Assembly (NCBI GenBank): GCA_014799805.1
Contig: JAAVHJ010000060.1
Coordinates: 1 to 37,258, forward strand
Length of the DNA stretch: 37,258 nucleotides
Direction: 5' to 3'
From: Ruminococcus sp.
GTDB taxonomy: Bacteria; Bacillota; Clostridia; Oscillospirales; Ruminococcaceae
A program made the position numbers and the translations under genes. The notes beneath the pieces are model-generated. The model saw only the letters and a program-made list of their open reading frames with translations, did not search any database and had not been told where the DNA came from. This document shows positions 1 to 37,258 of the stretch, in pieces. Within the stretch, counting starts at the first letter, position 1; the number at the start of each line of letters is the position of its first letter.

Positions 1-322
1 AAGGAAGAATATTTCCAATCACAATTCTGTTAATTTCTGTTGGCACAGTGACTTGATTACCAGCATGGTCGATAACTGTAATTGTATCATCAGAATTAAT
101 TTCTTCATTCTGGTTTTCTGTGTTAATATCGCTATCACTGTCAATATTGCTTTCTTCATCATTACTAATTTCTGTAGCTGGTTCATTGATAGTATCATTA
201 ACAGAATTATTTTCTGCTATGCTATCAGAATCATTTATTGTTTCATTGCTACAACCTCCAGCCATTAATAAAGCACTTGCTACTAAAGAGAATGCAACTA
301 ATTTTGCTAATATTTTTTTCAT
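1..322 (-). CDS. Substrate-binding lipoprotein of a metal-chelate/corrinoid-type ABC importer (3' end outside window)
   Basis: Only the first ~107 residues are in the window. They show a Lys-rich start, a hydrophobic signal segment and a lipobox (MAGGC), so the protein should be lipid-anchored outside the membrane. A long acidic, Asn/Ser-rich linker follows, then VIDHAGNQVTVPTEINRIV, the typical opening of FecB/BtuF-type binding proteins (D-x-x-G-x-x-V-x-V-P near the start of the mature domain). An AGAAAGG ribosome site precedes the ATG at 322. It lies 29 bases behind the nitrogenase-like subunit gene and is the last visible gene of the operon that also encodes the FecCD permease and ATPase. 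The ligand (ferric siderophore, haem, cobalamin or other chelate) cannot be read from this fragment. Confidence 0.8.
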   Translation of the reverse strand, partial: MKKILAKLVAFSLVASALLMAGGCSNETINDSDSIAENNSVNDTINEPATEISNDEESNIDSDSDINTENQNEEINSDDTITVIDHAGNQVTVPTEINRIVIGNILP

Positions 323-351
323 ATTTTTAAACCTTTCTAAAAAATAATTTA

Positions 352-1494
352 TCATAATTGATTTAAAATCCAGTCAAGACTATCTGTCATATCTGGCATA
401 ATATCATGATAGATTCTACCAGAAAAGCCTTCATGCCCAAGCGGAATAAATTTTGCTGATTTTGGACAAATTGGCTGATATAATGGGTCTGCAATGATAA
501 TTTCTGCTTGTTTTAAAATTGGAATTAATTCCGATTCATCACGGGCTATGCTATCATCATGGGCAAGCATAGCTTGTTCAAATTCTGTTGCAATCACAGA
601 TTTTACAGCTTTACCTGTTTCTAATTCTAAAGCTTTTGCAAGACTACCAGAGCTTACACCCTCACCAATCGTAATCATTTTGGCATTTTGCAGACGGTTT
701 TCCTGAAATAATACAGGATTTTTTATATTAGAAAAATTTTTAATTTCCTGTATTATCTCAGAAGTAAATTTTTTGCCATAAGGTCTGGCAATTAGATATG
801 GCATGTTGAATTTAGTTTTTAAATATTCTGCAACGCTTAGTCCTGCATAAGAAACAACAAGATTTAAGCTAGCAGATGGTGCAAGTTGCAATTGTTCTAA
901 ATTATCGCCCATGCTCCAACAGGAAATTACTTGAATTTGATTATTTTCAAGAATTTCACGCATATGTTGTACGCTATTATTAATTGAAAAGTCTAATGGC
1001 GTAACACCTAATAAATTCACAGATAAATTTTTTGTTTTTTCAACAGGGTTTATGACAAATTTTTTTGCTAATGCTTCCAAAGCTATAGAAATGCCTTGTA
1101 CATATGTATGCATACCATTTGTTGCTAATCCAAAAGCAGGAATGCCTGTTTGTTTTTCAATTACAGAAGCAATTGCTTTAAAATCTGTTCCAATCATCAT
1201 GGGAATTGGTGTTCCAGCAATCGCAACAAATTTTGGTGAAAGTTGTTCCGTTGCAGAAATAATATCCTGGATTAATTTTTCATCATCACCCATGATAGCC
1301 TCCATTTCTGAAATGCCAGATAGAAAAACCATACTGTCATAATCATACCAACGGGGTTCATCATGCGTATTATAAGTCGAATTACAGCCTGATGCATCAT
1401 GAATGACAGACATGCCACCCAATTCAAATAATGCTGAACATACACCAGAAACATCTGCTGTATAAGTTGAAATAATTCTTGCTGTTTGATTCAT
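352..1494 (-). CDS. Nitrogenase component 1-like subunit (NifK/BchB-type half)
   Basis: A 380-residue protein with the nitrogenase component 1 fold, shorter than true NifK (~520). The family hallmarks are an N-terminal Cys19 in DVSGVCSALF, Cys37 in HDASGCNSTYNTHDEPRW, a GTPIPMMIGTDF segment, and a C-terminal LGHEGFSGRIYHD. Cys37 and Thr95 are 58 residues apart, the same spacing as A. vinelandii NifK Cys95 and Cys153, so Thr95 sits where the third P-cluster cysteine would be. I see no equivalent of the NifD cofactor ligands. The ATG at 1494 overlaps the upstream gene's stop by 4 bases (ATGA), implying translational coupling and a 1:1 complex with that subunit. Known relatives include DPOR, COR, CfbD and the Mar methylthioalkane reductase; the substrate here is unknown. 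Confidence 0.82.
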   Translation of the reverse strand: MNQTARIISTYTADVSGVCSALFELGGMSVIHDASGCNSTYNTHDEPRWYDYDSMVFLSGISEMEAIMGDDEKLIQDIISATEQLSPKFVAIAGTPIPMMIGTDFKAIASVIEKQTGIPAFGLATNGMHTYVQGISIALEALAKKFVINPVEKTKNLSVNLLGVTPLDFSINNSVQHMREILENNQIQVISCWSMGDNLEQLQLAPSASLNLVVSYAGLSVAEYLKTKFNMPYLIARPYGKKFTSEIIQEIKNFSNIKNPVLFQENRLQNAKMITIGEGVSSGSLAKALELETGKAVKSVIATEFEQAMLAHDDSIARDESELIPILKQAEIIIADPLYQPICPKSAKFIPLGHEGFSGRIYHDIMPDMTDSLDWILNQL

Positions 1495-2816
1495 ATTTTA
1501 CCGCACCCCAATCCTTTGATTTGTACTAATTTTTTCGTATCTTTTTCTGTTAAAAATGCTTCTTCCAGTAATTCCAGTAAATTAATAATTCCAGAGAATC
1601 CCCACAATCCGCCATTTTCGACAATATTAATAAAATACGGTGTATTTAAAAAATAAGCGGCTTTTTGTCCAATTGCAATTATTTTGCTTTTGCTTTCACG
1701 GGGAAGCATACGCATTTTTATTTGAGATATTGCAAATAATTGCAAATCTGGATAATTTTCTTGTAACCAGTAAAAATCTTGTTTTTCTTCTTGTGAAAAA
1801 CTATCTGCATAAATTTTGCAAATATTTAATTTATGCTCTAGTAAAAATCTTGCTAATCCTAATGGACGCATTGTTGCAGAAGAGTCAATTGCAATTGGTG
1901 TATCGCCAATTAAATTTTTAACTTGTTTGATTTTATCTTCACATAAGGCAATTTGTTCTGACCAATCAGGAGGCATAATATTTAGATATGTTGCATAAAT
2001 GGTTAGCCAATGCTGAATTTCGCCATAAGAATAACTTAATGGCAAGTATAATAATTTCTGATTTAGTTTTTTTAATAGCATTTCCCCAGCAGGTTTTCCA
2101 GAAGCATGATAACAAATATTTGCTGTTGCTGATGCCATTTCTTGATATTCCTGATAATTTTTGCAGTCATGAATTTCTGTGACTTGATAGCCAGCAGATT
2201 CCGCTAACTGATATAATTCAGAATTTTTTTTAGTTGCAATATTATTGCCAATAATATTAATTTTTTTGCTGTCTTGTGGACGTTTGTGTAATAAACTATA
2301 TAATTGTCTTCGCATGGTTGGGTCAGGTGCCAAACCGCTTTTACGCATGATAGGATTCATGTAACAATCTGTAAAGTCAATCTCAGGATATTTTTTTCTA
2401 AGCGTTTGATAACAAAGTTTTAAATCACAGCCAATAAAATGATGGATACAGCTTGTAAAAATTTGTACAGCTTTTGGACGATACGGGAGCTGTTCTAAAA
2501 TATCAGAAACACCATTGATTAATAATTCTTCCATATTGCCTTCTAACACATTTTCTTCACGGATTTCAATTGTAGAAAATCTTTCAGAGGCTTGCATTTC
2601 GGCTGCTGTCAATACAACACCTCGCAAACAGCCAGCGGCACAGACATAAATTTCATGTGCTTCTGGCATTAAAAATCCTGTGTGAACAATATTCCAAGTG
2701 CCTCTGGCAGAGCAACTATATTCTAATTCTGTTTTAAATGGATTTGGAAAATTGGCATGTTTTAATAATAGCATAGCATTTGTACTATCTAATTCTTGTC
2801 CAAGTCTTTTCAGCAT
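1491..2816 (-). CDS. Nitrogenase component 1-like subunit (NifD/BchN-type half)
   Basis: The start at 2816 ([10 protein letters not shown]) is preferred over an in-frame ATG at 2834 because AGGAGG lies 7 bases upstream of it. This gives 441 residues, overlapping the nifH-like stop by 7 bases. Numbered from this start, cysteines fall at 35 ([11 protein letters not shown]), 59 and 63 (VCAAGC), 123 ([12 protein letters not shown]) and 130. The 24- and 64-residue spacings resemble NifD Cys62/Cys88/Cys154, so this half probably supplies three ligands of an interfacial Fe-S cluster. The C-terminal WGFSG segment also fits the family. The protein should pair with the 380-residue subunit encoded immediately downstream and receive electrons from the NifH-like protein encoded upstream. 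FeMo-cofactor ligands are not apparent, arguing against dinitrogenase. Confidence 0.82.
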
Positions 2817-3577
2817 GACGAATCCTCCTGACAAGCTTTTAAAATTTGTTCTGCTAATATTTTATATTCCTGTGCCATATCGCTTTCAGGAAAAGCTTCT
2901 ATTACTGTTTTTTGCAATTCTTCAGCATCTTGTACAGTTTCGCTACGGCTAAGTATGCCAATTAAACTTGTTTGAAATTCTTGACATAATTCAGAAACTT
3001 TTTCAAGTTCATTTTTTACATTGCGTTTATTTAAAATAATGCCTCCAAGCTGTGCATAGTTTCTATCTTGAAAATTCTGAACAGCCATTGCAATATTTGC
3101 AGTTGCATAAATTGCCATATTTTCACCAGAAGTAATAATAAAAATTTTATCTGCATAGCCATCACGCATTGGCATAGAAAATCCTCCACAGACAACATCG
3201 CCTAATACATCATAAATTACTACATCAGGATGATATTTTTCATAAAGCCCTTTTTTTTCTAAATTTTCAAGAGCTGTAATAATACCACGTCCAGCACAGC
3301 CAACACCTGCTTTAGGGCCTCCTGCTTCGACACAAATAACATTTTCATAGCCAAAACAAAACATATCTTCCAGTATAAAATTATTTTTCTTGTTTCTGAC
3401 TAAATCTAAAACACTTGTTAATTTTTTATCAGAATGCAATAAAAAAGTAGAATCTGCTTTCGGGTCACAGCCAATTTGTATGACTTTCAAGCCCTTTTTT
3501 GCAAGTACAGCAGAAATATTAGAAATTGTTGTTGATTTTCCGATTCCGCCTTTTCCGTAAACTGCAATTTTTAACAT
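2810..3577 (-). CDS. NifH/BchL-like ATP-dependent reductase (Fe protein)
   Basis: A 255-residue protein with near-perfect Fe-protein motifs: P-loop GKGGIGKST at the N-terminus, switch-region Asp in CDPKADST, the first 4Fe-4S ligand in GVGCAGRGI (with the Arg that is ADP-ribosylated in some NifH), and the second ligand in [12 protein letters not shown] homodimer should bind one 4Fe-4S cluster between subunits and pass electrons, driven by ATP hydrolysis, to the component-1-like proteins encoded next. An AGGAGG site sits just upstream of the ATG. The start overlaps the ABC ATPase gene by 7 bases. It is slightly shorter than NifH (~275-295). The family assignment is firm; which nitrogenase-like subgroup it serves is not. 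Confidence 0.93.
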
Positions 3578-4392
3578 AAATTTCCTCCTGTAGATAACTG
3601 ATTAGATTCTGCTAATTCTAATGGCAGAATGCTATAATAAACTTGATTTTGATTTTCAATTTTATGAATGATAGTTTTTACATGAAAAGCCTCTTGAATT
3701 TTTTCAGTTGTAATAATTTCAGAAGTTTTCCCAAATTTACAAGTGCCGTTTTTTTGTAATAATAATGCCTTATTAGAACGCCTTAAAGCATGGTCAGGAT
3801 AATGTGTATTAAAAATACAAGTCATGCCCTGTCTTGTAAGAGAAGACATTGTTTCTAAAATAATTAACTGATTCCGAAAATCTAAATTAGATTCTGGCTC
3901 ATCAAGAATTAATATTTTTGGTTCTGCAATTAAGGCTCTGGCAATTAAAACCATTTGTAATTCACCGCCACTCATTTCGGAACAGCTTTTTTTGGCTAAA
4001 TACAAAATATTTAATTTTTCCATAATTTCATGCACAAGCTTTAAATCTGATTGTTTTGGCTGTGAAAACATGCCTAAATGTGCATTTCTGCCTAATAAAA
4101 TCGCTTCTTCAGCTTTTGACGCAGAATTAAAATTTTTCGCTTGTGGGACATAGGCAATTTGTTTCCAAAGTGTTTTAATAGGAATCTGATTTAAATTTTT
4201 ATGATTTAAAAGCGTTTCTCCAGAATGCCATTTTAAAAAGCCTAACATGCAACGCAATAACGTTGTTTTGCCTGCACCGTTAGGACCTAGAATGGCAACT
4301 AAATCACCAGATTCTGCACTGAAATCAATATGATTTAATATTATTTTTTGCTTAGAATAGCCAAAACAGCCGTTTTTAATTTCTAGTTTCAT
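3571..4392 (-). CDS. ABC transporter ATPase, FecE/BtuD type
   Basis: The start was placed at 4392 ([17 protein letters not shown]). An upstream in-frame ATG at 4449 lies inside the permease gene and would add a non-conserved tail. The 273-residue product has Walker [10 protein letters not shown], a Q-loop (YVPQAKNF), signature [15 protein letters not shown], Walker [13 protein letters not shown] and an H-loop histidine (NTHYPDH). It energises import through the FecCD-type permease encoded one base upstream. The FecE family moves ferric siderophores, haem or cobalamin. Its position between the permease and the nifH-like gene, with overlap on the latter side, ties transport to the nitrogenase-like reductase. 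Confidence 0.92.
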
Positions 4393-4393
4393 G

Positions 4394-5422
4394 TTAGATT
4401 TTCCAACCCCCAGTTTTCCGCATGAGAATAATAAAAAATGGAGCGCCAATCATGGCTGTTAATACAGAAATTGGGATTTCTGATGCAGAAATACTTCTTG
4501 TCATTGTATCAACAATGACTAAAAATGATGCTCCAAAGCTAATACATGCAGGAATCAAAGCACGATGATTATTGCCAAACAGCATACGGCAAATATGTGG
4601 AATCAACAATCCAACCCAACCAACTTGCCCACACATTGCAACGCTGGACGCTGTCATTGCAGTTGCACAAAGAATTGTAATAATTCTCAAAAGCTGAATA
4701 TTACTGCCTAAAGAACGTGCTTCATCTTCACCTAGAGGCAAAATATTCAATTGCCAACGGAATAAATATAATATAAAAATAGTAATAATAATACATGGTG
4801 CGCCAATTTGTAAAGATGAAAATCCAGCACTGCTTAAACTGCCCATTAGCCAATAAGTGATTGCTGGAAGTTGGGATTCTGTATCAGCAGCGAATTTTAC
4901 AAGTGAGATTAATGCTGAAAACAATGACCCTATCATGATACCAGATAATACAACAGAATTTAATCCAGATGAAGATTTTCCCGCAGAGCTAAGCCATGTT
5001 AGCAAAACTGCTAATATTCCAAAACCAAAAGCAATTGCCTGAACACCAATGAAATTACAGCCTAACAGCAAAGCAAGTGCTGCACCAAATGATGTACCAG
5101 AGGCAACTCCCAATGTATCAGGCGTTGCTAACGGGTTAGAAAATAACCCCTGAAATGCACAGCCTGAAACAGATAGTCCAGCTCCAACAAGCATTGCCAT
5201 GAGAATTCTTGGTAATCTAATATTCCAGATAATCATTGAAATTTGCTTATCAATTTCTATATCAGAATTTGTAATTTTTGAAATAAAAACTTGCCAAATC
5301 TCACTGATTGGATAAGAAATTCTTCCAATGCATAACGCAAAAAAAGCAAATATAACTGGCATAATAATTAAAATAATATTCCAGACAGGTTTCAGGGCTT
5401 GAATTTGCTTTTTGGAATTCAT
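4394..5422 (-). CDS. ABC transporter permease, FecCD/BtuC type
   Basis: A 342-residue polytopic membrane protein of the FecCD family. It has an N-terminal helix, the motif GAGLSVSGCAFQGLFSNPLATPDTLG near residue 80, a central LSGIMIGSLFSALISL segment, and GQVGWVGLLIPHICRMLFGNNHR near residue 265. These are the classic permease/ATPase coupling regions of siderophore and cobalamin importers. About ten membrane segments are expected. Its ATG overlaps the TGA of the TM1266-like gene by 4 bases, and the ATPase begins one base after its stop. Only one permease gene is present, so it probably acts as a homodimer. Confidence 0.93.
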   Translation of the reverse strand: MNSKKQIQALKPVWNIILIIMPVIFAFFALCIGRISYPISEIWQVFISKITNSDIEIDKQISMIIWNIRLPRILMAMLVGAGLSVSGCAFQGLFSNPLATPDTLGVASGTSFGAALALLLGCNFIGVQAIAFGFGILAVLLTWLSSAGKSSSGLNSVVLSGIMIGSLFSALISLVKFAADTESQLPAITYWLMGSLSSAGFSSLQIGAPCIIITIFILYLFRWQLNILPLGEDEARSLGSNIQLLRIITILCATAMTASSVAMCGQVGWVGLLIPHICRMLFGNNHRALIPACISFGASFLVIVDTMTRSISASEIPISVLTAMIGAPFFIILMRKTGGWKI

Positions 5423-5694
5423 TCTGTATTCACCCTTGCAGTAATATTAGAATATGCTGTTTTTGCTGAAATACCAGTTAATCTTCCAATTTTTCCAGTT
5501 AGTGTATTAATTTTATCCTGTGGTGCGTCAATTGCAACACTGATAATATTAATATTGCGTTTATGATAAGGAATGCCCATTCTGCCGATAATATAATTGC
5601 TATATTCATGAAGCAATTGATTTAATGCGTCAACTTGGTCTGGATTTTCAACAATAATGCCAATAATAGCAACTCTTGTTTCTGGTGTATTCAA
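5419..5694 (-). CDS. TM1266-family small regulator (iron-only hydrogenase system regulator-like)
   Basis: A 91-residue protein whose sequence (VAIIGIIVENPDQVDALN, YIIGRMGIPYHKRNINIISVAIDAP) matches the TM1266 family, small ferredoxin-fold/ACT-like proteins often found beside [FeFe]-hydrogenase maturation genes. The start codon is TTG at 5694, set by AGGAGG eight bases upstream. It is the first gene of the operon with ABC importer and nitrogenase-like genes, and overlaps the permease start by 4 bases. The family's biochemical role is poorly known. A ligand- or metal-sensing regulatory function for this operon is an inference from position. Confidence 0.82.
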   Translation of the reverse strand: MNTPETRVAIIGIIVENPDQVDALNQLLHEYSNYIIGRMGIPYHKRNINIISVAIDAPQDKINTLTGKIGRLTGISAKTAYSNITARVNTE

Positions 5695-5703
5695 AAAATA
5701 TCC

Positions 5704-5851
5704 CTCCTAAAAATAAAAATATGCTATATCCTGAAAAAAGGATATAGCACGGTTCTGAAAACTAAAATCTAAAATTAAATTTCATAAATGATTCAAGACA
5801 AAATGCTATATGCTTTCGCTTTAATAACAATTATTTCAGCGTCAGGATACA
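5704..5851 (-). promoter_or_regulatory. Long 5' leader with possible attenuator upstream of the nitrogenase-like operon
   Basis: About 155 bases separate the predicted transcription start (~5851) from the TTG start. Near its end is a perfect 10-bp hairpin (arms 5740-5749 and 5722-5731) followed by a U-rich run. Two upstream segments can compete: 5804-5811 (ATATAGCA in the RNA) repeats part of the 3' arm and can pair with the 5' arm, while 5843-5849 (TATCCTG in the RNA) can pair with CAGGATA at the top of the 3' arm. This is the layout of a transcription attenuator. I do not recognise any known riboswitch core. Confidence 0.5.
5709..5749 (-). terminator. Intrinsic terminator-like hairpin within the leader
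   Basis: On the minus strand TGCTATATCC, an 8-base loop and GGATATAGCA form a perfect 10-bp stem. TATTTTTATTTTT follows, ending just before the AGGAGG ribosome site. Its position in front of the first gene suggests conditional termination. Confidence 0.55.
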
Positions 5852-5857
5852 ACAAAC

Positions 5858-5886
5858 AGTATAACACAAAATTTTTGATTTGTCAA
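5858..5886 (-). promoter_or_regulatory. Sigma-A promoter of the nitrogenase-like/ABC operon
   Basis: Minus-strand TTGACA (5881-5886), 17-base spacer, TATACT (5858-5863). The -35 box overlaps the TGA stop of the upstream HD-domain gene. Confidence 0.75.
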
Positions 5887-6419
5887 TAATTTTTTTGCAA
5901 TTTTCTATGACGATATTTTTTAAAAAAATGAATGAAATTTTTCGGTTGTGGCAATATAAATTCTATCATAGCACAGTATTTATCTACAAAAGTAATTAAA
6001 TAAGTTTCTGCATATTTGGGCTTTTCTGGTGTGAGAGGCCACATGTGATTATAAATCATATCCCTTTCAAGGTCATTTAATTTTATGATTTTTTCGGCAT
6101 TGTGTAATGCAGTTTGGGGATGATATTTGCAATGTTTTACAGCTGGTTTCTGTCTGATATAATGTTTCGTATCATAGAAATACAAATCATGCAAAAGTCC
6201 TGCTCTTGCACCAGAATTTGCATCTAATTTAAAAAATCTGCAAATTTTATAATGATAATAAGAAACATTTAAGCAATGCTGAAATCTTGTTGTTGTGATA
6301 TGATGTTGATAATTTTTTAATTTTTGAATTTCTGGCAAATTTAATAAATCTGCAATGACACTATAATATTCTGATTGTAGAATATTTTTTCTTGAACCAG
6401 TAATTTTCAAATTTTGCAT
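5883..6419 (-). CDS. HD-domain protein (putative metal-dependent phosphohydrolase)
   Basis: The start is placed at 6419 (MQNLKITGSRKN), which has an AGAGGA ribosome site and lies downstream of a strong promoter. The longer reading frame to 6512 runs through that promoter. The 178-residue product has an HD-type metal-binding pattern: His in TRFQHCLNV, the HD pair in GLLHDLYFYD, further His residues in KYHPQTALHNAEK and IYNHMWPL, and a late Asp in FVDKYCAM. Such proteins usually hydrolyse phosphate esters or nucleotides; the substrate is not evident. It resembles the short HDIG-type proteins of Clostridia. It is a single gene ending where the next operon's promoter begins. Confidence 0.7.
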   Translation of the reverse strand: MQNLKITGSRKNILQSEYYSVIADLLNLPEIQKLKNYQHHITTTRFQHCLNVSYYHYKICRFFKLDANSGARAGLLHDLYFYDTKHYIRQKPAVKHCKYHPQTALHNAEKIIKLNDLERDMIYNHMWPLTPEKPKYAETYLITFVDKYCAMIEFILPQPKNFIHFFKKYRHRKLQKNY

Positions 6420-6452
6420 AAATATTGTCCTCTTTTCCGAGTAATTGCTTTT

Positions 6453-6481
6453 ATCATAACATGTTTTTTTTACTTTGTCAA
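6453..6481 (-). promoter_or_regulatory. Promoter of the HD-domain gene
   Basis: Minus-strand TTGACA (6476-6481), 17 bases, TATGAT (6453-6458). It lies inside the extended reading frame and so supports the downstream start at 6419. Confidence 0.7.
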
Positions 6482-6521
6482 GGGATTTTGAAATATAATA
6501 TACTATTTCCACAAATTTAAT

Positions 6522-7028
6522 TTATATCACTTCTCCATTTTGAATATTAATTATTTTTTCCTGCCAATGACCAGGCGGATCCATTTCACAGCTAATTTTT
6601 AAAAATTGTTTGTCATCTTGTGTAAAAACTTCATGAATAATCACGCCGTCTACCGCAAGCGTTTCATTTTTCCAGATTGTTTGTAATGTAGAACTTACGG
6701 CAATAATACCAGTCCCAGAAGCAATATATAATATATTTTCATGAATAAAGAAATAGCCAAAATAAAAATCTACTTGCATGGAAATAGACCCTAGAGATTC
6801 TAAATTTACAAAAATAACACTGCTACCTGTTCCAATACATAAATATTTTCCAAAAATACAAGCTTTATCAAAATATTCTGAAATAGCATCTACTTGAGCG
6901 ACCAGATAGGGAATATTATTTTTCGTGACGAAATATTTTTTTCCATTTCCGAATGAAACAGTTTGAATGACAGGCATATCAAGGCTATCACAATGTTCAA
7001 ATTTTTCAACTAACTGATAATTTGTCAT
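6522..7028 (-). CDS. Protein of unknown function, beta-rich
   Basis: A 168-residue protein I do not recognise. It has no signal peptide or membrane segment. The sequence alternates short hydrophobic beta-like strands with turns (FGKYLCIGTGSSVIFVNLES, ILYIASGTGIIAVSS), reminiscent of propeller blades, with the repeated element IGTGS/IASGTGI, and ends in MDPPGHWQEKIINIQNGEVI. It has its own near-consensus promoter. The ATG at 7028 is followed by the HD-domain promoter region after its stop, so it is probably monocistronic. Confidence 0.6.
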   Translation of the reverse strand: MTNYQLVEKFEHCDSLDMPVIQTVSFGNGKKYFVTKNNIPYLVAQVDAISEYFDKACIFGKYLCIGTGSSVIFVNLESLGSISMQVDFYFGYFFIHENILYIASGTGIIAVSSTLQTIWKNETLAVDGVIIHEVFTQDDKQFLKISCEMDPPGHWQEKIINIQNGEVI

Positions 7029-7080
7029 AATAACAATCCTTTCTTGATTTTAAAAATATCAAAATAAATACACAAGTTTT

Positions 7081-7109
7081 ATTATAGCATAAAAATTTTA
7101 AAAAGTCAA
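7081..7109 (-). promoter_or_regulatory. Promoter of the unknown gene 6522-7028
   Basis: Minus-strand TTGACT (7104-7109), 17 bases, TATAAT (7081-7086), about 50 bases before the ATG. Confidence 0.7.
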
Positions 7110-7174
7110 ATCATGTCTAATACAAAAAATCATGACTTGTTATTAACGAATTTGTAAAATTTTAATAAATCGTA

Positions 7175-7203
7175 TTGACAAAAATTTCTTGCTGTGCTAT
7201 AAT
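7175..7203 (+). promoter_or_regulatory. Promoter of enolase
   Basis: TTGACA (7175-7180), 17-base spacer, TATAAT (7198-7203): a full consensus sigma-A promoter, fitting a strongly expressed glycolytic gene. Confidence 0.85.
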
Positions 7204-7257
7204 AGTAAATGAAAAAATACGGGAAAGAAAAAATTAACCCGTGAAGAAAGGATTTGA

Positions 7258-8562
<1,305 letters not shown>

Positions 8563-8584
8563 TCAGATTTTTTTGAAAAATATT

Positions 8585-8617
8585 GCTCCTGTTTTTACAG
8601 GGGCATTATTTTTTTTA
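8585..8617 (+). terminator. Terminator after enolase
   Basis: Stem GCTCCTGT (8585-8592) with ACAGGGGC (8597-8604), one G-U pair, then a T-rich run to about 8617. Confidence 0.85.
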
Positions 8618-8626
8618 ATATTTCTC

Positions 8627-8655
8627 TTGACAAAATAAAAATTATGTTATATAAT
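8627..8655 (+). promoter_or_regulatory. Promoter of the DUF2325 gene
   Basis: TTGACA (8627-8632), 17 bases, TATAAT (8650-8655). Transcription should begin close to the shared palindromic element at 8664. Confidence 0.8.
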
Positions 8656-8663
8656 AAATATAG

Positions 8664-8690
8664 ATTTAAGTAAGCAGTTGCTAACTAATA
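8664..8690 (+). promoter_or_regulatory. Palindromic start-site element shared with the Tp47-like gene
   Basis: A 27-base imperfect palindrome beginning 9 bases after the -10 box. It begins ATTTAAGTAAGCA and ends ACTAATA. The same element (23 of 27 bases identical, no gaps) sits at 32854-32880, 10 bases after the -10 box there. It could be a DNA operator (the half-sites resemble DtxR/IdeR-type TTAGGTTAGC boxes) or a 5'-end RNA hairpin. Confidence 0.55.
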
Positions 8691-8722
8691 AAAATATTTT
8701 ATAAAAAAGGCAGGTTATTATT

Positions 8723-9010
8723 ATGAGTGTTGTAATTGTTGGTGGAAATGACAGCATGACAAGGCAATATAAAGATATTTGCAAAGCTTATCAATGTCGT
8801 GCAAAAGTATTTACACAAATGCATGATGGATTGAAACATAAAATTGGTTCACCAGATTTACTAGTATTATTTACAGGTACAGTGTCACATAAAATGCTGA
8901 AAATTGCATTAAATGCCACTAGTAAAGATACTAGGGTTATTCGTTCACATACTAGCTCTGCAACAGCATTGCGAAATATTTTACAAGAACATACAGCTGG
9001 ATTTCATTAA
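8723..9010 (+). CDS. DUF2325 family protein
   Basis: A 95-residue protein matching DUF2325: MSVVIVGGNDSM start, a central PDLLVLFTGTVSHKMLKIAL and a C-terminal RSHTSSATALRNILQE. The family is short, cytoplasmic and of unknown biochemical function. The VIVGG start looks like a nucleotide-binding fold fragment, and the conserved FTGTVSHK/HTSSATAL pair is the family signature. It stands alone between a consensus promoter and a strong terminator. It shares its start-site element with the flavin electron-transfer operon at 32.9 kb, suggesting co-regulation. Confidence 0.85.
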   Translation: MSVVIVGGNDSMTRQYKDICKAYQCRAKVFTQMHDGLKHKIGSPDLLVLFTGTVSHKMLKIALNATSKDTRVIRSHTSSATALRNILQEHTAGFH

Positions 9011-9029
9011 AAATCCAGCTGATTATTTT
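8994..9029 (+). terminator. Terminator overlapping the end of the DUF2325 gene
   Basis: Perfect 11-bp stem CAGCTGGATTT (8994-9004) with AAATCCAGCTG (9011-9021), 6-base loop holding the stop codon, then ATTATTTTT. Confidence 0.85.
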
Positions 9030-9033
9030 TATA

Positions 9034-10074
9034 TTATTTTTTTTCTTGATTTTCTTGTAAATGCTTTTCGCAATTTTTTAATAATTCTTTTGCCGCTGGG
9101 TCGTTGGTTAATTCACAAATTACATGCAAATAAAATACAGCTTCTTGCCAATTTTTCTTTTCTACTGCCTGATTTGACATAGAAGTCACAGTATGCATAA
9201 TTTCTTCACAAGGACCATTTGGGATTTTATATTTTGCAAAGGCAGATAATACTTCTTCACGGGTTGGCGGTGCAATTTTTTTGCCCATAAGTTGAGAAAT
9301 ATTTTGTAATTCGCCACGGATTGCAGGGTGATTATAAAATATCATGCTTTCAAAATAAAATGCAATGGCACTTTCATAATCTTTCAGTTCTGTGCAGTAA
9401 TAGCCCATATTGGCATAGCATCTTGACAAAGCATAAGCTGACATGCAGACAGGAAGCGTTTCTTTAATTGTAATCAAAAGTTTTTGCTTTTCATGCATTA
9501 ATTTATATACTTCTGCAAGCTCAAATCTTGCGTCAGCACATACGGGATTAAATCGAATGGCTTCGTTTAATACTGGAATTGCTTCTTCCAAACGGCGAAC
9601 TTCTACCAGATTATAAGCGTGTAAGCCTAAATATAGCATAAAATCAAATGGAGCTTGTAATAAATTTTTTGTCGGATGATAGAGCTGATAATATAAATTA
9701 GATTCCAGTAAATTATGAAAACTGAAAAATCTTGCCGTTTCTGTTTCTTTATAATTTTCTATAATATGCTGATATAATTGCTTTGACAAAGTAAGCGATT
9801 TTGCTGTTTGATTTTGCAATCTAAGTCTATTCGCTTCACCATAAACTGCATCTAAACGGCGTTGACCAATATAAAGCAATTTATTTAAATATTCTGATTG
9901 TTCTTTTGGCATTTTACTCATCGCAAGTTCTGTTAGTGCATTCGCAACTTCTGCATTTTTCTGTGATGCATAAAAAGCAACCTGTTCTTTTAAGAACAAC
10001 ATGTCTTTTGTTAAATCACCTGTTAATTGTTTTTTGACAGATTCTATTATTTCATTTTTTTCTAACTCAGTCAT
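9034..10074 (-). CDS. TPR-like helical repeat protein
   Basis: A 346-residue cytoplasmic protein with no signal peptide. Residues ~165-260 carry tetratricopeptide-like repeats (EEAIPVLNEAIRFNPVCADARFELAEVYK; ALSRCYANMGYYCTELKDYESAIAFYFESMIFY), with a further helical pair near 300-335. TPR domains bind partner proteins. It is the third gene of a minus-strand operon after the 801-residue disordered protein and the small protein sharing that protein's C-terminal motif, so those two are the likely partners. AGAAAGG lies 12 bases before the ATG. No enzymatic motif is visible. Confidence 0.75.
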   Translation of the reverse strand: MTELEKNEIIESVKKQLTGDLTKDMLFLKEQVAFYASQKNAEVANALTELAMSKMPKEQSEYLNKLLYIGQRRLDAVYGEANRLRLQNQTAKSLTLSKQLYQHIIENYKETETARFFSFHNLLESNLYYQLYHPTKNLLQAPFDFMLYLGLHAYNLVEVRRLEEAIPVLNEAIRFNPVCADARFELAEVYKLMHEKQKLLITIKETLPVCMSAYALSRCYANMGYYCTELKDYESAIAFYFESMIFYNHPAIRGELQNISQLMGKKIAPPTREEVLSAFAKYKIPNGPCEEIMHTVTSMSNQAVEKKNWQEAVFYLHVICELTNDPAAKELLKNCEKHLQENQEKK

Positions 10075-10098
10075 AGTTAATTAAACCTTTCTGTTTTT

Positions 10099-10575
10099 TT
10101 ATTTTTTCTTTGTTCTGGGAGACCATTCCCTGTAGCCCTGAATTACAGGTTCATTTTTGGGTGTCTGATAAGAAGTCGTGTCTTGTCCAAGTCCATTCAG
10201 TGCGGACAGCACATCTCCTGCAACAGTTTGTGGTGGTGTTGGTAAATTTTCCTGAAAAGCCTGACTTGTGGGTATATTAGAATGTCCTGTAGCAACAGGA
10301 TTCTGCATAACAGGCTGGTGAAATAAAGCTGGCTGTGGATAAGCTTGTTGACGAGGTGATTCTATGACAACAGATGTTGCATCAGTTGTCATGCTAGCAA
10401 TTTCTAAATCACTTGCAATATCTGCAAGTTCTTTAATAAATTCAGCATCATCTTTTTTGTCAGCAAATAATTTCATAATATTTAATAATAATAACGTACC
10501 ATTTTTGGGGTCATTCATAAGCTGACTACGGATAGCGGCATGTACTGCCTCACGTTTCATAGCTGACATAGTCAT
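10099..10575 (-). CDS. Small protein with C-terminal VIQGYxEWxPR motif
   Basis: Unrecognised protein of about 158 residues. The start at 10575 (MTMSAMKREAV) or 10569 fits an AAAGGA site better than the in-frame ATG at 10599. The N-terminal ~70 residues are helical (AAIRSQLMNDPKNGTLLLLN). The middle is Pro/Gln-rich and probably disordered. The end, SALNGLGQDTTSYQTPK then EPVIQGYREWSPR, is closely mirrored at the C-terminus of the upstream 801-residue protein. The two are encoded in one operon, separated by a large inverted repeat. The shared tail suggests a common docking partner. Confidence 0.65.
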   Translation of the reverse strand: MTMSAMKREAVHAAIRSQLMNDPKNGTLLLLNIMKLFADKKDDAEFIKELADIASDLEIASMTTDATSVVIESPRQQAYPQPALFHQPVMQNPVATGHSNIPTSQAFQENLPTPPQTVAGDVLSALNGLGQDTTSYQTPKNEPVIQGYREWSPRTKKK

Positions 10576-10594
10576 TCTGTCCTTTCTGAATACA

Positions 10595-10645
10595 GGCAAT
10601 TATTTGCAGTTAGATTAAAAATTTAATTTTCTACAAATAATTGCC
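10595..10645 (-). repeat. Intercistronic inverted repeat
   Basis: GGCAATTATTTG (10595-10606) and CAAATAATTGCC (10634-10645) form a perfect 12-bp stem around a 27-base AT-rich loop. It lies between the 801-residue protein gene and the small-protein gene. There is no T-run after it on the coding strand, so it is more likely a processing or stability element than a terminator. Confidence 0.55.
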
Positions 10646-10674
10646 ACACATGATGTTAGATTTTATTTTTTATA

Positions 10675-13080
10675 TTATAAATTTTTTTTATGAAGACCTT
10701 TTTTAAAATCTGCAAGTTTTTTATCGTCTCTTTCTCTTGGTCGCCATTCTTTGTAACCTTGAATTACAGGTTCTTCTTCCTCTTTTTGAGGCTTATTAAA
10801 TGAACTGGTATCTGCACCCATTTGGCTTAAAGCGGAAGTAATATCTGTTAAGACTTCTACTTTTTTGCCTTGCTGGTCAAAAATATTTGTACCAGTTTGC
10901 GTGGCTGTTTTTGCAATTGCATTACGAACAGAATCAGGTATCACAGTATTTTGCCCAATTGTAGAAACACGAACCCCTTGTGAAACGGGTTGTTGTGGTG
11001 CAGGTGTTCCATAAGGAGCAGCTGTATGAACTGCAGGAGCAGGTGCAGGCTGTGGATAAACTGGTTGCTGTGGTGGTACATATTGTGGCTGTGAATAAGC
11101 AGGCTGATTATAAATCGGTTGCTGTGGGTAAACAGGTTGTTGTTGATACATAGGCTGATACCCCATAGAACCTATTGGCGGTGCAGAGAATGCATTGATA
11201 TCATCATCAGCAATTGTTGGCACTTCGGCAAGTGTAGGAACTTCTGGAATATCTGCATTTGCATCTGCTTCAAATGGATTAGATGGAATATCTGGCACAT
11301 TCGGAACATTTGGAATATCTAGTGTAGGAACACTTGGAATATCCAGTGCAGGAACATTTGGAATGTTGAGTTCAGGAACATTCGGAATGTCAAGTTCAGG
11401 AACATTTGAAATGCCTAAATTTTCTAAATTTGGCAAACTGAATTCTGGTACAGGCACTTTTGCAGCAGCGGCAGCATTCATTGCAGCGGTTGCAGCCTGA
11501 AGATTTCCAGCGGCGGCATTCATTGCAGCAGTTGCAGCCCGAATATCTTCCACAGTCAATTGATTTTCTTTTTTAGATGTTTTCACTGTTTCTTGTGGTA
11601 CATAGTCTTCCGTGTCCTCATCGTCATCATCATCAGAGGGGGCATAACTGGAACCATGATATTCTTCATCGTCATCATCATCATCAAAATAATCATCATC
11701 ATCATAGTCATCGTCGTCATCATCATCGTCATCATAATCTTCTAAACGTGTATTGACAACTCTAGACATATATTCAAATTCATCATCTTCTTTATTTTCT
11801 TCTTTTGGAGCCATTTCAAAACTATCCAATTCATCTGCGACAGGTTGTAAAACAGATTCTTTAATTACTTGTGTATTATTTAAAGATGAGGCGTTTAACT
11901 GTGGCACTTCCAAATTGTCAAAATCTGCAATAGCTGGCGTTTCTGGTTCTGTTGGTGCAGGTTGTATATTTTGTTCTTCCTTTTGCTTTTCTTCATTGAA
12001 TTTTTCAAGCAATTCTTGAAGCGTTTTTTCTTCTTTTTCAGAGCGTTTTTGACCAAATTCGGCTAAAATTTCTTCCATGCTAGTAATTGGTTTAGCTACA
12101 GGTTCTTGTGTTGGACTTAATATCGATTTTTCTTGTTCTGGAATTGCAAATTGTGCTAGTGTATCATCGACATCGATTGCGTTAAAATCCTGTGTAGATG
12201 CAGAATTTTCTACAGAGTTTGGTGTATCTGTATGATTTAATGCAAACTGTGCAAGCATATCATCGACATCAATTGCATTAGAATCTTGTGCAGGCGTAGA
12301 ATTTTCTACAGAGTTTAATATATCTGTATGATTTAATGCAAATGTATCATCGACATCAACCGCATTAGAATCTTGTGCAGGTGTGAAATTTTCTTCTGGC
12401 ACATTCGCATTTGGAATTGCAAATTGTGCTAACATATCATTCATTGCATCAGACGCTGTTTTATCTGCTTCTTGCTGTTCAGCTAGCACGTTTGGATTTT
12501 TACTATTATCAGATGCAAATGCTGCTGCGGTGGGATCTTCCTGTGTGCCAAGCATGAATTTTGAAAGCTCGTCATCCATTCCCATTGGATTTGCACTAGC
12601 AGGTGATTTTTGTTTTTTAGATGGTGGTACCCATTCTTCATATTGTGGCAAAAAGGAATCATCTAAGTCTGGTACATCTGGCACTGTGGGAGCAGGTTCT
12701 GGCTCTGATGGAGCAACTGGTGCAACAGGCTGTACAGGAGCTGGTGCTGGTGGTGGTGATACTGGCTGAATTCTTGGACGCTCCTGTCCTGTAGAGCTAG
12801 TATCTGGGGTACTCTCATAGTTAATTATTCCTTTTTTCTCAGCTTTTAATTTTTGTTTCATCGCCTTACGGTCACTTTTTAGAATTCTAGGCGTGAAATA
12901 ATTTTGACAATTCTGACAATTTACTTTGTCAAGAAAAACCATTAAATCTGAAAAATCTTCTGTACCAGCTGGTGATAACTGGCTTGCATTTTTCAATTTT
13001 GTTCTGCAACCAGTCGCTTTTTGATTCGCTGATGCATGAATCGTTCCATCTTTGGTATCACGATACAAAAAAAGTTGCAT
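10675..13080 (-). CDS. Large disordered Asp/Pro-rich protein with N-terminal Cys motif
   Basis: An 801-residue protein I cannot assign. The N-terminal ~80 residues look folded: MQLFLYRDTKDGTIHASANQ, then Cys25 and C55-x2-C58, a possible zinc knuckle, followed by a basic helix. The rest is low-complexity: a Pro/Val segment, several copies of an acidic short motif (VDDMLAQFAL, VDDTLAQFAIP, MEEILAEFG), an almost pure Asp/Tyr/Glu stretch around residues 445-490, Ala-rich helices, seven-residue LDIPNVP-type repeats around 550-610, and a Gln/Pro/Tyr-rich segment. It ends with EEPVIQGYKEWRPRE, shared with the next gene. No signal peptide or membrane segment is present. It may be a scaffold for the downstream TPR protein. 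Confidence 0.7.
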   Translation of the reverse strand: MQLFLYRDTKDGTIHASANQKATGCRTKLKNASQLSPAGTEDFSDLMVFLDKVNCQNCQNYFTPRILKSDRKAMKQKLKAEKKGIINYESTPDTSSTGQERPRIQPVSPPPAPAPVQPVAPVAPSEPEPAPTVPDVPDLDDSFLPQYEEWVPPSKKQKSPASANPMGMDDELSKFMLGTQEDPTAAAFASDNSKNPNVLAEQQEADKTASDAMNDMLAQFAIPNANVPEENFTPAQDSNAVDVDDTFALNHTDILNSVENSTPAQDSNAIDVDDMLAQFALNHTDTPNSVENSASTQDFNAIDVDDTLAQFAIPEQEKSILSPTQEPVAKPITSMEEILAEFGQKRSEKEEKTLQELLEKFNEEKQKEEQNIQPAPTEPETPAIADFDNLEVPQLNASSLNNTQVIKESVLQPVADELDSFEMAPKEENKEDDEFEYMSRVVNTRLEDYDDDDDDDDDYDDDDYFDDDDDDEEYHGSSYAPSDDDDDEDTEDYVPQETVKTSKKENQLTVEDIRAATAAMNAAAGNLQAATAAMNAAAAAKVPVPEFSLPNLENLGISNVPELDIPNVPELNIPNVPALDIPSVPTLDIPNVPNVPDIPSNPFEADANADIPEVPTLAEVPTIADDDINAFSAPPIGSMGYQPMYQQQPVYPQQPIYNQPAYSQPQYVPPQQPVYPQPAPAPAVHTAAPYGTPAPQQPVSQGVRVSTIGQNTVIPDSVRNAIAKTATQTGTNIFDQQGKKVEVLTDITSALSQMGADTSSFNKPQKEEEEPVIQGYKEWRPRERDDKKLADFKKGLHKKNL
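11285..11430 (-). repeat. Tandem coding repeat (LDIPNVP-type)
   Basis: About seven imperfect ~21-base units encode variants of NVPELDIPNVP in the 801-residue protein. The strand shadows on the plus side are long because of this repetition. Confidence 0.7.
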
Positions 13081-13154
13081 TGCAAAAATCCTCCTTTATG
13101 AATTTTGGTGCTAAAAATAATTAACTTGCACCTGATTTTTTATTGTTTATTTAT

Positions 13155-13183
13155 ATCATAACATATTTTTAGAAAAAAATCAA
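13155..13183 (-). promoter_or_regulatory. Promoter of the 801-residue protein/TPR operon
   Basis: Minus-strand TTGATT (13178-13183), 17 bases, TATGAT (13155-13160). It lies ~75 bases before the ATG. The rest of 13184-13289 is AT-rich with nothing recognisable. Confidence 0.6.
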
Positions 13184-13289
13184 CTGTTTTTTAAAGAAAA
13201 TCTAAAATTTACTGTTAGTATTATTTTGCTTAAAATATTAATCTTATAATTTGTTTGGCTATTATAATTTTAAAAAATAAAAAATAGCA

Positions 13290-13318
13290 TTGCATTTTTT
13301 TAGTAACTATGCTAAAAT
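13290..13318 (+). promoter_or_regulatory. Promoter of the flavin reductase-like gene
   Basis: TTGCAT (13290-13295), 17 bases, TAAAAT (13313-13318), 40 bases before the ATG. Confidence 0.55.
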
Positions 13319-13357
13319 ATAAAAAATAAATGATAAAAAAGGAGTTGCTTATAATAT

Positions 13358-13924
13358 ATGAGTAAAATAATCTGGAAAGGCAGTGCTTTGCTTGCACCTG
13401 TACCACCTGCACTTGTTACTTGCGGTACAATAGAAAATCCTAATGTTTTCACTGTGGCTTGGACAGGCATTGTCTGCACACATCCGCCAATGACATATAT
13501 TTCAATCAGACCAACAAGATATTCTTATGAAATAATTAAAAAATCAAAAGAATTTGTGATTAATTTGCCAACTTCATCTATGAGCAAAATTACAGATTTC
13601 TGTGGTATGAAATCTGGTGCAAAAATCAATAAAATTAAACACTGTAATTTAGAAATTTCTTCAGCTGGTATTGTAAAAGCACCTGTTTTAGTTCAATGTC
13701 CTGTTAGTTTAGAATGTCAGGTGATAGAAATTAAGCATCTTGGAACACATGATATGTTTTTAGCAAATATTCTTGCTGTACAAGTAGAAGAAAAATATCT
13801 TAATAGCAAAGGCAAATTAAATTTACAGCAAGCGGGATTATTGGCTTATGCACATGGAGAATATTTTGCATTGGGGAGAAAATGCGGTGATTTTGGATTT
13901 TCTGTCAAGAAAAAACGAAGATAA
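13358..13924 (+). CDS. Flavoredoxin/flavin reductase-like FMN-binding protein
   Basis: A 188-residue protein of the flavin reductase-like domain family (flavoredoxin type). It opens with KGSALLAPVPPALVTCGTIENPNVFTVAWTGIVCTHPPMTYISIRP, where the AWTG and PPM..ISI segments form the FMN site. It continues with SYEIIKKSKEFVINLPT and closes with HGEYFALGRKCGDFGFSVKKK. The family binds FMN and either transfers electrons or reduces flavins with NAD(P)H; the physiological partner is unknown. AAGGAG precedes the ATG. It is monocistronic, in front of the cellulase gene's own promoter. Confidence 0.88.
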   Translation: MSKIIWKGSALLAPVPPALVTCGTIENPNVFTVAWTGIVCTHPPMTYISIRPTRYSYEIIKKSKEFVINLPTSSMSKITDFCGMKSGAKINKIKHCNLEISSAGIVKAPVLVQCPVSLECQVIEIKHLGTHDMFLANILAVQVEEKYLNSKGKLNLQQAGLLAYAHGEYFALGRKCGDFGFSVKKKRR

Positions 13925-13954
13925 ATTAACTATGAATAAACTATATAAAATCTA

Positions 13955-13983
13955 TTGACATTTTTGAAAAAAAAGATTATAAT
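13955..13983 (+). promoter_or_regulatory. Promoter of the GH9 cellulase
   Basis: TTGACA (13955-13960), 17 bases, TATAAT (13978-13983), 36 bases before the ATG. Confidence 0.8.
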
Positions 13984-14018
13984 TAATATAAAATTATGAT
14001 TCTGAAAGGAGAAATTTT

Positions 14019-16460
14019 ATGAAGCGTTCCCTGAAAAATCGTATTCAGGCGTTTACAGCATCTGTTACAGTCTTAACAGCAAGTATGCTATCATGTTTTA
14101 GCTCTGTACAAGTAAATGCAGAATTGACAGAAAATGATAATTTTGCAAGATTATTGCAACATTCTATGTATTTCTATGATGCCAATATGTGTGGTTCTGG
14201 TGTTGAAGAAAATTGCCAATTATCATGGCGTGGTAATTGTCATACTTATGACGCACAAATACCATTACAGCCCATGAATGAAAAAAGCATTGGCACAAAT
14301 TTATCACAAAGTTTTATTGATAAATATAAAAATATTCTTGACCCTGACGGAGATGGCTATATTGACGTTGCAGGTGGTTTTCATGATGCAGGCGACCATG
14401 TAGAATTTGGTATGCCAGAAAATTATTCTGCGGCTGCGTTAGGCTGGGGCTATTATGAATTCCGTGATTCGTACCAAACAACTGGTCAGGATAGTCATAT
14501 TGAAACTTTATTGCGTTATTTTAATGATTATCTCATGAAATGCACTTTTTTAGATGAAAATAACACAGTGATTGCACATTGTTATCAAGTAGGTGATGGT
14601 GATATTGACCATGCATTATGGCAGTCTCCAGAAGTCGATACAATGGCACGACCTGCATTTTTCCTGACGGCTGATAAACCACAAACAGATTATGTTGCTT
14701 CTGCAGCGGCATCTCTGGCAATTAATTATTTAAATTTCAAAGATACTGACAAAGCATATGCTGAAAAATCACTGAAATATGCAAAAGCTTTATTCCAGTT
14801 TGCAAATGATAATCCAAAAGAATTATCTGATAATAGCGATGGACCTAAGCAATATTATAATTCCAGTAAATGGGAAGATGATTATGTCTGGGCAGGGGCA
14901 TGGCTGTATCTCTGCACAGAAGATGTGAGTTATTTAAATGCTATTTTGCCTTATGTAGATTATTATGCACCTTCAGGCTGGGCGTTCTGTTGGAATGATG
15001 TCTGGAGTGGTGCAAATACCATTCTTGGTATTATTGATTTAAAATATCCAGAATTGGATTTACAAAATATGTATCGTTCTGCACAAGGAAAAAATCAATA
15101 TGATGATGCGGATTTCTGGCTGGAAATTGATAAAGCAATTACTACTTGGGAAACAAAATATTCCACAAAGCAAAACTATGCATTTATGAGTCAATGGGGC
15201 AGTGCAAGATATGATACAGCGATGCAATTAGTGACATTAATTTATGATAAATATAAAAATAATGATAAACCGTCTTCAAGAAGTGACTGGGCAAAAAGTC
15301 AAATGGAATATTTGATGGGTGATAATGATATTAGCTATTTAGAGACAGACGGTTCAGAACATGGCAGCAGATGTTTTATTGTCGGTTTTAATGATAATTC
15401 TGTCAAATATCCCCATCATAGGGCAGCTTCTGGATTAACAAAATGTGAAGACCCTGCGGAACAAAGACATGTATTATATGGTGCTTTAGTTGGTGGACCT
15501 GACGGAAATGATGCACATAAAGATATTACTTCTGATTATATTTATAACGAAGTAACAATAGATTATAATGCTGCTTTTGTTGGTGCGGCAGCAGGTTTAT
15601 ATCATTTTTATGGAAGTCCAGATGATAAAATTGATGAAAATTTCCCGCCTGTAGAAGAAAATTCCAGTGAAAATGGCAGTAATAATTATTGGGTGGAAGC
15701 ATTCGCTGTAGATGAATTGAAAGATGATGGTTGCGGTGTGACAAAAATTTCTTTTATGGTAAGAACAGATTCTAATAAGCCATCTGATAAAATTTCAGTC
15801 AGATATTATTTTGATGCAAGTGAAATTAATAATATCAGCACTGTAGAGGCAAAAGAATTATACGACCAATCTAATATGGAAGCTTCAGAAGATGGTGCGG
15901 ATGGCATTATTTCACAGCCAAAACTTTATAAAAATAATATTTACTATGTAGAAATTTCATGGGATGGCTATAAAATTGCAAATTCAGGTAAAAAATATCA
16001 ATTTTCTATGGGTATGTATTATGGCGATAACTGGAATCCTGAAAATGATTATAGTCATCAGGATTTGCCAGTCTTATCTGATAATGCAATGTTCGGTGAT
16101 AATAACGAAGTCAAAACAGAATATATTTGTGTTTATGATGACGGTAAATTTGTAGGCGGTATTGAACCAGATGGTTCAACGCCTGTACAGGATACAAAAC
16201 CAGTTGAAACAACAGCTCCTACAGAAACAAATAATAATAATAATAATTTGCTTCTTGGTGATGCCAATCTTGATGGAACAGTTGATATTTTAGATATTAT
16301 TGTCATGAATAAAGTTATTTTAGGACAAAAAATTTTAAATGGGCAGGGGTTTTTAAATGCTGATTTAGATAAAAATAACATGATAGAATCACCTGAATCA
16401 CTTGCTGTTATGAAATTTATTGTGCAATTAATTACTGTTGATGAACTTGCAAATTTTTAA
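14019..16460 (+). CDS. Secreted GH9 endoglucanase with CBM3-like module and dockerin
   Basis: An 813-residue secreted protein: a signal peptide (cleavage probably after QVNA), a GH9 catalytic domain (~40-535), a CBM3-type beta module (~555-715, with EISWDGYKIANSGKKYQFSM and YYGDNWNPENDYS), a Thr/Asn-rich linker and a dockerin (~745-813). Catalytic residues are Asp123/Asp126 in GGFHDAGDHVEFG and Glu511 in NEVTIDYNAAF; the PHHRAASG signature is also present. The dockerin has two calcium-loop repeats (GDANLDGTVDILD; ADLDKNNMIESPE), the second less canonical. It should hydrolyse beta-1,4-glucan while docked to a cohesin scaffold. No scaffoldin gene is in the window. GAAAGGAG precedes the ATG. Confidence 0.95.
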   Translation: MKRSLKNRIQAFTASVTVLTASMLSCFSSVQVNAELTENDNFARLLQHSMYFYDANMCGSGVEENCQLSWRGNCHTYDAQIPLQPMNEKSIGTNLSQSFIDKYKNILDPDGDGYIDVAGGFHDAGDHVEFGMPENYSAAALGWGYYEFRDSYQTTGQDSHIETLLRYFNDYLMKCTFLDENNTVIAHCYQVGDGDIDHALWQSPEVDTMARPAFFLTADKPQTDYVASAAASLAINYLNFKDTDKAYAEKSLKYAKALFQFANDNPKELSDNSDGPKQYYNSSKWEDDYVWAGAWLYLCTEDVSYLNAILPYVDYYAPSGWAFCWNDVWSGANTILGIIDLKYPELDLQNMYRSAQGKNQYDDADFWLEIDKAITTWETKYSTKQNYAFMSQWGSARYDTAMQLVTLIYDKYKNNDKPSSRSDWAKSQMEYLMGDNDISYLETDGSEHGSRCFIVGFNDNSVKYPHHRAASGLTKCEDPAEQRHVLYGALVGGPDGNDAHKDITSDYIYNEVTIDYNAAFVGAAAGLYHFYGSPDDKIDENFPPVEENSSENGSNNYWVEAFAVDELKDDGCGVTKISFMVRTDSNKPSDKISVRYYFDASEINNISTVEAKELYDQSNMEASEDGADGIISQPKLYKNNIYYVEISWDGYKIANSGKKYQFSMGMYYGDNWNPENDYSHQDLPVLSDNAMFGDNNEVKTEYICVYDDGKFVGGIEPDGSTPVQDTKPVETTAPTETNNNNNNLLLGDANLDGTVDILDIIVMNKVILGQKILNGQGFLNADLDKNNMIESPESLAVMKFIVQLITVDELANF

Positions 16461-16473
16461 ATAATTTATTAAT

Positions 16474-16505
16474 AAAAATCCTTGCTAAAAAAGCAGGGAT
16501 TTTTT
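16474..16505 (+). terminator. Terminator after the GH9 gene
   Basis: Stem ATCCTTGC (16478-16485) with GCAGGGAT (16493-16500), A-rich before and a six-base T-run after. Confidence 0.85.
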
Positions 16506-16543
16506 GATTGTTATAATATTTTTCTGAAATTTCTAAAAAACAT

Positions 16544-16572
16544 TTGCCTTTTTTAAAAATATATGCTATAAT
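16544..16572 (+). promoter_or_regulatory. Promoter of purL
   Basis: TTGCCT (16544-16549), 17 bases, TATAAT (16567-16572). I found no purine or PRPP riboswitch in the ~50-base leader. Confidence 0.7.
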
Positions 16573-16628
16573 AAAAACAGCCAGCATTCGCTGTGTGAAT
16601 TATTAACGAAAAGGAGTTATATTATATT

Positions 16629-19600
16629 ATGTCTGTATTCCGAATTTATGTTGAAAAAAAGCCATCTTATGCGGTGGAAGCACAGTCTGTATTAAGTGAT
16701 TTAAATACAGCACTCAGATTGCATTTGTCTGGTGTGAGAATTTTAAATCGCTATGATGCAGATAAATTAACAGAAGAAGATTTTAAAAAAGCAATTCCGA
16801 CTGTATTTTCAGAACCAGCAGTAGATGAAATTTATGCGAAACTGCCGAAATTGCAAAATGATGAAAAATTATTTGCAGTGGAATATTTGCCTGGACAATT
16901 TGACCAGCGTGCAGACAGCTGTGAGCAATGCATTCAGATTTTGACCCAAAAAGAACGCTGTCGGGTGCGTAATGCCAGAATTTATATTTTATCTGGTGTG
17001 ACAAAAGAATCTGATTTTGAGCGTATTAAAAAATATTTAATTAATCCAGTGGAAAGCCGTGAGGCAACATTGGAAACGTATCAAACGCTTGACACAAATT
17101 ATGATATTCCAACAAAAGTGGAAGTTCTGGAAAGATTTATTGAATTAAACGAAGCAGGATTAAATCAATTTATTAAAGAATTTGGTCTTGCAATGGATTA
17201 TGATGATATTAAATTCTGTCAGGATTATTTCAGAAATACAGAACATCGTGACCCGACGATTACAGAAATTCGTATGATTGACACATACTGGAGCGACCAT
17301 TGCCGTCATACAACATTTTTGACAAATATTAAAAACGTAGATATTCCAACGGATTATATCAAAGAAACTTATGACCAGTATTTGCAGGACAGAAAAGCTT
17401 TAGGCAGAGAAAATAAGCCATTAACTCTAATGGATTTGGCAACGATGGGTGCAAGAAAATTAAAAGCAGATGGGCTTCTGAAAGACTTGGACGAAAGCGA
17501 AGAAATTAATGCTTGTTCCGTTAAGATAAAAGCCAATATTGACGGCGAAGAAGCTGACTGGATTTTAATGTTTAAAAACGAAACACATAATCACCCAACG
17601 GAAATTGAACCGTTTGGCGGAGCTGCAACTTGCTTAGGCGGTGCAATCAGAGACCCATTGTCAGGGCGTTCTTATGTGTATCAGGCAATGCGTGTAACGG
17701 GTGCAGCAAATCCATTAGTACCTGTTGAAGATACAATTGCAGGAAAATTGCCTCAAAGAAAAATTACTGTCGGTGCGGCGAATGGTTATAGTTCTTACGG
17801 GAATCAGATTGGACTTGCAACTGGACACGTTGCAGAAGTTTATCATCCTGGATATGTGGCAAAGCGTTTAGAAATCGGTGCCGTATTAGGTGCAGCTCCT
17901 GCTGAAAATATCCGCCGTGAAGCGCCTGTTGCAGGTGATGTTGTTATCCTGTTAGGCGGAAAAACTGGTCGTGATGGTTGCGGTGGTGCAACAGGTTCTT
18001 CTAAATCTCACACACTGGAATCTTTGGAATCCTGTGGTGCAGAAGTTCAGAAAGGCAATCCTGCTGAAGAACGTAAATTACAGCGTTTATTTAGAAATCC
18101 TGAAGTAACTTCTATGATAAAACGTTGCAATGACTTTGGTGCAGGTGGTGTATCCGTTGCGATTGGTGAATTAACTGACGGATTAATCATTGATTTAGGT
18201 GCAGTACCAAAAAAATATGATGGATTAGATGGCACAGAAATTGCAATTTCAGAATCACAGGAACGTATGGCAGTTGTTGTTTCTGCACAAGATGCTGAAA
18301 AATTTATTGCTGAAGCTGAAAAAGAAAATTTACAAGCGACTAAAGTTGCTGATGTTGTTGATGAACCTAGATTAAAAATGATTTGGAATGATAATATTAT
18401 AGTAGATTTATCAAGAGAATTTTTAAATTCCAACGGTGCAGTAAAATATACAGATATTGCAATTGAAGAACCAATAGAAGAAACGACAGAAACATTAAGT
18501 GATTCGCCTGAAAGCTGGTCTGAAATGATGGCAGATTTGAATGTTTGCTCACAAAAAGGACTTGTTGAAAAATTTGACTCTACGATTGGGGCAGGCACTG
18601 TATTAATGCCTTATGGCGGCGTATATCAAATGACACCTTCACAGGCTATGGCTTGTAAATTGCCTGTTTTAAACGGTGAAACAGATACTTGTTCTTTAAT
18701 GGGCTGGGGCTATAATCCAAATATCAGTACAAGAAGCCCTTATCATGGTGCAATGCTTGCCGTTGTAGAATCTATTGCAAAAGTAATTGGTGCAGGCGGT
18801 AAACGTTCACAATGCTGGTTAACATTTCAAGAATATTTCGAGCGTACTCAGAATGACCCGAAACGTTGGGGCAAGCCTATGTCTGCTTTATTGGGTGCAT
18901 ATAAAGCACAGTTAGAATTAGGCTGTGGTTCTATTGGTGGTAAAGATTCTATGTCTGGTACGTTTGAAAAAATTGACGTTCCGCCAACTTTAGTATCTTT
19001 TGCTGTTTCTACTGCAAGTTCTGGCAAAATTGTTTCTACAGAATTTAAACAAGCCGGCGATAAAGTTATTTTATTAACACCTGCTTATGATGAAAACGGC
19101 TTGCCATATTTTAGTAGTATGCGTAAAATTTTTGACCAAATGGAAAAAATTATTGCTGATGGCAGAGCAAAAGCCGTTTGGACATTGGGCTATGCAGGTG
19201 TTGCAGAAGGTATTGCTAAAATGTGTATGGGCAATAAATTAGGCTTTAAATTTGCTGGACAAGTTTCTTCTGATTTATTATTTAAGCCTTGCTATGGGGC
19301 ATTTATTGTAGAATTAGAGGGTGATGCATTACCTGATGAACATGTCATCGGACAGACACAAGAAGAATATAAAATTTATACACTGGATTATTCTGTATCT
19401 CTGGAATCTTTGCAGAGAATCTGGGAGGGAAAACTTGAATCTGTCTATCCATGCAGAATTAAAACAAGTGATGAAACAATTGAAGCTTATTGTTTTGAAA
19501 ATAAAACTGCTCGTCATGCGAAAATTTCTTATGCGAAACCTCGTGTATTAATTCCTGTTTTCCCTGGGACGAATTGCGAATATGATACAGCAAGAGCCTT

Positions 19601-20333
19601 TGAAAAAGCTGGTGCAATTACAGAAACGTTTGTAATCAGAAATTTATCCGCCTCTGCAATTGAAGAATCTGCTAGAATTGTTGCAGAAAAAATTGCAAAT
19701 GCACAAATGATTATGCTTCCAGGAGGATTTTCTGGCGGTGATGAACCTGAAGGCAGTGGCAAATTTATTACTGCATTTTTCAGAAATCCAGCTGTAAAAG
19801 ATGCTGTGCATGAATTATTAAAAAATCGTGACGGCTTAATGCTTGGTATTTGTAATGGTTTTCAGGCGTTAATTAAATTAGGTCTCGTGCCGTTTGGCGA
19901 AATTGTCGATATGACAGACGAATCGCCGACTTTAACATTTAATAAAATTGCAAGACACCAGTCTATGATGGTCAATACTAGAATTGCGTCTAATCAATCG
20001 CCTTGGCTTGCAGATAGCAAAGTTGGTGATATTCATGTAATTCCGATTTCGCACGGGGAAGGTAGATTCGTTGCACCTGAAAGCTTTATTCAAAAATTAG
20101 CATCTGCTGGACAAATTGCAACACAGTATGTTGATTTAAACGGCAAGCCTACTATGGATATTCGTTATAATCCAAATACTTCTATGTCAGCAATTGAGGG
20201 AATTACTTCTCCTGACGGTCGTGTACTTGGCAAAATGGGTCACAGTGAACGAAAAGGATTTGATATTTGTAAAAATGTTTCTGGTGAAAAAGACCAGCAT
20301 ATTTTTGAAAACGGTGTAAAATATTTCTTGTAA
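16629..20333 (+). CDS. purL: Phosphoribosylformylglycinamidine synthase, fused synthetase-glutaminase
   Basis: A 1234-residue single-chain FGAM synthase (ATP plus glutamine plus FGAR to FGAM; fourth step of purine synthesis). The synthetase part carries DTYWSDHCRHTTF, KNETHNHPTEIEPFGGAATCLGGAIRDPL, GGKTGRDGCGGATGSSKSH and GCGSIGGKDSMSGTF. The glutaminase part begins near residue 1000 with VLIPVFPGTNCEYDTA. Its catalytic Cys1075 is in LGICNGFQAL, with His1142/Glu1144 in ISHGEGRF. The fusion matches the clostridial/gamma-proteobacterial long form rather than the separate PurS/Q/L of Bacillus. It stands alone, not in a pur operon. AAGGAG precedes the ATG by about 10 bases. Confidence 0.97.
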   Translation: MSVFRIYVEKKPSYAVEAQSVLSDLNTALRLHLSGVRILNRYDADKLTEEDFKKAIPTVFSEPAVDEIYAKLPKLQNDEKLFAVEYLPGQFDQRADSCEQCIQILTQKERCRVRNARIYILSGVTKESDFERIKKYLINPVESREATLETYQTLDTNYDIPTKVEVLERFIELNEAGLNQFIKEFGLAMDYDDIKFCQDYFRNTEHRDPTITEIRMIDTYWSDHCRHTTFLTNIKNVDIPTDYIKETYDQYLQDRKALGRENKPLTLMDLATMGARKLKADGLLKDLDESEEINACSVKIKANIDGEEADWILMFKNETHNHPTEIEPFGGAATCLGGAIRDPLSGRSYVYQAMRVTGAANPLVPVEDTIAGKLPQRKITVGAANGYSSYGNQIGLATGHVAEVYHPGYVAKRLEIGAVLGAAPAENIRREAPVAGDVVILLGGKTGRDGCGGATGSSKSHTLESLESCGAEVQKGNPAEERKLQRLFRNPEVTSMIKRCNDFGAGGVSVAIGELTDGLIIDLGAVPKKYDGLDGTEIAISESQERMAVVVSAQDAEKFIAEAEKENLQATKVADVVDEPRLKMIWNDNIIVDLSREFLNSNGAVKYTDIAIEEPIEETTETLSDSPESWSEMMADLNVCSQKGLVEKFDSTIGAGTVLMPYGGVYQMTPSQAMACKLPVLNGETDTCSLMGWGYNPNISTRSPYHGAMLAVVESIAKVIGAGGKRSQCWLTFQEYFERTQNDPKRWGKPMSALLGAYKAQLELGCGSIGGKDSMSGTFEKIDVPPTLVSFAVSTASSGKIVSTEFKQAGDKVILLTPAYDENGLPYFSSMRKIFDQMEKIIADGRAKAVWTLGYAGVAEGIAKMCMGNKLGFKFAGQVSSDLLFKPCYGAFIVELEGDALPDEHVIGQTQEEYKIYTLDYSVSLESLQRIWEGKLESVYPCRIKTSDETIEAYCFENKTARHAKISYAKPRVLIPVFPGTNCEYDTARAFEKAGAITETFVIRNLSASAIEESARIVAEKIANAQMIMLPGGFSGGDEPEGSGKFITAFFRNPAVKDAVHELLKNRDGLMLGICNGFQALIKLGLVPFGEIVDMTDESPTLTFNKIARHQSMMVNTRIASNQSPWLADSKVGDIHVIPISHGEGRFVAPESFIQKLASAGQIATQYVDLNGKPTMDIRYNPNTSMSAIEGITSPDGRVLGKMGHSERKGFDICKNVSGEKDQHIFENGVKYFL

Positions 20334-20353
20334 TATCATAATATAAAATTTAG

Positions 20354-20400
20354 GCAAAGCGACTAGCTCATAGCTTAGTCGCTTTTGCATAAATATATAT
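20354..20400 (+). terminator. Hairpin after purL
   Basis: GCAAAGCGACTA (20354-20365) pairs with TAGTCGCTTTTGC (20376-20388), one bulged T. The following tract (ATAAATATATATTTTTATAGG) is only moderately T-rich, so some read-through into the kinase gene, whose start is 30 bases on, is possible. I found no separate strong promoter for the kinase. Confidence 0.6.
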
Positions 20401-20418
20401 TTTTATAGGAGGTTTTTT

Positions 20419-22968
20419 ATGAAAAATAAATCCATAATCTTAAGAACAATATGTATTATTATTATTTTTTTTCTAATGGCTTTTATTGTTTTAGTTACAT
20501 TTGAAAATATGAATCGTAAAATTAAAACTCTGAACGAAGAAACAGTAGAAAAAATTGGTTTTACATACTTGTCAGCACTTAGTGCTGAAACTGTAAATCA
20601 TTCCAGAACTTATTTTAGCAGTAAATTTGAATCACTTGGACAAACACTTGATGCTGGACTTATGCTGGAAAAGTCACCTGAACAAATCAAGGAGTATCTC
20701 AAGAGTGAAATTACACAGGGAGCAAATTATATTGCTTTGCTAACGGATTCTGGTGAAAGAGAAGTGCTTCGGGGTGATGAAAGCTTGCATCCATTTGATG
20801 AAGAAGGGTTTCAGATTGCACAGGAACAAAATAATAATAAAGTAATTTTAACAATAAATAATGAAAATAAACGAATGATTGAAATGGTCTTATTCAGAGA
20901 TTTTTCAATTGGAGAGAAACATTATTCTGCATTGCTCTGTGATATTGTACCAGAAACATTAAACAGTGTTTTGAATTTATCTTATGGAGAAGAGATGGTG
21001 TATTCGTTTGTTATCAGAAAAGAAGACGGTGATTTTGTTGTTAGAAACGAAGAAACGGAACGGGAATCTTATTTTGAACGCATCACAGCTTTATATGAAG
21101 AATATGAGGGTATGCAGGCAGAAGACTATATTAATGATTTTAAATCTATTATGAGCAATAATGAATTATACCAGAATGTATTTAAAATTAATGATGAACG
21201 CAGAATTTTATATGCAAGACCATTTTCTTATTCTGACTGGTATCTGGTTACTTTTATGCATTATAATGAAATGGAAGATTTGGTAGAAGATAATAATCTG
21301 AAAAGAAGTGAAATATTTAATCAAAGTTTTGTAATTATATTTATTGCATTTGGCATTGCATTTATTAGTTTTGCTTTGTATTCTTATTATCAGTTAAAAA
21401 TACAGCGTGCATTAAGAGAAAAAGCGATATTAGCGAATAAATCCAAAAGTGAGTTTTTATCTAACATGAGCCACGATATTCGTACGCCTATGAATGTTAT
21501 TGTTGGCATCACAGATATTGCAAAAAGTAAAATTAATGATAAAGAAAAAGTAAAAGAATGCCTTGAAAAAATTTCACGTTCCAGCAGGCATTTGTTATCT
21601 TTAATTAATGATGTTCTGGATATGTCACAGATTGAAAGCGGTAAAATGACACTTGCACCTGTGCAATTATCACTTTGTGAGAGTATGGAAAATATTGTTG
21701 CCATTATTCAGCCACAAATTAAAAGCAAACAACAAAAATTTGATATTTATATTAAAAATATTATTCAGGAAAATGTGTTCTGTGATGGTCTTAGATTGAA
21801 TCAAGTGTTAATTAATTTGCTTTCTAATGCCGTAAAATATACACAACAAGAGGGACAAATTGTTTTAATGCTGTCGCAAGAAAATTCCCCAAAAGGTGAT
21901 GACTATGTTAGAAATCATATTATTGTGAAAGATAATGGCATTGGCATGACAGAAGAATTTCAAAAAATTGTATTTCATAGCTTTGCAAGGGAAGATATGG
22001 CAAGAGTTAGCAAAGAAGAAGGCACAGGATTAGGGCTTGCGATTACAAAGCATATTATTGATGTTATGGGCGGTACGATTACAGTTAAAAGTAAATTAAA
22101 CGAAGGCAGTGAATTTCATGTAACACTGGATTTGCAAAAGTCTAATTTAGAAGAAAAAGATATTATATTTGATGATTTAAATGTTTTAGTCATTGATGAT
22201 GATGAAGAATTATGCCAAAGTGCTGTGCATTCTCTGGAAGAATTAAATGCACAAGCAGAATATGTCACAAGTGGAGCTGATGCAATTGAAAAAATTAGAA
22301 CAGGTGCACATGAATTTGATGTAATTTTAGTAGACTGGCAAATGCCCCATATGAATGGTGTGGAAACTGTAAAAAATATTCGTCAGCATACTAGCACGGA
22401 GATTCCAATTATATTAATGTCTGCTTATGATTGGGGCGATATAGAAGACCAAGCAAAAGAAGCAGGAATTAATGGCTTTATTGCAAAGCCTTTGTTTAAA
22501 TCTACACTATTTTTTGGCATTAATCAGCATATCAATGATTCTATTTCTGAAGAAAATAATAATAATAATAAAAATATTATTAATTTTAATGGCGAAAAAA
22601 TTTTAATGGCTGAAGATAATGAATTAAATACAGAAATTGCAATTGCAATTTTAACAGAAGCTGGTCTGGAAGTTGATGCTGTAGAAAATGGTAAGTTATG
22701 TGTTGAAAAATTTGCTAGCACAGCAGAGGGCTATTATGATGCAATTTTAATGGATATTCGTATGCCTGTTATGAATGGACATGAAGCAACCAAAGAAATC
22801 AGAAAATTGGATAGGTCTGATAATCATATTCCAATTATTGCAATGACAGCGGATGCATTTGCGGAAGATGTTGCCAAAGCCAAAGAATGTGGCATGAATG
22901 GACACGTTGCAAAGCCTCTTGATGTTAACGCATTATTCTGTATTTTGAAACGGGAGTTTACAAAATAA
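20419..22968 (+). CDS. Hybrid sensor histidine kinase with two receiver domains
   Basis: 849 residues. A membrane helix (~6-28), an extracellular sensor of about 275 residues with Cache-like character, a second helix (~305-328), then HisKA with phospho-acceptor His352 (SHDIRTPMN) and HATPase_c (NLLSNAVKYT, VKDNGIGM, GTGLGLAITK). Receiver 1 has acidic pocket VIDDDEE, Asp639 and conserved Lys in AKPLF. Receiver 2 has AEDNELN, Asp779 and AKPLD. No Hpt or output domain is attached, so phosphate must leave through a separate Hpt protein; one is encoded in the convergent operon 55 bases away. AGGAGG precedes the ATG. The signal sensed is unknown. Confidence 0.95.
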   Translation: MKNKSIILRTICIIIIFFLMAFIVLVTFENMNRKIKTLNEETVEKIGFTYLSALSAETVNHSRTYFSSKFESLGQTLDAGLMLEKSPEQIKEYLKSEITQGANYIALLTDSGEREVLRGDESLHPFDEEGFQIAQEQNNNKVILTINNENKRMIEMVLFRDFSIGEKHYSALLCDIVPETLNSVLNLSYGEEMVYSFVIRKEDGDFVVRNEETERESYFERITALYEEYEGMQAEDYINDFKSIMSNNELYQNVFKINDERRILYARPFSYSDWYLVTFMHYNEMEDLVEDNNLKRSEIFNQSFVIIFIAFGIAFISFALYSYYQLKIQRALREKAILANKSKSEFLSNMSHDIRTPMNVIVGITDIAKSKINDKEKVKECLEKISRSSRHLLSLINDVLDMSQIESGKMTLAPVQLSLCESMENIVAIIQPQIKSKQQKFDIYIKNIIQENVFCDGLRLNQVLINLLSNAVKYTQQEGQIVLMLSQENSPKGDDYVRNHIIVKDNGIGMTEEFQKIVFHSFAREDMARVSKEEGTGLGLAITKHIIDVMGGTITVKSKLNEGSEFHVTLDLQKSNLEEKDIIFDDLNVLVIDDDEELCQSAVHSLEELNAQAEYVTSGADAIEKIRTGAHEFDVILVDWQMPHMNGVETVKNIRQHTSTEIPIILMSAYDWGDIEDQAKEAGINGFIAKPLFKSTLFFGINQHINDSISEENNNNNKNIINFNGEKILMAEDNELNTEIAIAILTEAGLEVDAVENGKLCVEKFASTAEGYYDAILMDIRMPVMNGHEATKEIRKLDRSDNHIPIIAMTADAFAEDVAKAKECGMNGHVAKPLDVNALFCILKREFTK

Positions 22969-22984
22969 TAAATTTATTCTAAAT

Positions 22985-23019
22985 AAAACCGATGGAAATT
23001 TAAAATTTCCATCGGTTTT
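22985..23019. terminator. Bidirectional terminator between kinase and Hpt operon
   Basis: Perfect 16-bp stem: AAAACCGATGGAAATT (22985-23000) with its complement at 23004-23019, three-base loop, T-rich on both strands. It serves both convergent units. Confidence 0.88.
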
Positions 23020-23022
23020 AAC

Positions 23023-23385
23023 TTAATTTTCATTTTTAAATTTTTTAATTGCTTCAGCTGTAATTTGATAATCTTCAATTACAGTCACTGCTAATAATTT
23101 TGCTTGCATAATATCTGGTGCACCATCTCGCAAAGCTTCTGTTAATTTTGCACTGGATTGATATAATCTAGTAAAAGACAAATTCTGACAAATGCCTTTC
23201 AGTGTATGTGATGCCATAAATGCTTTCGCATAGTCTCCTGTTTTCATGGCTGTGCATAAATCATTAAAGCTTGTGTCATCTAAAAATTTCAGAACAAATT
23301 TCTTTACCATACTTTCATAAGGTAATCTTTGCATCACATCATGAAAATCGCCACCAAGTTCTTGATAACAAGTCTGTAAACTCAT
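23023..23385 (-). CDS. Free-standing histidine phosphotransfer (Hpt) protein
   Basis: A 120-residue all-helical Hpt domain with the canonical phospho-acceptor motif ASHTLKGICQNL (His about residue 60) and the second helix LYQSSAKLTEALRDG. It shuttles phosphoryl groups between receiver domains. It is encoded 33 bases after the REC-HD-GYP gene and faces the double-receiver hybrid kinase, which lacks its own Hpt. This makes it the obvious connector between the two. GGGTGAT before the ATG is a weak ribosome site. Confidence 0.9.
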   Translation of the reverse strand: MSLQTCYQELGGDFHDVMQRLPYESMVKKFVLKFLDDTSFNDLCTAMKTGDYAKAFMASHTLKGICQNLSFTRLYQSSAKLTEALRDGAPDIMQAKLLAVTVIEDYQITAEAIKKFKNEN

Positions 23386-23418
23386 CGTTTATCACCCATT
23401 TCATAATATAATATATGA

Positions 23419-24942
23419 TTAATTTATTTTTTCCAAATGTACAATTTTTCCAAAAATTCCTGTATATTTCGGATTTTTATCATCACTCCATGCTGTTCTG
23501 GCAATCATTTTGCCCCGCACGGGTTCGCCTTGGGCAGTCAGCTCCACATCTATTTCAATATCAGGATGTTCAGGACTTAAATTTTTAAAATATTCTCTGA
23601 ATCTATTCATACAATCTGTAGTTACAATTTGATTATTTTTTTCAAGCATATTATGCACTGTGCCTGTTATGCCGAGAAATTTCGCACCCCATTTAGAAAT
23701 TGTAATAATAGATGTCCTGCTGTCATAATCAAATTGCAATTCTTCTGCTGTTTCTGAATAAAAATTTGCTTTTTCACGTTCTTTAATAATTTGATTTAAT
23801 GACTGTGTTAATCCATTAAATTCATGATATTGCTCAAGGTCACCAACAAGGCTTTGTAATTTTCTTTCATGAATCTGCACACTAGAATGTACCCCAAGTT
23901 CTTCGATAATATTTTCATGAATTTCTTGCAAGCATTCTAGTAATAATTCACTAAATGTACCACATTCGCCATTTACAATCATTTGTAATGCTTTTTCATG
24001 AGAAAATGCTTTTTTATAACATCTTTCGCTTGTAAGAGCATCATAAACATCAGCAACAGATACTACTTGTGCAGAAATCGGAATTTCTTCGCCTTTCAAG
24101 CCATCGGGATACCCTCTACCATCATAGCGCTCATGATGCCAACGGCAAATCTGACGTGCAATTCTGACCAAAGGCTCATGCTTATAAATTGGAATTTCTT
24201 CCAGCATTGATTCACCAGCAACTGTGTGTGATTTCATAATATCAAATTCTTCATTTGTTAATCTTCCAGGCTTATTTAAAATCGCACTTGGAATACTAAT
24301 TTTTCCAATATCATGTAATGCAGATGCTGTTGTAATCATGTAAATTTCATTTTGGCTTAACTGATATTTATCTGTTTTTTTAATCAAATGCTGTAATAAT
24401 AAATTTGTAATAGACGACACATGCAAAACATGCAAGCCACTTTCGCCATTTCTAAATTCTACAATATGGCTTAAAATATTTACCATCATGGTATTATTTT
24501 GTTCTTTTTCATAAACCAAATCTGTAATCATTCGATTTAATTTTTTATGTTTTGCATGCAAATTCAGTGTATTAATCACTCTACGGCGAACAATAGAAAT
24601 ATTAAACGGACGGTTAATATAATCTGTCACACCCATTTCATAAGCCCGCTCAATACTTGACATTTGATTTTCAGCAGAAATCATAATCACTGGAATATCT
24701 TCAATCATTTTGCATTTATTCATCATAGCAAGCACTTCAAAGCCATCAATTTCAGGCATAACAATATCTAATAGCATTAAATCAATTCTTGTACCATATT
24801 CACGGACAGCTTGCATCGCTTCCGCACCATTGCATGCTTCTAGAATTTCAAAATCGTTTTCCAACATATCCATCAGCATAGCCCGATTCATAGCGGAATC
24901 ATCAACAATTAAAATTTTCTGTTTTTTTTCTTCTAATTTCAA
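23419..24942 (-). CDS. Response regulator with HD-GYP c-di-GMP phosphodiesterase domain
   Basis: 507 residues, starting at a TTG codon (24942) with GGAGGAG eight bases upstream; no ATG fits. Receiver domain 1-125: VDDSAMNR, phospho-acceptor Asp59 (LLLDIVMPEIDG). A helical linker is followed by HD-GYP (~155-330): ALHDIGKISIPS, KPGRLTNEEFD, KSHTVAGE, RWHHERYDGRGYPDGLKGEEIP and VADVYDALTSERCYKKAF. These are all metal/substrate residues of active c-di-GMP phosphodiesterases. The remaining C-terminal ~150 residues look PAS-like (SIITISKWGAKFLGITGTVHNMLE). Phosphorylation through the Hpt protein encoded next should control c-di-GMP hydrolysis and hence adhesion or motility. Confidence 0.93.
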   Translation of the reverse strand: MKLEEKKQKILIVDDSAMNRAMLMDMLENDFEILEACNGAEAMQAVREYGTRIDLMLLDIVMPEIDGFEVLAMMNKCKMIEDIPVIMISAENQMSSIERAYEMGVTDYINRPFNISIVRRRVINTLNLHAKHKKLNRMITDLVYEKEQNNTMMVNILSHIVEFRNGESGLHVLHVSSITNLLLQHLIKKTDKYQLSQNEIYMITTASALHDIGKISIPSAILNKPGRLTNEEFDIMKSHTVAGESMLEEIPIYKHEPLVRIARQICRWHHERYDGRGYPDGLKGEEIPISAQVVSVADVYDALTSERCYKKAFSHEKALQMIVNGECGTFSELLLECLQEIHENIIEELGVHSSVQIHERKLQSLVGDLEQYHEFNGLTQSLNQIIKEREKANFYSETAEELQFDYDSRTSIITISKWGAKFLGITGTVHNMLEKNNQIVTTDCMNRFREYFKNLSPEHPDIEIDVELTAQGEPVRGKMIARTAWSDDKNPKYTGIFGKIVHLEKIN

Positions 24943-25064
24943 AACTACTCTCCTCCAAATGAAAATTAGCTTTTAGCCGAAACATGCGAAAATTTAAAAA
25001 TATTATTATTTTAATCAAATTGCTATGCCCATAGTTTTTTTATTCTTGCACGTCCCTTGTTTAA

Positions 25065-25093
25065 ATTATAACATAATTCTAAAATTTTGTCAA
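25065..25093 (-). promoter_or_regulatory. Promoter of the REC-HD-GYP/Hpt operon
   Basis: Minus-strand TTGACA (25088-25093), 17 bases, TATAAT (25065-25070): full consensus. It gives a leader of about 115 bases. Confidence 0.8.
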
Positions 25094-25113
25094 GTTGCAA
25101 TTTATGATATTCT

Positions 25114-26061
25114 CTAACACTTGATTTTCAGTAATTCTGCATTTCCGCAAATTTTGCAAATTCCTAATCCTGCTGGTAAAAAAACACAATCGCCTTTTTG
25201 AATTTTCATAAATTCCTGTTCATGATGTAATATACTCATGCCATCTAAACAAAGCAATACTTGAAAAGAATCTGTTTTTACAATAAAATTAAATTTATTT
25301 TTTATGATAATTTTTTTTGTTTCAAAATACTGACAATTGCAAAGCGTTTCTATTTGATAATCAGAATTTTTAAAAAAATTTTTATCAAAATTGATTTCAG
25401 AAGCTGGTCGACAATGCATAACTTGTAAAGCTTTTTTAATATGTAATTCCCGTTTATTACCGTTTTTATCAAGTCTATTATAATCATAAACACGATAAGT
25501 AATATTAGAATTTTCCTGAATTTCAGCAATTAATACACCTTTGCCGATGGCATGAACTGTCCCAGCAGGAATATAAAAAACATCGCCTTTCTGCACAGGA
25601 ACTTTATGCAAGTATTTCATAATTTCATGATTTTCAATTGCCTGTTTAATTTCTTGCTTTGTAAAATTTTTTTCAAATCCATGAATTAAAAAAGCATTTT
25701 CTACAGCGTCCATGACATACCACATTTCAGTTTTACCGTTTTGATGTTCATAATATCTTGCATAAGCATCATCAGGGTGTACTTGAATTGACAAATCTTT
25801 TTCCGCATCAATTAATTTTACTAAAATTGGAAAATAATTATATTTTTTTCCTAAATATTCAGGGTGAAGTTGAATGACTTTATCTAATGTCATGCCAGCA
25901 TGTTCACCATTGGTAACAATACTTGCACCGTCAGGATGTACAGAACATTCCCAAGTTTCAGCTAGCGGACTAAAATTAAATTTTTTATGATATTCTGTTT
26001 TTAATCTTATGCCACCCCATAAATAATCTTTTCCAGCAGGGGAAAGTTTCAGCATGTGCAT
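25114..26061 (-). CDS. manA: Mannose-6-phosphate isomerase, class I
   Basis: A 315-residue cupin enzyme interconverting mannose-6-phosphate and fructose-6-phosphate. Motifs: YLWGGIRLKTEY at the N-terminus, PLAETWECSVHPDG, the zinc-binding SIQVHPDD, GKTEMWYVMDA, and GDVFYIPAGTVHAIGKGVLIAEIQENSNITYRVYDYNR. The length is typical of the short Firmicute form. The start at 26061 has AGGAAG eight bases upstream; a second ATG two codons later is also possible. It is a single gene with a ~175-base leader. Confidence 0.95.
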   Translation of the reverse strand: MHMLKLSPAGKDYLWGGIRLKTEYHKKFNFSPLAETWECSVHPDGASIVTNGEHAGMTLDKVIQLHPEYLGKKYNYFPILVKLIDAEKDLSIQVHPDDAYARYYEHQNGKTEMWYVMDAVENAFLIHGFEKNFTKQEIKQAIENHEIMKYLHKVPVQKGDVFYIPAGTVHAIGKGVLIAEIQENSNITYRVYDYNRLDKNGNKRELHIKKALQVMHCRPASEINFDKNFFKNSDYQIETLCNCQYFETKKIIIKNKFNFIVKTDSFQVLLCLDGMSILHHEQEFMKIQKGDCVFLPAGLGICKICGNAELLKIKC

Positions 26062-26133
26062 GAAAAAATCTTCCTTTCTTATGCAATATAGTTTCTATCA
26101 TGATACTATGCAATTTTTGCAAGAAAAATCAGA

Positions 26134-26159
26134 CTTCCGACAGAGAAATTTGTCGAAAG
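26134..26159 (-). promoter_or_regulatory. Hairpin in the manA leader
   Basis: Minus-strand CTTTCGACA (26151-26159) pairs with TGTCGGAAG (26134-26142), one G-U, 8-base loop. It is followed by TCTGATTTTT. It could be a weak attenuator or a stabilising stem; no known aptamer is recognised. Confidence 0.3.
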
Positions 26160-26244
26160 CCTGTGTATATTATTTGAGTTTCATAAAAATTATTTTCTTG
26201 TGATTCATGACATCAAAACTTTCTGTTTTATTTTGCTAATTTTA

Positions 26245-26273
26245 ATTATAAGCTAAAATTTTAAAAATGTCAA
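26245..26273 (-). promoter_or_regulatory. Promoter of manA
   Basis: Minus-strand TTGACA (26268-26273), 17 bases, TATAAT (26245-26250). It is the only good promoter in the 238-base gap. Confidence 0.75.
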
Positions 26274-26299
26274 GCATGAATGTAAAATTTTAATCATAT

Positions 26300-26908
26300 T
26301 TATTGCAATCCAGCTTGTTCTGCAATTTCTTTTAAAGAATAAGTAATATCTTTGTCACGATAATCAATAATTAAAATATCTTCTTCTGAAAATGGCTCTG
26401 TTTTTACAAATCCCAAGGAAAAATCGCCTGTTTCTCTATTATCATAAGGGATTTTTTTCACACAATAAAGTTTTAATTCTTCTTGATAGAATGAATTTTC
26501 TGTACGTTTTACACGAGAATTTAATATCCAATTTCCAGTAGCTGAAAACGCAAAATCAATTTCATAATCCCCATTTTCTAGCATTTCAGCTGTATAACTT
26601 ACTTGTATATCCTCTTGTTTTGCTGGAATCACACCCCAGAATAAAAATAAAAATATACTTGCTAATAATACAGCTCCGACAAAAAAGCTTACAATTGCTT
26701 TTATCATGACAGATTTTTTGATTTTTTTCAATGGCTGAATATCATGATTTGGTATTTCTTGTGTAGTTGGATTTGATTTAATCGTTTCATAAAATTCTGC
26801 ACAGATTTTACAAGTGTTCAAATGTGTTTCAATTTCCTGATTGCTCTCCTGTGAAGTCAGATTTTCGTAATATAATGGCAATAAATCTTGAATCATACCA
26901 CATTTCAT
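26300..26908 (-). CDS. Anti-sigma factor with zinc-finger (ZAS) domain
   Basis: A 202-residue membrane protein. The N-terminal cytoplasmic domain has the H-x3-C-x2-C signature of zinc anti-sigma factors (His29, Cys33, Cys36 in ETHLNTCKICAEF, with Cys3 near the start). One membrane helix follows (~70-95, AIVSFFVGAVLLASIFLFLFW). The ~105-residue outer domain is unrecognised. It should hold the ECF sigma factor encoded 12 bases upstream and release it on an envelope signal. AGGAGG precedes the ATG. Confidence 0.85.
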   Translation of the reverse strand: MKCGMIQDLLPLYYENLTSQESNQEIETHLNTCKICAEFYETIKSNPTTQEIPNHDIQPLKKIKKSVMIKAIVSFFVGAVLLASIFLFLFWGVIPAKQEDIQVSYTAEMLENGDYEIDFAFSATGNWILNSRVKRTENSFYQEELKLYCVKKIPYDNRETGDFSLGFVKTEPFSEEDILIIDYRDKDITYSLKEIAEQAGLQ

Positions 26909-26920
26909 AACAATAACCTC

Positions 26921-27397
26921 CTAAATTTTCTTTAATTTTTGTTTGGCTCGGTAATATGTCACTCTTGCCCAGTTTTCAGACCTGTTAAAAATTTCTCCGA
27001 TTTCCTTAAATGTCAATGCACCTGTTGCCCGAAGTAAAATAATTTCTTTTTCCTGTTCAGGCAATTCATGAATCTGTTTTAAAATAAATAATTTTGAGTC
27101 TTTTTGTTCTGTACATTCCACAGGTGAAGGAGAATTATCTTGATAATACAAATCTAATTCTGTTGTAGGGTGTCTGGTTCTGCGGTCTATTTCCTGTAAC
27201 CAAAGATGTTTTGCAATGCCACAAAGCCATGTAAAAACAGAGCTTTTTCCCTCATAACGGTTTAAATTTTTAATCGCACGGTAAAAAGTTTCTTGTGTGA
27301 GTTCTTCCGCCGTGTCTGGCTCACTACAGAGGGATAATAAATATAAATAAATTTTTCTGCCATTTTCCTGATAATATTGTTCTATCTCACGTTTCAA
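26921..27397 (-). CDS. ECF-type RNA polymerase sigma factor
   Basis: The start is TTG at 27397 (MKREIEQYYQENG), which has AGGAGG eight bases upstream; the longer GTG start at 27406 overlaps that ribosome site. The ~158-residue product has region 2 (YLYLLSLCSEPDTAEELTQETFYRAIKNLNRYE, then FTWLCGIAKHLWLQEIDR) and region 4 (LPEQEKEIILLRATGALTFKEIGEIFNRSENWARVTYYRAKQKLKK). It directs transcription of a stress or envelope regulon and is paired with the zinc anti-sigma factor downstream. Confidence 0.92.
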   Translation of the reverse strand: MKREIEQYYQENGRKIYLYLLSLCSEPDTAEELTQETFYRAIKNLNRYEGKSSVFTWLCGIAKHLWLQEIDRRTRHPTTELDLYYQDNSPSPVECTEQKDSKLFILKQIHELPEQEKEIILLRATGALTFKEIGEIFNRSENWARVTYYRAKQKLKKI

Positions 27398-27441
27398 AAT
27401 AAGCACCTCCTTTTGAGTTTTTATATTTATTTCATAAATTA

Positions 27442-27467
27442 GTCAGATTCAAATGCATTTCGTTACA
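27442..27467 (-). promoter_or_regulatory. Candidate ECF (autoregulated) promoter of the sigma/anti-sigma pair
   Basis: Minus-strand TGTAAC (27462-27467), 16 bases, TGAC (27442-27445). A TGTAAC -35 is typical of several ECF groups, and no good sigma-A promoter is seen here. The -10 is less typical than CGTC/CGTA. Confidence 0.4.
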
Positions 27468-27486
27468 GAAATTTTAAAAAAATATC

Positions 27487-27515
27487 TTGCATTTTTCTAA
27501 AAATTATGTTATGAT
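27487..27515 (+). promoter_or_regulatory. Promoter of coaBC
   Basis: TTGCAT (27487-27492), 17 bases, TATGAT (27510-27515), 34 bases before the ATG. It is divergent from the sigma-factor operon. Confidence 0.65.
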
Positions 27516-27549
27516 ATTATTAAATTAGATTAGAAAAGAGTGAGTATGC

Positions 27550-28743
27550 ATGCTAACAAATAAAACTGTTTTATTAGGCATTACAGGAAGTATTGCAGCT
27601 TATAAAATTGCAAATCTTGCAAGAATGCTGAAAAAATTGCATTGCAATGTACATGTCTTAATGACAGAAAATGCAACGCAATTTATTAATCCAATTACAC
27701 TGGAAACGCTGACAGAACATAAATGCTTAATTAACACGTTTGATAGAAATTTTCAATACAGTGTGGAACATGTTGCCCTTGCCAAACAAGCGGATTTGGT
27801 TTTGCTTGCACCTGCTTCTGCAAACGTGATTGGCAAAATTGCAAATGGTATTGCAGATGATATGCTAACAACAACAATTATGGCATGTCCTTGTAAAAAA
27901 TTAATTTCTCCTGCCATGAATCATAACATGTATCATAATGCAATCGTACAGGATAATCTCAAAAAATTAGAAAAGTTTGGTTATGAAATTATTAAACCCG
28001 ATACAGGCATGCTTGCCAATGGTGACATTGGTGACGGTAGAATGCCAGACGAAAAAATATTACTAGAATATATTTTAAAAGAAATCGCTTTTGAAAAAGA
28101 TTTATCAGGCAAAAAAATTCTTGTTACAGCTGGTGCAACAAGAGAGCCAATAGATTCTGTTAGATTTATTAGTAATTATTCTACTGGAAAAATGGGCTTT
28201 GCTTTAGCAAAATCTGCAATGCTCCGTGGTGCAGAAGTAACTGTGATTGCTGGACATACAGAAATTGCTCCGCCTATGTTTGTTAAAGTAATCCCTGTCA
28301 CATCTGCAAAGGACATGTTCCAAGCCGTGACTAGTATTGCAAGTAATTTTGATATTATTATAAAATCTGCCGCAGTTGCAGATTATACACCTGTAACAAC
28401 GGTAGATTATAAAATAAAAAAATCTGATGCTAGTTTAGAAATAACATTAAAACGCACACAAGATATTTTGCAATATTTAGGGGAACATAAAACAGACAAG
28501 CAATTTTTATGTGGGTTCTCTATGGAAACGGAAAACTTGCTTGAAAATTCCAGAAAAAAGCTAATTGCTAAAAATTGCGACATGATTTGTGCAAATAATT
28601 TAAAAATAGACGGTGCAGGTTTTGGAACAGATACTAATATTATGACATTAATTACACAAAATAGGGAATACGAACTCCCGAAAATGGCAAAAGAATCTGT
28701 TGCACATGCAATTCTTGACAAAATTTTAGAAATCATGTACTAA
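27550..28743 (+). CDS. coaBC: Bifunctional phosphopantothenoylcysteine decarboxylase / phosphopantothenate-cysteine ligase
   Basis: A 397-residue coenzyme A biosynthesis enzyme. The N-terminal CoaC half is an FMN flavoprotein: GITGSIAAYK, catalytic His in VEHVALAKQADLVLLAPASAN, GIADDMLTT and SPAMNHNMY with the active-site Asn. The C-terminal CoaB half begins near residue 186: KKILVTAGATREPIDSVRFISNYSTGKMGFALA, KSAAVADYTP and the lysine KIKK. All expected residues are present and the length is normal. The ATG at 27550 has an AGAGTGAG site; an out-of-frame ATG lies four bases earlier. It is monocistronic. Confidence 0.97.
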   Translation: MLTNKTVLLGITGSIAAYKIANLARMLKKLHCNVHVLMTENATQFINPITLETLTEHKCLINTFDRNFQYSVEHVALAKQADLVLLAPASANVIGKIANGIADDMLTTTIMACPCKKLISPAMNHNMYHNAIVQDNLKKLEKFGYEIIKPDTGMLANGDIGDGRMPDEKILLEYILKEIAFEKDLSGKKILVTAGATREPIDSVRFISNYSTGKMGFALAKSAMLRGAEVTVIAGHTEIAPPMFVKVIPVTSAKDMFQAVTSIASNFDIIIKSAAVADYTPVTTVDYKIKKSDASLEITLKRTQDILQYLGEHKTDKQFLCGFSMETENLLENSRKKLIAKNCDMICANNLKIDGAGFGTDTNIMTLITQNREYELPKMAKESVAHAILDKILEIMY

Positions 28744-28816
28744 AAAAAGTTGTCCCTACTATTCCATGAACAACAGAGGTTCAACCCCGCACATGCGGGG
28801 AAGGAAGTAGGGACAA
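28742..28816 (-). terminator. Long-stem terminator with a CRISPR-like repeat in its loop
   Basis: TTGTCCCTACT (28750-28760) and AGTAGGGACAA (28806-28816) form a perfect 11-bp stem. On the minus strand it is followed by seven Ts, so it terminates the 66-residue protein gene. The loop contains the first CRISPR-like unit, itself a GC-rich hairpin. Confidence 0.6.
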
Positions 28817-28867
28817 AAAGGCTAAACTAAAGCGGAAGAAAAGAATCACCCCCGCGCATGCGGGGAA
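28778..28867. CRISPR. Two degenerate type I-E-like CRISPR repeat units (relic, no cas genes)
   Basis: Units at 28778-28802 and 28843-28867 match at 20 of 25 positions and share CCCCGC(A/G)CATGCGGGGAA, the stem-loop core of type I-E repeats. The interval is 65 bases, a little above the usual ~61. Only two units and one spacer-length segment are present, and no cas gene is in the window. They are strikingly GC-rich in an AT-rich region. I interpret this as a relic or an exapted repeat, not an active array. Confidence 0.45.
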
Positions 28868-28870
28868 AGC

Positions 28871-29071
28871 TTATTGCTCACAATCCAACATAAGTTTGAT
28901 GCCAGTGTAGAACCCAACAGCATAAGCAATTTCACGTTCTCTGTTGAGTGCATCTAAAAAAACTTCTTTTTTTTCATCTTTGTTGCAAACCTCTAATAGC
29001 CTTTTTGTTTCTGGAGAATCTTTATATTTTTCGTTCCACTGGTCATACAACGCTTCAAGAATTAAATTCAT
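28871..29071 (-). CDS. Small helical protein, DUF6809-like
   Basis: The start is placed at 29071 (MNLILEALYDQWNEKY), with AAAGGA upstream. The longer frame to 29203 runs through a promoter and has an unlikely N-terminus. The 66-residue product resembles the small DUF6809-type proteins of Clostridia (ILEALY at the start, a charged helical middle, then AYAVGFYTGIKLML). Function unknown. It is divergent from an XRE regulator gene, an arrangement common for small accessory or phage-derived modules. Confidence 0.5.
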   Translation of the reverse strand: MNLILEALYDQWNEKYKDSPETKRLLEVCNKDEKKEVFLDALNREREIAYAVGFYTGIKLMLDCEQ

Positions 29072-29122
29072 AAAAAAATTTTTCCTTTCCACTCTATTTT
29101 TTTGTAGCCTGTTTACAAATAT

Positions 29123-29151
29123 ATTGTACACTAAAATAGACAAAAAGCCAA
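29123..29151 (-). promoter_or_regulatory. Promoter of the 66-residue protein gene, with TGTACA operator-like site
   Basis: Minus-strand TTGGCT (29146-29151), 17 bases, TACAAT (29123-29128). TGTACA palindromes occur at 29125-29130, over the -10, and at 29161-29166; they could bind the adjacent XRE protein. Confidence 0.5.
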
Positions 29152-29220
29152 TCGGCATTTTGTACAAACTTAGTAAAATATTTTTGTGCATTTTAATATA
29201 CAATGATTGGGGGATATCCT

Positions 29221-29436
29221 ATGGCTATTTCATATCAAAAGCTTTTCGTTCTTTTACAGGAAAAGGGCATAAAGAAGTATCATTTGCGTCAACAAGGAAT
29301 TCATGCTAATGTTATGGACAAACTGATAAAAAACGAAAATGTTAATGTATCAACTATAAACAGGCTTTGCCAAATTTTAGAATGCCAACCTTGCGATATC
29401 ATGGAATATGTTCCAGATGATGAAACAAAATCTTGA
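29221..29436 (+). CDS. XRE-family helix-turn-helix regulator
   Basis: The start at 29221 (MAISYQKLFVLLQEKG) is chosen because GGGGGA lies just upstream; the earlier ATG at 29203 lacks a ribosome site. The 71-residue single-domain protein has the Cro/C1 layout: YQKLFVLLQEKGIKKYHLRQQG, recognition-helix region HANVMDKLIKNENVNVSTINRLCQILECQPCDIMEYVPD. This is the short HTH_26-like type common in Firmicutes. It probably represses the divergent small gene and/or itself. Confidence 0.88.
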   Translation: MAISYQKLFVLLQEKGIKKYHLRQQGIHANVMDKLIKNENVNVSTINRLCQILECQPCDIMEYVPDDETKS

Positions 29437-29456
29437 AAACTTTTAATTTTTGCTAT

Positions 29457-29489
29457 AAAAAACTGCTGTATAAAAATACAGCAGTTTTT
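29457..29489. terminator. Bidirectional terminator between XRE and barstar genes
   Basis: AAAAAACTGCTGTA (29457-29470) pairs with TACAGCAGTTTTT (29477-29489), 6-base loop, T-run on both strands. It ends both convergent units. Confidence 0.88.
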
Positions 29490-29490
29490 A

Positions 29491-29739
29491 TTAATTTTCT
29501 AAAATTATTGTTAAAAAAGGATTTTCAATAGCTGACTGTTTCAGAACTTGTAAAATTTTTGCGTGTATTTTATCAGGAAAATTAACTAAAAAAACAGTCT
29601 TTTCTGTGATTTCTGTTAGGCAGTCAAATAAAGAATCTAGTGTCATTCCGTAGTAAGCAGGAAATTTCAGAATATTTTTTAAATAACTATGTGCTTGTTT
29701 TACATCTTGCATTTGTGAGCCATCAAGTTCATAAATCAT
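29491..29739 (-). CDS. Barstar-family ribonuclease inhibitor
   Basis: An 82-residue protein that aligns with B. amyloliquefaciens barstar without gaps over the first half, so numbering coincides: Tyr29, Gly31, Asp35 and the key barnase-binding Asp39 (YYGMTLDSLFDCLTEI) are kept, while Asn33 is Thr and Trp38 is Phe. Anchoring on the C-terminal TIIL, the position of barstar Glu76 is Gln68 here. It is a cytoplasmic immunity protein for the barnase homologue encoded 27 bases upstream in the same operon. AGAAAGGA precedes the ATG. Confidence 0.92.
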   Translation of the reverse strand: MIYELDGSQMQDVKQAHSYLKNILKFPAYYGMTLDSLFDCLTEITEKTVFLVNFPDKIHAKILQVLKQSAIENPFLTIILEN

Positions 29740-29766
29740 GATTGCAAAATTCCTTTCTGGTTTAAT

Positions 29767-30324
29767 TTAATAAAGTTGTGTAAATGTTTGATAATGGTCA
29801 TTGGTATAATAAATACTGCCGTCATCACTATAAATAATGCGTTCAGCTCCACGATAGTCGCCTGTATAGTTTACATCACATTCATGATAAGTACCCTGTG
29901 GGAGCAAGCCCTCATAATTGCCAAAATAGTCACCACCAATGCTTTTATTGGGTGCAACGTCCCATAAATTCCCTTTGGAGCTGTCCCAACCTAAAGCTTG
30001 GGCTTCTTTTTTCGTAATAAAATTTTTCGGCAAAGTCCCAAAATTATGAATATATTCTGCAACATCTTCAGGGCTAGTATAAGAACCATCTTTTTCAACG
30101 GATTCTGGCAATTCTTGATTTTCAGGTGTTTCAAAAATTTGTGCTGATTCTGTCGTTTGGGATTCTGTTTCTAGCTCTGTTATTTCAGATTCTATTATAG
30201 ATTCTATTTGTGGTTCTGTCGTAATAGAAATATCTGGCTCTGATACTAGCGTAAATGCATCACAACCAGTTAATAAGATTCCTACACAAAAGCATAAAAA
30301 TATTGCTACTATACGTCGATACAT
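29767..30324 (-). CDS. Lipid-anchored barnase-family ribonuclease
   Basis: 185 residues from the ATG at 30324 (GGGAGG site; a TTG one codon earlier is too close). A signal peptide with lipobox LLTGC, a Glu/Thr/Ser-rich stalk (~25-75) and a C-terminal barnase domain: VAEYIHNFGTLPKNFITKKEAQALGW, NKSIGGDYF, and YTNDHYQTFTQ. Catalytic Glu148, Arg162 and His177 keep the exact spacing of barnase Glu73, Arg87 and His102; Lys105 and Arg158 match Lys27 and Arg83. Barnase Arg59 is Tyr137. It should be an extracellular RNase tethered to the cell, probably an inter-bacterial toxin. The adjacent barstar protects the producer. Confidence 0.93.
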   Translation of the reverse strand: MYRRIVAIFLCFCVGILLTGCDAFTLVSEPDISITTEPQIESIIESEITELETESQTTESAQIFETPENQELPESVEKDGSYTSPEDVAEYIHNFGTLPKNFITKKEAQALGWDSSKGNLWDVAPNKSIGGDYFGNYEGLLPQGTYHECDVNYTGDYRGAERIIYSDDGSIYYTNDHYQTFTQLY

Positions 30325-30327
30325 CAA

Positions 30328-30777
30328 TCAACCTCCCATGCATTCTCTATGATGGTCAGTATAACCAGCATTATGAGCTTGTTCAATTGTTGAAAAATAA
30401 ATTCTGTTTTTTTCGTAAGGAAGACTGTCACAATTTGTACTATGAAGTTTACCACTATTTTTATTTGCGATATAATTTTTTTCAGGAGCTGTTTCAGGTT
30501 CTGTTATTACAGGTTCTGTTATTACAGGCTCTGTTATTTCTGGTTCTGTTGTTTCTGGTTCTGTTGTTTCTGATTCTGTTGTTTCAGGCTCTGTCGTTTC
30601 AGGCTCTGTCGTTTCAGGCTCTGTTATTTCAGGCTCTGTTATTTCAGGCTCTGTAATAGATTCTGTTTGTAGTTCCGCAGTAATCATAGGCTCTGTTTCC
30701 GGAATGGGTTCATGACAACCAGTTAATAATATTCCCACACAAAAGCATAAAAATAATGCCAATATACGTCTATACAT
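30328..30777 (-). CDS. Lipoprotein with TEPET-repeat stalk and C-terminal Cys/His domain
   Basis: 149 residues. A signal peptide almost identical to that of the barnase lipoprotein (ALFLCFCVGILLTGC), a stalk of about eleven five-residue TEPE[I/T]-type repeats, then a ~50-residue domain YIANKNSGKLHSTNCDSL...GYTDHHRECMG. This domain resembles the small Ada-like putative metal-binding module (Y-V-x-N-K-x-S-x-x-F-H...C...C) found at the ends of secreted nucleases and ComEC-type proteins. It has two Cys plus His residues for a metal. It lies directly before the barnase gene, so it may bind nucleic acid or assist the RNase. Function not established. Confidence 0.7.
   Translation of the reverse strand: MYRRILALFLCFCVGILLTGCHEPIPETEPMITAELQTESITEPEITEPEITEPETTEPETTEPETTESETTEPETTEPEITEPVITEPVITEPETAPEKNYIANKNSGKLHSTNCDSLPYEKNRIYFSTIEQAHNAGYTDHHRECMGG
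30497..30655 (-). repeat. 15-bp tandem repeat array encoding TEPET units
   Basis: About eleven near-identical 15-base units in the lipoprotein stalk. They are in frame, so slippage would change stalk length without breaking the gene. Confidence 0.85.
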
Positions 30778-30792
30778 AAAACTAATCTCCCT

Positions 30793-31242
30793 TTAACGTT
30801 GCAATCGGATAAGAAATTTTGTTGTGTCTTCTTCTATTTTTTTGTCATTTGTCCTATGAAAACCATGTGTTTCATAGAAACAAATTGCTTTTTTATTTTT
30901 CTCTAATGCCCAAAGAAATTTGATATTATAATTTTGAATTGCATATTCAAGCAAGGCAGAGCCAATTTTCTGATTTTGTAAAACAGGTTCTACAAATAAT
31001 TTTTTTATTTCTTTGTCATCAATTCTAATAAATCCTTTTACTACGCCGTCATCATAGACATAAGTATTGGCAAGAATATCAGAATGACAGCGATATGTTT
31101 CTAATTCTGTTGCAACTTGAAGCTCATTAAAATAATAAAAGTCATTTTTAAATATCGGATAAAAATTTAATCTATAATTAAAAATTTCAATTTCAGCAAG
31201 TCTGGAAGCATCTTCTAGTTTTGCTTTACGAATATAGTTCAT
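30793..31242 (-). CDS. GNAT-family N-acetyltransferase
   Basis: The start at 31242 (MNYIRKAKLEDASRLAEIEIFNYR) is preferred because the AGGGAG site is nine bases upstream, whereas the TTG at 31251 touches it. The 149-residue GNAT fold has strands leading to the acetyl-CoA loop EIKKLFVEPVLQNQKIGSALLEYAI (Q-x-x-G-x-A/G) and the closing ALEKNKKAICFYETHGF. The substrate is unknown. It is the second gene of the minus-strand operon, 15 bases before the TEPET lipoprotein gene. Confidence 0.88.
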   Translation of the reverse strand: MNYIRKAKLEDASRLAEIEIFNYRLNFYPIFKNDFYYFNELQVATELETYRCHSDILANTYVYDDGVVKGFIRIDDKEIKKLFVEPVLQNQKIGSALLEYAIQNYNIKFLWALEKNKKAICFYETHGFHRTNDKKIEEDTTKFLIRLQR

Positions 31243-31262
31243 TATTATCAACTCCCTAAAAT

Positions 31263-31742
31263 TTATAATTCATGATAATAAGGACAGATATTTTCAAAAT
31301 GCCCGTCTTTTGTTCTAAAACCATTCGGAATTGTTCCAAGTTGAATAAAGCCCAATTTTTCATATAAATATCTTGCATGTATATTTGTTTCAACAACAGC
31401 ATTAAATTGTAATATTTTAAATGCATGTTTTTTTGCTTGTTGTAAACTATCTAATACAAGTTTTTCTCCGATATGTTGTCCCCTGTTTTTAAAATTAACT
31501 GCATAACTTGCATTGCAAATATGCGAACATCTTCCAATATTATTAGGGTGAAGAATATATAGCCCATAGATAATATTTTCATCTTCTGCAACAGCTGTAT
31601 ATGTTTGTGAGGCAAAAAATTCAGCTCCTGTAATATGATTTAATAATTCTTCTTGTGGAAAAGCAATGCCTTCTGTTACAACTTCGTTCCAAATTTGAAT
31701 CATGAATTTCAAGTCTTTTTTTTCATAAGCACGTATTAGCAT
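31263..31742 (-). CDS. GNAT-family N-acetyltransferase, phosphinothricin/MnaT-like
   Basis: The start at 31742 (MLIRAYEKKDLKFMIQIWNEVV) has GGAGTG eight bases upstream. The longer frame to 31814 would translate the ATT microsatellite and promoter as poly-Ile. The 159-residue product has IWNEVVTEGIAFPQEE, NASYAVNFKNRGQHIGEKLVLDSLQQAKKHAF (acetyl-CoA loop, R-G-Q-x-I-G) and NIHARYLYEKLGFIQLGTIPNGFR. The last two resemble PAT/amino-acid N-acyltransferase-type GNATs. It is the first gene of the operon leading to the barnase-barstar pair; a functional link to the toxin is not shown. Confidence 0.88.
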   Translation of the reverse strand: MLIRAYEKKDLKFMIQIWNEVVTEGIAFPQEELLNHITGAEFFASQTYTAVAEDENIIYGLYILHPNNIGRCSHICNASYAVNFKNRGQHIGEKLVLDSLQQAKKHAFKILQFNAVVETNIHARYLYEKLGFIQLGTIPNGFRTKDGHFENICPYYHEL

Positions 31743-31763
31743 TTGTGTCACTCCAAAAATTTG

Positions 31764-31790
31764 TATTATTATTATTATTATTATTATTAT
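31764..31790 (-). repeat. (ATT)9 microsatellite across the transcription start
   Basis: Nine perfect trinucleotide units beginning within the -10 box of the GNAT/barnase operon promoter and covering the expected start site. Confidence 0.9.
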
Positions 31791-31815
31791 AACATAGTAA
31801 TTATTTTCTGTCAAG
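31786..31815 (-). promoter_or_regulatory. Promoter of the GNAT-lipoprotein-barnase-barstar operon
   Basis: Minus-strand TTGACA (31810-31815), 18 bases, TATAAT (31786-31791). The -10 merges with the ATT repeat. Its -35 is only 21 bases from the divergent plus-strand -35. Confidence 0.75.
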
Positions 31816-31836
31816 TTGGTTTTATGGATTCTATGT

Positions 31837-31865
31837 TGACAAGTATTCTAATTTGTGGTATAATA
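31837..31865 (+). promoter_or_regulatory. Promoter of the swapped-domain binding protein gene
   Basis: TTGACA (31837-31842), 17 bases, TATAAT (31860-31865). Confidence 0.8.
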
Positions 31866-31913
31866 ATAAAAATTAATTTATATTTTTCCTAAGAAAGGTT
31901 GGAAATTCATATT

Positions 31914-32732
31914 ATGATAATAAACTTAAAATCAGCAACAAGTTTCATGTTAGCAGGTATGTTATTTTTTCAAAGTACAGGCTGTTCTGTTTTTCAAAAA
32001 GAAGAAAACACTAGCATAACAAGTATTCAGGATTTAACAGGTAAAAAAATTGGGACACAGCTTGGCACAACTGGCAATATTTATGCAGAAGATATTGAAG
32101 AAGCATCTGTACAGACATTTATAAAAGGTCGTGATGCCATCAGTGCATTAAAACAAGAAAAAGTAGATGCAGTGATTATTGACAGTGAACCTGCAAAAAT
32201 ATTTATTTCTGAAAATACTGGTTTGAAAATTTTGTCTGAGCCTTTCGTAGAAGAAGAGTATTCTATTGCGTATTCTAAAGATAATGAAACATTAGGAGAT
32301 AAAATTAATTCTGCACTTGAAACATTGAAAAATAATGGTACGCTTGACGAAATTAAGACGCACTGGATTGGTGATGATGCAGATCAAGCGTCTTATCAAA
32401 TTGATACAAGTAAGCCCCATGAGAATGGTAAGATTATTATGGCAACAAATGCAGAATTTCCGCCTTATGAAAGTAAAAATGGGGAAGAATTTATTGGAAT
32501 TGATATTGATATGATGCATGCCGTTTGTGATGAATTAGGCATGGAATTAGAAATTAAAAATATGCAGTTTGATTCTATTATTCCGTCTATTACGGCTGGT
32601 AAAGTAGATGTTGGTGTTGCAGGGATTTCTATTACACCAGAGCGTGAAGAACAAGTTGCTTTTACACAGAGTTATGCAATATCAAATCAGGTTGTGATTA
32701 TTCTTGATGAAGAGATAACACCAGAAGAATAA
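31914..32732 (+). CDS. Amino-acid-type solute-binding lipoprotein with swapped halves (possible circular permutant)
   Basis: 272 residues from the ATG at 31914; a TTG at 31899 is in frame but touches the AAGAAAGG site. A signal peptide with lipobox STGC. The mature part starts with what is normally the second half of an SBP_bac_3 protein: SIQDLTGKKIGTQLGTTGN, VDAVIIDSEPAKIF, LKILSEPFVEEEYSIAYSKDN, then ALETLKNNGTLDEIKTHWIG. A short linker follows, then the normal first half: KIIMATNAEFPPYESKNGEEFIGIDIDM, IIPSITAGKVDVGVAGISITPEREEQVAFTQSYA with the ligand-binding Arg. The order is thus reversed around the hinge. No permease or ATPase gene is adjacent. Either a circular permutation or a deletion within tandem copies could explain it. 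Confidence 0.85.
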   Translation: MIINLKSATSFMLAGMLFFQSTGCSVFQKEENTSITSIQDLTGKKIGTQLGTTGNIYAEDIEEASVQTFIKGRDAISALKQEKVDAVIIDSEPAKIFISENTGLKILSEPFVEEEYSIAYSKDNETLGDKINSALETLKNNGTLDEIKTHWIGDDADQASYQIDTSKPHENGKIIMATNAEFPPYESKNGEEFIGIDIDMMHAVCDELGMELEIKNMQFDSIIPSITAGKVDVGVAGISITPEREEQVAFTQSYAISNQVVIILDEEITPEE

Positions 32733-32740
32733 TCATTGAT

Positions 32741-32782
32741 AAAAAAAGCCGTTTCTGTTATGCTGACAGAAATGGCTTTTTT
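32741..32782 (+). terminator. Terminator after the binding-protein gene
   Basis: AAAAAAAGCCGTTTCTGT (32741-32758) with ACAGAAATGGCTTTTTT (32766-32782), one mismatch or wobble, ending in a T-run. Confidence 0.88.
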
Positions 32783-32815
32783 ATAAAAACTTACTTGTTG
32801 CGTTGGGAAACATGC

Positions 32816-32844
32816 TTGACAAGAAAATAATTTTATGCTATACT
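32816..32844 (+). promoter_or_regulatory. Promoter of the extracellular flavin/Tp47 operon
   Basis: TTGACA (32816-32821), 17 bases, TATACT (32839-32844). Confidence 0.8.
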
Positions 32845-32853
32845 GTTAATTGC

Positions 32854-32880
32854 ATTTAAGTAAGCAACAGCTTACTAATA
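32854..32880 (+). promoter_or_regulatory. Palindromic start-site element, second copy
   Basis: Matches the element at 8664-8690 at 23 of 27 positions. Here AGTAAGC and GCTTACT form a perfect 7-bp palindrome around AACA, and the pairing can extend outward through TGCAT/ATGCA (32851-32883) with two mismatches. Placement relative to the -10 box is nearly the same as in the first copy. Confidence 0.55.
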
Positions 32881-32936
32881 TGCAATAAATTTAGTAAATT
32901 ACTTTTAAAAAAGCAGTTTACATAAGGAGAGAGTAT

Positions 32937-34532
32937 ATGAAAAAATTTCAAAAAATTGCTTGCTTAACAGCAGGGCTTGCATGCATGATGAATGCAATTT
33001 CAATTCCTGTTTTGGCAGAGGGAGAAAATTATATTTATGGTACTATGAATATTCCCTATGCTGATTTTTATCGTGCAGAACTTGAAAATAGCAATAATGC
33101 TTATGAAGTAGATGCTGTTTCTTCTGCAACAAATACAAAATGGTCTAAAAATGGCGAAGGAGAATTATTTGAGGGGTCTTATGGACAAGCCAATGAAGAT
33201 GGTTCAGGTCAAATTTTAGGCGTTACCTATCCAGTTGCTATCACACAAGAAGATTTAGAGACTTTGGCAGATAATAATTATAATTTTCAAGCGTTAGATT
33301 CTCAACCAGAGGCTTATAAAATAGTCACTGTTACTGACGGGAAAGCTAATTTTTCAGCTGTACAGGACGAAAATCCAGAAACTTTTGAAGCAACACTGAA
33401 ATTAAATACTGCTACTGCATGGGGTGATTATCAAATTGACGTTGAAACAGCTCCAGAAAATTTAGGTGCAATTTATGGTGCAATTTTAAAAACGCAAGAG
33501 GGCAATGCTTATGCCATGCGTCATGAACAAAATATCTGGCGTGGAGAATTTGCTTGGTCAAGTGGTATTAAAACTTCAGAACCACATGGCAATATGCTAG
33601 ATTATGAAAATTTTGAAAGTTTAATGGGTGAAACGATTGAAGAAATTATTTATATTGCAAAATCAGGTTATTATACAACGATAAATGACGGCTTGTACAT
33701 ACCGATTAAATTTAATAATACTCTGGAAGTTGAGAGTAATACTGCTGGAACTGGAATAACAGCATTAACGCTAGAAAATTTTCCAGATGATTATGACCCA
33801 GAATTTACGATTGCAGATAATTTTGTAATTACAGATAATGAAGTTTCTTACACTGATGCACTTGCTGGAAGTTATACACTGAATGTTTCTGATAAAAATA
33901 ATAAATATGCAAGCTTTTCCACAAGTTTCATTTTAAGCACAGAAGATTTGCCAATTACCTATGACAAAGAATTAAATAAACTTGTTCCGGCTGACGGTTT
34001 CACAGAACAAGACGCAAGTAATTTTATAAAAAATCTTGCAACTGTAACTATTAATGAAAAAGAGTATTCTGCATCTGGCAGAGGTTCTGTTCAAATTGTG
34101 CAGGAAGATGGCACGGTTGATTTCACTACAGAAAACAGAGGAGAAGCTATATTTGATGGCAGTGGCAATTATAATTTAACATTTACAGCAACAGGCTATG
34201 CAAATGCGTTAACAGTTGCACTAACAGCCGAAGCACCAACAGAAGCTTCTACAGAGGTCCCAGCAACAACTACACAGTCATCAACAACAAGAACTAATTC
34301 TTCTGGTACATCTTCTACAACTGTGAGAACCGCAACATCTAATAATACATCTAACAATACATCTAGCAATGCATCTAACAATGTATCTAACAATGCATCT
34401 AATAATACGTCTAATAATAATGCTACTACTTTAGATACTGGCAGTCCCAAAACAGGCGATAAATCTGCAATTCCAGTTGCAATGCTTGCACTGGCTGGCT
34501 TTTCGGCAATCTTCTCAAAAAAGAAAAAATAA
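32937..34532 (+). CDS. Cell-wall-anchored Tp47-like protein
   Basis: 531 residues. A signal peptide (cleaved near VLAEG), then YGTMNIPYADFYRAEL and VDAVSSATNTKW (Thr65), which resemble the Tp47 domain-C family named after the Treponema pallidum 47-kDa lipoprotein. Several beta-rich segments follow (EPHGNMLDYENFESLMGETIEEIIYI; later Ig-like repeats). A Thr/Ser/Asn linker of 12-base repeats leads to the sorting signal SPKTGD, hydrophobic helix and KKKK tail, so sortase should attach it to peptidoglycan. It is the first gene of an operon with a ferric-reductase-like FMN protein. DAVSSAT resembles the D-x-x-S-G-A-T site flavinylated by ApbE. Tp47's enzymatic role is debated; function here is uncertain. 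Confidence 0.65.
   Translation: MKKFQKIACLTAGLACMMNAISIPVLAEGENYIYGTMNIPYADFYRAELENSNNAYEVDAVSSATNTKWSKNGEGELFEGSYGQANEDGSGQILGVTYPVAITQEDLETLADNNYNFQALDSQPEAYKIVTVTDGKANFSAVQDENPETFEATLKLNTATAWGDYQIDVETAPENLGAIYGAILKTQEGNAYAMRHEQNIWRGEFAWSSGIKTSEPHGNMLDYENFESLMGETIEEIIYIAKSGYYTTINDGLYIPIKFNNTLEVESNTAGTGITALTLENFPDDYDPEFTIADNFVITDNEVSYTDALAGSYTLNVSDKNNKYASFSTSFILSTEDLPITYDKELNKLVPADGFTEQDASNFIKNLATVTINEKEYSASGRGSVQIVQEDGTVDFTTENRGEAIFDGSGNYNLTFTATGYANALTVALTAEAPTEASTEVPATTTQSSTTRTNSSGTSSTTVRTATSNNTSNNTSSNASNNVSNNASNNTSNNNATTLDTGSPKTGDKSAIPVAMLALAGFSAIFSKKKK
34335..34420 (+). repeat. 12-bp tandem repeat encoding SNNT-type linker
   Basis: About seven imperfect units of the type ACATCTAACAAT in the wall-spanning linker of the Tp47-like protein. 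Confidence 0.8.
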
Positions 34533-34563
34533 TTGATTCCAGTTTCCTTTCAGAAAAATTGAT

Positions 34564-34600
34564 AAACCCTGTACGATGCAAAAACAATTGTACAGGGTTT
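34564..34600 (+). terminator. Intercistronic hairpin, possible partial terminator
   Basis: AAACCCTGTAC (34564-34574) pairs perfectly with GTACAGGGTTT (34590-34600), 15-base loop. ATGTATAG follows instead of a real T-run, so read-through into the next gene, which has no own promoter that I can see, is likely. It may set the ratio of the two products. Confidence 0.5.
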
Positions 34601-34640
34601 ATGTATAGATTTTAAATTTTAGAACAGGAGAAATATTTTT

Positions 34641-36107
34641 ATGTTATTTTTAATTTCAATTCTAATTGCTTGCGTATTCTCATGGTTTTGTGCAAAGCCA
34701 CTCAAAAAACATGCTGGTGTATGTTATAGCATTGGTGCAATTTTAACAGTAATTATGTGTATTCTTGGACAAATGCATTTGCAAACAGCAAGCATTATTA
34801 CTAATATAATTAATTTGTTTCAGAAAGGCACACTTGCTTGTGCGTTTTGGTGCATTGTAGCAGGCATGGGTGCATTGCCAAACGGTTCAGCAGCGATTAA
34901 AAAATTAATGCCAATTCGTGGCGAATTATCTATTTTTTCAGCAATTATTACACTTTCACATGTGATTACTTATGGTATTGTATATCTGCAAAGATTGCTA
35001 AATGGCAGTTCAGATTTAAATTTTATTCTCACATGTATAATTAGTTTATTATTATTAATTATTATGATACCATTGACAATTTTGTCATTTAAAACTATCA
35101 GAAAAAAGTTAAATGCAAGAACTTGGAAAAGAATTCAACGTTTGGCTTATTTATTTTATGCTCTTATTTATGCACATGTTATGATAATTTATATCCCTCG
35201 TGCAAAATTAAACAGAGAAGGCAGTTTGTTTAGTATTATTATTTATACGGCTGTTTTTGTAGGCTATGCAATTTTCAGAATTCGCAAAGAATTTATTAAA
35301 AAACAAAAACCTGAAAATAAAGCTTTATTAAATATTGTCTGCATGTCTGTTTTAGTCATCGCAACGGCAAGTATGGGTCTTGTTTCCAAAGCAAAAGAAA
35401 AGCCTTTAGAAACTGCTGAACAAATCACTACAGAACTAGCAACGGAATTTTCTACGACAGTTCCAGAAACAATTCCAGAAATGATTACTACAACAGAAGC
35501 TAATTCCACACAAGCAGAAACAGAAAATTTAGAATCTGAAACAACAGAAAATAATACGGAAAATAATACAGAAACTTCTGAAATTGCCACAACAGCAGAA
35601 ATGAAAGCAACATCTGACACGCAATCTGTTGCAACAGAAACTATCACACAAGCAAGTACTGTATTACAACAAGATAATGTTTCACAATCTCCTGTACAAG
35701 AAGAAACACAAATTGATATTATTGATGATGAACAAAATGATAATCAAATTTTACAACAAGAACCAGAAATAACTGACCCTGAACCAGTGATTCCAGAACC
35801 CATTATAACTGAACCAGAGCCGGAAATTTCAAATACAATTTATCATGATGGAACATATACCGCAGAAGCATTTGGCTATGACAGTATGGTTTCTGTTACT
35901 ATTACAATTGAAAATGATATTATTACAGATATTACAGCCACTTGCAACGAAAGTGATATGTATTATTTTGAAGAAGCATATCCTGTTATAAAAAGTCGTA
36001 TTCTGGATTCACAAAATGCAACAGTAGACGCCGTTTCGGGTTCTACTTACAGTTCCAATGCTATTATGAGCGGTGTGCAGAAAGCATTGGATTCTGCAAG
36101 AAAATAA
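34641..36107 (+). CDS. Ferric-reductase-like membrane protein with extracellular FMN-binding domain
   Basis: 488 residues. An N-terminal membrane domain (~1-250, seven or eight helices) resembles the haem-binding ferric-reductase/MsrQ-type fold, with candidate haem ligands His107 (LSHVITYG) and His179 (YAHVMIIY). A long Thr/Glu/Pro linker (~255-395) spans the wall. It ends in an FMN_bind domain: YHDGTYTAEAFGYDSMVSVTITI and DAVSGSTYSSNAIMSGV, with Thr469 in the flavinylation motif. ApbE, encoded next, would attach FMN to it. It probably carries electrons out of the membrane to an extracellular acceptor. It lies 108 bases after the Tp47-like gene. An ACAGGAG site precedes the ATG. Confidence 0.85.
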   Translation: MLFLISILIACVFSWFCAKPLKKHAGVCYSIGAILTVIMCILGQMHLQTASIITNIINLFQKGTLACAFWCIVAGMGALPNGSAAIKKLMPIRGELSIFSAIITLSHVITYGIVYLQRLLNGSSDLNFILTCIISLLLLIIMIPLTILSFKTIRKKLNARTWKRIQRLAYLFYALIYAHVMIIYIPRAKLNREGSLFSIIIYTAVFVGYAIFRIRKEFIKKQKPENKALLNIVCMSVLVIATASMGLVSKAKEKPLETAEQITTELATEFSTTVPETIPEMITTTEANSTQAETENLESETTENNTENNTETSEIATTAEMKATSDTQSVATETITQASTVLQQDNVSQSPVQEETQIDIIDDEQNDNQILQQEPEITDPEPVIPEPIITEPEPEISNTIYHDGTYTAEAFGYDSMVSVTITIENDIITDITATCNESDMYYFEEAYPVIKSRILDSQNATVDAVSGSTYSSNAIMSGVQKALDSARK

Positions 36108-36156
36108 TTAAAATCCAAGACCCATATGTATTAAAATATAAATTTAAAAATAATAC

Positions 36157-36217
36157 ACAACCCTGCGATATTTCACCATATAGTGCAAGTGCAGGGTTGT
36201 CATCTTTTGTGTTTTTA
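36157..36217 (+). terminator. Terminator after the ferric-reductase-like gene
   Basis: ACAACCCTGC (36157-36166) pairs perfectly with GCAGGGTTGT (36191-36200) around a 24-base loop. CATCTTTTGTGTTTTT follows, an interrupted T-run. This separates it from apbE, which has its own promoter. Confidence 0.65.
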
Positions 36218-36281
36218 CCGTAATCGTTTCGAAATCATAATTTTTAATAAGACAGGAATTATATTAAAATAATTAAACTAG

Positions 36282-36310
36282 TTGAACACTAAGTAAAAAT
36301 ATGATATAAT
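36282..36310 (+). promoter_or_regulatory. Promoter of apbE
   Basis: TTGAAC (36282-36287), 17 bases, TATAAT (36305-36310). No copy of the 27-base start-site element is found here. Confidence 0.7.
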
Positions 36311-36345
36311 ATTTTTGAATTATTTCAAAAAGAAAGGGTATGAAT

Positions 36346-37258
36346 ATGAAATTAAAAAAATATTTATTTTTTTTCTGTATGTCAGGATTTTTATTATTTT
36401 CAGGTTGTCAAAAGCAATCAGAATCAATTTTATCTTCTTGTGATATATTCGCAATGGATACTTACATGAATTTAAAAATTTATTGTGACAGTGCGATAGG
36501 ACAAGAAGCTTTACAAGCAGGAGAAAATTTAATTCAGGATTTAGAAAATAAATTCTCTATTACAAATCCAGATAGTGATGTCAGTTACATAAATCAATCT
36601 GCTGGAAACGCTGTACAAGTAAGCTCCGACACAATAAAACTTTTAGAAACAGCTTTGACCATTGGAAATGAAAGCAATGGTGCATTGGATATTTCTATTT
36701 ACCCTGTTTTAAAAGAATGGGGATTTACAACACAAGATTATAAAATTCCTGAAAAAAATTTATTAGAAAATTTATTAAACTATGTTGATTATACACAGAT
36801 TTCTATTGAAAATAATACAGTACAAATACCTGAAAATTTTCAAATTGATTTCGGTTCACTTGCCAAAGGGTATACTAGTGATAAATTAATTTCTTTATTT
36901 CAAGAATATGGTGCAGAGTCAGCAGTTATTAATTTAGGAGGAAATGTACAGACATTAGGAACAAAACCAGACGGAAGTTTTTGGACAATTGCTGTTGTGA
37001 ATCCTTTTTCGCCTAGTGAAACTATGTGCATTTTACAAGTGGCAGATAAAGCTGTGATTACATCTGGTAACTATGAGCGTTATTTTATTGGCGAAGATGA
37101 TACTATTTATTGGCATATTATTGACCCAGAAGATGGTTATCCAGCAGATAATGGTTTAGTTTCTGTGACTATTATCGGAGAAAGTGGTTTACTATGTGAT
37201 GCACTCTCTACAACACTATTTGTAGAGGGAACAGAAAAAGCAATTTCTCATTGGAGAG
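36346..37258 (+). CDS. apbE: FAD:protein FMN transferase lipoprotein (3' end outside window)
   Basis: The first ~304 residues are present. The ATG at 36346 has AAAGGG seven bases upstream; an ATG two codons earlier touches the site. A signal peptide with lipobox LFSGC, then the ApbE fold: IFAMDTYMNLKIY, ENKFSITNPDSDVSYINQSAG, GALDISIYPVLKEWGF, IDFGSLAKGYTSDKL, VINLGGNVQTLGTKPDG, ITSGNYERYF, WHIIDPEDGYPADNG and a C-terminal DALSTTLFV. It covalently links FMN to Thr in D-x-x-S-G-(A/S)-T motifs of exported proteins. The membrane protein encoded just upstream carries such a motif and is the evident substrate. Confidence 0.95.
   Translation, partial: MKLKKYLFFFCMSGFLLFSGCQKQSESILSSCDIFAMDTYMNLKIYCDSAIGQEALQAGENLIQDLENKFSITNPDSDVSYINQSAGNAVQVSSDTIKLLETALTIGNESNGALDISIYPVLKEWGFTTQDYKIPEKNLLENLLNYVDYTQISIENNTVQIPENFQIDFGSLAKGYTSDKLISLFQEYGAESAVINLGGNVQTLGTKPDGSFWTIAVVNPFSPSETMCILQVADKAVITSGNYERYFIGEDDTIYWHIIDPEDGYPADNGLVSVTIIGESGLLCDALSTTLFVEGTEKAISHWR

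What the first reader, a model, noticed from the sequence alone, without database searches (positions are those of the whole stretch)
1..5694. Nitrogenase-like reductase fused by operon structure to a metal-chelate/corrinoid-type ABC importer
Seven genes on one strand: TM1266-like regulator, FecCD permease, FecE ATPase, NifH-like, two component-1-like subunits and a FecB-like lipoprotein. All but the last junction overlap or are one base apart. The NifH motifs are intact, but the component-1 subunits are short and lack visible FeMo-cofactor ligands, and no nifB/E/N is present. Known nitrogenase-like enzymes reduce tetrapyrroles (DPOR, COR, CfbCD) or methylthio compounds (Mar). Tight coupling to a siderophore/cobalamin-type importer suggests a reductase acting on an imported chelate, corrinoid or haem, or one that needs an imported metal centre. 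I know of no defined activity for this arrangement.
Basis: partly seen in the sequence, partly recalled or inferred. Interest (0 to 1): 0.87.

Follow-up and report, generated by a model that had tools for sequence, protein, structure and literature searches.

The report
Nitrogenase-like route to hydrogenase cofactor
A gut-type bacterium carries a nitrogenase-like enzyme joined to an iron-complex importer that most likely replaces HydG, the enzyme thought indispensable for building the iron-carbonyl-cyanide core of [FeFe] hydrogenases, which would explain how some hydrogen-using bacteria manage without it.

Summary
The seven-gene operon is real (FecB is cut by the contig end). It belongs to [FeFe]-hydrogenase maturation and most likely replaces HydG.

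(1) Of 80 homologous loci, 14 hold TM1266, FecC, FecE, HydE, NflH, NflN, NflE, FecB and HydF together (11 in that order); none holds HydG. HydG operons read TM1266-HydE-HydG-HydF.
(2) In a draw of 343 genomes, Nfl1 occurs in 16. All 16 have HydE and lack HydG; of 212 other HydE+ genomes, 5 lack HydG.
(3) The 10 draw genomes without the importer at the locus carry a second nitrogenase-like set plus HypF-C-D-E, although none has a [NiFe] hydrogenase. Import and Hyp look interchangeable.
(4) A covarying leader RNA without Rfam match precedes Nfl operons and some HydG operons.

Against: 6 of 50 named Nfl+ genomes keep HydG; five HydE+ genomes lack both; a sister clade (Nfl3-FecBCE) lacks the HydG link.

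A 2012 paper hinted at the hydrogenase link in one sentence, and missing hydG in acetogens is a published puzzle. The imported compound and the reaction are inferred.

The parts
5858..5886 (-). sigma-70-like promoter: TTGACA 5886-5881, TATACT 5863-5858
   Evidence: sequence read directly; no experimental support
5799..5859 (-). leader RNA, candidate riboswitch aptamer (P1, CUGAC internal loop, P2 with tandem G-A and A-U core)
   Evidence: model R1 match 43.5 bits, E 2.6e-8 (the window row is part of the model); P2 columns 19-22/48-51 change on both sides in 29 sequences; no Rfam family in window 1-8000
5709..5750 (-). intrinsic terminator-like hairpin 5750-5721 with T-rich tail; its 5' arm can pair with the leader's 3' strand (5815-5804)
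   Evidence: folding (hairpin -16.6 kcal/mol; alternative fold of the truncated leader -22.0)
5419..5694 (-). TM1266-family iron-only hydrogenase system putative regulator
   Evidence: TIGR03959 116.8 bits, cut-off 60.8
4394..5422 (-). FecC, FecCD-type permease
   Evidence: PF01032 294 bits
3571..4392 (-). FecE, ABC ATPase
   Evidence: PF00005 114 bits
2810..3577 (-). NflH, NifH-like ATP-dependent reductase
   Evidence: PF00142 293 bits; below the NifH, CfbC, BchL and BchX cut-offs
1491..2816 (-). NflN, component-1 subunit (441 aa)
   Evidence: PF00148 71 bits; AF2 pLDDT 83, nitrogenase fold; three Cys invariant in 37 of 37
352..1494 (-). NflE, component-1 subunit (380 aa)
   Evidence: PF00148 109 bits; AF2 pLDDT 82, best fold matches NifE and BchB
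1..322 (-). FecB, substrate-binding lipoprotein, N-terminal part only (cut by the contig end)
   Evidence: BLAST to full-length FecB of L011/L012; those are Peripla_BP_2

Best explanation
The operon is a HydG-replacing module for [FeFe]-hydrogenase cofactor (H-cluster) assembly. In the usual pathway HydG, a radical SAM enzyme, makes the Fe(CO)x(CN) unit from tyrosine, and HydE and HydF finish the [2Fe] centre (established knowledge). Here HydE and HydF stay, HydG is gone, and a nitrogenase-like two-component enzyme (NflH plus NflN-NflE, carrying a simple Fe-S centre rather than FeMo-co) delivers the iron unit that HydE needs. Shown by sequence: gene order, co-occurrence with HydE, near-exclusion of HydG, a leader RNA shared with some HydG operons, and the interchange of FecBCE with a second Nfl set plus HypFCDE. 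Inferred: NflH uses ATP to give low-potential electrons to NflNE, which reduces an iron-bound precursor X into the HydE substrate. Lineages with FecBCE (this window) import X or its iron-cyanide core; the others make X with HypF/HypE (cyanide from carbamoyl phosphate), HypCD and Nfl2. Most likely X is an Fe-CN(-CO) species and at least one Nfl step is a reduction that yields CO, for example CO2 to CO. My probabilities: module replaces HydG 0.8; X is an iron-cyanide-type unit 0.45; an Nfl step makes CO 0.35.
For: Synteny: 14 of 80 loci hold all nine genes TM1266, FecC, FecE, HydE, NflH, NflN, NflE, FecB, HydF; HydE or HydF in 40 of 80 (many contigs are short); HydG in 0 of 80. TM1266-HydE-HydG-HydF is seen whole in 8 of 20 HydG loci fetched. 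Distribution over one draw of 343 genomes: HydE over cut-off in 228, HydG in 213, Nfl1 (467 bits or more) in 16. HydE+Nfl1+: 0 HydG+, 16 HydG-; HydE+Nfl1-: 207 HydG+, 5 HydG- (my reading of the rows, consistent with the tallies; Fisher 1.4e-20, kinship ignored). Six families hold both states, and genus g120 has 6 Nfl1+HydG- beside G239, G365, G436 HydG+ without Nfl1. Named Nfl+ genomes: 44 of 50 lack HydG over cut-off (this set overlaps the draw). [FeFe] hydrogenase in 40 of 40 genomes searched, 31 of them Nfl1+ handles. Interchange: HypD in 10 of 10 named genomes without importer at the locus and in 1 of 40 with it (that one, L087's, has its HypD and a PF00374 match on the same contig); in the draw 10 of 10 type B and 0 of 6 type A, second NflN copy 10 of 10 and 0 of 6, [NiFe] large subunit 0 of 16. 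HypF, HypD, HypE, TM1266 and HydF of one operon (L172) pass their cut-offs (HypC known by BLAST only). L207 joins a group A6 hydrogenase, Nfl2, HypFCDE, TM1266, Nfl1NE, HydF and HydE. The leader RNA precedes Nfl operons, an Nfl2-Hyp operon (L180), HydG itself in a genome with both systems (L122), and TM1266-HydE-HydG-HydF (L240). C. ljungdahlii, ragsdalei and carboxidivorans, published as HydE+HydF+ without detectable hydG and unexplained (PMC9431212, passages), carry Nfl1 and Nfl2.
Against: No biochemistry. Six of 50 named Nfl+ genomes keep HydG, including two Intestinibacter bartlettii (one a complete chromosome) and C. thailandense. Five HydE+ draw genomes lack both HydG and Nfl1; in G104 and G302 the TM1266-HydE-HydF set is intact with nothing in HydG's place, so a third route, auxotrophy or loss must exist. 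The sister clade Nfl3 with FecBCE sits in HydG+ genomes and in G288 without HydE or HydG, so FecBCE-Nfl alone does not imply H-cluster assembly. Six of the ten named importer-less genomes do have a [NiFe] hydrogenase; in C. ljungdahlii and C. ragsdalei the single HypD could serve it. In 14 of 20 HydG loci the leader RNA was not found in front of the operon. The window's genome is 88% complete: HydG may be missed, and HydF was not tested. No residue or structure points to a substrate.
Confidence: 0.78

Rival explanations
1. Another, unrecognised radical SAM protein or free CO/CN- from metabolism replaces HydG, and Nfl is co-regulated but does something else (for example reductive activation of HydF, HydE or the hydrogenase).
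For: Proposed for acetogens in PMC9431212 (passages): atypical radical SAM proteins, or about 1% activation by HydE+HydF alone with trace diatomics. G104 and G302 have HydE and HydF with neither HydG nor Nfl1.
Against: It does not explain why HypFCDE stands in for the importer in genomes without a [NiFe] hydrogenase or why Nfl sits in HydG's slot.
Confidence: 0.12
2. FecBCE-Nfl takes up and reduces an iron chelate, haem or corrinoid simply to supply iron for the H-cluster.
For: FecB resembles siderophore- and haem-binding proteins weakly (SstD 29-55 bits, IsdE 34-41 bits in four FecB, all below cut-offs). Nfl3-FecBCE exists outside hydrogenase loci.
Against: Iron supply alone would not allow loss of HydG, and HypFCDE plus Nfl2 is not an iron source.
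Confidence: 0.1
3. The HydG gap is an assembly or detection artefact of incomplete metagenome genomes.
For: Many genomes are MAGs; the window's genome is 88% complete.
Against: The draw asked for 90% completeness (the window's genome excepted); non-Nfl genomes of the same quality show HydG in 207 of 212; G269, a single-contig genome, and the cultured C. ljungdahlii and C. carboxidivorans (complete chromosome) lack it.
Confidence: 0.03

Closest known systems
Canonical [FeFe]-hydrogenase maturation (HydE, HydF, HydG, TM1266 regulator)
   Same: HydE, HydF and TM1266 kept, often in one operon; the same leader RNA found in front of some HydG operons
   Different: HydG replaced by NflH-NflN-NflE with FecBCE or with Nfl2-HypFCDE
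[NiFe]-hydrogenase Fe(CN)2CO assembly (HypCDEF)
   Same: HypF, C, D, E homologues in importer-less lineages
   Different: no [NiFe] large subunit in 10 of 10 type B draw genomes; linked in operon with Nfl, HydF or HydE. Four named genomes (C. carboxidivorans, C. muellerianum, C. thailandense, L065's) have a second HypD on the contig of their [NiFe] hydrogenase
NifEN / MarDK / BchNB / CfbCD (nitrogenase superfamily)
   Same: NifH-like ATPase plus component-1 fold; nearest folds are nitrogenase subunits, NifE and BchB
   Different: separate component-1 clades, short subunits, Ser in place of the recalled FeMo-co Cys, no NifB-type gene in the window operon
Nitrogenase-like clades of Dos Santos et al. 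2012 (PMC3464626)
   Same: noted NifHEN-like genes beside an ABC ATPase (C. botulinum, A. oremlandii) and beside hydrogenase maturation genes (Coprococcus catus), suggesting a role in metallocluster assembly
   Different: in the sections read (11, and 12 part 1) no mention of missing HydG, of HypFCDE exchange, of a leader RNA or of a pathway

Membership tests
Nitrogenase (NifDK/VnfDK/AnfDK) | alpha-Cys275 cofactor ligand (position recalled) | tested here: not met
   aligned position is Ser215 in NflE (alignment to NifD), nearly invariant in 24 sequences
Nitrogenase (NifDK) | alpha-His442 cofactor ligand | not tested
   NflE does not align to NifD beyond profile position about 261
Nitrogenase (NifH) | NCBIfam nifH equivalog cut-off | tested here: not met
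   318 bits, cut-off 394
DPOR/COR (BchLNB, BchXYZ) | equivalog cut-offs and clade | tested here: not met
   BchB 67.5 of 490 bits, BchL 205 of 345, BchX 160 of 331; separate on the component-1 tree, though BchN and BchB branches are long; no BchYZ in the tree
CfbCD | CfbC and CfbD cut-offs; homomeric CfbD | tested here: not met
   CfbC 313 of 402, CfbD 40.6 of 268; two component-1 genes present; no CfbD in the tree
Methylthio-alkane reductase (Mar) | groups with MarHDK | tested here: not met
   one Treponema Mar-like set, identified only by gene context: D and K lie outside the Nfl clades; its H groups with NifH, near Nfl3H rows and not with Nfl1H
FecBCD-type importer | FecCD permease, ABC ATPase and Peripla_BP_2 lipoprotein | tested here: met
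   (lipoprotein domain shown in relatives, the window's FecB being cut)
FecBCD-type importer | bound ligand | not testable with these tools
   no functional data; conserved W, Y, K and R residues only
[FeFe]-hydrogenase maturation operon | linkage to HydE, HydF or TM1266 | tested here: met
   64 of 80 loci; the window itself has TM1266 only
[FeFe]-hydrogenase maturation operon | HydG present | tested here: not met
   0 of 16 draw genomes; 6 of 50 named genomes have it
Riboswitch | covarying structure upstream of functionally related genes | tested here: met
Riboswitch | ligand binding and switching | not testable with these tools
   only competing folds predicted

The most novel reading that the evidence does not exclude
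Bacteria of the window's type do not make the diatomic ligands at all: FecBCE imports a ready-made iron-cyanide/carbonyl complex released by neighbours, NflHNE trims or reduces it, and HydE/HydF build the H-cluster from it. That would be the first organometallic scavenging pathway, with a leader RNA sensing the synthon or its ligands.
Probability: 0.25. Interest if true: 0.97.

Novelty: categorically new. Interest (0 to 1): 0.91.

Why it matters
HydG is, in the literature I know, the only source of the CO and CN ligands of the H-cluster. A nitrogenase-like alternative would explain the published puzzle of HydG-less acetogens used in gas fermentation (PMC9431212) and give an unassigned nitrogenase-superfamily clade a role. 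Because the HypFCDE-linked form pairs an ATP-driven low-potential reductase with HypCD, it also offers a direct test of the open question of where the CO ligand of anaerobic [NiFe] maturation comes from, which the 2025 review PMC12134894 calls the most pressing one (passages). The families are ordinary one by one; the combination and the inferred reaction are not.

Tried and rejected
Haem/corrinoid reading: no cobalamin, NiCo or molybdenum-cofactor riboswitch belongs to the operons scanned (window 1-8000; seven loci at gathering scores; four loci at E 5); a cobalamin riboswitch in L059 lies about 5.5 kb downstream of FecB, before another ABC gene. Classification in Nif, DPOR, COR, Cfb or Mar: rejected on HMM cut-offs and the component-1 tree. 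Plasmid search: the only NflN relative on plasmids at E 0.01 is a Treponema saccharophilum Nfl3-FecBCE set. TM1266: a search by name listed five papers; none is about the family by title, none was read. PMC9004356 (transposon screen of C. autoethanogenum; outline and term searches) mentions no nitrogenase, nif, HydE or HydF by term search; its Table S1 could not be opened. PMC9431212 assigns HydG by motif to C. autoethanogenum, C. drakei and C. scatologenes; these genomes were not examined here. A first pattern for the leader gave false hits and was replaced by a stricter one and a covariance model. FecB conserved residues gave no ligand.

Statements that something is not in print rest on searches of an open-licence library only.

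Limits: Fisher tests ignore kinship. On the Nfl1 tree the importer/Hyp state changes 7 times on the best tree but only 2 changes are forced by supported branches, and the paired test cannot reach significance with 2 pairs. The component-1 tree is a quick one with long reference branches and no CfbD. On the H tree NifH and the Mar-like H fall among Nfl3H rows and BchL is on a very long branch, so NflH placement is unsure. AF2 alignments had 28 and 24 sequences, with low confidence near the presumed Fe-S sites. Leader: two of five summary measures do not exceed shuffles (pairs with a two-sided change 7 against 6.7; further pair types 14 against 16.6).
Full report
What is there. The window is the start of contig C60 of a 2.48 Mb, 76-contig genome of 88% completeness; its NflN is 98% identical to that of an 'uncultured Ruminococcus' MAG (L038). 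The minus-strand operon TM1266-FecC-FecE-NflH-NflN-NflE-FecB is as described, with overlapping or nearly touching genes; FecB runs off the contig. The two component-1 genes are the only PF00148 matches of the genome. HydE and a group A6 [FeFe] hydrogenase are elsewhere in it; HydG over the cut-off is not found. HydF was not tested in it.

What relatives show. A scan of named genomes kept the best 80 of 335 loci. Annotating them by BLAST (counts with score floors) gave TM1266 in 58, FecC 59, FecE 62, FecB 65, HydE 31, HydF 28, HydG 0 of 80; many contigs are short. Fourteen loci hold all nine genes; in eleven the order is TM1266-FecC-FecE-HydE-NflH-NflN-NflE-FecB-HydF (in L078 the script's FecC start lies before TM1266). 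L076 and L087 start with HydE and put FecC, FecE, HydF and TM1266 last; L058 has HydE first. Two HydE and one HydF taken from such operons pass the curated cut-offs. Of 20 HydG loci fetched, 8 show TM1266-HydE-HydG-HydF whole (L232, L238-L241, L243-L245); the rest are cut or dispersed. Nfl stands where HydG stands.

Distribution. One draw of 343 genomes of the class (90% completeness asked; the window's own genome included at 88%) was searched three times. HydE passed its cut-off in 228, HydG in 213, and a 28-sequence NflN profile matched 24, of which 16 at 467 bits or more (Nfl1), five at 195-337 bits (Nfl3) and three at 20-59 bits. Reading the rows, six genomes have HydG without HydE (G223, G247, G273, G286, G316, G388), which reconciles the tallies: HydE+HydG+ 207, HydE+HydG- 21. 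All 16 Nfl1 genomes are among these 21; the other five are G104, G222, G302, G344, G398. Fisher 1.4e-20, kinship ignored. The 16 fall in seven families; six of these (f1, f24, f27, f34, f59, f61) also hold HydG+ genomes without Nfl1 (sign test 0.03), though f24 and f59 each hold one genome with neither (G104, G398). Within genus g120 six species are Nfl1+HydG- while G239, G365 and G436 are HydG+ without Nfl1. An earlier small set gave HydG in 0 of 6 Nfl1+ and 6 of 6 others.

Named genomes. Of 50 of the 80 loci examined, 44 lack HydG over the cut-off; one of these (L110's genome) keeps only a C-terminal third. Six have it: two Intestinibacter bartlettii, C. thailandense and three MAGs. Clostridium ljungdahlii, C. 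ragsdalei, C. carboxidivorans, C. luticellarii and C. muellerianum lack it. For the first three (with C. coskatii and strain AWRP) PMC9431212 reported HydE and HydF without detectable HydG and offered atypical radical SAM proteins or free diatomics as explanations; it assigned HydG by motif to C. autoethanogenum, C. drakei and C. scatologenes (passages). C. autoethanogenum, a close relative, has a described electron-bifurcating [FeFe] hydrogenase (Wang et al. 2013, cited in passages of PMC9004356; not read).

Importer or Hyp. Ten of the 50 named loci have no FecBCE gene at the Nfl locus. HypD is present in all 10 of those genomes and in 1 of the 40 others (Fisher 1.1e-9); that one, L087's genome, has HypD and a PF00374 match on the same contig. 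Of the ten, six also have a [NiFe] large subunit (four of them with a second HypD on its contig; C. ljungdahlii and C. ragsdalei with one HypD only) and four do not. In the draw, ten Nfl1 genomes (type B) carry a second NflN-type copy, HypD (10 of 10) and, in the fetched regions, Nfl2HNE followed by HypF-HypC-HypD-HypE (G422 split over two contigs, G458 with Nfl1 on another contig, HypC and several others known by BLAST only). The six type A draw genomes have one NflN copy and no HypD. Background HypD in 50 HydE+HydG+ genomes without Nfl1 is 11 of 50; of the five exceptions G398 has it. No type A or type B draw genome has a [NiFe] large subunit (0 of 16, PF00374). All 40 genomes searched have an [FeFe] hydrogenase, 31 of them Nfl1+ handles (G144 and G428 are one assembly). 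Single loci unite the parts: L172 Nfl2HNE-HypFCDE-TM1266-Nfl1NE-HydF; L174 TM1266-HydF-HydE-Nfl1NE-Nfl2HNE-HypFCDE; L207 Nfl2HNE-HypFCDE-TM1266-Nfl1NE-HydF-HydE next to a group A6 hydrogenase gene. On the Nfl1 tree importer and Hyp forms are mixed, with seven changes on the best tree and two forced by supported branches; L058 (importer) is sister to L095/L103 (Hyp).

Leader RNA. Upstream of TM1266 a conserved 59-position element was found by pattern and modelled from 29 sequences. P2 is paired in 94% of cells with changes on both sides in five of its seven pairs; for the whole structure 39 double changes against 17.7 in shuffles and covariation 0.376 against 0.238 (slid controls 0.063-0.158), while two other measures do not exceed shuffles; P1 is weak (57%). 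Over 148 sources (about 2.0 Mb) the matches at E 0.01 or better number 7 and 35; most of these are the model's own sequences, 13 loci are new (L011, L012, L045, L050, L052, L056, L061, L070 = L179, L073, L100, L106, L115, L117). All lie on the operon's strand in front of TM1266, FecC, HydF (L174, between TM1266 and HydF), Nfl2H or HydG (for the second set; the first set compared with gene positions); in L060 and L078 the script's gene start overlaps the element. It precedes the Nfl2-Hyp operon in L180 and HydG itself in L122 (the genome of L082, which has both systems). In 20 HydG loci it was found in front of TM1266 at E 1e-9 in two and 0.002 in one, weakly at the same place in three more (E 0.03, 0.25, 3), and not in 14. 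Rfam has no match in the sources scanned. In the window it is followed by a terminator whose 5' arm can pair with the element's 3' strand. One leader on HydG and Nfl operons supports a shared function independently of gene order.

The enzyme. NflH is a NifH-family ATPase below every characterised cut-off. NflE and NflN are very distant from solved proteins (best profile scores 74 and 38 bits) but fold as nitrogenase component 1 (pLDDT 82-83), NflE nearest NifE and BchB. Invariant cysteines are CxxxC and TSC in NflN and one Cys in NflE (37 of 37 sequences), which I take to fit a bridging Fe-S cluster such as that of DPOR rather than a cofactor site. On the component-1 tree the Nfl subunits lie apart from the NifDKEN, BchNB and Mar-like references; on the H tree NifH and the Mar-like H fall among Nfl3H rows, outside Nfl1H and Nfl2H.

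How it probably works. HydE needs an Fe(CO)2(CN)-type unit (established knowledge). HypF and HypE make cyanide from carbamoyl phosphate and HypCD assembles Fe(CN)2CO, while the source of CO in anaerobes and the electron donor of HypD are unresolved, and a CO2 route would need about -530 mV and ATP (PMC12134894, passages; the review also reports labelling that ruled out added CO2 as direct source in R. eutropha). A nitrogenase-like ATP-driven reductase fits that need. I infer that Nfl2 with HypFCDE makes an iron-cyanide(-carbonyl) intermediate, that FecBCE imports an equivalent in other lineages, and that Nfl1 turns it into the HydE substrate. None of these reactions is shown.

Against. Nfl3-FecBCE (L182-L184, L217, L219) occurs without HydE/HydF nearby, in HydG+ genomes (G228, G293, G280) and in one genome (G288) with neither HydE nor HydG, so the import-plus-Nfl pair has a use outside H-cluster assembly, or X has other uses. 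G104 and G302 lack both HydG and Nfl1 although TM1266-HydE-HydF is intact; G222, G344 and G398 were not looked into further than one short contig of G344. Co-existence in six named genomes shows that the two systems are not strictly exclusive.

Known or new. Dos Santos et al. 2012 (PMC3464626, section 11 and part 1 of section 12 read) noted NifHEN-like genes beside an ABC ATPase and, in Coprococcus catus, beside hydrogenase maturation proteins, with a suggested role in metallocluster assembly. I found no paper linking this to missing HydG, to Hyp exchange or to the leader (searches, open-licence library only; listings and passages seen).

Noticed in passing
L219 (Treponema saccharophilum plasmid pTS1), 5640-13296: An Nfl3 set with FecB, FecC, FecE and a second FecB on a spirochaete plasmid, outside Firmicutes; no hydrogenase genes annotated in the 19 kb seen.
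   Followed up: partly
L184 (G288), 8368-14553; L182, L183, L217: NflHNE-FecBCE without TM1266, HydE or HydF nearby. G288 lacks HydE and HydG over cut-off but has one Fe_hyd_lg_C match (205 bits). Function unknown.
   Followed up: partly
L218 (G104) 5103-8523 and L247 (G302) 6065-8535: TM1266-HydE-HydF with no HydG and no Nfl1 in genomes of 99% completeness: possibly a third way, or HydG lost.
   Followed up: partly
L249 (G163), 5460-5945: C-terminal third of a hydG gene left in an Nfl1+ genome, as if HydG were decaying there (MAG, so an assembly cause is possible).
   Followed up: partly
L054 5967-6026, L055 5964-6022: A second copy of the leader RNA between TM1266 and FecC; matches of lower score at the same kind of place in L088, L114, L117.
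   Followed up: no
L065 2773-5235: Nfl2N and Nfl2E appear as one 820-residue open frame, a possible gene fusion.
   Followed up: no
L065 13707-15038: Aspartate ammonia-lyase directly after HydF in a type B locus; ammonia-lyases are implicated in the dithiomethylamine ligand (title and abstract start of PMC11736057).
   Followed up: no
L011 6259-6798, L012 6420-6803: Hpre_diP_synt_I (L011) and NusG_II (L012) domain genes downstream of FecB.
   Followed up: no
window 6522-7028: A 168 aa protein with no Pfam or NCBIfam match at E 0.01, upstream of the operon on the same strand.
   Followed up: no
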